Assembly (NCBI GenBank): GCA_015178975.1
Contig: WHVD01000015.1
Coordinates: 248,001 to 312,000, forward strand
Source of the DNA: Hysterangium stoloniferum
Lineage: Eukaryota; Basidiomycota; Agaricomycetes; Hysterangiales; Hysterangiaceae
Direction of reading: 5' to 3'
DNA length: 64,000 nt
Shown here: piece by piece, positions 1 to 64,000 of the stretch
Numbering within the stretch: the first letter of the stretch is position 1
How the letters are laid out: each line of letters begins with the position of its first letter
The notes under the pieces: model-generated
Seen by the model: only the letters and a program-made list of their open reading frames with translations
The model's database searches: none
Told to the model about the DNA's origin: nothing
Program-made: the position numbers and the translations under genes

Positions 1-841
1 GTACCACTCCTAACTTTGATCTCTGTATTCCTAACAGCTGCTAAGGCAGCATCACGCTCCTGGCGCATATCGTCTCTTTCTTGTACGGCCTGCGTATATC
101 GTGACTCCCACCCTACAGACCTGGTTTGCTGTGCAGATAAGCGATGTGCAGTGGTGCGGGCATCATGTAGTTCACGTTGTAACATCTTGGTCGTTGAATC
201 GGAAAGCTCGGTCTTTATGAGGAGCTCTTGGATTCGCTGGAGGAGGATGAGTGGTGTGATAGAGGGGGGTGTGACAGACAAAGTTGGGACGTACTGATTC
301 CATAATTGAATTCTCTTCGGTGACTATGTCCAGTTTCCGCTTAAGCAGCTCAATTTGGAGGCGGGCATCGTCTGGGAGATCTGAAGTCTCTGAGAAAGAT
401 GCTTCGCTTGCCTACAACATTACATGTGTGAACGATCCCATGGAACATGATTAATATTGTTTGCTCACTTGACGAGAAAGAACTGCATCCTGTCGTCGAA
501 TGTATGCCTCGTACCTCTGTAGTAAAGCCTGACCAACCTCTATATATTCAACAGCGTCGGTGGTAATTCAGTAGGCAGCTGGAAGGGCACTCACCGGCAC
601 TCAAGACGAGCCTGCTCTCCAACTTGGCTCTCACGTCCGACCAAGCGACCAATGAGGGGCATTCGCGCCTGCGACAACAGCAGGCAATATGGGCATCCGG
701 GGTGGGGGCACGGGTCTTTGAAAAGTTAGACAAGGCCAACGTGAGATCGTCAATGGTCTTATTAGCGTGATGGTCTGACGCTGTCGTCGTCGCTGGGCTA
801 GCCGAACGCGAGCTGGGTGCAGAGAGGGGGCCAACCATCAT
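1..841 (-). CDS. Coiled-coil protein, N-terminal part (runs off left edge)
   Basis: Four exons can be joined on the minus strand: 841-595, 539-469, 411-295 and 236 to the window edge. Introns are 55, 57 and 58 bp with GTGAGT, GTGAGC and GTACGT donors and AG acceptors, and the frame is kept throughout. The start is one of two adjacent ATGs (841 or 838). The first exon encodes a Ser/Ala-rich head and a Cys-rich patch (CCCRRRECPSL). Later exons become strongly heptad-like and charged (LLKRKLDIVTEENS, RIQELLIKTELSDS, QERDDMRQERDAALAAV), so most of the visible protein is predicted coiled coil. I do not recognise a named family. The look is of a conserved fungal coiled-coil scaffold of unknown role. 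The C-terminus lies outside the window. It is divergent from the reductase gene at 1591. Confidence 0.75.
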
Positions 842-1590
842 GGTGGCTATGAACAGGAAGAGTGGTACTTAAGTGAATTGAAAAAGAAGATTGTTTGAAG
901 TGAACAACGAAAAGGGGACATTCAATTAATGAGATGACTAAGCCCCGGCAAAGATGGGATCCTCTCCGCCATCTTGGGCTGTGACGGTGGGTGCCTTGGA
1001 GGTTGACAGGAAGTACTCGGTAGCCATTCATTGACCAATGGGGACGTGAAGGAAAGGCGGAGGTGTACAGGAGGAGGTCTGTATCCGCTTCATGAAGGTC
1101 CTATAGATAAATCTGGGAGAATATTTCATACCACCACAATTAATGTGACCCGAGCACGATGATCACTTGCATTAAGAGGTAGCTTCAAAGTAGAGTCCCT
1201 GAATCAAAGCTCATAGCAAAGCCTCAAGAATGGACGTGTCATTTGCTATTCATCTTTACTCGAATGGAAAAAGAACTTTAGTGTAGAGATGCTTTCCGGG
1301 AGTATTTGACCCTGGGTCAACGTTCACCGTAGGACTGACTATCCTCTCGAATCATGATATATGAGTAATGCTGTCGCCGAAAGGGTGCAGGATGGCCAGA
1401 TTACTCAGCTGGCTAAGAAATTTCAACTCATCATCAACAATCCTTAGGAATCCAATGTGTGTGATTGATTATACATCCAATGAGAAATCAATCCTTTTTT
1501 AGGACTTCGGTATGACGCAATACAGTCTGAATCTACTATATAATCACACAAAGAACCTAAGACTCCTCCAAACCCACCCTGCATACTAAA
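842..1590. promoter_or_regulatory. Shared upstream region of two divergent genes
   Basis: These 749 bp separate the minus-strand coiled-coil gene (ATG 841) from the plus-strand reductase gene (ATG 1591), so both promoters must lie here. Short minus-strand ORFs cross it without homology I recognise. I see no clear operator-like repeat. Confidence 0.5.
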
Positions 1591-2896
1591 ATGTCTCAGC
1601 AAACATCTCTGCTCTTGGTATCCAAACAAGGCGCGTTTGAAGTTAAAACCACAGATATCCAGAAGCCTGGCCCGGGTGATGTCTTGGTCAAGGTCTGTAC
1701 ATGTGGCTTTTTGAAAATATAATTGATTAACAAAAAATCAGATCATGGCCACAGCCTTGAACCCCGTTGACTGGAAAATTCAGAAATACGGGGCCTTCGT
1801 CCAAACGTACCCTGCTGTCTTGGGCACCGACTCCGCAGGCGTCGTCGAGGAAGTCGGCGAGGGCGTAACGTCATTTAAGAAAGGCGATAAAGTGTGAGAT
1901 GCGCAATAGCTCACGTAACCATCACCACCTGACGCGCTTTGATTTTTCATCTCCCAGGCTCCATCAAGGCTTCTTTACGAACGATAAAGCTACTTTCCAA
2001 CAGTACACCACATGCCCTGTTGACATTCTAGCAAAGGTCTGTGTCAATTTATTCCTGTCCTCGGTAGTTTGTCTTACTGAAGAAAATACAGATTCCTGAT
2101 AATATAACCTTTGACCAAGCAGCTTCGATTCCCTTGGGTCTTGCCACCGCAGCTGTTGGATATTACAACCCTGTAGAAACCGGTGGAGGCTTAACGGCTC
2201 CTTGGGCTGGAGGCGAGGGAAAATATAAAGGCCAAGGAATCGTAATTTTTGGCGGCTCGTCGTCTGTGGGCCAATACGGTCAGTAGACTCTCTCCCTACT
2301 TTATACGCGAGAGTCACTCCTCACCATCGTCACCGCCAGCCATCCAACTAGCCCGTATCTCCGGATTCTCCCCCATCGTTACCACTACCTCCCCACACAA
2401 CGCCGACCTGGTCAAGTCCCTTGGCGCCACACACGTCATCGACCGCAAGGCCGACGTCGTCGCCGAGGCAAAGAAAATCCTCACAACGCCCCCGCAATAC
2501 ATCTACGACGCGATCGCCGACAGCAGCACCCAGGTGCAGGCGTGGCAGATCCTCGGCGCAAACGGGACCCTGATCCTCGTGATCCCCCCGGTCGACGCGA
2601 TAAAAGGCGACGAGGACGGCAAGAGACCCATCCACATCTTCGGGAATGTGCATATACAGCGCGACCTGGGGCGTGCCATGTACGCGACCTTGACTGAGTA
2701 CTTGGCGTCGGAGAAGATTACGGTGCGTTGTTGCGGCGTGCATTTTTGTGTTTTATTGCGGCCTAATTGCCTATCGCAGCCCAATCGTGTTGAGATCGTC
2801 CCCGGAGGCCTCAGTGGCATTCCGGAGGGTCTCCAGCGGATGCAAAGGAATGAAGTCTCTGGTGTAAAGCTCATCGCCCGGCCTCAAGAGGTGTGA
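1591..2896 (+). CDS. MDR-superfamily zinc-independent alcohol dehydrogenase / enoyl reductase-like protein
   Basis: Six exons: 1591-1692, 1742-1893, 1958-2036, 2092-2278, 2340-2722, 2780-2896. Together they encode 339 residues, the normal size for this family. The N-terminal GroES-like half shows [10 protein letters not shown] and [13 protein letters not shown]. The Rossmann half shows the cofactor loop [19 protein letters not shown], then LGATHVIDR and a C-terminal IPEGLQRM. These are typical of the fungal ToxD/CipB-like MDR reductases. The Cys/His zinc ligands of classical alcohol dehydrogenases are absent, so a zinc-free NAD(P)H-dependent reductase is inferred; the substrate cannot be told. 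The last intron (57 bp) has no in-frame stop, so its retention would leave a readable variant. A decayed relative lies at 4784-5210. Confidence 0.88.
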
Positions 2897-4783
2897 CATG
2901 TTGTGGGTGTTTTTGCATTATCAGTTTGTTCCCTGGGTCCTTGTCGTGAAGTAAAACTGTACTATAAGAAATGAATAAATCAGAGAAGTTCTATCTTTTC
3001 CAGATGCGAGAATCAGGGAGGGATTACACGTGTGTTGTTCACTCAAGCTCCTTGACACTGCTTGTAGGGTGGCGAGCTCTTATGGACTGGCAGTTGTATC
3101 CGCCGCTCGGTCAATGAATTGAATACACAACGTGGTAGTTAACATATGTAGTTCAAAGACGCCTCCCTGTAATTGATACCTGAATACTGAAAAGATCCAG
3201 TTCACGAGGACACTCATACTCAAATCGGCCACAATGATCGTGACCCCCCATTATACGCGACAAGCATTCACTCGACGGAAACGACTTTGGGCTGGTCTAG
3301 TCCTTAACCAGGGTGGGGCTCATTTCCGCTACATAAAACCAGTTAATGCGCAAATCCCAGATATACATCGATGCGGATACATCTATCTTTCCATAAGTGT
3401 ACTAAGAGATTGAGCTACTGAAATAAAAAATCACATTCATCTGGCCCGGGACTCTCATCGATGAGATCGTGAGTGCTGCCATGGATGACACCGTAATGTA
3501 TTCAACACATGTACAAAATTCCCGCAAGGTCTTTGCTCTTAGTTCAAACGGCCGGTTAATCTTGCCAAAAGGTTTACATCACTTCTTTCAGGAGGCACGG
3601 ATGCCCCTTGAGAAAGAATGCGTGTGTCTCTTTGTTGAATCTTTGGTTTATTCCTATAACCCATACTCTGATATACCGTATTATTCTGGAATTACGCAAG
3701 TTCACTAATCGGAGCATGGCCCACCCACAAGCAATTCAAGGCTTATCTGCATGGAAAGTCAGAACACAGCAATATTGGAGGATTTTCGGGGCCGCCGGGA
3801 GGCCCCTTATTTTGCATGCGATCTGCGACTCATCTACAAAACAATGAGGCTGAAGATCCGCAGGAAGAAAAGGACATGAGTACGGCCGCCAGCGTCAAAA
3901 GTGTCCGTGGGGTGGCGTTTTCGCTTGAAACGCATCACTATGGTTTCAAATGCTATTTATGAAGCCTGGCCAGATACAGAGAAAATGGACACGACGCAAC
4001 AGCAGCGTGTGACACGAGGGCACGCGAGGCAGTATATTGCCATGGAGTCGTAATGCATGCACAAAATGTACAGTGGGCATCATCTATCCGCTGTGAGGTG
4101 TGTCGAGAATGATAATCCTGCAAAGACAATTTCACGTTGATCGCTGGTCAAGGTAAAGAGGAGGACGAAAATGTGGTCAGGAGCGATAGAGTTGACATAC
4201 CTGCTATAGAGATACATATATATAAGCGCTGCGGCGTGATGAAGGGTCAGCATAAGATGAGACAGTTGATACATGAAAGTGGGACATCAGGCACTAGTCG
4301 CAAGAAGCGTGGTGTCTGTGTAGTATATGAGGTCACGCGGTAGATTGTTCTGAGGGCTGTCCAGGGGAACTAATGAGCCATGAGGGAAAGGATCATGAGC
4401 TCCATAAGGTAAGAGAACGTGCACGTCGACGGTCAACTAGATTAGATGAGTGTCAGATACCAGCTGATCGTACAGTGATTGATCCGACTAATCGAATTCG
4501 GCTAATCGTAATAATTGATCCGACTATCGCACACTGATCTAACATCGCTGGTGCCGAAAAGGATGGGGAGGAAGGCCAAATCTCCATCTCTGACTTTATT
4601 AGGAGCGATCAATCAATCCTTTTGTGAATTCGATATGCTGGGGTTGCTCCGTGCAGTCAGCCGTACGCTGCGCGCACTATGTAACCCGTCACTTTCTCAC
4701 CATAAAAGTAAACCTTCTCATAGCCCACCTTTCACCTGCAATCAAATGTGTAAATACAAACACTCTTTTTTTCGTAGAGACAG
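2897..4783. other. Intergenic region, no supported gene
   Basis: Only short ORFs with no recognisable domain occur here, none with convincing splice-linked continuation. A small run around 4440-4530 repeats variants of TTGATCCGACTA and TTCGGCTAATCG. The stretch separates the intact reductase gene from its decayed relative. Confidence 0.5.
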
Positions 4784-5210
4784 GCGGGTATGAGGTTGAA
4801 GCTACAGATATCCTGAATCCTGGTGCAGGGGATGTTCAAGGTGGAAAATAAACCCAGCTCAGCTGAAGTGATAATTTTGAAAACTGAAGGTCATATCGAG
4901 TCTTATCGACAGACTTGCCCCTCTGACTGGCAAACCCAGAAGTACAGCATCTTCATCATTGAAAACTACCCCTCTGCCTTAGACTTCGACTCCATGGGTG
5001 CCCTTGTGGAGGAAGTTAGGGAGGACATGACAGAATTTAAGAAAGACGATCAAGTGAAAACATAGACAGTAAGGTGTAATTTTCATGACTTTATGCATTT
5101 CGAACCTTTTTTTATATACTAGACCCCATCAAGGCTTCCTCATGAGCAATAAAGCTACCTTCCTTCTGACAGTACACAACATGCTGGTGCTGCTGAAAGT
5201 GCTGCAAAAG
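4784..5210 (+). pseudogene. Decayed copy of the MDR reductase N-terminal half
   Basis: Three blocks line up in order with exons 1-3 of the gene at 1591. 4784-4845 matches the end of exon 1 (CTACAGATATCC and the following Pro-Gly-rich codons). 4925-5060 matches exon 2 (encodes DWQTQKY and LVEEVREDMTEFKKDDQV against DWKIQKY and [18 protein letters not shown]). 5124-5210 matches exon 3 (CCCATCAAGGCTTCCTCATG). The start region is disrupted, a stop (TAG) falls at the end of the exon-2 block, and nothing resembling the nucleotide-binding half follows. It is a truncated, frame-broken tandem relic. Confidence 0.75.
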
Positions 5211-6268
5211 TTAAGGTTCATTTCGACTTGAGCTTATTTGCATTTGTGCCTGTGTAGGTAGTTTGTGGAACACACACCATGATAAAATTTCACAACCCTC
5301 CCATAACTTATGAGGGAGGCTGATACACTTGAAACTAGAGCCTAGAACTCCTTGACTCAAACAGAATATTTATCCTTATTTTACCCCTAGTGGATTCCTC
5401 CAAAGATGGCAAAGATGGCAAAAAAGGTCATCAACATAGTACTGGCTGGTTCATATGCATTTCATACCCAATTTTGGGAGGAGACCAGGATACTTGTGGC
5501 AGCCATGTAGTAGTGATATGACTCACAACACAAGTACAAGTAAGACTGCTTATAGACACATTATTGTATTACAAGGCCTAAAATGCTGTGAGTGTTTGAT
5601 ACTTAGTAACTATTTTGGATAGTGGGAAAGTTTGGTTATAAAATGCTGTTTCATTGATATTTCAACTCAAAATGAAAGCCTGTCATCAAATAGGCTCACT
5701 GGGTCCAGGTCACACAAGTTGATAGGACCATGGTGTATTGCTCAATGAACTAGTGAATGATATGTATACATGGTGGGAAGCAGGAAAAATGATTGTTTAC
5801 ATGACAAGTAAGAGATCACACATACATACATAAGACTGAGGCACCAAACATGCATTGAGTATCTCATTAGTATTACATAGCATGGCTGTCAGGTTGCATA
5901 TGAGAGGCATGTGTAGATAGATATCACAGAAGCCATGAACTGGTCAGATCCTAACAGTCACAAGATGAAATATGACATCATAACTAATCATACATTATCA
6001 TATTCTAACAGTGAGAGGAGGCTCTATGTTGGGGGGCTGACAATAGAGATCCTACTAGTTGAGAGGTCTGACTCTATAAAACAGGTGGAGATTGGCTTCA
6101 ACTTATGTGTTGCACCCTCATACAAACTGTCAGGGTACTCTGGTATTTCAAACAGAGTGGATAGTACAATATGGACTGAAGACAACACTTAGCTCATTTG
6201 ATTGGGGGGCTAATATACATACTAAGAGTTGTAAGGTAGAGGATCACAGCTTGCCAACAACACCTTAG
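5211..6268. repeat. AT-rich spacer with a fragment of a LTR-like repeat (6008-6240)
   Basis: No gene is supported. From about 6008 the sequence matches the repeat at 44,900-45,130: shared blocks for AGAGATC..ACTAG, GGTCTGACTCTATAA, GGCTTCAACTTATGTGTTG and GTATTTCAAACAGAG. It therefore belongs to the same LTR-derived family ('E') and carries the conserved U5 motif (6093-6119). Confidence 0.5.
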
Positions 6269-7487
6269 TGTTAAGTTCTGGATCTCAGGGCAGATTTTCC
6301 AGTGGATATTCCAGACTCTCCCTGGAAATATGTCCATGAAGTTTCCAGGGATTAGTCTGGGGAGCATTGGAATATTACCAGAGTATGGGATGGACTTGGC
6401 TTCAGCTTATGTACTGCACCCTCATGCACTCACTTGGGTGTCCATATTTCAGGGGGTGGATATATGCCAGAGTGTTTATGGATACTCAGAGTCCAGAGGG
6501 TTCTGGATATCAAGCATACAGAAAGAATAAAGGAATGAATTAACTAAGTCAAGATTAAAACTAAGGAGCCCTGGGTTCCAGGGCAGGTCAGAACCTTGGC
6601 ATAGAGAAGTGACAAGTGTTGATAGGGATGATCAGGTGAAGGTCGTGTCATGGATTAAAGATATACATATATAGAGCAAACACAGGGAGTCTGGGTCAGG
6701 AAATGACCAAGAACACTTGGAGATGCTATCTGGAAAAGGGCAGAGTCCAATGGCTTCTGGGTCATAAAAGGAGGTGCCTAGTTGATGGCAGAATACCAGA
6801 ATGGGATTTGAGTTGAAGGGTACTTGAGGGATAAGGGTCAGGTTCCAGTGGATTCTGGATCTTGATACTACTAGTCTGGAAGATAGTTCAGAACCTGATA
6901 TGATGTCCAGGGAATACTCTGTGGAGTCTCCAGGAACAGAACCTGATATGATGTCCAGGAAATACTCTGTAGAGTCTCCAGGAACAGAACCTGATATGAT
7001 GTCCAGGAAATACTCCATGGAGTCTCCAGGAACAGATCTTCACACCTTAAAGAGTATTAGGGAGGGAGCAAGTAGGCTGAAGACTAAATGGGGGTAATCT
7101 AAGTCAATATTAGAACTGAGGGGTAGTAGCATACATAGTAGGAGCTTTATACAAAAGTGTAATGGATAAGTGGAGGGCCAATCAAGGAAACAGGAAGTAG
7201 TGATAGGTCAAAGGAAGCACAAGAAAGGGCAGGGATCATACTAGAACTAAATATGATGTGGTAAAAGCATTCTAGAGGGTATGAGGTGGCAAAATATTGT
7301 TTACAAGTAGAATGGGTGACAGGAGAGTGTTGGGATGGAGATGGGATGGGATGTTGAAAAGGGAAAACCAATAGTAACACAAGTACCATGGGTGGTGATA
7401 CTGTGGCAGGGGTACCAATGGCAGGAATGCCAGAGGTGGGGAGAGTAAAACAAGGTTGCAGGGGGCTGAATGACTGGGATCCTAACA
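6269..7487 (-). repeat. Probable LTR of family E (minus orientation)
   Basis: The segment starts TGTTAAGTTCTGG and ends GGATCCTAACA, the same ends as other family-E copies (for example TGTTAGGATCC at 24,721 and 43,340 on the other strand). It contains the conserved motif GGCTTCAGCTTATGTACTGC near 6398. I see no clear target duplication, so the outer limits are tentative. Confidence 0.5.
6891..7034 (+). repeat. 48-bp tandem repeat, three copies
   Basis: Three consecutive 48-bp units begin GAACCTGATATGATGTCCAG. They differ at only a few positions and would translate as a 16-residue repeat (EPDMMSREYSVESPGT). The array lies inside the family-E LTR, so it is more likely non-coding minisatellite than a protein repeat. 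Confidence 0.8.
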
Positions 7488-8625
7488 AAAACTGTTGTAC
7501 ATACAGATATGCACATGAAAATCACACTACTACATCTGAAGACCATATTAGTAATTATTCACCCACATGCCTATATACATATGTATGTAATGTCTGGAAT
7601 GTGCAATGGTCAGGATAGGATGGTGATGGCCTGGGGGGTTTTGATGGTAAATGTACCTATAAAGATGTGGTCAGGGTGTCATTAGTGGGTATATATGTAC
7701 TGTACATATCATGAACAAAGCCCTTACTGATATTTATTGTTGTTAATTGACCTGTAAAGAGAGCATCCCCAAACATGATGAGCGACAACAATGTGGTACC
7801 CCATGGAGAAACACAAGTGTCTAAAGCAGAGTTCAAACTGACTTATAAAAAACATTTTTTTTGAGCAGGGTATGGTCCTCAAAAAATAACATGAAGTCCC
7901 TTGCAAGAGCTGTTTTTAAGAGGTATACATACAGTATATGCAGTGTAAAGCTGGGGGATTACAACTAATCTTATTAACACTTATGTAGCAGATCAAAGCA
8001 ATAAATGCCTGAGGTATTTGAGATACTCATTTTACTCATGATGGTATAGCTGGTCATAAAGAGTCATGGATGGTTATTGGGAATTTTATTAAATTGTTTG
8101 GATGATTGGACTGGACAGCAATTGCTGGATATGTTACAAATTTAAAGGGCAGGTACCTAATGTAAACACATTACAGCAAGCATGACCTCCTGACATGACA
8201 AAACGATTCACTAATTTAAAGGTTCAAAATTTCATAAACAACCAGTACCCTCGAATCTACACGTGGCTATTCAGAGGCTCCATTTTCCCAGGCCTACTGC
8301 GGGTCTGAATAGCTAGGGCCCGATCTAGACAGGTCTGCGCTGGCTATCAGATCTCATCTCACTTCGACTAAAAGGTCCCACACGTGACTGGTCGTTGACA
8401 TTAGAATTTAAGGAGCTAGTTGAGCATGCAGACTAAACTGGTTCAACTTCCAACTTCACTCCCCTTCATGTGACATTACGCGCTTGTCACACGTGATTGA
8501 TTTCCCCCGTACTTCAGACTTCTTAAATCTTACAAAATTTGAATCCAATGACTTCAAAAGGTTTAGTTATATCATTCCCATGCGTATTAACATGTTTTGT
8601 ATGATTCAATCTGCCAGATTCGGAT
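7488..8625. other. Intergenic region upstream of the EVE-domain gene
   Basis: AT-rich with no supported gene up to about 8200. From about 8250 the base composition becomes less AT-rich and probably contains the promoter of the gene at 8626. No clear motif was identified. Confidence 0.4.
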
Positions 8626-9710
8626 ATGAACGCGCAAGTATCTTACTATCTGATGAAAGCCGAACCGGATTCCAGGATCGTAAAGGGCAAAGATGTCAAA
8701 GTAAGTGTTTATATTTATCTTAAGTAACATCAGTCAAACAGAAGATCTTGATAGTTCAGCGTGGACGACTTTGAGGCTACAGGAACGACAGCGTGGGAAG
8801 GTGTCAGAAATCATGAAGCGAAGAACATCATGAAGGGGATGAATTTGGGTGATAAGGCATTTCAATGCTGAATCTCTACGTGTCTAAATTTATTAAAAAA
8901 TGATACATAGGTGCTATTTTACCATTCGAATACGAAAAGTCCAGGTCAGTGAAGTCAACGAGTCTGGAGCTTGTGTTAACTGTCATTCTAGGTATTGCAG
9001 GTTTTGCAGAGGTATAGTGACTGAATTTCAAAGATCAATACATCATCAATATCTCTTTAGGTTTCAAAAGAAGCGTATCCCGACCGTGAGTATACAACTT
9101 GCAACTAGTCTGCACCTGAACTTACACGGACGGTTCCCTTCAGACACGGCCTGGGATAAGTTCGTCTGCTTCACAATGCATTAAAAGTAAACCGTTAATC
9201 AGGCGCAGGGAGCATCCATATTTTGATCCCAAAACCGACCCAAACTTACCAAAATGGTTTATGGTGGACCTTCGGTTTGCTTCACGTGCATCTCATTTCG
9301 TGTCCCTCGCCCTTTTACGCCACATATCTACACTATCAAAGCCACCTTCAACAATGGGATATTTAGAAGTTGAGGATCTTAAGGTGAGTATGGGAGTGAT
9401 GATCGCCTAAAACAGGCATTTGACCACTCGGGTGTCCCAGGCGATCAAGGACATGGCTCTTCTAAATAAAGGTCGACTAAGTGTACAGCGGGTCACCAAA
9501 GAAGAATGGGATGTAGTCGAGAAGATTGCTGAGGAAGGATACGAAGGTTTAAATCTCAGGGCGGCCACCAAAGAGAAGGGAGCTCATAAGGCAAAGACAG
9601 AAGGCCACGATGGCCATGCTAATCAAGGCGAGAATAATAATACATCGAAACGCAAGCCGAAAATTGGCCAATCGGAAGGAACTAGAAAGTCGAAACGGGC
9701 GAAAATCTAA
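8626..9710 (+). CDS. EVE-domain protein (THYN1-like)
   Basis: Eight exons can be assembled: 8626-8700, 8755-8856, 8911-8944, 8992-9011, 9061-9085, 9144-9159, 9209-9383, 9441-9710. They give 238 residues. The EVE fold signature is clear: YYLMKAEPDSRI at the start, then FSVDDFEATGTTAWEGVRNH, MKGMNLGDKVLFYHSN, GIAGFAEVSKEAYPD, HPYFDPKTDP and KWFMVDLRF. The C-terminal tail is Lys-rich and probably nuclear. EVE domains are PUA-related and are thought to bind modified nucleobases; the exact role here is unknown. Three exons are only 16-25 nt long. Intron 2 (8857-8910) appears to begin with GC rather than GT. The start is the ATG immediately before the conserved N-terminus. Confidence 0.88.
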
Positions 9711-10987
9711 CATTGTCACGCGAGAAATATTGCATTATTGATCAACTTTCGTGATTAATCGATGATGCTTTTCTTTTTCCGAAAAAAAAAAATAACCACT
9801 ATGAGATTATGATATCATCCACAACTGATATCAAATCTTTTATAGGGACAGTTGCACAACAATCTCCCATGATCGACAATGAAAATCACGCCTTTTCCAT
9901 TTATTAATCCTCGCGGAGACTCAGGTTTTTAAGAGCACTTCTCCTTCAGAGTCTTCTGGCAGTGATCTTCAGGGAAAGGTTTCTTCTTGCTTTCTACGCC
10001 GTCATATGATTAAGTTTGGTCTTCCTCAATATCCAAAGGTACTTGTGTTTGATCGAAGTATGTCTGCGATCATTTGTCATCAGTGCCTCAAGTATCATGC
10101 TGTTTGTTTGTGCGCTGTCGGCCCTCGGAGCCGTGAGCATGGAATTGATTCTCGTATAAATGATTTAACCTTTTGATAGCCTTCAGCATATGGTTCTATT
10201 ACTTTGACAATCTTTGGCATCAACAAGGTATTGCGGGCCCGAAACTCCGTAGCACGTATTATACTGAGACAATAAAGACTGCAAGGAAAGTCCGAAATTC
10301 TTTGACCGATAAATTGGCGTTATTTATTACGAAGCTCATATCAGAAAAGGTGACACAAAAAGGCTGTTCGGTTAGCCAGGGTAGATGCGTTATTGAGGTG
10401 TGTAGGTCCATGTTTTTTTGCACCACGGTTCGATGCCAGACTTAAATTACTTGTTTGAACCATAGCAGGACAGACAGATCGAGTTACTTTATTTCGGAGA
10501 TATAGCTGAGGCCATGTGATATTTCACACTGCATGGCGCTGCGGGCCCCGAGCGTGTCGGGAACAATGGATTGGCATGCGATAGGGGATGAGACCGATAG
10601 CGATCGAAATGAGATGGGGGGGTGTTTACAAAAATCTATCTATGATTCCTTTGGGAGAAGCGGTGTGGAAAGACCGCCGTACTCTTGTGGGAGTCTGGTG
10701 CCGACCGCTTGTGTGGGTCCCTTTGCAAGGTCTGGTTGTAGTGGTTTGTTGATCCACCATCTTCCAACCCGCCACCACACCATATCCAGCACGTCGTTTG
10801 CGCTCGTTTGCTCTCTAGTCGTCTACGCTGCTATCCTTCTTTTCTTTTGGCTCCTCTTTCTTTTTTGTTGTCTGCTATCCCACCGTTATCGATTGTCGTA
10901 CGTCCTGTCTTGCTTTCCACCACTATATCTTCTTCGTTGCTTTTAAGAAAGAAAGAAAAAGAAAATTCTTAGTAAAAGATACTAGAA
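9711..10987. promoter_or_regulatory. Intergenic region and long 5' region of the RRM gene
   Basis: No domain-bearing ORF. The last 200 bp before the ATG at 10988 are pyrimidine-rich (CTCCTCTTTCTTTTTTGTTG around 10850), typical of fungal core promoters and 5' UTRs. Open frames at 10173-10445 and 10533-10946 look incidental. Confidence 0.45.
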
Positions 10988-13900
10988 ATGACAATGCGGG
11001 GGGAAAATAGTGGATGGTCCTATGGCAGCAGTGGGTCCATCTGGCAGGGTAATGCACAGGCTTCGACGGGAACCACCTTTAATCAGGATGAATTAAGCTG
11101 GAACTCCTGGAAAAATTCTTTTGACCGCAATCACAACTCTACCTTCAACCACGACCACGCCAACGACCAACAGTGTATTGACCCTGATATATCTCCTGTT
11201 TCCACCCCCTTTACTTCTTTCAATACTCCAGATACCGCATCCAGCACCCTTTGTATGGGCAATCTTGAGCCTTGGATGGACCACGAATATACCAGTCAAG
11301 TCATTCGTCTCATGGGTTGGGAACGTCTTTCTACAAACAATGGTACTCAGGACACCTCGATTATTATCAAAATTCCTCCTTCACCACCGGACGTTATTCC
11401 CCAACCCAACAATCCCGGATATTGCCTGCTCACTTTTCCAACAGCGGCGCAAGCGGCCAGTGTGCTCGCATCTCTGCACTCCGTTAACAGCAAGGATCCT
11501 GCCGGTGCTCCTCTTCTTATGCCAAACTCATCTCATCCTTTCAATCTTCAATGGGCCAACCCGTCGCAGGTGTTGCAGGCAAGCATTGGGGCACCGTTTG
11601 GAGGATCCCCACAGAACACAGCCTTAATTAACCCCCTGAACTCACGCAGCAACGCGGCATCGCAGGGTCCGCAGCGCGAATATTCTATTTTCGTTGGCGA
11701 TCTTGCTCCCGAAACATCAAATTCAGATCTGGTGGCAGTGTTTAGAAATCCAGTACTGGGACTTAGGAACGACAGGCAAGCCAGTTCGCTCTATGTCGCA
11801 GGTATAGGAGATCTAATGTGTCTTCAGAGAACCCAAATTTATCCGACCTTTCTACAGCTGCAAGTCGGCGAAGATCATGCTGGACCCTGTGACTGGTATT
11901 AGTCGAGGATATGGCTTTGTTCGGTGAGTAACGGCGTTTTTTTTGCCGATTTAGGCGCATATAGTCACATTGTGGTATATGTGCACGTCATCTCACGTGT
12001 CACATCCCTCTCACATACTCGCATCCAAATGCTAATACAAACCTTGCCATCTTCAGGTTCACAGAGGAAGCTGACCAGCAGAGGGCGCTTATTGAAATGC
12101 ATGGTCTTTATTGTCTGTCTCGCCCGAGTGAGTCACCCCTTCTCCGACGTCGACGTTTTCTCACGCCACTTTAGTGCGAGTTTCCCCTGCTACAGCTAAA
12201 TTCAAACCAACTACGACGGTCGTCTCTGCACCTGCCCAATCGGGTCCTCCGGGTTTTAATCCAGCCCTTCAGACTCCGAAGGCAGTCGACGATGGCAACA
12301 ACAGGCCGGGAATAGTCAGGAGTGTATCATCCTCAGTGGCAGCAGCACCCTTGTCTGCATCTGAAAAATCCACAGCGAACTCCGTAAGCTCGAGCCCTTC
12401 AAATGTGACACCTATTCCCGCGCACAGCAACAACGGCGGGCACACCACCAGTACCAATGGCAACTCCCCTTCTGCCTCAAAGTCACCAAATGGATCGGAG
12501 CAGCATGCCCAGGGCGAGGTTCAGATTTCACCTCAAATCCTCACCCAGATAAAGCAGCTCGCTTCGGACATCCCTAAGCCGCATCAAGAATGGAATTTGA
12601 CACACGTACAGCAATTGGCTTCTCAAAACAGCGTCGGCAGTTTTCCGAGTTCTTCTTCTTTGGGAAGTCAACCACCGCCATATTCTGGACAAACTGGGGT
12701 TCTTGGAGCGAACGCCGGTGGATTTGGGCCCGCTGGTATTGGCAGCATGTACGACGAAGCTTGGACGCATCAGGTGCAGGCTCGAGCGATACTAGGGAAT
12801 CTCATTGGTCCGAATGGGGAGCAACTCACAAGTACAGATCCATACAATACTACGGTACATATAGGATTCCTTTTGTTCTCTTCTTTATCACATTGAGCAA
12901 TTTCATTGATGCTATATGCTATTTTTAGGTCTTTGTAGGAGGTCTGTCGCCGCTCATATCTGAGGAGACATTAAGAACATTCTTCGCACCATTTGGGGAC
13001 ATCCATTACGTATGTTATCATCTTTTTCGCAATTCGGACAATTGCTTACATTTTTTCCTCGGCATTCCCCGTCCTTACCTAAAATCGATATTCGCAAATA
13101 CCGTCATCCCTCTATCTTCAATCTTCCCAGGTGAAAGTACCCCTGGGAAAACACTGCGGCTTTGTGCAGTTCGTTCGGAAGGCAGATGCGGAGCGTGCCA
13201 TTGATCGTATGCAAGGTTTCCCTATCGGGGGCAGCAGAATTCGATTGAGTTGGGGTCGAAGTCAATGTTAGTTTTCATCTTCTGTTGCTGTCTCACATTT
13301 CAACAGAATGTAATCGTTGTTTCTTATATTTCGTTTTTTTTGTTATCAGATAAAGCTGCACAGGCCGCTCAAGCTGCACAAGCAGAACAGATTGCGAGAT
13401 TGAGTGCCACTGCAGCACACAACCAAGGTCCCGCTTCCGTGCAGCTCACGCAAGAGCAAGCTCTACAGATACTTCAAAATATGAGATATGGCTCATCATC
13501 TGTGATATCTGGTTCCGGGAGCGAGCCCTCGCCGCCTTCAGTCGGACTTGGGTCTGCATACAAAGCCACTGAGAACTCCGAGCGTATGAATGTGTATCCT
13601 AACCAAGGGGAACAGCCACGCTCCCAATTCTCTCCATTCAGTTCAAATTCTAACTCCAATACCCATATACCTTTCGTAGTCGGGGACCATCAATCACAGC
13701 AGAATCCAATGATGACAACCTCTCCATCCCTGCCACTTCTTCATCCGTCGCGAAACTATATCCAGGGCTTTGCGCCCGGAACCTCCGCATCATCAGGTAA
13801 AATCAGCGACGCCAGTTCTCTTTCAACAGACTCTTCCTCCGGACCGAGCAATGTACGCTTTACTGCCAGTGGAGTCGGCGGGGGCGTGGGATTCTCTAAC

Positions 13901-14326
13901 TCGGGCTTTCACGAAAACGGGGGTCCGACGTTCCAAGTTAGCGATATCCTGCGCAATGACTCTCAGTCGCAGTACTCGCGCACCTCTCAGCCATCCTTGT
14001 CACATAACGTAGAGTCCGCCACTAGGCGAACCCCTCCTCGTCTACAGAACCAAAATTCACTCCAGCACTCCAACCAGCACCAAAGTTCGTTTCAGATGGT
14101 GCGGGAGAACGGCAGTGGAAGCGATTATATGCGTGATTTGAACGGCACGCTCGCGAGTTTAGATTTAGGTGGCGAGAGTTTGAGGTATGGAAGATCTGCT
14201 ATCGGCAGTGAGATGTTGAAAGATAGCTATGGCGAGAGGCGACCATTGAGCAACTCTATCTCGGCGCCGCTCAGCAGTATTATTAGTCCTCAATCTCAAT
14301 CTGGAGGAATTCCCGACAGTTCGTGA
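10988..14326 (+). CDS. NGR1: Three-RRM RNA-binding protein of the NGR1/Nam8 (TIA-1/RBP45-like) group
   Basis: Seven exons: 10988-11775, 11828-11923, 12057-12127, 12175-12854, 12929-13009, 13131-13266, 13350-14326, giving 942 residues. RRM1 (about residues 85-205) has TLCMGNLEPWMDHEYTSQV and GYCLLTFPTAAQAASVL. RRM2 (about 232-325) has YSIFVGDLAPETSNSDLVAV and GYGFVRFTEEADQQRAL. RRM3 (about 544-617) has TVFVGGLSPLISEETLRTFF and CGFVQFVRKADAERAI. Long Ser/Gln/Asn-rich low-complexity stretches lie between RRM2 and RRM3 and after RRM3. Family members bind mRNA and influence stability or splicing. Intron 1 (11776-11827) is a GC-AG intron (CAG|GCAAGC) inside the RRM2 coding region. The Met codon of MRVSPATAKFKP is split across intron 3. 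The start could also be the ATG two codons later. Confidence 0.92.
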
Positions 14327-14830
14327 AGTGCCGAACGCTCTATGCTCTATGCGATCATTGGAAAATTCACTCGTCTTGACTTTAAATTCCCTCCCAATTC
14401 AAATTCTCTTGATGCAGCTTTTTGTAATTCTTCACTATTCACTTTCAATCGCTCCGGATCCGAATTCTCAACGCGGTTGTTTCAAGCTACAGGTAAAATC
14501 AAGTTCCTGGCATTCGTATCGTTTCGTATTTCTGAGACTCAGTATGACGCCCTAATGCATTTCTCGCTATTACCTCGCATTGTGCAGTTTTCTTCGTATG
14601 GTTCGTCTTCTTCTCTCTCATCCGGTTCCTGTCCGTTTGCAATTGTCGTCAATGTTGACTGTATTGGCAACTCTGTTTCAAGTTGGTACAGTCGATCGTC
14701 AGTTTACGTATCAATGTGAATATTCTATTCATGAGCAATTTGAATAATATTGGATCGATCGATGGCGAGGTTTGATTGTGGCATGTTACACTTTACGAGG
14801 AGAAGTACCCGAATTATATACTGATAAACT
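14327..14830. other. 3' region between convergent RRM and hydrolase genes
   Basis: This convergent spacer should hold both 3' UTRs. From about 14,685 it is part of the segment duplicated at 40,259-41,858, so the duplication also took part of the RRM gene's downstream region. Confidence 0.5.
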
Positions 14831-16277
14831 TCACAAATATTTCTTGATCCAAGCAGCGGTTTCTTTGAACGAGCCTTCCTTTCCTGCTTTGACGAGGGGG
14901 TCGCTCTGTACGATAAATAAGGACCTAAGCACTATGTCACACACAAACCATCGACTTACCAAATCGCCTCGGACCTGTATTACGACAACATATAAAGCAC
15001 CATTCAATGTCTTGCCTATGACACAAAGCCAAAGCCATTGCTTACCGCAAAACCATGCACACACCCCTTCCAATGCACCCGTTTATACCCAGGTGCGTAC
15101 TTCCCGTCCCCCAACAAATTATCAGCGAGCTCACATGATTCCTTCGGGAACTGCCCGTCCACATCGCACGAGTTTATGAGCATTGGCGCCTTTGATTTGG
15201 CGAGAAGAGTCTCGAGGTCGTCGGGCATTTTGAGGAGGGAAGGGTGGGAGACTACTCCGACTTTGATCGTGCCCTCTTGGGCGAGGTTGAAAACGTATTT
15301 GCCTTGATGTTTATATTTAGTAAGCATTGAATGATTATCAGGGAGAGGCTTTTTCTTACCGCCAAAGCAATACCCAGTGGCACCAAATTCTTTGATACCA
15401 CGTTCCTTGAGCGCTGCGATGACGGGATCTAACAATGGACGGGTTACTTCGGCGGGATGTTTCCCGATCCAAGCCGAAAGGTCAAATTTGAACTGCAACC
15501 AAAAAAATAAGATGAGCAGAGATGACGAATGGATAATGGGAATATCGGACGTCTTTTTCTGTAAGGAGATCAAAAGGAACAGGATCTCCGTCGTAGTAAT
15601 CGATCATGTAGACCTGAAGTTGGGCAAATTTCAGATATGGTGTTATGGAGATTAAAACTGAAGATATTTACTGCTACGCCATTGAGAGCGAAGTCATCGG
15701 CCTTGCGAGAGATGCATCAACTGTCTGGTTTAGATGATAGAGAGTAACGTTGATAGTACCAATAACTATGATAAGTGTTATGTTTATTATATCTTCTTGG
15801 TTAGGACCGTGACGTTTAAAACTCACCTGCGCATTCCACAAAGGCAATCCAAAACCATCTATCAAACATGATCCATAGAAGTCACCAAAGTTATGTATCA
15901 GCGTGTGTGATACACACCTGGGAGGTACAAAAGTGCCTTCTCCTTATCATACTCCCCAGATGGAAGGGCTACATAAACATCAATACCCGCAATCTTTTCG
16001 ATTGTTCCAGTCGGTGTCCCTACACAATGGAGAGGTGGGCATCCAAATCAACATTCCTATGCATGGTTATATCCTCGATTTCAAAGATCGCTGTACTTAC
16101 CTTCATGACGAACGCCTTTGATACAATCTGAACACAGTGTAGGTTCGGAACTCATGATACTTATGAACGACGAGGAGTGTTCGATGGGAGGAGTGTCTTA
16201 TGAATGATTTAAGACGTGTGACTCTCATGCTGGTATATATATTTCAACTCTGGTGGTACAATCAGACTTACGTGTGT
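14685..16277. repeat. Segmental duplication, copy 1 (pairs with 40,259-41,858)
   Basis: The hydrolase gene with all introns plus about 145 bp downstream and 120 bp upstream recurs at 40,259-41,858 at roughly 97 percent identity by eye, introns included. This is DNA-level duplication and not retroposition. Confidence 0.85.
14831..16155 (-). CDS. Dienelactone hydrolase family protein, copy 1
   Basis: Nine exons on the minus strand: 16155-16101, 16019-15918, 15858-15827, 15701-15672, 15613-15551, 15492-15360, 15302-15046, 14974-14960, 14905-14831. They encode 253 residues, the usual family size. It is an alpha/beta hydrolase with the catalytic Cys in GATGYCFGG, the Asp in INSCDVDGQFP and the His in GCVHGFAVRGDL. 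It starts MSSEPTLCSDCIKGVRHEG, the typical N-terminus of fungal AIM2-like members. Known relatives hydrolyse dienelactones or small esters; the substrate is not deducible. Exon 8 is a 15-nt microexon (VRGDL). Compared with copy 2, the acceptor before exon 4 has one extra base but still offers AG. Confidence 0.9.
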
Positions 16278-16512
16278 CGATTGTTACGACTCGGCATCCC
16301 GGCCACAGATCTGATCACATCAATATTCGCTACGTCGTACCGGGGCCATATCAAGCACAAATGCCTCATTGAGCCCCCAGCTACTTCTATTTATTATAAA
16401 TAAGTTATAAACTCTTGTGTTGAATGAGTAATGGTTGACTTGGATAAACTAATATCTTACTGATGACTAACCATCTCAGTAGTGACTGGTTCCTAAGAGA
16501 ATTACTCTTAAT
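16278..16512. other. Spacer, no gene seen
   Basis: Moderately AT-rich sequence between the end of the duplicated segment and a tRNA-like element. No feature recognised. Confidence 0.4.
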
Positions 16513-16592
16513 GGCCTGATAGCTCAGGGGTTAAGAGCACTAGACATGTAATCCAGACATAGTGGTTACTGGTTCAAATCCAGCTTAGGTCA
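16513..16592 (+). tRNA. tRNA-Thr(UGU)-like sequence, probably degenerate
   Basis: An 80-nt cloverleaf can be drawn. The acceptor strands GGCCTGA and TTAGGTC pair fully with two G-U pairs; the D-arm is GCTC/GAGC; the anticodon loop is CATGTAA; the T-arm loop is TTCAAAT. A-box-like TAGCTCAGGGG and B-box-like GGTTCAAATCC are present, and CTTTT follows. Against a working gene: position 33 is A instead of U, the anticodon and T stems each have a mismatch, and the variable loop is 11 nt. It could be a tRNA pseudogene or a SINE head. Confidence 0.55.
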
Positions 16593-16843
16593 ATACTTTT
16601 CACCCTATTATGTAATTCTTACATCTTGGACAAATGATATTAAAAGCAGTGTAGTCTAGCTGGAACACAAGCATTAAGAAAATTAGAAGGAAAACCATTT
16701 GACTCTTGATATACTGTATGGCCAGCCTCAATATTCTGTACAAATATGGTATTATTATGAGAGATCAACAGGCAACTCACTTTTTCAGAGTGGCACGTGC
16801 AATTCAAAGAAGTGGTAAGCAGTAGATTTCTGAACCTTTTCTC
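16593..16843. other. Possible upstream exon of the unknown ORF
   Basis: An open stretch ending ATHFFRVARAIQRSG just before a GTAAGC donor at about 16,814 could splice, across an intron of about 70 bp, to the ORF that follows. No start codon or family was recognised. Confidence 0.3.
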
Positions 16844-17371
16844 TTGTCTTCTATTGATCTCTTACTAATTTGCTTATTTATAGGGCTGGTTCAAAAATGT
16901 ACCATCGAGTCTATTGATGAAGAGATTAATGTTTTGTGTAATGAAGTGCTCAGTCTGCAAACCCATGTAGAAACTCAAGCCTTGGTCCTTGAATCCTCTA
17001 CTGGCAAAGGCAGAGATCATGAGCAACCAGTGAAAAGGTTGCAACAGGACAGAAAATGGCTTACTGAGATGCAGAACAATCTAAGGAAGTTAATTTTGAG
17101 AGGCTCAGGGAAGATTGGAACACCTGGGCTTAAAGAGGCTTCAAAACTATCCAACACAGCTTCATTAACCTATAAACAGCCAATTCAGATGTTACATCCC
17201 TCAATAATAACTCCAGACTCTCATTTTTCAAACCTGACATCTTCATCTCATCCTCAAATCACTTTGACACCAACACAACCACCTGCTTACCACCTTCAAA
17301 CTGAGCCTGAGCACTATAACCCCCCTACTTTTGTCATCCCTCAGGATATGCATCCATACTCTCCCCAGTAA
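16844..17371 (+). CDS. Unrecognised ORF, possibly transposon-derived
   Basis: An open frame of about 175 codons. The useful part begins after an AG at about 16,883 (LVQKCTIESIDEEINVL) and continues with heptad-like QTHVETQALVLES and LTEMQNNLRKLI, followed by a Pro/Ser/Thr-rich tail. If spliced to the upstream open stretch it would form a two-exon gene fragment. I recognise no domain. The AT-rich, repeat-rich surroundings suggest a remnant of a mobile-element gene. Confidence 0.3.
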   Translation: MSSIDLLLICLFIGLVQKCTIESIDEEINVLCNEVLSLQTHVETQALVLESSTGKGRDHEQPVKRLQQDRKWLTEMQNNLRKLILRGSGKIGTPGLKEASKLSNTASLTYKQPIQMLHPSIITPDSHFSNLTSSSHPQITLTPTQPPAYHLQTEPEHYNPPTFVIPQDMHPYSPQ

Positions 17372-17969
17372 CTCTTCAATGCATTCTCATCACAACCTGC
17401 CATTTCCTTTTCCTTATGTAGAGCCCAAATTCTTAAGACAAAATTCACAAATGTATCCCTTATACCCCCTTCACCCAGTGTTAGATAGTCCAGTCTCACC
17501 ACACATACTTAATCAACCCCTCAATTTGTCACCATCAGCACTGGTTGACGACATCAACTTGCTGCCATCAGCACTGGGAATCCTACAAGTTACTATCCAT
17601 CCAATTTCAATGCTAATGTCACAGAGATATATCCTAATCAAATTTATTCTTACACATCTCATTTTCAATCCAGACAATAAGATTTTTTTATAAAAACTTA
17701 ATTTTAGCTATTATGTAAATACAACAATGGAAATTTGTCTCATTACTACAGGAGAATAACTTCTTTTATCATTAGAAATTGATAATTACACATTTTAAAG
17801 GTCTGAGAGTGTGTCTGGGGGATGGCACAGCACATATGTATGTAAGAGCAAGTAAGCTTAAGTTGATGCTAAGTGAATGGATGAGATCTGGGGACTAGAT
17901 GAGAGCTGTGGCCAGGATACTGAGTTGCAACAATTGACTGAGTCCTCATGTGTGTATGTATGTCATGGT
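17372..17969. other. AT-rich spacer
   Basis: A second open frame (17331-17693) is low-complexity and unsupported. No other feature seen. Confidence 0.35.
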
Positions 17970-18854
17970 TGTTAAGAACAGAAAACTGACTGATGTTGGC
18001 AGACCAATGGGGACTGAATGGAAGGACTAGGCTTCAGCTTATGTTCTGCACCCTTGCAAGTTACTGTCAGGTGTCCTTAAATTTTGGGCAGGCAGAAAAC
18101 TAGTCCTGTCGATATTCCTCTCAGTAAGACATCAATTGGAAGCTGAAGGATAAGTTGAGGGTTGGGTTGAAGGGTCAAAAACCGAGGGTGAGCGAGCACA
18201 AGCAGAGGTGGAGAGTGGGATATTTAGAGTGAGACTATGAGAGATGTATACAAGTGTTCTCAAGTTGATATTCTGATTACTTTGTAGCTACATTACAGTT
18301 GGACTTAAATACTAGTTATCGGCATCTCGAAATACTAACTAAGGTAAGAGTGGGAATGTCTATTTAGTGACAAATAAACTTGACTAGGAACCAGAAGGTT
18401 ACGATAAGATCAGAAGCTGTGATTATCCGAGAGTGGGATTATGAGAAAAGGGAATAGTCCAAGAGCTACAAGTATATATGTGAAACATAGAGTAGTGTTA
18501 GAAGTCATAGTATTGCATGTTGTCGACGCTCGGCTATTTTGTACTTTACAGTAGCTTAGTCATCACATGTATTTCGGTAGGGACTTTGTCATCCCCTCAC
18601 CCACATGAAAACCCGTTGCATATTCTTACAAGTAGAACAGATCATCATAATAAAAGGGGATGTATCAAAGCATAACTGGATGGTACAAGTACAGTATAAC
18701 TTGACAGGGGCGTAAATGGGGTTTGATTGCCGTGAAGGGATACATATACTGATAGTTGCCAATATGATGGCTTGACCTATAACTTGAAACATAAGCAGAC
18801 AATAGTATCATCGGGGACCATTGGGTTGCAATGGGTTGTGACAGGGTTGTAACA
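17970..18854 (-). repeat. Old solo LTR of family b (minus orientation)
   Basis: It begins TGTTAAGAACAGAAAACTG and ends GGGTTGTAACA, matching the ends of the better preserved family-b LTRs at 25,245 and 26,703. It carries the conserved motif GGCTTCAGCTTATGTTCTGC at about 18,030. It is strongly diverged and has lost most CpG sites. Confidence 0.7.
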
Positions 18855-18868
18855 ATGGTACTCAAAGA

Positions 18869-19136
18869 GTCACATGCAACCTATTTGCAAATTTTTATTT
18901 AAATAAAAAGAATGGAGTAAATAAGTGAGTGAATTTTTATTTAGTAGGGTTAAAACAGAGGATAATCTGCACATATATCCCATTTCTCTTCAGTTCATTG
19001 TGACATTGCATGAGCAAAGAGATCTATTGCATCGTCACCGCTCTTTTATATGACAATGGGCTGTTGAACTGTTATATGTAATTTAGGGCTTATGTGTGTT
19101 CAAGGCTCAACGATTATAACTGAGGTAACAATGATA
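18869..19136. repeat. Repeat flank split by the Tc1-like element, left part
   Basis: This stretch, continued at 24,283-24,720, is paralogous to 42,673-43,339 (shared GTGCAACCTATTT-type start, CAGTTCATTGTGACA, GGGCTGTTGAACTGTTATAT). The 42.9-kb copy lacks the Tc1 insertion. Confidence 0.75.
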
Positions 19137-19303
19137 CAGTGATTCAAAAATCCCTTTGCATGTTTTGTACTTCAGACTTATGTATATCCCTGATACCTCA
19201 AAGAATAAAAATGCAAAAATATCAAGAATATTTGTGAATATGCTCTATCATATCTAGATTATGGAAGTATGGTGCCATCACATAAGCTCCAAACATGGAA
19301 ATA

Positions 19304-20392
19304 TTACAAATATTTATATACAAGAGACTCATGCAAAGGGTTTTTTTGCTGACCACTCTGACCCACAAAACTACTTATATTCAGTACTTGGTATAGCCAC
19401 CACTTGCTTTCAACACAGCTGCAACCCTTAGGCATACTCTCAATCAAATTCTGACACACCTCTGCATCAATCTTGTTCCACTTCTCCTCTACCTTATCCC
19501 ACAACTCCAGTATCCCTTTTGGTTCAATCTCATACATCTCCAACCTCCTCTTGATATGATCCCACAAGTGTTCAATGGGGTTGAGGTCTGGAGACTGTGT
19601 TGGCCATGGGAGGACATTGAAATTATTATTTTGAAACCAAGTCTGGGCCTTCTTGCAAGTATGCTTGGGGTCATTATCTTGCTGGAAGATGACATCATCC
19701 ACAGATTTTCCATAATAGTTGAGGCTGGCTTGAAGGTCCTCCTCCATAATCTTGAGATAAAGGTCTCCATCCATCCTCCCATCTATCTTGCAAGCATACC
19801 CAGGTCCTTCCCACAGCATGCACCCTCATACCATCACAGATCCTCCTCCAAACTTCTGAGTCCCGTGAACCAGCCTGTTACTCAAGCCCTCCCCAGTCTT
19901 TTTCCAGACCCACTTCCTCCCATCCAACCCAACCTGTTGATTTTGGTTTCATCAGACCACACCACCTTCTTCCAGTCCTCCACAGTCTAATGCTGATGTG
20001 CTATAGCAAGGTCCATCCTTGCCTTCCTATGCTTCTTGCTAAGAAGGGGCTTTTTCTTCTTCATCACAGCCTTCATCCCAACCATCTTGAGATGATTGTG
20101 CACAGTTTGGGTAGAAATGGACTGGTTGGTGAGATTCCTAAGGGCTTTGGTCACATCAACAGCAGTGTCAACCTTCCCAGAGCTGATGAGATGCTGTGCA
20201 TAGTGAATGTTGGTGGGGAAAGTTTGGGGGATGACCACCAATGGACTTAGGGAGATGAGAACAATGCTTAGAGCAAAGCTTTGAGACTGTGCCAATGCTA
20301 TGACCAGTAGAAACTGCAATGTGGCTAGCTGAATGACCAGCATCAAGCAGTGAGAAGATATGATTCTGCCTGGCAAGAGACAAAGTGCACAT
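19304..20392 (-). pseudogene. Tc1-like transposase (frameshifted and interrupted by stops)
   Basis: Pieces in three frames line up as one transposase. The N-terminal helix-turn-helix region starts at about 20,392 (MCTLSLARQNHIF, STGHSIGTVSKL), then SISTQTVHNHLKMVGMKA, KVVWSDETKIN, a GGGSVMVWGC-type strand, FQQDNDPKHT and SPDLNPIEHLWDHIKRRL. The acidic residues of the second and third blocks are separated by 34 residues, the DD34E spacing of Tc1. At least two frame changes and two in-frame stops disable it. Confidence 0.85.
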
Positions 20393-20532
20393 CTTGGGAA
20401 TTAGGGTATTACTAGTTGCTAAAGGTGATATATTTATACTCCAGTACAACATGGTCATGTGACATCATGTGATTTTGTTGATATGACCTAATTGGAGGTA
20501 AACAATCAACAAGGTCACATGACTATTTATAG

Positions 20533-21547
20533 TGTTAAGAGTGCATACATGGAGGGTTTCTGGAGAAACCTGCAGGAAATCCAGTAGGACTTGGCTTCAG
20601 CTTATAGGCTGCACCCTTGTGAGATCATCTTGTCCAATTTCAAACAGGTGGATGGGATTCCCGGGGAGTCTGGGTGGATTTCGTGGGTTGAGAGGTTGTG
20701 GGTTGAGAGGTTGTGGGTTGAGAGGTTGTGGGTTGAGAGGTTGTGGGTTGAGAGGTTGTGGGTTGAGAGGTTGTGGGTTGAGAGGTTGTGGGTTGAGAGG
20801 TTGTGGGTTGAGAGGTTGTGGGTTGAGAGGTTGTGGGTTGAGAGGTTGTGGGTTGAGAGGTTGTGGGTTGAGAGGTTGTGGGTTGAGAGGTTGTGGGTTG
20901 AGAGGTTGGGGAGTCGAGATAGATAAGTTGGAGTTGAGTGATAGATGTGTCGGAGCCCGTGGGCTCCAACTAGTGAGAGCGGTGTAATTCAAAGAGGAAT
21001 TTAGAGTGGAAAATGTACTAAGATTACTGGGGAGAATCTAAGCCAATTTTCTGACTGGATTGTATGTACAACATCTGCCAGACTATATAGACTGTGGAAT
21101 GAATAACATACCAAATCCAGTAATAATGAAATGAAACTAGCAAAACATAAAATGGGATAAGTAAACACCAAATTTGGTGTTAGGAATGGGACGGAACAGA
21201 GCAGAGTCTGAATTGTGACAGGTCATGAAACCATAATGGGAATGGAGTGGGAGCGGAGTCCGAATTGTGACAGGTCATTTGACTATAATGGGAATGGGGC
21301 TCAGTTAGAGGGATGACAGGTTTTCCGAGCAGGGTCCGGTGACTGATGCATGGGACAGAGTTGGACATAGACAGGGATGGAGTCCGGCGGGTATTCTGGT
21401 GACTGATACATGAAGTAACGAAGTTGAATGTGGACAAGTCTGACATACAGAGTCTGGTGGGAATTCTGGTAAACTGACAGTTGGTGCATATAGGGTGTAT
21501 ATATGTAAGTTAGTGCCTGGAGTCTGGTGGGAATTCCAGTCATAACA
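20533..21547 (-). repeat. Solo LTR, family c (minus), inserted in the Tc1 element
   Basis: It starts TGTTAAGAGTGC and ends GTCATAACA, with a perfect 5-bp target duplication TATAG (20,528-20,532 and 21,548-21,552). It contains the conserved U5 motif near 20,590, a minisatellite, and the palindrome AACACCAAATTTGGTGTT (21,164-21,181). A TATA-like CTATATAG lies near 21,083. Confidence 0.9.
20685..20908 (+). repeat. 15-bp minisatellite, about 15 copies
   Basis: Near-perfect tandem copies of GGGTTGAGAGGTTGT lie inside the family-c LTR. Sister LTRs hold only a short irregular version of the same track (variants of CGACCCACGACCT at 22,420-22,470 and 23,020-23,090), so this copy has expanded. Confidence 0.95.
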
Positions 21548-21569
21548 TATAGTCATCAAAGTTGCCAGC

Positions 21570-23235
21570 TGTTATGACTGGACAATCCCGCCAGACTCCG
21601 GGCACTAACCCATACACCCCCACGCACTACAAGCACCAATTGTCTGTTTATAGGATTTCCCGCCCGGACTCCATTACGTCAAGACTTGTTACGTTCGACC
21701 TCATTACGACACATATCAGTCACCGGACTTCCCCCAGACTCCGACTCTATCTATGTCCGTCTTCGTCCCACGCATCAGTCACCGGACCTGTTACGACCCG
21801 GACAAATCCCGCCGGACTCCGGGCACTAACCCGTACGCCCCCACGCGCTACAAGCACCAATCGTCTGTTTATAGGATTTCCCGCCCGGACTCCGTTACGT
21901 CAAGACTCGTTACGTTCGACCTCATTAAGACACATATCAGTCACCGGACTTCCCCCGGACCCCGTCTCTGTCTATGTCCGTCTTCGTCCCACGCATCAGT
22001 CACCGGACCCGCTTAGAATCCCGTCACCGCTCTAATCGAGCCCCGTTCCCGTTTTAGTCAAATGACCTGCCACGATTTAGGACTCCGCTCCCGCTCCGTT
22101 TCCCGTTATGGGTTATGCTTTGTCACGATTCGGACTCCGCTCCGTTCCGTCCCGTTCCTAACACCAATTTGGTGTTTACTATTCCCGTTTTATGTTTTGC
22201 TCGTCTCGTCTCATTATTACTGGATTCGGTATGACATGCATTCCACGGTCTATATAAACTGGCAGATGTTGTACATACAATCCAGTCAGAAAATTAGCTT
22301 AGATTCCCCCCAGTAATCTAATACATTTTCCTCTCTAAAAACCCTACTCTCATCAGACTGCTCGCACTAGTCGGAGCCCACGGGCTCCGGCGCATCTATC
22401 TCTCTCGACTATCTCGATTCACGACTCTCGACTCACGACCTACGACGCACGACCCACGAACCCCCGCCCGGACTCCCCGGGATTCCCGTCCGCCTGTCTG
22501 AAATTGGACAACACGATCTAGCGAGGGCGCAGCCTATAAGCTGAAGCCAAGTCCTACCGGATATCCCGCGGGTTTCTCCGGAAACCCGGCCTGAGTGTGT
22601 ATCCTAACAGGACCCCACTCAGAATCCCATCACCACTCTAATTGAGCCCCATTCCTGTTTTAATCAAATGACCTGTCATGATTTAGGACTCCACTCCCGC
22701 TCCATTTCCCATTATGGGTTATGCTTTGTCACGATTCGGACTCCGCTCCGTTCCGTTTTGTTCCTAACACCAATTTGGTGTTTACTATTCCCATTTTATG
22801 TTTTGTTAGTTTCGTTTTGTCATTACTGGATTTGGTATGTCATTCACTCCATGGTCTATATAAACTGGCAGATGTTGTACATATAATCCAGTCAGAAAAT
22901 TAGCTTAGATTCCCCCCAGTAATCTAATAACATTCTCTGCTCTAAAACCTTACTTGATTCACATCACTTTCACTAGTTGGAACCCACGGGCTCCGGCGCA
23001 TCTATCTCTCTCAACTATCTCGACTCATGACCCACGACCTCCAACTTACGACCCACGACCCCCGATTTACGACCTACGACCTACGAACCCCACCTGGACT
23101 CCCTGGGATCCCCATCCGCCTGTTTGAAATTGGACAACACAATCTAGCGAGGGCGCAGCCTATAAGCTGAAGCCAAGTCCTACCGGATATCCTGTGGGTT
23201 TCTCCAGAAACCCGCCCTGTGTGTGTATCCTAACA
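21570..23235 (+). repeat. Family c LTR plus a tandem partial LTR (plus orientation)
   Basis: A full LTR occupies 21,570-22,609 (TGTTATGACTGG to ATCCTAACA). It is followed directly by a second copy of its right-hand 0.6 kb (22,610-23,235) with the same end. Flanking 5-mers are CCAGC and CCAGT. The first copy is CpG-rich; the second has many CpG to TpG/CpA changes. Both hold the U5 motif and the AACACCAATTTGGTGTT palindrome. 21,570-22,609 also contains an internal direct repeat of its first 250 bp. Confidence 0.85.
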
Positions 23236-23405
23236 CCAGTAAAAAAACCCTTTGCATGAGTCTCTTGTATATAAATATTTGTAATATTTCCATATTTGGA
23301 GCTTATGTAATGGCACCATGCTTCCATAATCTAGATATAATAGAGCATATTTACAAATATTCTTGGTATTTTTGCATTTTTATTCTTTGAGTTATCAGGA
23401 ATATA

Positions 23406-24235
23406 TGTTATGACCAGAATTCCCACCAGACTCTGGGCACTAACTTATACACACCTTCACCCTATATGCACCAATTGTCAGTTTACCAGAATTCCCACTG
23501 GACTCCGTATGTCAGACTTGTCCACGTTCAACTTCATTACGTCCCATATCAGTCACTGGAATACCCGCCGGACTCCATCCCTGTCTATGTCCGACCTCGT
23601 CCCATGCATCCAGACCCCACTCGGAAAACCCATCATCCCTCTAACTGAGCCCCATTCCCATTTTAGTCAAATGACCTGTCACGATTTGGACTCCACTCCC
23701 ACTCCATTTCCTGTTATGGTTTATGATTTGTCACGATTTGGACTCCGCTCCATTCCATCCCGTTCCTAACACCAAATTTGGTGTTTACTTATCCCATTTT
23801 ATGTTTTGCTAGTTTCATTTCATTATTACTGGATTTGGTATGTTATTCATTCCACAGTCTATATAGTCTGGCAGATGTTGTACATACAATCCAGTCAGAA
23901 AATCAGCTTAGATTCTCCCCAGCAATCTAGTACATTTTCCACTCTAAACTCCTCTTTGAATTACACCGCTCTCGCTAGTCGGAGCCCACGAACTCCGACA
24001 CATCTATCACTCAACCTCCAACTTATTTATCTCGACTCCCCGACCTCTCGACCCACAACCTCCGACCTACAACCCCTCGACCCATGAACTCCACCTGGAC
24101 TCCCCAGGTTTCCCGTCTGCCTGTTTGAAATTGGACAACACGATCTCACAAGGGTGCAGCCTATAAGCTGAAGCCAAGTCCTATGGGATTTCCTGCAGGT
24201 TTCTCCAGAAACCCGCCTTGTATGCACCCTTAACA
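23406..24235 (+). repeat. Solo LTR, family c (plus), inserted in the Tc1 element
   Basis: Starts TGTTATGACCAG, ends CACCCTTAACA, with target duplication ATATA on both sides (23,401-23,405 and 24,236-24,240). Contains the U5 motif near 24,160 and the palindrome near 23,770. Confidence 0.9.
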
Positions 24236-24282
24236 ATATAGGTCTGAAGTACAAAACATGCAAAGGATTTTTTGAGTCACTG

Positions 24283-24720
24283 TATGATTGGGTATTCTCC
24301 ATAAATACCCATGTGATTTTTAATCTATTCTTTTTTACCTATTATGATTTCTCACTTTCATATCACTATGGACCCACAGTGGTATACAATATGTATCTAA
24401 TGTGCTTAGTCACAAAATCTAATACTCCCACCTTGATGAGACATATATTTAACTGTTAGCTCCACCAGACAAAGTAATCATATCTTAATAAGAACTTTGG
24501 GGGACTGGAAGAAGGAGGTGAAGGTGGTGAAGACATGTATGAATATTTATTGACAATGGTGAAAGATAAAACTGTTTAATGAGTAGTGTTAGTAGAGGAA
24601 GGGAAAAATATGGGGGCTTTGGAGGACCAGTTAGAACTGATTCTCTAACTTCTCAGGGCATGTCATAGACACAGAATGTGTTAAGACTCATGTCTGGATT
24701 CTGCCTGGGATCTGACTTTT
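24283..24720. repeat. Repeat flank, right part, paralogous to 42,910-43,339
   Basis: Continues the sequence interrupted at 19,136. No gene. Confidence 0.7.
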
Positions 24721-25244
24721 TGTTAGGATCCTTATCTTTTGGGTTCCTGCAACTTGGTTTTACCCTCATAGCCATCTGGCACCCTGCTATTGGCACCCCT
24801 GACCAGGGTGTCACCACCTGCAACACCCCAACACTTGTTTCTCTGTAGATTATCCTTTTGGTCATTCTGTTCCATCTCCATCCCACCCATTCTAAGTGTA
24901 ATTGTTATTTGCCACCTTTAGAATACTTGTGTTTCATCACATTTAGTTTTACATAGTTTGATCTTTATTCCTTTCCCTGCTTCCTTTGAGCCATCACTGC
25001 TCTTCACTTCCTTGATTGGCCTCCCAATCATCCATTACACTTGTGTATACAAGTCCCTATCATGTATGCTATAGTTTTTCAGTTCTGATATTAACTTAGA
25101 TTACCCTCCTTTTGTTTCAAGTCTCTTTGCTTTGTCCTAAATCTCTTGAAGATGTTGTCAGCCAGCTGCAACTCTTATCTCCACAACCCTAAACAACCTG
25201 TGGAAGTTCTGGGAAGGACATGGGTTCAGCTTATGTGCTGCACC
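24721..25244 (+). repeat. Family E LTR, truncated by a family b LTR
   Basis: Starts TGTTAGGATCC like the copy at 43,340 and runs to the U5 motif (CAGCTTATGTGCTGCACC), where the next LTR begins. Paralogous copies share the preceding flank, so both derive from one larger repeat. Confidence 0.6.
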
Positions 25245-25966
25245 TGTTAAGAACTGAAAACTGACTAATGTCGGTGGCTGACAGGGACCGATCGGAAGGA
25301 CTTGGCTTCAGCTTATGTGCTGCGCCCTTGCAAATGTCCGTAGGGTGTCCTTAGATTTCGGACGGGCGAAGACTAATCCTAAAGAGCTCCTTTCGGCGAG
25401 ATACCGATCAGGACCGAAGGACAAGTTGAGCATTGGGCCAAGGGGTCAGGGCTGGGAGTGGGCAAGTGCACGCAAAGGCGGATGGGGGGATTCTTAGTAT
25501 GAGACTGTTACAGACATATGAGGGTATTCTGAGTTGATATTCTGATTGCCTAGTAACTACAACTACAGCGGGTTCATATACAAGTAGCAGGCGTCTAGAA
25601 AATACTAATGGGGAGAGGGGTGGAAAACGGTATTAACAATAAGCTTGACTAGGAACGGGAAGTTTATGATTAGTTCGGAGGCCGATGATAACCGAGGGCG
25701 GAATTACGATAAAAGGAAATAGTTCAAGGACTACAAATATAGATAGACATATGTGAAACATAGGATTGAACGGATCAACAAATAAAAGGGACGTATCAAA
25801 AGTTTAACCAGACAATACGAGTTATTTGACGTGGGCGTAAACGGAGTTTGATCATCACAAAAACATACGTCAGCTTTGGGGCCGATGGTTTCCGAAGTGG
25901 TGACTTGAAAATGTTGATAAGTGGCGATAACCTCGGGACCGATAAGGTTGCAACACGGTTGTAACA
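25245..25966 (-). repeat. Solo LTR, family b (minus orientation)
   Basis: 722 bp from TGTTAAGAACTG to GGTTGTAACA. It is close to the reverse complement of 26,703-27,425. It contains the conserved motif at about 25,294-25,350. No matching target duplication was found. It starts exactly after the motif of the preceding LTR. Confidence 0.85.
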
Positions 25967-26702
25967 CATATACATACAGTGACTCTCAAAACCTTTTCAA
26001 TGTTTGACATTTGTATATTGGCAGGCTACCAGGGGAGATAAGATAGCAAAGAATCTCAAACAAATACAGTATATAGCTAAACATGTGTAGAATCAGTGTC
26101 TAGAATATTATTACATAATATCCATTTTTGGGTATGCTAAAAATAGTTTATTCAGGCCTGCTCATTGAAAAGGTTTTGATGCTGATGATTATGATGCAAT
26201 ATATGCAATATTTTAATACTTGGTATACCCTCCCTTGGCCTTTATACAGTACACTCCTCTTGTTTAAACCCCCTTTACTCTTCTCTTAATACTCTCAAAG
26301 ACATTGTTGGCAAGCCATGACTCTTACCCACATGACTCTTAGTATTTCAGCCCTCTGGTTGATTGAGTTAAGCGTTGTCTTTAGTCTCTGTCATACTATC
26401 TGCTCTGTTTGGAATACTAGAGCACCTTAACAGTTCATGTGAGGGTGCAACACATATGTAAAACAAGCAAAGGTCCAGTAATTTAAATACTGATAGATTA
26501 ATTAGTTGCACTATTAAGCTTAAACAACTAAAATCAATGCTTATTTTGATTATTGAAAGGTTCAATAGAACTGTGTAGGACTCTTTTAGCAAATAAACAG
26601 CTATTCCTTGAAAATAGGGGCTAGAAGCTGAGTATATGTGCAGTAACTTGGCAGAGGCTTGATATAAAGCTTCAGTTTCTTGTATGCTTATTTGTAACTA
26701 TT
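25967..26702. repeat. Spacer with a fragment of the family E repeat
   Basis: Between the two inverted family-b LTRs. The part at 26,260-26,470 resembles family-E sequence in reverse (TTTGGAATACTAGAGCACC, GAGGGTGCAACACATATG). No gene. Confidence 0.45.
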
Positions 26703-27425
26703 TGTTACGACCGTGTCGCAACCCTATCGGTCCCAAGGTTATTGCCACTTATCAATGTTTCAAGTCACCATCTCGGAAACCATCAGCCCCGAAGCTGATG
26801 TATGTTTTCGCGAAGATCAAACTCCATTTACGCCCACGTCAAAATAACTCGTATTGTCTGGTCAAACTTTTGATACGTCCCTTTTATTATGTTGATCCGT
26901 TCAATCTTATGTTTCACATATGTCTATCTATATTTGTAGTCCTTGAACTATTTCATTTTATCATAATCCCGCTCTCGGTTATCATCGGCCTCCAAACTAA
27001 TCATAAACTTCCCGTTCCTAGTCAAGCTTATTGTTAATGCCATTTTCCGCCCTTCTCCCCATTAGTATTTTCTAGACGCCTGTTACTTGTATATGAACCC
27101 ACTGTAGTTGTAGTTACTAGGCGATCAGAATATCAACTCAGAATACCCTCAAACGTCTGTAATAGTTTCATACTAAGAATCCCCCCATCCGCCTCCGCAT
27201 GCACTCGCCCACTCCCGGCCCCGACCCCTTGGCCCGACGCTCGACTTGTCCTTCGGTTCCGATCAGTATCTCGCCGAAAGGAGCTCTTTAGGATTAGTCT
27301 TTGCCTGTCCAAAATCTAAGGACACCCTACAGATATTTGCGAGGGCGCAGCACATAAGCTGAAGCCAAGTCCTTCCGATCGGTCCCTGTTGGCCACCGAC
27401 ATTAGTCAGTTTTCAGTTCTTAACA
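26703..27425 (+). repeat. Solo LTR, family b (plus), TSD CTATT
   Basis: 723 bp from TGTTACGACCGTG to CAGTTCTTAACA. Perfect 5-bp target duplication CTATT (26,698-26,702 and 27,426-27,430). The U5 motif is 27,318-27,374, with outer AAGGAC/GTCCTT and inner CAGC/GCTG complementary arms. Confidence 0.92.
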
Positions 27426-27779
27426 CTATTAATAGATATTTAACAAGGTGTTAAATATCTTATTAATAAAAAAGATAATTTGTGTTGGATTTCTTGTGTG
27501 CTTGTACTTGATTAATTCACTAACTTAGGTATGGGCCTTGAATAATCTAAGTGTTGGCAGGGATTTCAGTAAGGATACTTATTAGGTTTACTATGTATTT
27601 AATAAGCTTAAAGGGTAGCTGTGAGGCTGGGGAACTTAGATGATTAGCTAAGTTCAAGAATGCTGCGAAAGAGTTCTAGATTCTGCAAGTGTAGGTGCTT
27701 GCAGTTAGTATATCAGACTAATATTGTCCTTAGGATGATGAGATAAGCTTCTGAGCTGTGCTGTAAAATATGTGTGATA
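27426..27779. other. AT-rich spacer
   Basis: No gene or clear repeat recognised. Confidence 0.4.
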
Positions 27780-28144
27780 CAGTGACTCAAAAAACCCTTC
27801 ACATGTTTTGTACTTCAGACTTATATCCCTGATAACTCAAAGAATAAAAATGCAAAAATATCAAGAATATTTCTGAATATGCTCTATCATATCTAGATTA
27901 TGGAAGTATGGTGCTATTACATAAGCTCCAAATATGGAAATATTACAAATATTTATATACAAGAGACTCATGTGAAGGGTTTTTTTGCTAGCAACTTTGA
28001 TGACTATAAATGCTTATAGTCATGTGACCTTGTTGATTGTTTACCTCCAATTAGGTTCATGTCAAAAAATCATGTGATGTCACATGACCATGTTGTACTG
28101 GAGTATAAATATATCACCTTTAGCAACTAGTAATATCCCAATTC
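27780..28144 (+). mobile_element. Tc1-like relic / internally deleted derivative
   Basis: Begins TA|CAGTGACTCAAAAAACCC and follows the long terminal repeat of the 19,137 element, then jumps directly to the opposite subterminal sequence (GTCATGTGACCTTGTTG, TATAAATATATCACC), skipping the transposase. It ends where an LTR is inserted at 28,145. It is a non-autonomous, MITE-like copy, now truncated. Confidence 0.65.
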
Positions 28145-28208
28145 TGTTAAGTTACATGCTGGGAGGTTGGAAATCCGATGGGGTCTGAATGGATGGACAT
28201 GGCTTCAG

Positions 28209-29433
28209 TGTTAAGGTGCATACACAGAGAGTTTCTGGAGAAACCCATGGGAAAGCCGGTAGGACTTGGTTTCAGCTTATAGGCTACGCCCTCACAAGAT
28301 CGTCTTGTCCAATTTCAAATGGGCAGATGGGAATCCTGGGAAGTCCAGGTGGGATTTGTGGGTTGAGCAGTTGGGGAGTTGAGATAGATAAGTTGGAGGT
28401 CGAGTGACAGATGCGTCAGAGCCTGTGGGCTCTGACTAGTAAGAGCAGTGTGATTCAAAGAGGAATTTAGAGCGGAAAATATACTAAGATTACTGAGGAG
28501 AATCTAAGCTGATTTTCTGACTGGATTGTATGTACAACATCTGCTAGACTATATATACTGTTGTCATGAATCGATTATTCTTCAATAAAGTCAAATAATA
28601 TTCTACTAATTGAACTCGAAAGCCTTATTCGACGAAGTATATGTTTGTCCTGTCGATGAAGTAAGAGGCTATTAGCAGTCGTGAGAACTCACGGAAGTAT
28701 TTGTTGAAGAAGTTACGACAAGATAGATTACTAATATCACTAATATACAGATATTTCGACTGACTTCCCTCACTCCTTTCATAGCCCTTTTATGCTTTTC
28801 TTTGTATCACTATGACTATGTTATGAACTAATAATGAAATCATACATGTTGAAAGAGATTCGATGTTGTTGAATAATGTTCAGGTTTGTCGAGTTGAATT
28901 TGATGCATTGAAGAGTTGTCGAATATTACCTTTGATTGTTTGTGATAGTTTTGTGACTTGTGATGGTTGTGACAACTGTGGAATGAATAACATACCAAAT
29001 CCAGTAATAATGAAAACTAAACTAGCAAACATGGGGTGGGGTGAATAAACACCAAACTTGGTGTTAGGAATGGGATGGAATGGAGCAGAGTCTGAATTGT
29101 GACAGGTCATAAAACCATAACAGGAATGGAGCGGGAGTGGAGTCCAAATTGTGACAGGTCATTTGACTATAATGGGAATGGGGCTCAGTTAGAGGGCTGA
29201 TGGGTTTTCCGAGTAGGCTCTGGTGACTGATGTGTGGGATGGGGTCAGAGATAAACAGGGATGGAGTCCAGCAGGTATTCTGGTGACTGATACATGAAGT
29301 AACGAAGTCAAATGTGGATAGGTCTAACATATAGAGTCCAGAGGGAATTCTGGTAAACTGATAATTGGTGCGTATAGGGTGCGGGTGCATATAAGTTAGT
29401 GCCCGGAGTCTGGCAGGAATTCCAGTCATAACA
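28209..29433 (-). repeat. Solo LTR, family c, nested in the family b LTR
   Basis: From TGTTAAGGTGC to GTCATAACA with perfect target duplication TTCAG (28,204-28,208 and 29,434-29,438). The target lies inside the conserved U5 motif of the host LTR. It is itself interrupted at 28,562-28,974. Confidence 0.9.
28562..28974. repeat. Solo LTR, family D, third nesting level
   Basis: 413 bp from TGTCATGAATCG to GGTTGTGACA, flanked by ACTGT (28,557-28,561 and 28,975-28,979). It has an AATAAAGTC polyadenylation-like stretch near its start, shared with the copy at 43,567. Confidence 0.85.
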
Positions 29434-30270
29434 TTCAGCTTGTGTGCTGCACCCTTGCAAAATTACCATCAGTTGTCCTTAAATTTTGAACATGCAAGAA
29501 CTTAACTATTGGGGATCCAAACAGTGGTTGAACTGTTAGATCCCCAGATTGGTAGAAAGCAGAGAGAGAGGGAGAGGATTGGAAGTCTGAGAGAAGAGCA
29601 AAGAACTAGTAGGAGTAACTTAGTCAATATTCTGATTGCTTTGTAGCTACATTACAGTTGGACTTAAATACTAGTTATTGGCATCTCGAAATACTAACTA
29701 AGGTAAGAGTGGAAATGTCCAATTAGTGACAAATAAACATGACTAGGAACTGGAAGGTTACAATAAGATCAGAAGCCGTGATTAACCGAGAGTGGAATTA
29801 TAAGAAAAGGGAATGGTCCAAGAGCTACAAGTATATACAGGCATATGTGAAACATAGAGTTGAATGGATTTTCATAAATAAAAGGGGACATATCAAAGCA
29901 TAACCAGATGGTACGAGTATAACTTGACAGGGGCATAAATGGGGTTTGATCACCATGAAGATATATGTCAGTGTCAGTGTACCGATGGTTGCCGATATGA
30001 TGACTTGGCCAATGATTTGAAATGTAGGCAGACAATGGTATCATTGGGGACCATCAGGTTCCAACAGGATTGCAACACAGTTGTAACACTTCACACCCTC
30101 CATATACACATTTTGTTAACTAATTATTTAACTATTTAATTATTTAATGATATTATTACTGAGTCAGTAATGATATCATGTTTAACAATTTATTACCCCT
30201 TTTTCCATCCTTTGACTCCCATGTCTGAGACAAGGGTTCCAATCTAAGCCTAAACTCAAAGGTTCAGAGG

Positions 30271-30854
30271 TGTTACGACCCGTTCCCGGATGTTTCAATA
30301 TCCGACTTCCGGTCTCTCCATTCCCGACTTCCGATCCCCGACTTCCGACTTTGACCTCCGACTACGGAACATCATAGTTACCGTATCATCCGCGTTCTTC
30401 GTTTGTTCCGCATTTGGTAATTTGTCCGTTGACAAGTATTCACTCGTTTGTTGTTGTATTCCCGTCTTGGAATATTGTCTTCCTAATATGTCTTATTGTA
30501 TTTCCGTTTTAAGAACACTTCCGTTTCCGTCTTATTATGGTCTCAGTTTGTAGTACAATAACGAGTAGACTTATATTAGTTTCCGCGAATTTGTACTTTA
30601 CTTTAGATCTGATATCGACTTAGTTTCTTATTCCTCCTCCCGTCTTTCTGTACGCTCGATATTCGGAACTCTTCAGAACTCTGAATATCCATATCTTCCG
30701 TCGTTAGTTCACTTCCGAAATTAAGGACACTGAGCGTTTGCGTAGAGGCGCAGCACATAAGCTGAAGCCGACGTCCTGACCCTATCGACGAGTTTCCGAC
30801 TTCCCGGTGACTTCCCGATAGTTCCGGAATAAGTTCCCGACACGGCACTTAACA
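30271..30854 (+). repeat. 5' LTR of element A
   Basis: TGTTACGACC to GGCACTTAACA. A TATA-like TTATATTAG (about 30,571-30,579) lies about 30 bp before AGATCTGATAT (30,605-30,615), the presumed RNA start. The conserved hairpin motif is 30,724-30,777. Confidence 0.95.
30605..30615 (+). promoter_or_regulatory. Putative RNA 5' end / self-primer segment
   Basis: AGATCTGATAT is the exact reverse complement of 30,857-30,867 and lies a TATA-box distance downstream of TTATATTAG. In Tf1 the first 11 nt of the RNA anneal to the primer-binding site; the same geometry is seen here. Confidence 0.75.
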
Positions 30855-30856
30855 GT

Positions 30857-30867
30857 ATATCAGATCT
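30857..30867 (+). promoter_or_regulatory. Self-priming primer-binding site
   Basis: ATATCAGATCT starts 2 nt after the 5' LTR, where a primer-binding site must be. It does not begin TGG as tRNA-primed sites do, but complements 11 nt at the presumed 5' end of the RNA. Confidence 0.8.
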
Positions 30868-30888
30868 CAACTCTGCGACTCGCTCATC

Positions 30889-32112
30889 ATGGGTCCCAAA
30901 CGCAAAGCTGCTGAAGGACCATCCCAACTTCAATCCCCGTTGCAACTTTACACCACCCAACTCGAAACCCCAATTCAGCCGACAACATCAGCTTCTGTCG
31001 AAGAAGTTACCGAGGAGGTTACCGAGGTAACGAAGGACACCAATGTTCCCCACACTACCGACAACGAAGCAGAAGATCAACCGGATACATCGACAAAACC
31101 CTCCGATGATCAAACTGGAATGTTGCTTTTTAACTCCATTTCCAAATTCGCTGATTACTTGAAATCCGCTGAGGATAGTAAAGAATCATCCCGCACCGGA
31201 GTCAAAGAACCCGAACCATTTACCGGCAAGGATCCGAAAAAATTGAAGAATTTCCTTCTTCAATGCCGTTTCAGTTTCCGTGATCGACCCAATGCTTTTA
31301 AATCCGACAGTCGAAAAGTCAATTTTGCGCTCTCATATCTCAAGGATACCGCTCAGGATTGGTTCGAACCCGGACTATCCGGATTATCCGACGAGACACC
31401 CGTATGGCTCGACGACTGGGATGCTTTCGTGGAAGAACTGGAAACTAATTTCGGACCTTACGACCAATCCGGCGAAGCAGAAAACGAACTAATGACGCTC
31501 AAGATGAAGGACAATCAACGAGTTTCCGATTATCTCGTCAAGTTCAATACCCTCGCCGCACGATGTGGATGGGACGATTCCGCCCTCAGGCACCATTTCT
31601 ATATGGGACTTCCGTCACGCCTTAAAGACGAAATCTGCAAAGATGGGAAGCCAAAAACTCTCCAACTCATGCGGATGAAAGCTCAAACATCCGATGCCCA
31701 TTATTGGGAACGAAAAGCCGAGGTTTCTCGAGAGAACCCGACGGAACGTTCTCAGAACAACAAGGCGTCGACTAGCAAGTCTTCCGGCAACAACTCAGGC
31801 AATAATACCGGCTCTGGCACTAATACTGGCAAATCAAATTCCGACCGGAAGAAAGACAAGAAATCCAACAAGGAAAAACAGTCAACTTCCGACAAACCCG
31901 ACATTTCCCATTTGTTGGGTACCGACGGTAAACTCACCCCAAAGGAGAAACAACGGCGTATGGACAACGACCTCTGCCTTTTCTGCGGAAAAGGCGGACA
32001 CAAGGTTTCCGACTGTACCGTTAAATCTAGCTCTTCCAAGGCTCGCGCGGCAACTTCCACTACAACTACAACGTCTAAGGATAAACCCGCCACGGAGTCG
32101 AAAAAAGAGTAA
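30889..32112 (+). CDS. gag: Element A Gag polyprotein
   Basis: 407 residues. A disordered acidic N-terminus is followed by a retrotransposon gag domain (about residues 95-260: KEPEPFTGKDPKKLKNFL, DWFEPGLSG, RVSDYLVKFNTLAARCGW) and a Ser/Asn/Lys-rich linker. A CCHC zinc knuckle (CLFCGKGGHKVSDC, CX2CX4HX4C) sits near residue 365. Gag forms the particle and binds genomic RNA. The ATG is the first one after the 5' LTR (34 bp downstream). The stop at 32,110-32,112 directly follows an A-rich run, a plausible -1 frameshift site into pol. Confidence 0.95.
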   Translation: MGPKRKAAEGPSQLQSPLQLYTTQLETPIQPTTSASVEEVTEEVTEVTKDTNVPHTTDNEAEDQPDTSTKPSDDQTGMLLFNSISKFADYLKSAEDSKESSRTGVKEPEPFTGKDPKKLKNFLLQCRFSFRDRPNAFKSDSRKVNFALSYLKDTAQDWFEPGLSGLSDETPVWLDDWDAFVEELETNFGPYDQSGEAENELMTLKMKDNQRVSDYLVKFNTLAARCGWDDSALRHHFYMGLPSRLKDEICKDGKPKTLQLMRMKAQTSDAHYWERKAEVSRENPTERSQNNKASTSKSSGNNSGNNTGSGTNTGKSNSDRKKDKKSNKEKQSTSDKPDISHLLGTDGKLTPKEKQRRMDNDLCLFCGKGGHKVSDCTVKSSSSKARAATSTTTTTSKDKPATESKKE

Positions 32113-35100
32113 GCAACCCTCCGGAATCTACACGGACAGAGGGTTGCGTTGACTCTCTCCGTGTCTCCGAGGTTGTCCGTCTCAACGCGTCCGCTCTCTC
32201 TAATCCCGATTCATTATTTGTAAAACTCGTCTCTGACTTTCTTGGAAATTTAGTGTTCCGAGCTCTAATAGATTCCGGCTCCACACACTGTTTTGTAGAT
32301 ACCACCTTTGTCACGAAACATAATCTGAAACTCCATTCTGTTCCCGCAATTTCCTTGCGTTTGTTTGACGGCACTAGCAATACGGCAATTACTCAAGCCT
32401 GTGACATGTCTATCCGGTTCCCTTGTGGAACATCCCAGACGGTTACATTTTTCGTAACACAGTTGGACTCTAGCTGTTCGGCAGTTCTTGGATACAACTG
32501 GCTCACCCGATATAATCCGTTGATTGACTGGGTATTGGGCAGTATTACTTTCCGGACTCCCGACACTTCCGTTCCTCCTGCAGCGTCTTTTCCGGCCAAC
32601 GCCTTTTCGGCATCAACGGCATCTCCGGCTTCTATCGAAACTTCCGAGCCCCCAAAAATCTCTCTCATCAACGCTTCGGCATTTGTTAGGGCGAGTAAAC
32701 TGGATGGCTCGCAATGTTTTTCGATCAGCTTAAAAGTTGATGAAGCATCTGGACGTTTTGCAACTCCAGAATTATCCGAGCTAAAAGCCGATCTGGAAGG
32801 AGTTCCCGAAAAATACCATGATTTCGTGGACATTTTCAGTAAGCAAAAAGCTGACAGGCTTGCACCACATAGGCCTTACGACTTAAAAATCGATATTGAG
32901 CCTGGTTCAAACCCTCCGTTAGGACCTATTTACCCATTATCCCAATCGGAACTTTCGTCTATTCGGGAGTTCCTGGATGAACATTTGTCGATAGGTTTTA
33001 TCCGTCCCTCAAAGTCTCCGTATGGAGCACCCGTCCTTTTCGTCCGTAAAAAGGATGGCTCCCTTCGACTCTGTGTCGATTTCAGAGGATTAAATTCCAT
33101 CACACGGAAAGATAAGTATCCACTCCCACTCGTTACCGACTTACTCGACGCCCCACGGAAAGCTCGAATTTACACCAAAATAGACCTCAAACACGCCTAT
33201 CATTTGGTTCGAATTGCCGAGGGTGACGAATGGAAAACTGCTTTTCGGACTCGCTATGGATCCTTTGAATGGTTGGTTATGCCGTTCGGCCTTACCAACG
33301 CCCCTTCCGCTTTTCAACGTTTTGTTAATGATATATTTTCCGACATGCTTGACGTATGTGTTATAGTCTACTTGGACGACATTTTGGTATTTTCCGAGGA
33401 TCCTGCTCTTCACGATGAACAGGTCCGTGAAGTCTTCCGAAGACTCCGAAAAAATGGTCTTTTCGCCAATGGTAAAAAATGTTATTTCGACATGGATTCT
33501 ATTGAATACTTAGGTTTCATCATCGGCCCTGATGGTCTCCGAATGGATGAAACCAAGGTTCAAGTTGTCCGTGACTGGCCCGAACCACGGAAGGTCAAGG
33601 ACATTCAATCATTTTTAGGTTTCGCCAACTTTTACCGTCGTTTTATTCGGAACTACTCGGATATTACAGTACCGCTCACTCGTCTCACCCGTAAAACTCA
33701 ACCATGGGTTTTTGACGACAAATGCCGCTCCGCCTTCCAGACTTTAAAAAATGCTTTCACTTCTGCCCCGATCCTTTCCCATTGGAAACCTGATTTTCCG
33801 ATTATTGTGGAAACCGATGCTTCCGATTATGCAATTGCCGCGATTCTTTCCATTCAAGAGTCCGACGGTGAAATTCATCCGGTCGCATTTCTTTCTCGGA
33901 CACTTTCAGTATCCGAACTCAATTACGATGTTCATGATAAGGAACTTTTGGCAATTTTTGAAGCTTTCAAACATTGGCGCCATTATCTCGAAGGTTCCGC
34001 AACTCCCGTTGATGTCGTTACCGATCACAAAAATCTCGAATATTTTTCTACCACTAAACTTTTAACCCGCCGGCAGGCCCGTTGGTCTGAATTTCTTTCC
34101 GCTTTCAACATGATTATCCGTTTTCGACCCGGACGTCTTGGTGGAAAACCAGATGCCATGACTCGACGATGGGACGTCTATCCTAAAGAGGGGGAAAGTA
34201 ACTACGCTGTTGTTAATCCACATAACCTGAAACCGGTTTTTACAACGCAACAACTTTCCGCATCTATCCGAGCAACTTCCCTTTACTATCCAATTATGCG
34301 TAGCGTCATGATTATGGACATTGAACAATTACATCAAGATATCCTTTCCGCACTCACTTCCGACCCGGCCCTCAAGCCACATTTAGACATTCCCGATAAT
34401 CCCAACCAACCCCGATGGACACAAGACTCTCAAGGTTTTATCCGTCTCGATGGACGTATCTACGTTCCAGATTCCGACAATCTTCGACTCCGCGTACTTC
34501 AGTATAAACACGATCATCCAATCTCTGGACATTACGGCATCAACAATACTCTTGGTTTAATCCGTAGAGAATATACTTGGCCCAACCTCCGAGATTTCGT
34601 AACTCAGTTCTGTAAGTCATGCACCACCTGCTTACGCTCCAAAACCCAGAGGCATAAGCCATACGGCCTTCTCAAGCAACTCCCGATACCAGAAAAACCC
34701 TGGAATTCAATTTCCATGGATTTCATCGAACAACTCCCAACTTCCGAAGGCTTTACATCCATTCTAGTCGTTGTGGACCGATTCTCGAAACAAGGCATTT
34801 TCATACCCACTCATGATACAATCACGTCCTTACAATTAGCGGAACTTTTCATTATTCACGTATTTTCCAAACACGGAGTTCCATCTCACGTAACTTCCGA
34901 TCGAGGCTCCAAGTTCGTCTCCCATTTCTTCCAGGCCCTCGGAAAAGCCCTCGACATGAAACTACACTTCACCTCGGGATATCACCCAGAAGGTGATGGA
35001 CAAACGGAACGCGTTAATCAAACACTGGAACAATATCTCCGCATCTATTGTAATTACCAACAGGACAACTGGAAATCCCTTCTTCCGATCGCGGAATTCG

Positions 35101-35798
35101 CCTACAATAACTCTCCGAATGCAACCACCGGCATATCTCCCTTCTTCGCCAATAAAGGCTATAATCCGAATCTCACAGTACATTCCGAACGAGATTTGGC
35201 TTCTGTCCGTGCTCAAGAATTTATTACCGACCTCGACGAATTACATCAAGAACTTCGGAAAGCTATTTCTTCCGCACAGGAACATTATCAACGTTCCGCG
35301 GACAAAAACAGGATCCCGCCTCCTAATTTTAAAGTTGGTGATCAGGTTTTTGTAAAAGCTCAATTCTTCCGTACTACCCGACCTTCTAAAAAACTCGCTG
35401 AGAAATTCTTAGGACCTTTTGAAATTATAGCACAAGCCGGTTCACTTTCATGGACTCTCCGTCTTCCCGACAGTATGCGAGCAGTCCACCCCGTTTTCCA
35501 CGTTTCCATGTTAGAACCTTGTGTTCCTAACTCTTTCCCGGAACGTATTCAACCTCCGTTCCCTCCGGTCATCATTGATGGAGAACCCGAATTCGAAGTT
35601 TCCGAAATATTGGATTCTAAAATCGACAAACGCCGACGTACTTGTAAATTGCTCTATTTAGTTAAATGGGCAGGTTATGAAGGTACCGACGAGGAAACTT
35701 CATGGATATTGGCCACGGAACTTGGACATGCTATGGAAATTGTTACTGACTTCCACACGGCTTATCCAGGCAAACCCGGACCTTTATCATCACTCTAA
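32085..35798 (+). CDS. pol: Element A Pol: protease, reverse transcriptase, RNase H, integrase, chromodomain
   Basis: One open frame of about 1,237 codons. It has no ATG near its start, which is consistent with frameshifted expression. Counting from codon 32,253: protease LIDSGSTH (about 6-13); RT with YLDD (about 373-376); RNase H ETDASDYA (about 522); integrase zinc finger (H-H at about 753, CKSCTTC at about 787); catalytic core SMDFIEQ, TSDRGSKF and GQTERVNQ (the DDE residues); C-terminal chromodomain (about 1112-1170, LYLVKWAGYEGTDEETSWI). The chromodomain is expected to direct integration to modified chromatin. All key residues are present and there are no stops. Confidence 0.96.
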   Translation, partial: TRHGVEKRVSNPPESTRTEGCVDSLRVSEVVRLNASALSNPDSLFVKLVSDFLGNLVFRALIDSGSTHCFVDTTFVTKHNLKLHSVPAISLRLFDGTSNTAITQACDMSIRFPCGTSQTVTFFVTQLDSSCSAVLGYNWLTRYNPLIDWVLGSITFRTPDTSVPPAASFPANAFSASTASPASIETSEPPKISLINASAFVRASKLDGSQCFSISLKVDEASGRFATPELSELKADLEGVPEKYHDFVDIFSKQKADRLAPHRPYDLKIDIEPGSNPPLGPIYPLSQSELSSIREFLDEHLSIGFIRPSKSPYGAPVLFVRKKDGSLRLCVDFRGLNSITRKDKYPLPLVTDLLDAPRKARIYTKIDLKHAYHLVRIAEGDEWKTAFRTRYGSFEWLVMPFGLTNAPSAFQRFVNDIFSDMLDVCVIVYLDDILVFSEDPALHDEQVREVFRRLRKNGLFANGKKCYFDMDSIEYLGFIIGPDGLRMDETKVQVVRDWPEPRKVKDIQSFLGFANFYRRFIRNYSDITVPLTRLTRKTQPWVFDDKCRSAFQTLKNAFTSAPILSHWKPDFPIIVETDASDYAIAAILSIQESDGEIHPVAFLSRTLSVSELNYDVHDKELLAIFEAFKHWRHYLEGSATPVDVVTDHKNLEYFSTTKLLTRRQARWSEFLSAFNMIIRFRPGRLGGKPDAMTRRWDVYPKEGESNYAVVNPHNLKPVFTTQQLSASIRATSLYYPIMRSVMIMDIEQLHQDILSALTSDPALKPHLDIPDNPNQPRWTQDSQGFIRLDGRIYVPDSDNLRLRVLQYKHDHPISGHYGINNTLGLIRREYTWPNLRDFVTQFCKSCTTCLRSKTQRHKPYGLLKQLPIPEKPWNSISMDFIEQLPTSEGFTSILVVVDRFSKQGIFIPTHDTITSLQLAELFIIHVFSKHGVPSHVTSDRGSKFVSHFFQALGKALDMKLHFTSGYHPEGDGQTERVNQTLEQYLRIYCNYQQDNWKSLLPIAEFAYNNSPNATTGISPFFANKGYNPNLTVHSERDLASVRAQEFITDLDELHQELRKAISSAQEHYQRSADKNRIPPPNFKVGDQVFVKAQFFRTTRPSKKLAEKFLGPFEIIAQAGSLSWTLRLPDSMRAVHPVFHVSMLEPCVPNSFPERIQPPFPPVIIDGEPEFEVSEILDSKIDKRRRTCKLLYLVKWAGYEGTDEETSWILATELGHAMEIVTDFHTAYPGKPGPLSSL
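32101..32112 (+). promoter_or_regulatory. Candidate -1 frameshift site at the gag/pol overlap
   Basis: The gag frame reads TCG-AAA-AAA-GAG-TAA. The pol frame (-1) is open from 32,085, so the overlap is 28 nt and the A6 run is the only slippery-looking stretch in it. Shifting there yields a continuous Gag-Pol. Re-initiation is the alternative. Confidence 0.5.
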
Positions 35799-35881
35799 TC
35801 CTTGTTCTTTTCTGTTCAGTTTCCGACACTTCCATTTTCCCACTCGTTTTAGGTTTTGCAAGTCAAAAAATATTATTAAAT

Positions 35882-37036
35882 CTATCTTAAAGTCTCTGAC
35901 ACCCCAAATCCACCTTCCGTCCCAACCTCCGGCTCTTCAGCAATTTCCGCACTTTCCACCATATCCTGTACCTCTTCATCTTCACTCTCTGATTCTTCCG
36001 GCTCTTTTCCCGACCCCCATCTCCGCTCCACACACTCCGCCAATGGATCGTTCGGCTGGTTTTTCGCTTTATCGGCAAATCGTTCGGATACCGCGATTAC
36101 ACCGATACTAACCATCATCTTCTCCAGGAAATCGTTTTGCCTCCGGAAATTCCGGACCAACGAACGGAAACCTTTCTCCTGGATATCATTATGACGATCC
36201 ATTGTATCCCGCATTTTCATGACTTCCGTCCCGATAAAAACCAACGCGTCGACGGTGTCCTTGAGAAGCTCAATGCCTGTACTATCCGTTTTCGACGTTT
36301 CAGTTTCCGTAGCTTTGGCCGCTCCTGAACTTCCCGCGTCGTTAGGTTTCGGAGTCTTCTCACCTTTCGGAATTCTTTTTGAGGCAAGGGTGCACGGAAG
36401 TTTGAGAACCGCGCAAGGATAGCAAGTTCCGCCCCATTTTACCTTCTGTTTCCAACACGTCATGTTCCGTATGGAACATCGATAACACGGAGTTTCATGG
36501 ACGATTTCCATTCGTTCCGGAGCTTTGACTTTTGGTTTCTGTTTCGGAGGTTAAACAACTACCGTTTCCATTACAGATACACTTACTTTAGGACTCGAAG
36601 GCCCAGCTTCTCCCTCTACTTCCACCTCCACAGCTTTTCGCTGTACGCAACAGTTATCGGTTGGAACCACGGAAATCTATGGAATCGGACTTACCTTTCC
36701 TTCCCTTACCTCCTTACGTTTTTCCGCCGCCTCAGCTTCTTGTTGTTTCTTCACTTCTTCTTCCTTCAACCTCCGATCCTCCATCACTTTCCGCAACCTC
36801 GCCAACTCTTTTTCTTTTTCCGCCCTCGCCCGCTCCAATTCCCGCTTTTCCGCCTCCTCCGCCTCCTTCAACTCCTGCATCAACGCTTTTTCCTCCTCTT
36901 CCTGTCGTCGCTTCAACTCCTCCATTTTCTGGCGTTTTTGTTGAAGTTCTGCGACCTTCGACATCTTTTGAAGTACGGATATTTCGGTATCTGAGTCTTC
37001 CGGGGTAGTGATGAATAACGGCCGACGAATCGACAT
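35882..37036 (-). CDS. Antisense accessory gene of element A: coiled coil plus Zn(II)2Cys6 cluster
   Basis: Three exons on the strand opposite gag-pol: 37036-36695, 36640-36587 and 36538-35882, giving 350 residues. Both introns (54 and 48 bp) have GTAAGT donors and CAG acceptors and keep the frame. Exon 1 encodes a long charged coiled coil (about residues 25-112, KRQKMEELKRRQEEEE). Exon 2 is an acidic linker. Exon 3 has CYRCSIRNMTC then CYPCAVLKLPC, with Cys at about 150, 153, 160, 171, 174 and 181. This is CX2CX6CX10CX2CX6C, the exact fungal zinc-cluster spacing. A second helical region and an acidic tail follow. A TATA box (TATAAAAA, 37,092-37,085) lies about 50 bp before the ATG. The 3' end stops 84 bp from pol. 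A DNA-binding or chromatin role is inferred; an alternative is a non-regulatory zinc-binding protein. A decayed homologue lies at 60,779-61,755. Confidence 0.85.
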
Positions 37037-37084
37037 ACAAGTTGTGGTTAAAGAAACAAAAACGTTAATTCGAATATTTGGAGG

Positions 37085-37092
37085 TTTTTATA
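37085..37092 (-). promoter_or_regulatory. TATA box of the antisense gene
   Basis: TATAAAAA on the minus strand, 49 bp before the antisense ATG. The homologue in element C has TATAAAAA 50 bp before its ATG (61,805-61,812). Confidence 0.65.
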
Positions 37093-37210
37093 CTCAGAAT
37101 AACAGCCGAAACTCTCACCTCCATATTTGCGTAAATTTCACGACACATAACAATCAGCCGTCGCTTCAAACACTCAGTACCTAATCGCCTCTATGGGATT
37201 TCGGCCTAAC

Positions 37211-37220
37211 AGGGGGGTAC
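37211..37220 (+). promoter_or_regulatory. Polypurine tract of element A
   Basis: AGGGGGGTAC directly precedes the 3' LTR. Equivalent tracts end GGGAGGATAC before the LTR at 61,929 and, on the other strand, GGGAGGGTAC beside the LTR ending at 45,934. Confidence 0.8.
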
Positions 37221-37804
37221 TGTTACGACCCGTTCCCGGATGTTTCAATATCCGACTTCCGGTCTCTCCATTCCCGACTTCCGATCCCCGACTTCCGACT
37301 TTGACCTCCGACTACGGAACATCATAGTTACCGTATCATCCGCGTTCTTCGTTTGTTCCGCATTTGGTAATTTGTCCGTTGACAAGTATTCACTCGTTTG
37401 TTGTTGTATTCCCGTCTTGGAATATTGTCTTCCTAATATGTCTTATTGTATTTCCGTTTTAAGAACACTTCCGTTTCCGTCTTATTATGGTCTCAGTTTG
37501 TAGTACAATAACGAGTAGACTTATATTAGTTTCCGCGAATTTGTACTTTACTTTAGATCTGATATCGACTTAGTTTCTTATTCCTCCTCCCGTCTTTCTG
37601 TACGCTCGATATTCGGAACTCTTCAGAACTCTGAATATCCATATCTTCCGTCGTTAGTTCACTTCCGAAATTAAGGACACTGAGCGTTTGCGTAGAGGCG
37701 CAGCACATAAGCTGAAGCCGACGTCCTGACCCTATCGACGAGTTTCCGACTTCCCGGTGACTTCCCGATAGTTCCGGAATAAGTTCCCGACACGGCACTT
37801 AACA
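37221..37804 (+). repeat. 3' LTR of element A
   Basis: Reads identical to the 5' LTR over its full 584 bp and is followed by the target duplication AGAGG. Confidence 0.95.
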
Positions 37805-38055
37805 AGAGGCCAAGATCTGGGACAGAATCAAATGTCAGTGACTCAGAATTGACTTAAGTAATAAGTCATGTGACACCAAAAATGCACATACAGGAGCAAG
37901 CAATGTGCCTGGAAGCAATAACTAAGTAAATAAAAGATAAATAATTAGTTAAAAATTATATAATAATTAAATAAGATATAATAGCATTATATGAGCTATA
38001 TGCTATTATTATACAAAGTTAAAAGGAACTAGGCCTTATATTTCACAATAAAATA
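37805..38055. other. AT-rich spacer
   Basis: No gene seen. Confidence 0.4.
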
Positions 38056-39960
38056 TGTTAAGAGTCATGCATGAGCTTATCAGAGGGTTTCTGGAGAAAC
38101 CCATGGGAAAGCCAGTAGGACTTGGCTTTAGCTTATAGGCTGTGCCCTCACAAGATCGTCTTGTCCAATTTCAAATGGGCAGACAGGAAACCCCGGGACT
38201 CTGGGTGGGGTTCATGGGTTGAGAGGTCGGGTGGTTGAGATGAATAGGTCAGAGGTTGAGTGATAGATGGGTCGGGGTCTGTGGGCTCCGACAAGTAAGA
38301 GTGGTGTGTTTCAAAGAGAAGAATAGAGCAGAAAATATACTAAGATTACTGGGGGGAATCTAAGCTGATTTTCTGACTGGATTGTATGTACAACATACCA
38401 AATCCAGTAATAATGAAAACTAAACTAGCAAACATGAAACAAAATAAATAAACACCAAACTTGGTGTTAGGAATGGAATGGAATGGAGTGGAGTCCGAAT
38501 CATGACAGGTCATTTAGCCATAACGGGAATGGGGCTCAGTTAGAGAGCTGTCAGGTTTTCCGAGTGGGGTCTGGTGAGTGGTGCATGGGACAGGGTCAGA
38601 GATAGACAGGAACGGAGTCTGGTGGGTATTCTGGTGACTGATACATGAAGTAATGAAGGTCAAGCATGGACAGGTCTGATGTACGGAGTCTGGCGGGTAT
38701 TCCGGTAAACTGATAATTGGTGCATGTAGGGTGCAGGTGCATATAGGTTAGTGACTGGAGTCTGGCAGGATTTCTGGTTGTAACAGTGCCCTCATGAGAT
38801 CATGTCATCCAATTTCAGATGGGCAGATGGGAATCCCGGGGAGTCTGGGAGGGGTTCGTGGGTTGAGAGGTCAGGGTGTGAGGAGTATGTATGCTTTTAC
38901 CACAGTTTCATTGTGGTAAAACACTCCTTTTATTTTATTTATATTTTACACATTCTATTCATATTTATCTATCTTTTATATTCTTCGAATATTCCATCAT
39001 TTCATTAGTTCGAAGCATTGTGTATACTTGTGGGTGCACTCGGCACCAATTAGAACTCAGACACACTTTTACCCAAGAACCACCACTCGTAAGACATAAA
39101 CTAGGTCTACTACAAGCGGTGATCAGGGTAACGTGTCAGCTACTACAATAAGTAGCAGTATCTGAACTATCTAACACTTCAGGCCTCGAAATGTAACAGT
39201 CGAGGCCTCCACTCGAATCATCCTTCTCGAATCATCCTTCTTGAATCATCCTTCCTCCCATTCTACTCATTTCTTCATATATAGAATGGTCAGAACTTAT
39301 ACCACTCTTCACACAGGGAGTCAACTGCAGGAATCCCATGGAAGTCGAGGGGTCAGACAGAGATGAGTCAGGGGTTGAGATAGATAGGTCAGAGGTTGAG
39401 TGATAGATAAGTCAGAGCCCATGGGCTTTGACAAGGTAAAGAGTGGTGTGTTTCAAAGAGGAGATTAGAGCAGAAAATGTACGGGGATTACTGGGGAGAA
39501 TCTAAGCTGATTTTCTGACTGGATTGTATGTACAATATTTGCCAGACTATATATACTGTGGAATGTATAACATACTAAATCCAGTAATAATGAAAACTAA
39601 ACTAGCAAATATGAAATGAGATAAGTAAACACCAAACTTGGTGTTAGGAACAGAATGGAGCAAAGCAGAGTCCAAATTGTGACAGGTCGTTAGACCATAA
39701 TGGGAATGGGGCTCAGTTAGAGAGCTGTTGGGTTTTCCAAGCAGGGTCTGGTGACTGATGCATAGGACAGGGTTGGAGATAGACAGGAGCGGGTTCTAGT
39801 GGGTATTCTGGTGACTAATACATGAAGTGATGAAGGTCAAGTATAAACAGGTCTGACGTCTGGAGTCCGGTGGGTATTCCAGTAAACTAATAATTGGTGT
39901 ATGTAGGATGCAGGTGCATATAAGTTAGCCTGGAGTCTGGCAAGTATTCCAGTCATAACA
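38056..39960 (-). repeat. Family c LTR followed by a tandem partial LTR (minus)
   Basis: A full LTR at 38,056-38,785 (TGTTAAGAGTC to GGTTGTAACA) is followed directly by a partial copy that starts within the U5 motif (GTGCCCTCATGAGATC) and ends GTCATAACA at 39,960. AATA flanks the pair. The partial copy is interrupted by 38,877-39,313. The copy is old and CpG-poor. Confidence 0.75.
38877..39313 (+). repeat. Solo LTR related to element B (437 bp)
   Basis: TGTGAGGAGTATG to CTCTTCACA with perfect target duplication CAGGG (38,872-38,876 and 39,314-39,318). Its middle (TTAGAACTCAGACACAC) matches the LTRs of element B. Contains a hairpin TTTTACCACA/TGTGGTAAAA near the start. Confidence 0.88.
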
Positions 39961-40258
39961 AATATAATAAAAATACAATAAATTTGAAAAAATACTAATT
40001 AATTCAAAGAAAATTGAGAGAATTTTATGAGATATATAATACTGATACCTCACACTCCCCCAATGAGTGATTATTTTGTTTAATTTATTGAGCAATAAGT
40101 TTTGATTAAAATCACATAATTCTTAAGTTGGTAGATAGCCAACATGTTCCAATATATCATGTGAATTTTTCAGAATTTTTGCTGATGTCATTCCTTCACA
40201 CAATATCAATCTTTCTAAAATGCACAAACATTGGGGCAGTTTTTTGAACCCACTGTAT
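39961..40258. mobile_element. Fragment ending in a Tc1-like terminus
   Basis: AT-rich sequence ending GTTTTTTGAACCCACTG|TA at 40,254. In reverse this reads CAGTGGGTTCAAAAAAC, a Tc1-type end on a TA target. It abuts the duplicated hydrolase segment. Confidence 0.45.
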
Positions 40259-41858
40259 GTGGTACAGTTTGATCATCAGTTTACATATCAATGTGAATAT
40301 TCTTTTCATGAGCAATTTGAATAATATTGGATTGATCGATGGCAAGGTTTGATTGTGGCATGTTACACTTTACAAGGAGAAGTACCTGAATTGATATACT
40401 GATAAAACTTCACAAATATTTCTTGATCCAAGCAGCGGTTTCTTTGAACGAGCCTTCCTTTCCTGCTTTGACGAGGGGGTCGCTCTGTACGATAAATAAG
40501 GACCTAAGCACTATGTCACACACAAACCATCGACTTACCAAATCGCCTCGGACCTGTATTATGACAACATATAAAGCACCATTCAATGTCTTGCCTATGA
40601 TACAAAGCCGAAGCCATTGCTTACCGCAAAACCATGCACACACCCCTTCCAATGCACCCGTTTATACCCAGGTGCGTACTTCCCGTCCCCCAACAAATTA
40701 TCAGCGAGCTCACATGATTCCTTCGGGAACTGCCCGTCCACATCGCACGAGTTTATGAGCATTGGCGCCTTTGATTTGGCGAGAAGAGTCTCGAGGTCGT
40801 CGGGCATTTTGAGGAGGGAAGGGTGGGAGACTACTCCGACTTTGATCGTGCCCTCTTGGGCGAGGTTGAAGACGTATTTGCCTTGATGTTTGGTATATTT
40901 AGTAAGCATTGAATGATTATCAGGGAGAGGCTTTTTCTTACCGCCAAAACAATACCCAGTAGCACCAAATTCTTTGATACCACGTTCCTTGAGCGCTGCG
41001 ATGACGGGATCTAATAATGGACGGGTTACTTCGGCGGGATGTTTCCCGATCCAAGCCGGGAGGTCAAATTTGAACTGCAACCAAAAAAATAAGATGAGCA
41101 GAGATGACGAATGGATAATGGGAATATCGGACGTCTTTTTCTGTAAGGAGATTAAGGGGAACGGGATCTCCGTCGAAGTAATCGATCATGTAGACCTGAA
41201 GTTGGGCAAATTTCAGATATGGTGTTATGTAGATTTGAGATTAAAACTGAAGATATTTACTGCTACGCCATTGAGAGCGAAGTCATCGGCCTGCGAGAGA
41301 TGCATCAACTGTCTGGTTTAGATGATAGAGAGTAACGTTGATAGTACCAATAACTATGATAAGTGCTATGTTTATTATCTCTTCTTGGTTAGGACAGTGG
41401 CATTCAAAACTCACCTGCGCATTCCACAAAGACAATCCCAGAGCATCTATCAAACATGATCCATAGAAGTCACCAAAGTTATGTACAGCGTATGTGATAC
41501 ACACCTGGGAGGTACAAAAGTGCCTTCTCCTTATCATATTCCCCAGATGGAAGGGCTACATAAACATCAACACCCGCAATCTTTTCGATTGTTCCAGTCG
41601 GCGTTCCTACACAATGGAGAGGTGGGCATCCAAATCAACATTCCTATGCATGGTTATATCCTCGATTTCAAAGATCGCTGTACTTACCTTCATGACGAAC
41701 ACCTTTGATACAGTCTGAACACAGTGTAGGTTCGGAACTCATGATACTTATGAACGACGAGGAGTATTCGATGGGAGCAGTGTCTTATGAATGATTTAAT
41801 AGACGTGTCACTCTCATATATATATTTCAAATCCGGCGGCACCAGACTTACGTGTGTG
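40259..41858. repeat. Segmental duplication, copy 2
   Basis: Partner of 14,685-16,277 in the same orientation. The right boundary is followed by a GTCACGTGCAACCTATTT repeat and the left boundary abuts a Tc1-like end, so both sides are bordered by repeats. Confidence 0.85.
40410..41742 (-). CDS. Dienelactone hydrolase family protein, copy 2
   Basis: Same nine-exon structure as copy 1 with all splice sites kept, including the 15-nt exon. The catalytic Cys (GYCFGG), Asp (SCDVDGQFP) and His (CVHGFAVRG) are intact. Only scattered substitutions separate the proteins (for example DYFDGDPVPLN for DYYDGDPVPFD, and FDLPAWIG for FDLSAWIG). No disabling change was seen, so both copies could be functional. 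Upstream sequence diverges about 115 bp before the ATG, so the promoters may differ. Substrate unknown. Confidence 0.88.
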
Positions 41859-42690
41859 GTACTCGAAGGGTCACGTGCAACCTATTTTTTTTTTTTTTTT
41901 TTTGGATATATTTGTATCCCGCTTCAAGCAACAATGGCTAACTGCGGCTAGGGGGTGAAAAGGCCCCCAGAGAAACTATGCTACCGTGGTACGAAGTCCC
42001 GAGTGAGCTACGTGTGTGGAAGGGATTTTAGTAAGCAAAGGGGGGCATGTAGAATATATACATGGTATAGAGCTGAGGCCTTGAGGCCTTGGGCCGAAGC
42101 CCCAAGAAAAGCCCGAGATCCTGCTAGCAGGCGTCGACAAGGGCTGCAGGCACACCGAAGTCTTGCATTGCTAGTGCATAGGTGAATGCTGGAGTCGGGG
42201 GTGGGTAGGAAGGGTAGACCGCTGCCAGGCAGCAGTCATGGTTGGTAGGTGCCAGTGACGTTCCGCAGACGACACTGGTGCGCGGCTGAAGGCTGCCGAC
42301 TTTGACAGAGCAGTGAGTTCAGAGGCCCCCAAACCTGTTCACTGTCATCTGCCTCTCCGCCCCTCACCACGAGCACTGGGGGCCCCAACCCCAGAGGCAG
42401 GTGGTGGTCACGGAACAAGAGAGCCTTGTCACGTGCAACCTATTTTTTTTTTTTTTTAAATACATTGTCGCATAACTAAGATACATAGGAGGTGCCGGTG
42501 ACAGTCTACAGGCTACACTGGTGTGCGGCTGAAGGCTGCCGACTTTGACAGAGCATTGAATTCAGAGACTCCCCAAGCCTGTTCACTGTCATCCACCTCT
42601 TTGTCCTTTTACCACGAGCAAGGGGGACCCAACCCCAGAGGCAGGTGGTGGTCATGGAACAAGAGAGCCTTGTCACATGCAACCTATTTG
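41859..42690 (+). repeat. GC-rich repeat units ending in poly-T, two in tandem
   Basis: The junction GTCACGTGCAACCTATTT followed by a T run occurs at about 41,870 and 42,430, and without a long T run at 42,673. Units 42,240-42,455 and 42,485-42,690 are direct copies (GGCTGAAGGCTGCCGACTTT, CCCAGAGGCAGGTGGTGGTC). 41,930-42,190 is a different GC-rich block. T runs at unit ends could be Pol III terminators of a SINE or reversed poly-A. No protein family recognised. Confidence 0.55.
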
Positions 42691-43339
42691 AATAAATAAG
42701 TGTGTGAATTTTTATTTAGTAGGGTTAAAATGGAGGATAATCTGTATGTATATCCCATTTCTCTTCAGTTCAATGTGACACTGGGTGAGCAAAGAGATCT
42801 ATTGTGTCATCACTGCTCTTTTACACGACAATGGGCTGTTGAACTGTTATATGTAATTTAGGGCTTATGTGTGCTCAAGGCTCAAGGATTATAACTGAGG
42901 TAACAATGATATGATTGGGTATTCTCAACAACACCCCATAAATACCCATGTGATTTTTGATCCTATTCTTTTTTTACCTGATCCAATCTATCTTACAATA
43001 ATGATTTCTCATTTCACTATGGACCCACAGTGGTACACAACATGTATCTAATGTGCTCTCACAAAATCTAACACTCCCACCAGACAAAATAATCAAATCT
43101 TAATAAGAACTTTGGGGGACTGGAAGAAGGTGATGGTGGTGAAGAGCTGTATGAATATTTATTCACAATGGTAAAAGATAAAACTTGTTCTGTTTAATGA
43201 GTAGTGTTAGTAGAGGAAGGGGAAAAATATGGGGGCTTTGGAGGACCAGTTAGAACTGATTCCCTAACTTCTCAGAGTATGTCATAGACATAGAATGTGT
43301 TAAGACTCATGTCTGGATTCTGCCTGGGATCTGACTTTT
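42691..43339. repeat. Paralogue of 18,869-19,136 plus 24,283-24,720 (empty Tc1 site)
   Basis: Collinear with the interrupted repeat. At 42,901-42,920 it reads AACAATGA-TA-TGATTGGG, the uninterrupted target of the Tc1 element. No gene. Confidence 0.85.
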
Positions 43340-44878
43340 TGTTAGGATCCTTATCTTTTGGGTTCCCACAACTTGGGTTTACCCTCATAACCATCTGACA
43401 CACTGCTATTGGTACCCCTGACCATGGTGTCACCACCTGTGGCACACCAACACTTGTTTCTCTGTAGATTACCCTTTTGGTCATTCTGTTCCATCTGCCA
43501 CTGCCTTGGCACCTGGAAACCTGGTTTACTGTAGATTAACCCTCTAGTCATTCCATTCTGTCTCTGTGACATGAATTGGATTTTACTCAATAAAGTCAAA
43601 TAAACAATTGAAGAATATTCAACAATATCAAGTACAGATGCCTCATTTGACAAAGTATTAATTCATCCTGTTGATAAAGCATGAGGCAAAGATAGGATAC
43701 AGAGGCTCAATAATTAAGTTAAAGTAGGACTCAGAAAAGTTTGATGATTATATAATATAGTTAATATTATAATTATTGTACAGGTTTTCTGACTGACTTC
43801 CCTCACTCCTATCATTGCCCTTTTATACTATATATATATCATTTACCTATGATGATAATATAATATCAGAGTGAAATCATCTATAATGTCAAACTGAGAC
43901 AAGTCAAAGAATAGTTGAAGACTAGTTGAAAAATCTCAAAGAATAGTCAAGTCAGAAATTGAGTTGGAAATTGAGTTGAAAAGTCAAAGGAATGTTGAAG
44001 GAAAGTCGGATTGAACATTATTGGAATTTGAGCTTGTACATACATTCATGACACTCTGTCCCAACACTCTCCCTTCATCCATTCTACATGTAAACATTAT
44101 TTGCCACCTCATACTTTTAGAATAATTTTGTTACATCCCATTTAGTTTTAGTTTGGTCCTTGCCCCCTTCCATGCTTCCCTTGACCCATCACTACTTCTG
44201 CTTCCTTAATCAGACCTCCAGCTCTCCATTATACCTTCATATAAAGTTCCTACTATGTATGCTATATGTTAGAATCCCATCATTTTGGACCCCCACACCT
44301 TGTTTTTCACCAAGAAACCCTTGTGATCTCATTATCAGAGCCCCTGCCTACATCATTACCCCTTGCAGTGCTCCCAATACTTGTTTATAGTGAGCCAGCA
44401 TCTTGTTCCATCTCTGCTCCATCCACTCCTCTGTTCCCATCTCCACATATACTCCTTACTGCCACCTAATATTGTTGTTTAGTACTATACATTAGTTTCT
44501 ATCACTCCCTACCTCATCATCACTTCCCTGTGATCCATCCTACACTTTGCTTCTCTGGTTGCCCTTCTGATCACCTGTCTCAATGTAGTATAAAGCTCTT
44601 TCCATGTACATATACTACAGTTCTTCAGTTCAAATATCAACTTAGATTAGCCCCTCTTATTGTTTTGTCTTCCCCTCTCATTGCTATATTCTTAAAGAGT
44701 GGTCTTTGGCAAGCTGCAACCCTCTACCTCTCAACTCTTTGTGATTTGGCCCTCCAGTCGATTAAGCTAAGTGTTGACTCTAACTCATATTGTACTATCT
44801 GCTCTGCTTGAAATACTGGAGCACCCTGACAGTTCATGCAAGGGCACAACATATAAGTTGAAGCCAAGTGTTAAGATC
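43340..44878 (+). repeat. Family E LTR, interrupted by a family D LTR
   Basis: Starts TGTTAGGATCC as at 24,721. Interrupted at 43,567-44,053. It runs to the U5 motif (CAACATATAAGTTGAAGCCAAG), where another LTR begins. Confidence 0.55.
43567..44053. repeat. Solo LTR, family D, TSD CTCTG
   Basis: 487 bp from TGACATGAATTGG to ATTCATGACA with perfect target duplication CTCTG (43,562-43,566 and 44,054-44,058). Shares AATAAAGTCAAATAA with the copy at 28,562. Confidence 0.88.
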
Positions 44879-45131
44879 TAAGCTGGGAAGAGGAGGAGTG
44901 CTCTAGTCAGATAGGAAATGAGCTAATGGGGGGGCCAATGATAGAGATCATACTAGTCAGGAGGTCTGACTCTATAACCATAGTGGAGCTTGGCTTCAAC
45001 TTATGTGTTGTGCCCTTGGACAAACTGTCAGGGTGATCCAGTATTTCAAACAGAGCAGATAGTACAATATGAATACTTAGCTTAATCAACCAGAGGGCCA
45101 AATTACTAAGAGTCAAGAGATAGAGGGTCAT
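44879..45131 (-). repeat. Family E LTR fragment (minus)
   Basis: Starts TGTTAAGATCTAAGC immediately after CCAAG of the preceding motif. It contains GGCTTCAACTTATGTGTTGTG at 44,992 and is cut by the LTR at 45,132. Confidence 0.5.
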
Positions 45132-45934
45132 TGTTAGGGTACGTACACAGCAGGTTTCCGGAGAAACTCGCGGAATATCTGGTAGGACTTGGCTTCAGCT
45201 TATAGGCTGCACCCTCGTGAGATCATGTTGTCCAATTTCAGACAGGCAGATGGGAGTCCTGGGGAGTCCAGGTGGGGTTTGTGGGTCGAGGGGTCATAGG
45301 TCAGAGGTTGTGGGTTAAGAGGTCGTGAGTCAAGATGAATAAGAGAGATAGATGCACCAGAGCCCGTGGGCTCCAACTAGTGTGAGCAGTGTAATTCAAG
45401 TAGGAGTTTAGAGCAGAAAATGTATTGGATTACTGGGGGGAATCTAAGCCAATTTTCTGACTGGATTGTATGTACAACATCTGCCAGACTATATAGATCA
45501 TGGAATGAATGACATACCAAATCCAGTAATAATAAAATGGGAATAGTAAACACCAAATTTGGTGTTAGGAATGGGATGGAATGGAGTGGAGTCTGAATCG
45601 TGACAAATCATAATCCATAATGGGAAATGGAGTGGGAGCGGAGTCCAAATCATGACAGGTCATTTGACTAAAACGGGAACGGGGCTCTGTTAGAGGGATG
45701 ATGGGTTTTCTGAGTGGGGTCCGGTGACTGATGCGTGGGACGAGGTTGGACATAGACAGGGACAGAGTCTGGTGGGTATTCTGGTGACTGAAGCACAACG
45801 TAATGAAGTCGAATGTAGACAAGTCTGACATATGGAGTCCAGCGGGAATTCCGGTAAACTGACAATTGGTGTGTATAGGGCGTGGGTGTATATAAGTTAT
45901 TGCCTGGAATCCAGCGGGAATTCCAGTCATAACA
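45132..45934 (-). repeat. Family c LTR (minus), the 3' LTR of a lost element
   Basis: TGTTAGGGTACG to GTCATAACA. The sequence to its right reads, on the minus strand, AAAGGGAGGGTAC directly before the LTR, which is a polypurine tract. So this was a 3' LTR and 45,935 onward is the remaining internal 3' region. Confidence 0.75.
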
Positions 45935-46507
45935 GTACCCTCCCTTTGCTGAAGTCCCAGAGAGGCTCTAGACCTTGATAAGGTTCTTGTCAGCTACACG
46001 CATGTGTCAAAAGGTCATGTCAGTTACACGGGTGTGTCAAAGAGTCATGTGATCTGGAAGGTAAGGTTCACACACGACGAGCCTATATAAAAATTTGAAA
46101 AAATGAAATTTCTTCTTCTTTACTTCCCCCATCTTTGCCAAATGGGTCCAAAACCAACACCATGCAGGCCAATGCCGACCACTTAGCTCAATCAACCAGA
46201 GGGCTGAAATACTAAGAGTCATGTGGGTAAGAGTCGTGGCTTGCTGACAATGTCTTTGAGAGTATTAAGAGAAGAGTAAAAAGGGTTTAGAAAGGGGGTT
46301 AAAACAAGAGGAGTGTAATCTAAGTCAAAGTGGGGGTAATCTAGGTTGAGTTTCAAACTAAGGAACTATAGTGTTAAGATCTAAGCCAGGAAGAGGGGGA
46401 ATGCTCTAAGTTGGAGGGCTGATAATAGGAAATGAGTTAATTGGGAGGCTGACAATAGAGATCATACTAGTTGGGAGGTTCAACTTTATAACTGTAGTGG
46501 AGCTTGG
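45935..46507 (-). mobile_element. Chromovirus 3' internal remnant, inverted copy of 58,128-58,676
   Basis: Matches 58,128-58,676 in reverse at about 98-99 percent by eye. It includes a plus-strand TATATAAAAA (46,084-46,093), at the place of the antisense TATA box in elements A and C, followed by pyrimidine-rich DNA and ATGs at 46,105 and 46,162. Downstream it joins family-E-like repeat ending GGAGCTTGG. Confidence 0.6.
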
Positions 46508-47138
46508 TGTGAGAGGTATGGCGAAATACACTCAGGAAATATAGTCAGATGAGCTCTTACTATATCTCCTTTATTATTTCTATTTTCTCTCTATTATTAT
46601 ATCTATAATTAGTTTGACGACCTATGTATGCGGTACATCGACTCTTGTGGGCGCACACACGCCAGACTTATGTATTCTAGCGCCCGTAGTTTAGAACTCA
46701 GACACTTTTTACACCGCAACCACGACTTACCCAGACACCCGTTAGTGTCCTGTAAGTTGTGATTGGTGTATCGTCTCGACCGTCACAGACGGGCTTTAGC
46801 TACTCATTCAAATTGAGTTTCGAACTGTATCAGTCGAAACTCAATCCCTATCTCAACTCGCGTGGACTACATCCACGCTACTCTATTATTCAACTCTCTA
46901 ACTACTCTACTTGCACTTGAGCAGTTGTCCAGAATCGCACTTAACCAGTCGATTCTGCTTATTCATTCTAGCTATCTACCTTACTTTAGATAGCTACTTC
47001 TCTCTACCGTATTGAACTAAGTAGTCAATATGCGTTCGGTCCGTATTAGACTTAGACAGTCAATACATCGTGGTATCGTACTTCAACGGTCAATATTCTT
47101 CGTATATAGAACGGTTAGAACTTCTACCACTCTTCACA
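46508..47138 (+). repeat. 5' LTR of element B (631 bp)
   Basis: TGTGAGAGGTATGG to CTCTTCACA. About 3 percent different from the solo LTR at 53,587. It begins directly after GGAGCTTGG. Confidence 0.92.
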
Positions 47139-47139
47139 G

Positions 47140-47153
47140 TGGTGATCCGGGCC
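47140..47153 (+). promoter_or_regulatory. tRNA-type primer-binding site of element B
   Basis: TGGTGATCCGGGCC begins 1 nt after the LTR. The leading TGG fits a tRNA CCA end. I do not assign the tRNA. This differs from the self-primed element A. Confidence 0.55.
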
Positions 47154-47214
47154 GGACCGCTCTTTCCCTATGAAGAAAAACATTTATTTTAACTATCAAA
47201 TTCTAAACACGTAA

Positions 47215-50202
47215 ATGACCACTGGCAAGAACCAAATGCCGAGATCCTCTGTGACCCCGAGTAGTTCAAAACCTCGTCAAAGACCTGCAAGTCTGGAACC
47301 ACCCCGTAACGTCACCATGAGGAAGTCTTCGTTGACTTTTCAAAAACCAGCTCCTCCCAGAAGTCCCGTCGAAGCAGTAGCTGGACTGTCAATGGATGCC
47401 CCTCCAAGTCCACGAGAAGAACACCCGTCAACTGAACAGTTGAACATCCCCGGAGCTAAGGTCGAAATTACCCATGCTTCTGAACCCATTCTCTCATTCC
47501 CACCTAAACAGGTCATCCTTAAGCAATTCTTTAGGGGTCATATGATTTACGCCCAGCCCATCGACTTACAATGGGATGCGTACTACACCGACCGAATTTC
47601 TACGGATCAGGTTACTCCCTTTGTGGAGGAGTACAATACGGACTACCCCCTCTTACCGGTGACTGTAGCAGTCTGGTTAGGTCGTTATCAGGCTATTTTA
47701 TCGGTGCAGGATCTATTCTTACGACCTGGAACCCTTGAGGACTTGACTCGCTTGATTCCCGAATGGTCGAGTGAAGTTACTTCTGTTATGGAAGGAGGGA
47801 GGACAGTTCTTAAACAAGAGGTGTTCTGTTCATTCCTCGAAGTGCTCCGCACACACGATGACGCGTTACGAATCCTTCATGTCCTACTCGGTGGGGATCA
47901 CATTGTCCCCAAAGTCGACTACCAGTATATATACATTCGGATGCTGGAGGAGTCTCTTAACAGGATTACTCGGAATTCTTCGTTTGCATATTTCACTTTA
48001 AGGGGTCGGTTAAGGCGAAATCAGAGAAGACTCGATAAGATGGTTTTGGAAGTGCTTTACCCTTATGGTGATTCCATCCAGGTACCCAATTCGCCCATCT
48101 CCACAACAAGTTCGTTTGTTTGTACCCTGAATGGATCTCCCGACACTCGTTTCCTTCATTCGCTCAATCGTCCCATTATTTTGCAAGACTTCCCGTCTGA
48201 CATGAGGATGCAGGTGGCGGAACATCTTCAGGAAAAAGGAATGGAAATATGCATCCCCCTCTATCAGCCTCAACCTCGTCGACCTTTGAATACGGTCGAA
48301 ATCGAGAGAGGGATCACAACGGAACCTAGCCCTACCCCCCAACAGGAAATTCACCGCTCTCGCATTGCGTTCAAACGAATCCCTGGCAATACAAACGTGG
48401 GTGATGAACCAACTATGACTAGAAATCGATCAGTCGCCAACAGGGGTCGACTGTCTTTCTCCACTGCATTCACCGAGGGTATAGCTGGTCAGGTTGCTGG
48501 TCGAGGATCGCTGAATCCAGTCGATCCTCGCCATTCCCTGCCGATCTCCTCCAACCCTTTTCTGCCATCAGGAGGACCTCCTAGTAATTCATCTGGGAGT
48601 TCTAGTACCTCAAGCTATGGAGGGAATTCGGGACATGGGGGGCATCACGGTAGAGTACCTAACTCTCCCTTTCAAACTCCGATGCAGCCTCGAGCCAGCA
48701 CGCCTATCGATGACTTACCTAAGGATAAAAGGATCGCTCTTAACACCAACGACATCAAGATCAAATGGTCAGACCTTCCCAAATACGATGGGACTCAATC
48801 CAAGGCGTTGGATTACATCATGGACATTATGAGCCTCTCGGAGATCTCTGACTCCATGAGTACATTGTTGGGAGTCGCTCTGCCAAGATGACTCACCGGC
48901 AGTGCTAAGATCTGGTGGAGCATCCTAGACCGTGAACATCGCACTGAATTTAGTCGATCTCACGGATCGTTTCTTTGGGGCATCGTAGAAGGATTACTAG
49001 GAACTCGTTGGCGCGAATCCTTGGCTCTAGAATGGGAAGCCATGAAGTTTCGACAGGCCAGTCACAATCATGAGACACCCGTTCATTCCATTCAGTGAAG
49101 GGTCAAGCTCTATCGATTCTTGTACGGGTTCCACCAAAACCAGAAAGACGAAATGCACAGACTTATCCTGACACTACCCGCGGAATGGCTCTATCTTCTA
49201 CAGGGACAACCTATCGACGACATCATGAGCTTACAGACTTACGCGAACAATTTACAAGAGGCTCTGATTAACGCTTGGGTTCAAACACATCGAGAACGTT
49301 ATCGGTTTCAGAAACCCAGAGTCATGATCGCCGAGCAAAACGAGTTGGATCCCTGGCATGAGGAGGAGCACTCTGGAAAAATTGACTCCACTAATCGAGG
49401 CCACGTCCTCCTCGGCAAACTCGAGGATAAAACCGTCCCTAGGAGATCGAACGCTAAGCAGGGTAAGAAACACGGCAAGTTCTTTTTCGAACGAAGTGAC
49501 AAGAAAAGCATCGCCAAGCCTCCGAAGGAGTGTTGGATTTGTGGGAGCTTAGAGCATTTCAAGATCGACTGCCCCCATGCGGGCAGGATGTCGCACTATG
49601 TCTCTATTAACAAGTGCTCCACGCAGAATCCAATGGAGGAGGCAGAGGATCAAAGGGCTTATGAAACGGTTTATGGATTAAGTGTGGGACAAGTACATAA
49701 CATTGATGAGGAATCAATTTTCATTTCTGTCTACCTTCCTCAGCCAGAGGACAACATCGTTTCAGACGTGAAAGCATCCTCGAATGAGAATGAGACATTG
49801 CAAGTTTATGTTTCTATATCAGACCATGATTTTCTCGAGAAAGGAGACTGGCTAGACGCTCATCGTCAGAACCGTGAAGGTCTGACTGAGATGAGAGTTT
49901 TATCGCAACCTGAACCTCCCACCATTGAGGAAATTGTCGACGAGGACGCATTTGCGAACCAATCTAAGGAAATAAATCAGACCTACGTCATAGAAGACCC
50001 CTCTGAGTCAGAGGGATCGGAGGAGAGCTTCCCCTTCGACCCAGGGCAATTACCCGACTTAATTCCTTGCGATGAGTCAGACTCTGAAGCGGACGACTCT
50101 ATTTCAAACGCTCCCAAAGTACCTAACGGTAGATGTATCAGGAGGGACATCAAACTGGCTGCAAGAAAAGAAAGCAAAAGACCTAGAATTCAATACCCCT
50201 GA
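47215..50202 (+). pseudogene. Element B gag (in-frame stops)
   Basis: A frame of about 995 codons in which TGA stops at 48,889 and 49,096 break an otherwise continuous reading (LGVALPR*LTGSAKIWWS, HSIQ*RVKLYRF). A CCHC knuckle CWICGSLEHFKIDC lies near 49,533. The N-terminal third is Pro/Ser-rich with a non-gag-like folded part; an acidic tail (EDPSESEGSEESF) precedes the stop. The gag, protease and RT parts share one frame. Confidence 0.85.
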
Positions 50203-50214
50203 TCCAGTCGACTT

Positions 50215-52650
50215 ATGAAAGAGGATTCAACTATTATCTATCGCAGAAGGGACCCTCCGGGTGGATATTCCAGTATTGGGATTTCAGCATTACACGTCTA
50301 CGGACGCGTAGGGAATTCAGAAGCCTCAAATCCTATTAAAATCAGGCTGGACGCCGGAGCTGACCTCTCCTTAATCTCGGAGGATTTCTATAAGGAACTA
50401 GAAGACCACCCTAAACTCAAGCAGGGACTCAAGCTGCACCTCATACAACTTACCGGTAATGCCAAAGTATTAGGATACGTCAACGTCCCCATTTATCTCG
50501 AGGACGACACCGGTATACTCCTCAAATTTACCGCCGAGATGTACGTTGTCCGAGGTATGACCATCCCGATCCTTCTTGGAGAAGACTTTCACGTGAACTA
50601 TGAGATCAGGACACTGCGAGACCAACCGCTGGGTTCCAGATTGATTTTGCCTGGGAGAGCAGGATCTATTCCAGCCAGTTCTTCCAAGGAGCCGCAGCCT
50701 TTAACCTTTTCGATTAGCAAGATCCCCTTTGAGGAATAAGCCAATGACTCATCTGAATTGACTTCCAAACCAGACAAAGGAGTGCGTACTGAAAGAGTCA
50801 CACGGGCCTCACAAGATTGTACTATAGAACCGGAATCAGCTTGATTAGTACCAATCTTTGTAGGAGATCTTATTGGTGACCAATGGACAGTCGAGGGAGT
50901 TGTCTTGCAGAATGACGATGGGAGTATACTAGCTGCTCCCACCACCACCATCTCTAGGGAACGTGCCGCGATACCTCTCGCTAATCCCTCTCTGATGCCA
51001 AGAATCATTAGACGAGGGGAAACCATTGGATTAATTCATGACGCGAACAAATGGGCCCAGACTCCTAGATCTTCGACTGAGAGGGCATCGATGCAGTCGA
51101 CGGCAACCAGGATCGCCCATCTCATTGAAAGTCTATCAAGAATAGAAGAGGAACGTGTTCTTAATCCTCAATCCTCTGGACTGCCCCCAGAACGGGAACT
51201 TGCAGACGATTTTGACCTGGCAGGTCCTAAAACGTCAGAGGTTGCCACCACGGAAACGTTTCGTGCGGAAGACCTGCATAAGCTGGTTAACTTAGGACCT
51301 GACATCCCTACCGAAGTCTCCTCCCGCTTGGAGTCGGTATTAACTAAGAATGTCCTAGCTTTCGGCGTAGACAGGCGACTGGGACAAGTGGATGTCAAGG
51401 TCAATGTCCCATTGAAAGAGGGCGCGCAACCTATTTCAATGTCAATGTTCCCAACCTCCCCAGCTAATAGGAAAGTCATTGATGAACAAATGGATACTTG
51501 GTTCCAACAGGGAGTAATCGAACCGTCCAAGAGTCCTTGGGGGGCACCAGCCTTTGTCGTCTATCGCAACAGGAAACCACAAGTAGTGATCGACTATAGA
51601 AAGTTGAACAGTCTAACAGTTCCCGACGAATTCCCGCTGCCACGCCAGTCGGAAATCATGCAAGCGCTTTCAGGCTCCAACATCTTATCTTCCTTCGATG
51701 CACTAGCCGGTTTTACCCAACTTGAAATGTTAGAGGAAGACAAGCCAAAGACCGCCTTCAGATCCCATCAAGGACTGTGGCAATTCAGGAGAATGCCCTT
51801 TGGACTTCGTAATGGACCTTCTATATTCCAAAGGGTTATGCAAACCATACTTGCACCTTACTTATGGATATTCTGTCTGGTTTATATTGACGACATCGTG
51901 ATCTTTTCTAAGACATGGGACGATCATCTAGAACATTTAGATCAGGTTTTACAAGCCATAATTGCCGCGGGAATCACTCTCTCGCCCAAAAAGTGCTATG
52001 TAGGGTATAATTCGATTCTACTACTAGGACATAAGGTGTCTAGACTTGGCTTTTCGACCCATCAAGAAAAGGTCGCCGCTATATTAGAATTGGCTACGCC
52101 TTCTAAGATAGCGGATCTTCAACGTTTTCTAGGAATGGTTCTGTATTTCTCTGCGTACATACCATTTTACTTCTGGACGGTCGCTCCACTTTTCAACTCT
52201 TGAAGAAAGGAGTTCATTGGAATTGGGATTCTGAACATGCCCGAGTTTTTGAGGACATCAAGGTTGCATTGAGCTCAGCTCCAGTACTCGGACACCCCGC
52301 GAGCGGTATGCCTTACCGGTTATACACGGACGCTTCGGACTTTGCACTAGGATGTTGTCTCCAACAAATACAGAAAATGGCACTTAAAGACCTTAAGGAT
52401 ACGAAAATTTATTCCCAAGCACGAGCAGCCTTCGATCAATCACGAGACGTGCTGGACGGATTCCTGGGCCGCAGATTTTAATGACACCAGTGTCACGGTC
52501 GAACGCGTTATCGCCTACTGGAGCCGTACGCTCAAGAAAGCAGAATGTAACTATTCAGCCACAGAGCGAGAAGCGTTAGCTGCTAAAGAAGGATTAGTCC
52601 ATTTCCAGCCCTTTATCGAAGGCGAACATATCCTTCTGATCACTGACCAC
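50215..52650 (+). pseudogene. Element B protease, reverse transcriptase and RNase H (disrupted)
   Basis: Aspartic protease with RLDAGADLSLIS (about 50,343; DAGA in place of DSGA/DTGA), flap and ILLGEDF. RT with YIDDIVIFS (about 51,883) and preceding KSPWGAPAFVV. RNase H with YTDASDFALG (about 52,323). Stops at 50,737 and 50,842 and frame changes at about 52,199 and 52,460 break it; the two frameshifts cancel, so only the RNase H segment is out of frame. Confidence 0.88.
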
Positions 52651-53586
52651 ATGGCGTTACAATGGGCCAGATCTTACGAGAATACTAATCGTCGACTGGC
52701 CGCATGGGGGGCGGTATACGCTGCATACCCCAGTCTGGAAATCCTATATAGAGCAGGACGAATACATAGCAACGTTGACCCACTGTCCAGACTTCCTCGA
52801 GTACCAGACTATGCTAGCCCCGCGAGGGACGACCTTTTACCGATCGTAGCGGATTCTTATAACCGGAATAATGATGAGACGTTATGGGAGAACAAACCAG
52901 CGGAAAAGGCCGTCTTTCTCACTCATCACGAGTTAGTCGAACCAGTCGGAACCATGGAAGAGGTCCCCCAAACGAAATGGGATTTGCACAACCTCCCCAG
53001 AAACGATGAAACCGATGAAGCGAATTTTACTCTCTCTAATCCACAATTGCTTATAGAGATCGACGAAAATTACGCTAAGGAACTTTGCGACGGATATCAG
53101 AAGGACCCTGCCTTCAGAAACTATTACGCCACCAATCCCATTTCTCCAAACATGGTAACTACTCCTTTGCATTATTTCATCGGCAAGAATAAGCTATTGT
53201 TCTTTCGAGATTCAGACTGGAAAAGTCGAATCTGCGTTCCTGGCAGCATGACGATGACCATACTCAAGCTGATACATGATAACCCCTTCGAAGGAGCTCA
53301 TGCAGGCGGCCACAGGCTCTTTAATCTGATGAAAGACTGTTTCTTCTGGCTGAGGATGTTGCATGACTGCGTGGCATACGCTCGCAGCTGTGATATATGC
53401 CAGAAAACTAAAATTGATCATTCCACTCGACAAGGAGCTCTTCGACCCGTGGATGTACTCCTAAGGCCGTTTAATGTTGTCTCGATGGACCTGATTACCG
53501 GATTGCCTCCTTCTACAGAGGGTGGTTATTCCGCCATCTTCGTCGCTGTGGATAAACTCACGCATTTCTTAATCTGTGAACCCACC
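52651..53586 (+). pseudogene. Element B integrase, first part
   Basis: End of RNase H, connection, zinc finger (HDNPFEGAHAGGH and CDICQK) and the first catalytic Asp (VSMDLITGLPPS). It stops at EPT where the solo LTR is inserted. Confidence 0.9.
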
Positions 53587-54217
53587 TGTGAGAGGTATGG
53601 CGAAATACACTCAGGAAATATAGTCGGATGTGCTCTTACTATATTTCCTTTATTATTTCTATTTTCTCTCTTTCATTATATCTAGAATTAGTTCGACGAC
53701 CTATGTATGCGGTACATCGACTCTTGTGGGCGCACACACGCCAGACTTATGTATTCTAGCACCCGTAGTTTAGAACTCAGACACTTTTTACACCACAACC
53801 ACGACTTACCCAGACACCCATTAGTGTCCTGTAAGTTGTGATTGGTGTATCGTCTCGACCGTCACAGACGGGCTTTAGCTACTCATTCAAACTGAGTTTT
53901 GAACTGTATCAGTCGAAACTCAATCCCTATCTCAACTCGCGCAGACTACATCCATGCTACTCTATTATTCAACTCTCTAACTACTCTACTTGCACTCGAG
54001 CAGTTGTCCAGAATCACACTTAACCAGTCAATTCTGCTTATTCGTTCTAGCTATCTACCTTACTTTAGATAGCTACTTATCTCTACCGTATTGAACTAAG
54101 TAGTCAATATGTGTTTGGTCCGTATTAGACTTAGACAGTCAATACATCGTGGTATCGTACTTCAACGGTCGATATTCTTTGTATATAGAATGGTTAGAAC
54201 TTCTACCACTCTTCACA
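53587..54217 (+). repeat. Solo LTR of the element B family inside its pol gene
   Basis: 631 bp from TGTGAGAGG to CTTCACA with target duplication CCACC (53,582-53,586 and 54,218-54,222). Together the insert and duplication are 636 bp, a multiple of three, so the frame resumes unchanged. Confidence 0.93.
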
Positions 54218-55206
54218 CCACCACTTCAGATCTATCCGTAGAAGGATTCGCGTGAATCTTCGTGAATAAAGTAGCCGCTCCTTTCGGTCTGCCTTCAAGG
54301 ATAATCTGTGATTGAGACAAGAGGTGGACCTGTAGGTTCTGTAGGGAAGTCTGCAAAGTATACGGAAGTGCCCTTGCAGTATCCTTGTCCCACCACCCTC
54401 AGACCGACGGTCAAACGGAGAACGCTAATGCTATTGTGGAGCAAATGCTCAGAGCATACTGCGCCTCTTCGAAGGAGGAATGGTCTAAATGGACTCAAGT
54501 AGTGGCTCATACCTACAATTCGACGGTTCAAAGCTCAACAAGCTATGCACCGGCCTTTTTGCTGATGGGCTACTTACCAAGAGGAATGTCTAGCTGTCTG
54601 GGAGGGGACGACCCTGTGGTTCCCAGAGAATTATCGGATAGCCCTGTAGCCGACCAATGGATCTTAGAATTGGAAAATCACCGACAAGTGGTGCAGGATT
54701 CGATTGCGCAAGCACAAGAAACCCAAGCTTGCAGTTACAACAAGAGACGGAGATTGGTGGAAGATATCTCAGAGGGAGATTATGTTCTGATTAATCCCCA
54801 TTCTCTCGAGCTCATTGAAGCCAAAGGACCCAGAAGGAAACTTATACAAAGACGGATAGGGCCGTTTGAGGTCTTGGAAAAGATCAATCCTCAAGTCTTC
54901 CAACTCCGCATTCCCTTGGAATATCAATTACATCCAGTGATTAATCGAGATCATCTTAAAAAGTACCACCTCTCCCCAAAGGAATTCGGATCCAGGGAGC
55001 TACTCGAGAACCCTCGAGAACTCAATCGTAAGGATGAGGAGTACGAAGTAGAAGCTATAGTAGGGCACAAAAAGCATCGAAATCGACTCCTTTTCCAGGT
55101 TCGATGGAAAGGATATGGACCAGAGGAGGACACTTGGTTAAACGGCAATGACCTTCATAACGCTCCCGCTCTCCTTAGAGCTTACAAGACTATTTATCGA
55201 ATTTAA
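54218..55206 (+). pseudogene. Element B integrase, second part, with chromodomain
   Basis: Resumes at TTSDLSVEGFA; stops follow within 100 bp (TGA for Trp and for Arg in ICD*DKRWT). The region then reads openly through HHPQTDGQTENANAIVEQML (catalytic Glu), a GPF/Y-type segment (RRIGPFEVLEK) and a C-terminal chromodomain (LFQVRWKGYGPEEDTWL). Confidence 0.9.
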
Positions 55207-55401
55207 TGATCATTTCACATCCTTACGACGACAATGCTGTTTATCTACTTCTAGCTTTACCCCCCCACTTTCTTCCTCCTCGGCCTTTCACTTCAATAAC
55301 CGAGCGGAGCTTGAAATTAATATAAAATATGTAAATTCGCTAAAGAAAATTTCATTCCCCCTATCTCTTCCCTCCACGTCAACCTCTCTAATCAGTATAC
55401 T

Positions 55402-56448
55402 ATGTCGCAGGAGCAGCAACCCAAACCCAAATTCCCCAACTTCAAAAGAATACCGCGACCTCAACCTATTAATACCTTTACCACGCCGTCTCATACTGAA
55501 CAAGTCGAGCACTCCACGAACAACTCTGGAACGCCTTTGCCAATACCCTCCACTGCACAGGGTGACATCACGGGAACGTCCACCAACTCGGGGAACGGGA
55601 CTGCCTTTACTCCATACGCTCCTCTTCCCAGACCCCGATTTCCCAATTTCAAAAGAATACCTCGACCTCAAACTACAGTTCCTTCTGCCCCATCACCTCG
55701 AACAGAAACTGTTGAGTGCGTGGAGGAGACCTTGTCGTCCACGAATCCTACGCGGATGGACTCTATTTCGAAAGCTGCACCATGGTCCTCTAATACTTGG
55801 GGGGCTCCCTCGGGAATGTGGAGCGAAACCCCACCACCTCCTCATAGTATTTTCCCTTCTACCGAAGAGGAGATCAAAAGGAAACGGCAGTCTGAGGCTT
55901 TCTCATCACAGGTTCAGGAGGAATTGAAAACGCTTAAACGGAAGAGGAGAGAGGAGTACTTGGAAGGACAGCGGAGGATGGGGGCTAGGGATAATGTCCC
56001 TTCAAGGCAGACACAGCAGGAATGGAGGAGAATGGAAGGGCACAATAATCCTTCAATCATCGCTCCCCCTTCGGGTCATAAATGGACGGATTTTGCTGAA
56101 ACAGATTGCAGCAACGGGGGCACACCATGTGTTCGGAGTGTAGGACAAAAAAGTAGGAAAGGAAAAGACGGGGTCACCTTCTACAATTGGGACAAAGTAC
56201 AGAGGATCAAATTACAAAGCATTGCATTGCAACGTGGAGATGGAGTTGAACTACCTCCCAGACCCCCTTCACAATGTGGACCTCAGGAACGGACCTACCG
56301 GATGGGGCCCAGTGATCTTTCATCTGACTCGGAGGACGACCAATCTCAATACCCAGCCTACGACAGCAAGTACCTCGGTGCTGACTGCCAGGAAGGTTTC
56401 CTACTCCCTGACAACATTCACTTCTTCACGAGTGATCCTAACCAATGA
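55402..56448 (+). CDS. Extra sense ORF downstream of element B pol
   Basis: 348 codons, uninterrupted although the neighbouring pol is full of stops. A duplicated N-terminal motif (PKFPNFKRIPRPQ and PRFPNFKRIPRPQ, about 75 residues apart) is followed by a Pro/Ser/Thr-rich region, two basic clusters (KRKRQSEAF, KRKRREEY) that look like nuclear signals, and an acidic C-terminal patch. TATAAAAT at 55,321 lies 81 bp before the ATG, with a pyrimidine-rich leader, so it may have its own promoter. I recognise no domain. It occupies the same place as the accessory gene of A but on the other strand, with no similarity I can see. Confidence 0.55.
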   Translation: MSQEQQPKPKFPNFKRIPRPQPINTFTTPSHTEQVEHSTNNSGTPLPIPSTAQGDITGTSTNSGNGTAFTPYAPLPRPRFPNFKRIPRPQTTVPSAPSPRTETVECVEETLSSTNPTRMDSISKAAPWSSNTWGAPSGMWSETPPPPHSIFPSTEEEIKRKRQSEAFSSQVQEELKTLKRKRREEYLEGQRRMGARDNVPSRQTQQEWRRMEGHNNPSIIAPPSGHKWTDFAETDCSNGGTPCVRSVGQKSRKGKDGVTFYNWDKVQRIKLQSIALQRGDGVELPPRPPSQCGPQERTYRMGPSDLSSDSEDDQSQYPAYDSKYLGADCQEGFLLPDNIHFFTSDPNQ

Positions 56449-56759
56449 CGAAAGCTACCAACTTCCGTCAGAGTTTGGAGAGGGTATTGTCCAGCAGACT
56501 CTGCAACCCCATCCAGTTCCTCTCATCTCCCTCCACCTCCGCCGGTCTCTTCCGTACCCACATTACAGCGCTTTACACCCTTTTCAGAGTTACTGGGAAG
56601 TCTTGTACCATCCGCCGAGCTGCCTTCTCTTCCCCCTATACCACTACCCCTCCCCTTCGCAGGACATTCCCTGATATCACCGTCCTCATCCATACCCAAG
56701 CCTTCTCCAGCACCGCAGTCAATCTCACCCCTTCACAGGTCACCTGACCCTCTCATCAC
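56449..56759. other. Low-complexity C-rich spacer
   Basis: Pyrimidine-rich sequence. The expected 3' LTR of element B is absent. Overlapping open frames are Ser/Pro-rich and unsupported. Confidence 0.4.
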
Positions 56760-57716
56760 CTCCCATTCTACTCCGACGCCTTTAGTCCCTGCGGTGTCTA
56801 ACATTCCCCTCACTTCCTTGACAACTCGGAGTCCACCGCCTGCCTCTCCCTGCTCCACCCCTCCCCCACCTTTTTCTACAACCACTTCCTTCCATCTGAC
56901 CCAAGACAATTGATTTTGGTCTCATCAGAGAATACAACTCTCTTCCAGACCTCCAGAGTGTACTCCTGATGTCTCTATACCCACTGTAGCCTCTCCCTCC
57001 TGTGAGGTGGAGGGAACATTGAAGTTTGGTGGTGGTAGTGTAATGATGTGGGATTGCATGCATTGAGAAGGCATTGGATATGCCACTAGGATTGAAGGGA
57101 AGATGGATTCACAGCTTTACTGCTCCATCTTGGAGGATGAACTTCAGCAATCCCTTGAGTTTTACAAAGAAACTCCATCTGATACCATCTTCCAGCAGGA
57201 TAATGGGTCAAAGCATACCAGAAAACTGCTCAAAAGTGGTTTGATGACCATGGCTATACTGTTATGAAATGGCCAGCACAGTCTCCAGATCTAAACCCTT
57301 GAAAAGGAGGCTAACTGACTACAACACACTACCTAGTGGAGTGGAGGAGCTTTGGGAGCACTGTCAAGTGGAATGGGAGAAGATACCAAAGGAGGTGTGT
57401 CAAAACTTGATAAAAGGTATGCCTAGAAGAGTTGAAGCTGGAATTAAGGCCAAGGGAGGGTATACCAAGTACTAGTTTAGTATATAGGGTTTATAAAATG
57501 CAGGCAACAAAACCGTTCAGATGTACAAGCTTCATTAATCCTATTATTACATTGCCATAAATGGACATATGACATCATGGTTATGTAATCAACATTTTGT
57601 GATATTAGAGCATCTATCATAATTTATTCAAAAATTTTAAAATTTATTTTGGGCTAATGCTAAAGGGTCTTTTCAAAACAAAGAAACATCCGAATGGTTT
57701 TGTTGCCTACTGTATA
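56760..57716 (+). pseudogene. Rearranged Tc1-like transposase relic
   Basis: 57,010-57,475 reads on the plus strand as a broken transposase C-terminal half (GGGSVMMWDCMH, IFQQDNGSKHT, KEVCQNLIKGMP, GGYTKY). 56,900-57,000 reads on the minus strand as the preceding block (VVFSDETKIN-like). The halves are inverted relative to each other. The right end GGTTTTGTTGCCTACTG|TA resembles a Tc1 terminus. Confidence 0.65.
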
Positions 57717-58127
57717 GTGGTGAGAGGAAAGATGGAAAACTAAGAGAGGCTAATCTAAGTCAATATTCAAACTGAAGAACTGTAGTGTATATGAAAAGAT
57801 CTTTATACTGCATTGAGACGGGTGATTGGAAGGCCGATCAAAGAAGTGAAGGATGGATCACAGGAAGTGATGACAAGATGGAGGGAGATATAAAAACTGA
57901 TGTATGGTACTAAGAAATAATACTAGGTGGCAAATAAGAGTATACATGGAGATGGAAATGGAGGAATGGATGGAATGGAGATGGAACAGGGTGGGAATGT
58001 ATTATAAACAAGTATTGGGGGTGCCACAAGGGGCAATGACATGAGTGGAAGTTCCAATAATGAAAAAATGATGGTTTTCTAGCAAGGAACAAGCTGCAGG
58101 TTTCCAAAATGACAGGATCCTAACACC
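57717..58127 (-). repeat. Family E LTR fragment (minus)
   Basis: In reverse starts TGTTAGGATCC at 58,127 side (minus strand), like 24,721 and 43,340. Truncated by the Tc1 relic. Confidence 0.5.
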
Positions 58128-58789
58128 AAGCTCCACTACAGTTATAAAGTTGAACCTCCCAACTAGTATGATCTCTATTGTCAGCCTCCCAATTAACTCA
58201 TTTCCTATTATCAGCCCTCCAACTTAGAGCATTCCCCCTCTTCCTGGCTTAGATCTTAACACTATAGTTCCTTAGTTTGAAACTCAACCTAGATTACCCC
58301 CACTTTGACTTAGATTACACTCCTCTTGTTTTAACCCCCTTTCTAAACCCTTTTTACTCTTCTCTTAATACTCTCAAAGACATTGTCAGCAAGCCACGAC
58401 TCTTACCCACATGACTCTTAGTATTTCAGCCCTCTGGTTGATTGAGCTAAGTGGTCGGCATTGGCCTGCATGGTGTTGGTTTTGGACCCATTTGGCAAAG
58501 ATGGGGGAAGTAAAGAAGAAGAAATTTCATTTTTTCAAATTTTTATATAGGCTCATCGTGTGTGAACCTTACCTTCCAGATCACATGACTCTTTGACACA
58601 CCCGTGTAACTGACATGACCTTTTGACACATGCATGTAGCTGACAAGAACCTTATCAAGGTCTAGAGCCTCTCTAGGACTAAGGACACTCAACGGACATT
58701 TGCGAGGGCACAGCACATAAGCTGAAGCCAAGTCCTTCCGATCGGTCCCTGTCAGCCAACCGACATCAGTCAGTTTTCAGTTCTTAACA
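58128..58789 (+). mobile_element. Chromovirus 3' remnant with truncated family b LTR
   Basis: 58,128-58,676 is the inverted partner of 45,935-46,507. It is joined at GGACT to the last 113 bp of a family-b LTR (58,677-58,789, ending TTCTTAACA), with the polypurine tract and most of the LTR deleted. The LTR piece keeps the U5 motif. Confidence 0.65.
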
Positions 58790-60050
58790 CCTCAATACGA
58801 CTCTTTCACTCATTAGAAGAGAATATACATGGCCCAGCATCCGAGATTTCATTAAGCACTATTGCAAATCTTGTACAATGTGTTTATACTCTAAATCACA
58901 GTGACACAAACCATATGGCCTACTCAAACAATTACCAATACCAGAAAAACCCTGGAACTCAATTTCTATGGATTTCATCGAGCACCTACCGGCATCCGAA
59001 GGTCATACAGCAATCCTAGTTGTTGTGGATCGGCTCACAAAGCAAAGTATTTTCATTCCAACATATGACACGATAACATCTGCACAGTTAGCTGAATTAT
59101 TTGTCACCCATGTATTTTCCAAGCATGGTGTTCCATCGCATGTCACATCCAATCACGGATCCAAGTTTGTCTCTCATTTTTTTAGGTCACTCAGAAAAGC
59201 ACTAGACATGAAATTACACTTCACTTCAGGCTATCACCCGGAAGGCGATGGCCAAACCGAACGCATGAATCAAACTTTGGAACAGTACATTTGTGTCTAT
59301 TGTGTCTATCAACAAGACAATTGGAAATCACTACTACCGCTAGCAGAATTCACATATAACAATGCACTGAATGCCACTACTGGCATTTTGCCTTTCTTCG
59401 TAAACAAAGGCTATAACCCCAATATCGCAATCCACCCAGAACATGATCTCGCATCCACCCGCACTCAAGACTTCATTACAAACCTTGATGAGCTACATCA
59501 AGAACTTCGTAAAACTATTGCAATGGCCCAAGAACGATACCAACAGTCCGCAGATAAGAATCGACTTCCACCTCCTGATTTCAAGATCAGAGACTGAGTA
59601 TTCGTTAAAGCTGAGTTTTTCCAAACTACTAGACCCTCTAAGAAGCTCTCTGAAAAATATTTAGGTCCTTTTGAAGTTATAGCACAAGCCGGCATGCTTT
59701 CATGGACACTTCGGCTTCCTGACAACATGTGTGCAGTGCACCCAGTTTTTCACGTATCTATGTTAGAACCATGTGTTGCTAACAATATACCAGATTGCAT
59801 ACAACAACCACCTCCACCCGTGATCATTGACAGAGAACCTGAATTCGAGATATCGGAGATCCTAGACTCAAAAATCAACAATTGCCGATGCTCATGCAAA
59901 TTACTTTATTTGGTTAAATGGGCTGGCTATGAAGGTACAGATGAAGAAACTTCATGGATCCTAGCTACAGAGCTCGGCAATGCCTCGGAAATCATTTTAG
60001 GGTTTCATCAAGCTTATCCGAATAAACCCGGTCCTCTAAATTCTCTATAA
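58790..60050 (+). pseudogene. Element C integrase and chromodomain fragment
   Basis: Closely similar to element A Pol from the integrase zinc finger to the C-terminus (REYTWPSIRDF, MDFIEHLPASEGH, GYHPEGDGQTERMNQ, chromodomain LYLVKWAGYEGTDEETSWI). Upstream pol is missing. TGA stops occur near 58,903 and at 59,595. The second catalytic Asp is Asn here (TSNHGSKF against TSDRGSKF), so integrase activity is lost. Confidence 0.9.
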
Positions 60051-60778
60051 GTCATCTCACATGGTACCCGACCTTTTCCCGACTATAGGAGGATAGTCAC
60101 AATTCATTGAATACACAAAATTTTATGAAAAACTCCTCATATTTTTAAGTGAGACTATTTCTCCTGGCTATAACTACATGTTTTAGGGATTTATATTTCA
60201 TTAACCCAAAACTTCATCTTTAAGACTTGTACACTCCCTTAAAATATGCACAAATGTCATGGTTATACAAGATTATCTGGGTTGTTACCTAATCTTTGGG
60301 ATAAAATACATTCTCTAGTATCTCCATGACTTTTAAAATGTCCACAAACATTATAGTTAACCAAAATTACTCGGGTTATGACTTAATCTTTGGGATAAGA
60401 TGGATTCTCTTGTATATTATACAAACTTTCAAATATAGTTCATATAATTTAAATTTATTTGGTTTAGAAAGTTAACCAGAACTATCTGGCCAACCAATCC
60501 ATGTTGTGGAATTTATCCCCAAAAGGATAATCTATATATGTTTGTTTGACTAACTTTTGTCAGATACAAGATAAATATTAATATTTCCTTATTCTCCAGA
60601 GTATCACCTGATAAACTGAATTTGATTAAATATTAATTCTACAACAAACAATATAAATATATATACTTTAGCAGACAAATAACTTTTAAAGTTTTGGGTT
60701 ATCCTCCATACCTTATGAATTCATGCTATGTTTGTTTGTTTTAAAACCATTATATTTTTTACTACCTAAAGGTTTCCT
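60051..60778. other. AT-rich 3' region of element C
   Basis: No coding sequence. Two related blocks begin CTCCATGACTTTTAAAATG / CACTCCCTTAAAATATGC with TTACCTAATCTTTGGGATAA and TGACTTAATCTTTGGGATAA, suggesting a short internal duplication around 60,230-60,420. Confidence 0.45.
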
Positions 60779-61755
60779 CTACAACCTCCCCTTCTTCTCC
60801 GGCTTCCGAACCTTCCCCCTCACCAAGGCCACTGACATCTCTTCACCAACCTTTTCTGATACCCCAACTCCAGGCCCAACTCCATTGCAACTCAACACTT
60901 TTAAATATTCAAGTTGCTCCCCAAGCGACTCAATCACACTGGTTTGTTTGTCCAACCTGACACCCAATAATTGCAGTTGCTCAGTCATGAGCCCTTGTTG
61001 TCACAGTGTCTCGAATTGGAAAGAGTCGTCTCCGAGAAATAGGTGCACATGAGGCAGTTTTGCTCCTCTAACACATCGGCCTGCCATTCTTGGTAGGACC
61101 TGTTCCCGTCGGCATCCAGGAATATGCACCCAAGCTTTTGATTGGTGCACTCTTGACAGGTGTGGCCAACCACTTCCCCATGGATGGCAAGTCCAACCCC
61201 ATTTAGTGCACCAGTTGCACTTTGGGTCATTTTTGGGCCCCGCCTTGGGGGCTTGTTTTTGTTTCTATAATCAAAAAAAAAATTAGAAAATTTTATAGCT
61301 AGGAACCCGAACCTACCTTGGAGCTCAATGGCCCCTGTACATCCTCCTCTTCCTCCTCTTCCTCTTCATCATTGGACTCTGAAGGCATCACGGCCTTGTG
61401 CTGAAAAAAAAAAAGTCAGCATGGTTCGCAAAAGAAACTGAAACTGACTTACCTTTCCCTCTCGCTTCTTTTTCACCGCCTCCTCTCATGCCCGATTGGC
61501 CTCCTGCTGCTTCTTCTTTGCATGCACCACATCCCAGTGCTTGCGCACAGCCTCTTCCACTGCCAGTTTCTTTTCCTTGGCCTCTATGGCTGCCAGCTCC
61601 TCCTTCTCCTTCCACTCCTCCTCCTCCTCGTGTGCCTTCCTTTTCTCCTCGAGCAGTCATCGATGTTCTTGCACACTAGATGGCCCACTCAGAACCGACA
61701 TGGGAGCGACTGTCAACTGAACTGGGAATGGTTTCAACCCTGAGCCAATGGTCAT
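60779..61755 (-). pseudogene. Decayed antisense coiled-coil/zinc-cluster gene of element C
   Basis: Same layout as 35,882-37,036: exon 1 61,755-61,453 (charged coiled coil ending KKKREGK, donor GTAAGT), exon 2 61,400-61,317 (acidic linker, donor GTAGGT), exon 3 61,264-60,779. Exon 3 holds CNWCTKWGWTC and, after a frame change, CQECTNQKLGC. These are the two CX2CX6C halves of a Zn(II)2Cys6 cluster, now split by an indel. Exon 1 has two TGA stops. A minus-strand TATAAAAA lies 50 bp before the ATG. It shows that the antisense gene predates the split of A and C. Confidence 0.8.
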
Positions 61756-61928
61756 GGTGGTTGAGGGAAGAGAAGTGAAAAATCAAGCACCAGTACCCCT
61801 CGAATTTTTATATGCAAATTTTTACCGAGTCACATGATGTTTTGACACACCAACCGTACTCAACAAGTTTTTATGTACAGAATCTAGATTTTTGGCCTCC
61901 TTGAGATTTCGGCCAAATGGGAGGATAC

Positions 61929-62671
61929 TGTTATGACCATGTCGCAACCCGATGGTCCCCAAGGTTATCGCCACCTATCAATGTTTCAAGTTAGCATTCA
62001 AGTCACCGCATCGGAAACCGTCGGACCCCCGATGCTGACATATGCTTTCATGGTGATCAAACTCTGTTTACACCCCCATCAAAATATACTCATACTATCT
62101 GGTTAAACTCTGATATGTCCCTTTTTATTATGATGATCCATTCTATTCTATGTTTCACATATGTCTATATATACTTGTAACCCTTGGACTATTTTCCTTT
62201 TCTTGTAATCCCGCTCTTGGTTATCTCATGGCCTCCGAACTAATCATAACCTTCCCATTCCTAGTCAAGCTTATTTGTCAATACCATTTTCCACTCTTCT
62301 CCTAGTTAGTATTTTCTAGATGCCAAATATTTGTATATGAACCCGCTGTAGTTGTAGTTACAAGGCAATCAGAATATCAACTCATAATACCCTCTTACAC
62401 CTCTAGAAGTCTTATACTAAGTATCCCACTATCCACCTTCATGTGCACTTGCCCACTCTCAGTTCCTGACCCCTTGGCCCGACACTCGACTTATCCTTCG
62501 GTTCCAATCAGTAGTTCACCGAGAAGTACTCATTAGGACTAGTCTTCGCCCATCTGAAATTTAAGGACACCCGATGGATATTTGCGAGGGCACAGCACAT
62601 AAGCTGAAGCCAAGTCCTTCCGATTGGTCCCTGTCGGCCTACCAACACTAGTCAGTTTTCAGTTCTTAACA
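61929..62671 (+). repeat. 3' LTR of element C (family b type)
   Basis: TGTTATGACCATG to CAGTTCTTAACA, preceded by the polypurine tract GGGAGGATAC. It is clearly related to the solo LTRs at 25,245 and 26,703 but CpG-depleted. U5 motif at about 62,567-62,622. Confidence 0.88.
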
Positions 62672-62720
62672 GCAATACACCACACTAGTCAATTCCAACA
62701 TACACCAGGAAAAGCCCTAG

Positions 62721-63058
62721 CTCCAATTTTTTTAGGATCCTCAGTAGAGGCCTATTTTATGTATCTATATAAACACCACCAATCACTCATTGAATCCTTA
62801 ACCAAGTTAAAGTCGGTTAAGGAGCCAACATGTGATTGGCTGGTTTAGAATCCACCGAACTTTTGGATCCTTAAAAGATCCATAACCGAGTTAAAATCAG
62901 TTAAGGATTTAACATGTGATTGCAGGGTTTAGAATTCAATGAACTTTTGGATCTCCAAAAGATCCCTAACCAATTTTAACTCTTATAAGGATTCAATAGA
63001 TGATGGTTGGAGTTTATATAAAATAAGGCTCTACTAAGGATCCTAAATTCTTTTGGAG
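62721..63058. mobile_element. Fold-back MITE with internal direct repeats
   Basis: Outer ends CTCCAATTTTTTTAGGATCC and GGATCCTAAATTCTTTTGG are imperfect inverted repeats extending about 70 bp. Inside are two direct copies of about 80 bp (start CCTTAACC/CCATAACC, end CGAACTTTTGGATC / TGAACTTTTGGATC) and part of a third. Non-coding. Confidence 0.75.
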
Positions 63059-63350
63059 GGGGGGGTTACCCTGGTGATACTCACCATTCTGGTAGATATT
63101 ACATTTGTTAATAGAATTCCTTGCAGCAAATCAAGAAATGGTATCCTGCTAAGTCTGAAGTCGGTCATCGTCCCAAAAGTAGACATGTTAATAATTGTCA
63201 AATGTCTGCCGATTCTGGTGTGGTCCTCAGCTATTCAGAGGCCGTTTGACCAAACTCATCATATTTAACTAGCCAATGGTTTCATAATGATTCATATATG
63301 CAAGTCACAATTCTAACAGAAAATCTTCTCGACTAATGGCATGATCACAA
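63059..63350. other. 3' flank of the phosphatase gene
   Basis: No other feature seen. Confidence 0.4.
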
Positions 63351-63979
63351 TTACTTATCAGCCACGAGCTCGAGGATGTTCTTTTTAATTCCGACAACAT
63401 CGGCATCAGAAAATCCAAGCTGGTTCTGTAGGTAGCCTTCCACTCCACCATATTTTGACTCTAGCATTGTCAAAAATGCCAACATTGATTCCGGACTTAT
63501 GATTATGATAAAAGACGTCATTCGGATGAGCAGATGACAAAATGAAGACAACCTTGCGTACCGAGTATCTAGTGACCTTAGCAAGCCTGCCATGTCCCCA
63601 ACAAAATCATCAAGCACGATGAGTTTTGCGATAGTAACGGCCTTCGTGGGCTCACTTCCTACACGTGTCAATGCATAATCTTTCATTATAGATACATCAT
63701 CCACTCCAGCAATCTCGAATGGCTTCAGTGGAAGAGCTATACTTTCAGTTAGGAACGAATTGTCACCTTTAGAAAGAGTGCGGCCAATACACCTGTTCTA
63801 TCCTTGCCGGCTGAAAATAAAACATCTATGACATGGCACTTGTGAGTGGAATAATTCCATTGCTGACCAGTGCAGTGAAATAAAAATGGAACATTCGGAT
63901 AGTCTCGTATATGTTTGAAAATGGCGCCAAAGGCATGAATGCCCCCAATCAAAATGTCATTATAGACTATCATCAGATC
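63351..63979 (-). CDS. Tyrosine/serine phosphatase family protein, C-terminal part (runs toward right edge)
   Basis: Exons on the minus strand: 63979-63868 (start uncertain, gene probably continues beyond the window), 63810-63767, 63713-63577 and 63495-63351. Splicing joins FLFHCT with AGKDRTGVLAALFL to give HCTAGKDRTG, the CX5R active-site signature (P-loop) of the PF13350-type tyrosine phosphatases. It is followed by GVDDVSIMKDYALTRVG, ESMLAFLTMLESKYGGVEGYL and a C-terminal helix. Related fungal proteins dephosphorylate phosphotyrosine or inositol pyrophosphates; the substrate here is not deducible. The N-terminus is missing. Confidence 0.85.
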
Positions 63980-64000
63980 CTACCACTAAATTAGACCACA

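Follow-up and report, generated by a model that had tools for sequence, protein, structure and literature searches.

We find that a Ty3/gypsy chromovirus of Hysterangium stoloniferum, a false-truffle agaricomycete of the Hysterangiales, carries an intron-bearing gene of its own on the strand opposite gag and pol. The gene lies between pol and the 3' LTR, its two introns are conserved, and its coding sequence is under purifying selection. The window analysed is a 64,000-nucleotide stretch of contig WHVD01000015.1 (assembly GCA_015178975.1, positions 248,001 to 312,000). Within it, the antisense frame, with its predicted introns removed, encodes 350 amino acids in three exons (Table 1). An earlier note on this DNA had proposed that the element carries its own gene, and linkage to the element, conserved introns and purifying selection bear this out. 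It is a genuine accessory gene of the chromovirus, and its product would probably act in the nucleus as a DNA-binding regulator of the element, with a zinc cluster and coiled coils.

The host chromovirus is young and intact. Its two LTRs show no difference over their length and AGAGG stands on both outer flanks, while LTRs, gag, the PR-RT-RH-INT order and a chromodomain at the end of pol (Chromo, 28 bits against a Pfam cut-off of 25.1) mark it as a chromovirus, confirming the description of an intact Ty3/gypsy element. Eleven nucleotides immediately past the 5' LTR are perfectly complementary to a stretch of the LTR itself, which suggests self-priming in the manner of Tf1 and a putative start of the transcript near 30605. 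Elsewhere in the window there is a different gypsy element with an apparently chromodomain-like pol end (46508-57900), and its pol is followed by a long, proline-rich, charged extra frame on the sense strand (55321-56448). A stretch of about 1.4 kb is duplicated at 95-99% identity (14826-16198 and 40405-41785) and holds a frame that reads, from its translation, as dienelactone-hydrolase-like; tandem short repeats at 20523-20987 give a glycine-cysteine-rich open frame (GCGLR repeats).

Table 1 Features of the chromovirus, its antisense gene and a related element in the window.
Feature	Positions	Strand	Evidence or remark
Ty3/gypsy chromovirus, whole element (family 1)	30271..37804	+	Identical LTRs, AGAGG flanks, Pfam domains
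5' LTR, family 1	30271..30854	+	584 bp
Putative site of self-priming (11 nt, complement of LTR 30605-30615)	30857..30867	+	
gag	30889..32112	+	Pfam Retrotrans_gag 2.2e-14, Ty3_capsid
pol frame (protease, RT, RNase H, integrase, chromodomain)	32085..35798	+	Pfam
Exon 3 of antisense gene, 657 nt incl. stop, with zinc-cluster-like motif, a predicted helix and an acidic tail	35882..36538	-	
Six-cysteine motif C-x2-C-x6-C-x10-C-x2-C-x6-C (aa 150-181)	36392..36487	-	Cys invariant in 26/26 copies
Intron 2, 48 nt, GTAAGT..CAG	36539..36586	-	GT..AG in 26/26 copies
Antisense gene exon 2 (RKA...GPSSPK, aa 115-132), 54 nt	36587..36640	-	
Intron 1, 54 nt, GTAAGT..CAG	36641..36694	-	GT..AG in 26/26 copies
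Exon 1 of antisense gene, 342 nt (aa 1-114, charged and helix-prone)	36695..37036	-	
TATAAAA, start 56 nt 5' of ATG	37086..37092	-	
3' LTR, family 1	37221..37804	+	584 bp
Decayed second element, related to the first (family 2); end of pol and 3' part of the interior	58790..61930	+	74% to family 1 pol over 300 nt
Remnant of homologous antisense gene in family 2 element, broken frame	60780..61760	-	

The exon count, splice signals, length and TATA box first read from this DNA were all recovered from the window sequence, and leaving intron 1 unspliced brings an in-frame TAG. The exact CX2CX6CX10CX2CX6C spacing was likewise verified (cysteines at residues 150, 153, 160, 171, 174 and 181), and this Gal4-like pattern arose in none of 20,000 shuffles of the family 1 antisense protein. 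Two annotated H. stoloniferum proteins, P0002 and P0003, match exons of the gene; in a comparison at the protein level only, both read across the junction of exons 2 and 3 as predicted, and P0002 also across the first.

Conservation of the gene was assessed in the source genome (111 Mb, 554 contigs) by searching with the exon 3 protein and scoring the best 150 of 986 candidate places. These 150 matches have 73-100% identity, and in 111 of them no stop occurs within the matched stretch. Twenty-six copies (20 regions and six divergent ones) were aligned, and the complete spliced frame is open in 17. Relative to the window, 16 exons differ in length across these copies, 11 by multiples of three and 5 otherwise, and intron lengths differ by one to three bases. 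The splice dinucleotides occupy eight columns, all invariant, for which the probability by chance is 0.0017 given that 48 of the 102 intron columns are invariant. A seventh cysteine, outside the motif, is as constant as the six within it.

The antisense gene has a median dN/dS of 0.24 (range 0.15-0.47) over the 282 of 325 pairs with dS between 0.05 and 0.6, pairs that are not independent of one another. In exons 1 and 3 the antisense coding frame has the lowest dN/dS of all six frames; the two remaining antisense frames give 0.87-1.30, and one mirrored sense frame is also low (0.33 and 0.31, respectively). In exon 2, only 18 codons long, the mirrored sense frame gives 0.00 versus 0.11 for the antisense frame. 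We take the low values of the mirrored frame to be a shadow of shared third positions. A chance frame and coding on the sense strand were thus both ruled out, since the longest sense frame has 203 aa, none spans the gene, and dN/dS is lowest in antisense. For comparison with the element's other genes, regions retaining less than 90% of a piece were left out of the 20: dN/dS is 0.27 for gag (12 copies), 0.125 for RT (18 copies) and 0.21 for the integrase-chromodomain part (19 copies), and the antisense gene gives 0.22-0.25 on the same copies. These values indicate that the antisense gene is held about as strongly as gag and integrase and less strongly than RT. Within the protein, constraint is weakest just after the motif (aa 182-217, pooled pN/pS 0.63), whereas the zinc-cluster region has a pooled pN/pS of 0.23.

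The gene travels with the element. At 90% of its length or more, the promoter stretch is present in 19 of the 20 regions, the integrase end in 19, and the LTR beside the gene in 18, the exceptions being one region cut by a contig end (L020) and one that has only the far LTR (L022). A match to the C-terminal part of pol lies within 1.5 kb of at least 95 of the 150 best-scored antisense places (of 986), in all 95 cases on the opposite strand and tail-to-tail, with a median gap of 97 bp. The pol list comprised the best 150 of 3284 candidates, and partners of the remaining 55 antisense places may lie beyond it. Purifying selection and a link of homologues to LTR elements, on which the earlier note had staked its reading, were therefore both found.

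Relatives of the gene are also present in diverged element families. The window itself holds a decayed one in family 2, for whose antisense relatives the best 150 of 749 candidate places were scored. Among these relatives is a subfamily, family 3, with an intact 292-aa antisense gene in both of two loci (L051 and L054). Family 4 has an intact 294-aa gene (L057) and at least 40 copies of it at 97-100% identity (40 scored of 718 candidates); this family appears very young, with about 30 pol ends of equal score among the matches listed. Families 1, 3 and 4 share two phase-0 introns at identical places (GK|RKA, then SPK|K or SPQK|K), a cysteine spacing of C-x2-C-x6-C-x9 or x10-C-x2-C-x6-C, and a TATA box at -56, -57 and -60, respectively, relative to the ATG. 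Their antisense proteins share 23.5-32.5% of aligned residues. Between families 1 and 4 the figure is 32.5%, while their pol ends agree at 94% of 52 aa and 87% of 165 aa; the antisense gene is therefore kept within families and fast-changing between them. The conserved introns, the selection and the recurrence of the same gene at the same place in diverged families together indicate a real, element-borne gene.

The Zn(II)2Cys6 pattern, C-x2-C-x6-C-x5-12-C-x2-C-x6-8-C, fits the proteins of families 1, 3 and 4. The Gal4-type identity proposed in the earlier note agrees with this spacing but not with the Pfam profile, as the HMM search of the 350-aa family 1 product with PF00172 gave no match (cut-off 21 bits). 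Eight further proteins also stayed below this cut-off, three of them, from Dendrothele, at 6.8-9.4 bits. At E<=10 PF00172 finds 83 places in the genome, of which 66 exceed the cut-off; among the matches listed, one sub-threshold stretch (16.9 bits) overlaps an antisense gene, in a family 2 copy. Since the profile finds places in the genome but not the antisense protein, the latter is not filed as a PF00172 member, although it may work like one. A search of PDB sequences gave nothing below E 0.35, with no zinc-cluster protein among the six matches listed.

In Gal4 a short helix stands at each C-x2-C pair. An AlphaFold model of exon 3, built together with six related sequences, shows such short helices at both pairs (residues 23-27 and 44-48; pLDDT 68-83 by blocks of ten) and after them a 74-residue helix; its mean pLDDT is 65. 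The single-sequence model (pLDDT 50) renders the cysteine region as strands, not helices. The cysteine spacing, taken with this moderate-confidence model, suggests kinship with the Gal4 type. The cysteine region carries a net charge of +8 to +10, a K-K-x-K/R motif precedes the cysteines by 16-18 residues in families 1, 3 and 4, the last 50 residues are acidic (-10 to -13), and no membrane-like stretch was found in the antisense proteins. The protein has in common with fungal Gal4-type factors the cysteine spacing, the short helices of the model with relatives, a basic region, helices and an acidic end, and differs from them in leaving PF00172 unmatched.

Outside the genome, residues 125-345 of family 1, used as a protein database query, matched nothing at E<=0.01 among 356 candidates, and a profile of the families gave three at E<=1 (best 8000 word-sharing candidates scored). 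Among the matches listed, the sole lead beyond H. stoloniferum is Dendrothele bispora K435DRAFT_864919 with four relatives (P0004-P0008), in which the parts follow the same order as in the antisense protein. Against the family profile this group scores a database E of 0.37, which is not significant; a profile-profile comparison matches 46 columns over the cysteine region with 94% probability, and the Zn(II)2Cys6 pattern fits P0004, P0007 and P0008. Used as a query, the Dendrothele protein returned five matches including itself, all from Dendrothele (again with the best 8000 word-sharing candidates scored). P0004-P0008 form a multi-copy group of Zn(2)-C6-like proteins, uncharacterised and with ends that are charged and helix-prone, and may likewise be encoded by retrotransposons. 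Viral contigs gave 66 pattern matches and no relative.

Retrotransposons normally lose introns. In the mechanism that we favour, the antisense gene would be transcribed from its own TATA promoter, and its two short introns would persist through retrotransposition because the genomic RNA carries them in reverse orientation, in which they are not introns; this argument, made in the earlier note, is sound. After splicing, the product is predicted to enter the nucleus by means of the K-K-x-K/R motif beside the cysteines, to dimerise through coiled coils, and to bind zinc and, through its Gal4-like cluster, DNA. It would then regulate the element's own copies, either activating the LTR and the antisense promoter or shielding them from silencing. 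We infer a DNA-binding or chromatin role for the protein.

A special case of this explanation, possible but rather unlikely, is an anti-silencing factor like VANC, which would bind repeated words specific to its family and dispersed along the element, and would clear its own copies of DNA methylation or heterochromatin. Conserved pol beside a rapidly changing antisense protein in families 1 and 4 is the pattern of a fast-changing specificity factor. Over-represented words are present too. On the element strand of 30271-37220, TTCCG occurs 61 times against 15.7 expected from dinucleotide shuffles, and 12 times against 2.4 in the LTR; the rest of the window has 0.5 per kb. Relative to codon shuffles it is in excess in pol (26 versus 11.4, rank 1 of 1024 words), gag (8 versus 3.1, rank 9) and the antisense gene (14 versus 8.1, rank 9), with 2 versus 1.3 in a host frame and 0 versus 1.7 in the other gypsy frame as controls. 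The LTR part of family 4 has CCG 32 times against 21.4 expected. Among 26 distinct LTRs, CpG positions outside TTCCG are conserved at 0.925 versus 0.981 for other positions, about fourfold more variation, as methylated DNA would give. However, family 3 has no CCG excess in its LTR part (17 versus 17.1 expected) and no TTCCG enrichment in its genes, and in the family 1 LTR conservation is no higher at TTCCG positions than at others (0.937 versus 0.925 at CpG, 0.970 versus 0.981 elsewhere). The excess is real in family 1, yet TTCCG was rejected as a binding word for want of support from LTR conservation or family 3, and any link between protein and word is putative. The bolder form of the idea, a spliced Gal4-like specificity factor, its introns preserved by antisense placement, that co-evolves with element-specific CCG words scattered through LTR and genes (TTCCG in family 1, CCGGAC and ACTCCG in family 4) as an independent VANC-like means of self-recognition and anti-silencing in retrotransposons, seems unlikely.

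The gene could instead damp sense transcription, as a repressor or copy-number control acting like HBZ or through dsRNA formed by antisense transcripts. We regard this as improbable: the antisense position suits it, and a review (PMC7264820) proposes functions through dsRNA alongside functions of the protein, but a pure RNA role leaves the dN/dS of 0.24 and the kept exon-intron structure unexplained. It is quite unlikely that the protein is a nucleic-acid chaperone or a particle or pre-integration factor (nuclear import, targeting) and not a transcription factor. Its basic cysteine region with helices would also fit such a function, yet the gene has a putative separate antisense TATA promoter, its six-cysteine spacing is not that of a CCHC knuckle, and gag has a knuckle-like stretch of its own, which scores below the Pfam cut-off. 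A host gene fragment trapped once, or an open frame arising by chance, is highly improbable. Long frames do occur on both strands here, and a distant host homologue may exist, the genome searches having covered the best-scored part of the candidates; but neither origin accords with the hundreds of candidate places, the selection, the conserved introns and the two further diverged family groups, and chance is refuted.

The favoured reading, an element-borne regulator, has partial counterparts in known systems. HBZ of HTLV-1, which is spliced and has a bZIP domain, is the antisense-encoded model for repression or copy-number control. It has another domain and belongs to a virus of people, and we know of no homology between it and the antisense protein. 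It is likewise antisense, and nuclear where the present protein is only predicted to be (PMC11963269, in part). In plant elements it is established that pol and the 3' LTR can have an antisense gene between them (PMC7264820 and PMC11963269); the first of these, a review, calls the roles of such genes unknown. The plant aORF-3R genes (Grande gene23, RIRE2, Retand TRP28, PvRetro13) are likewise additional antisense ORFs of Ty3/gypsy elements; the comparison is by description only, and the words zinc and intron are absent from the main text of PMC11963269. VANC proteins of Arabidopsis VANDAL elements are likewise element-borne, and related ones act on different targets, as parts of PMC5735166 state. 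VANDALs are DNA transposons, a different element class, and the likeness is by description only.

The antisense position also has a precedent in fungi, the brtn gene, originally described, reportedly, in Zhao 2011 (Virology). Boty/BcGypsy1, a chromovirus of Botrytis cinerea, carries brtn as an additional gene that is likewise antisense in a chromodomain element, and the passages of PMC8365987 and PMC4227169 that describe it, the only basis for comparison, mention neither introns nor a zinc cluster. The earlier note's statement that such a gene has no standard description in fungal chromoviruses therefore fails for the antisense gene as such, and it stands for the spliced zinc-cluster form, of which no report in a retrotransposon was found in the literature searched, largely without subscription papers. 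Within that literature, the introns, the zinc cluster and the conservation across families are new, and the antisense position was already known.

An antisense gene with two conserved introns, under selection in several element families within a single genome, is a way for a retroelement to keep an intron-bearing gene. Some mushroom genes now labelled hypothetical or Zn(2)-C6 may, like those for P0002 and P0003, be retrotransposon genes. If the product binds its own LTR, it would be the fungal retroelement counterpart of HBZ or VANC, and the conflict between elements and silencing would become testable in mushrooms.
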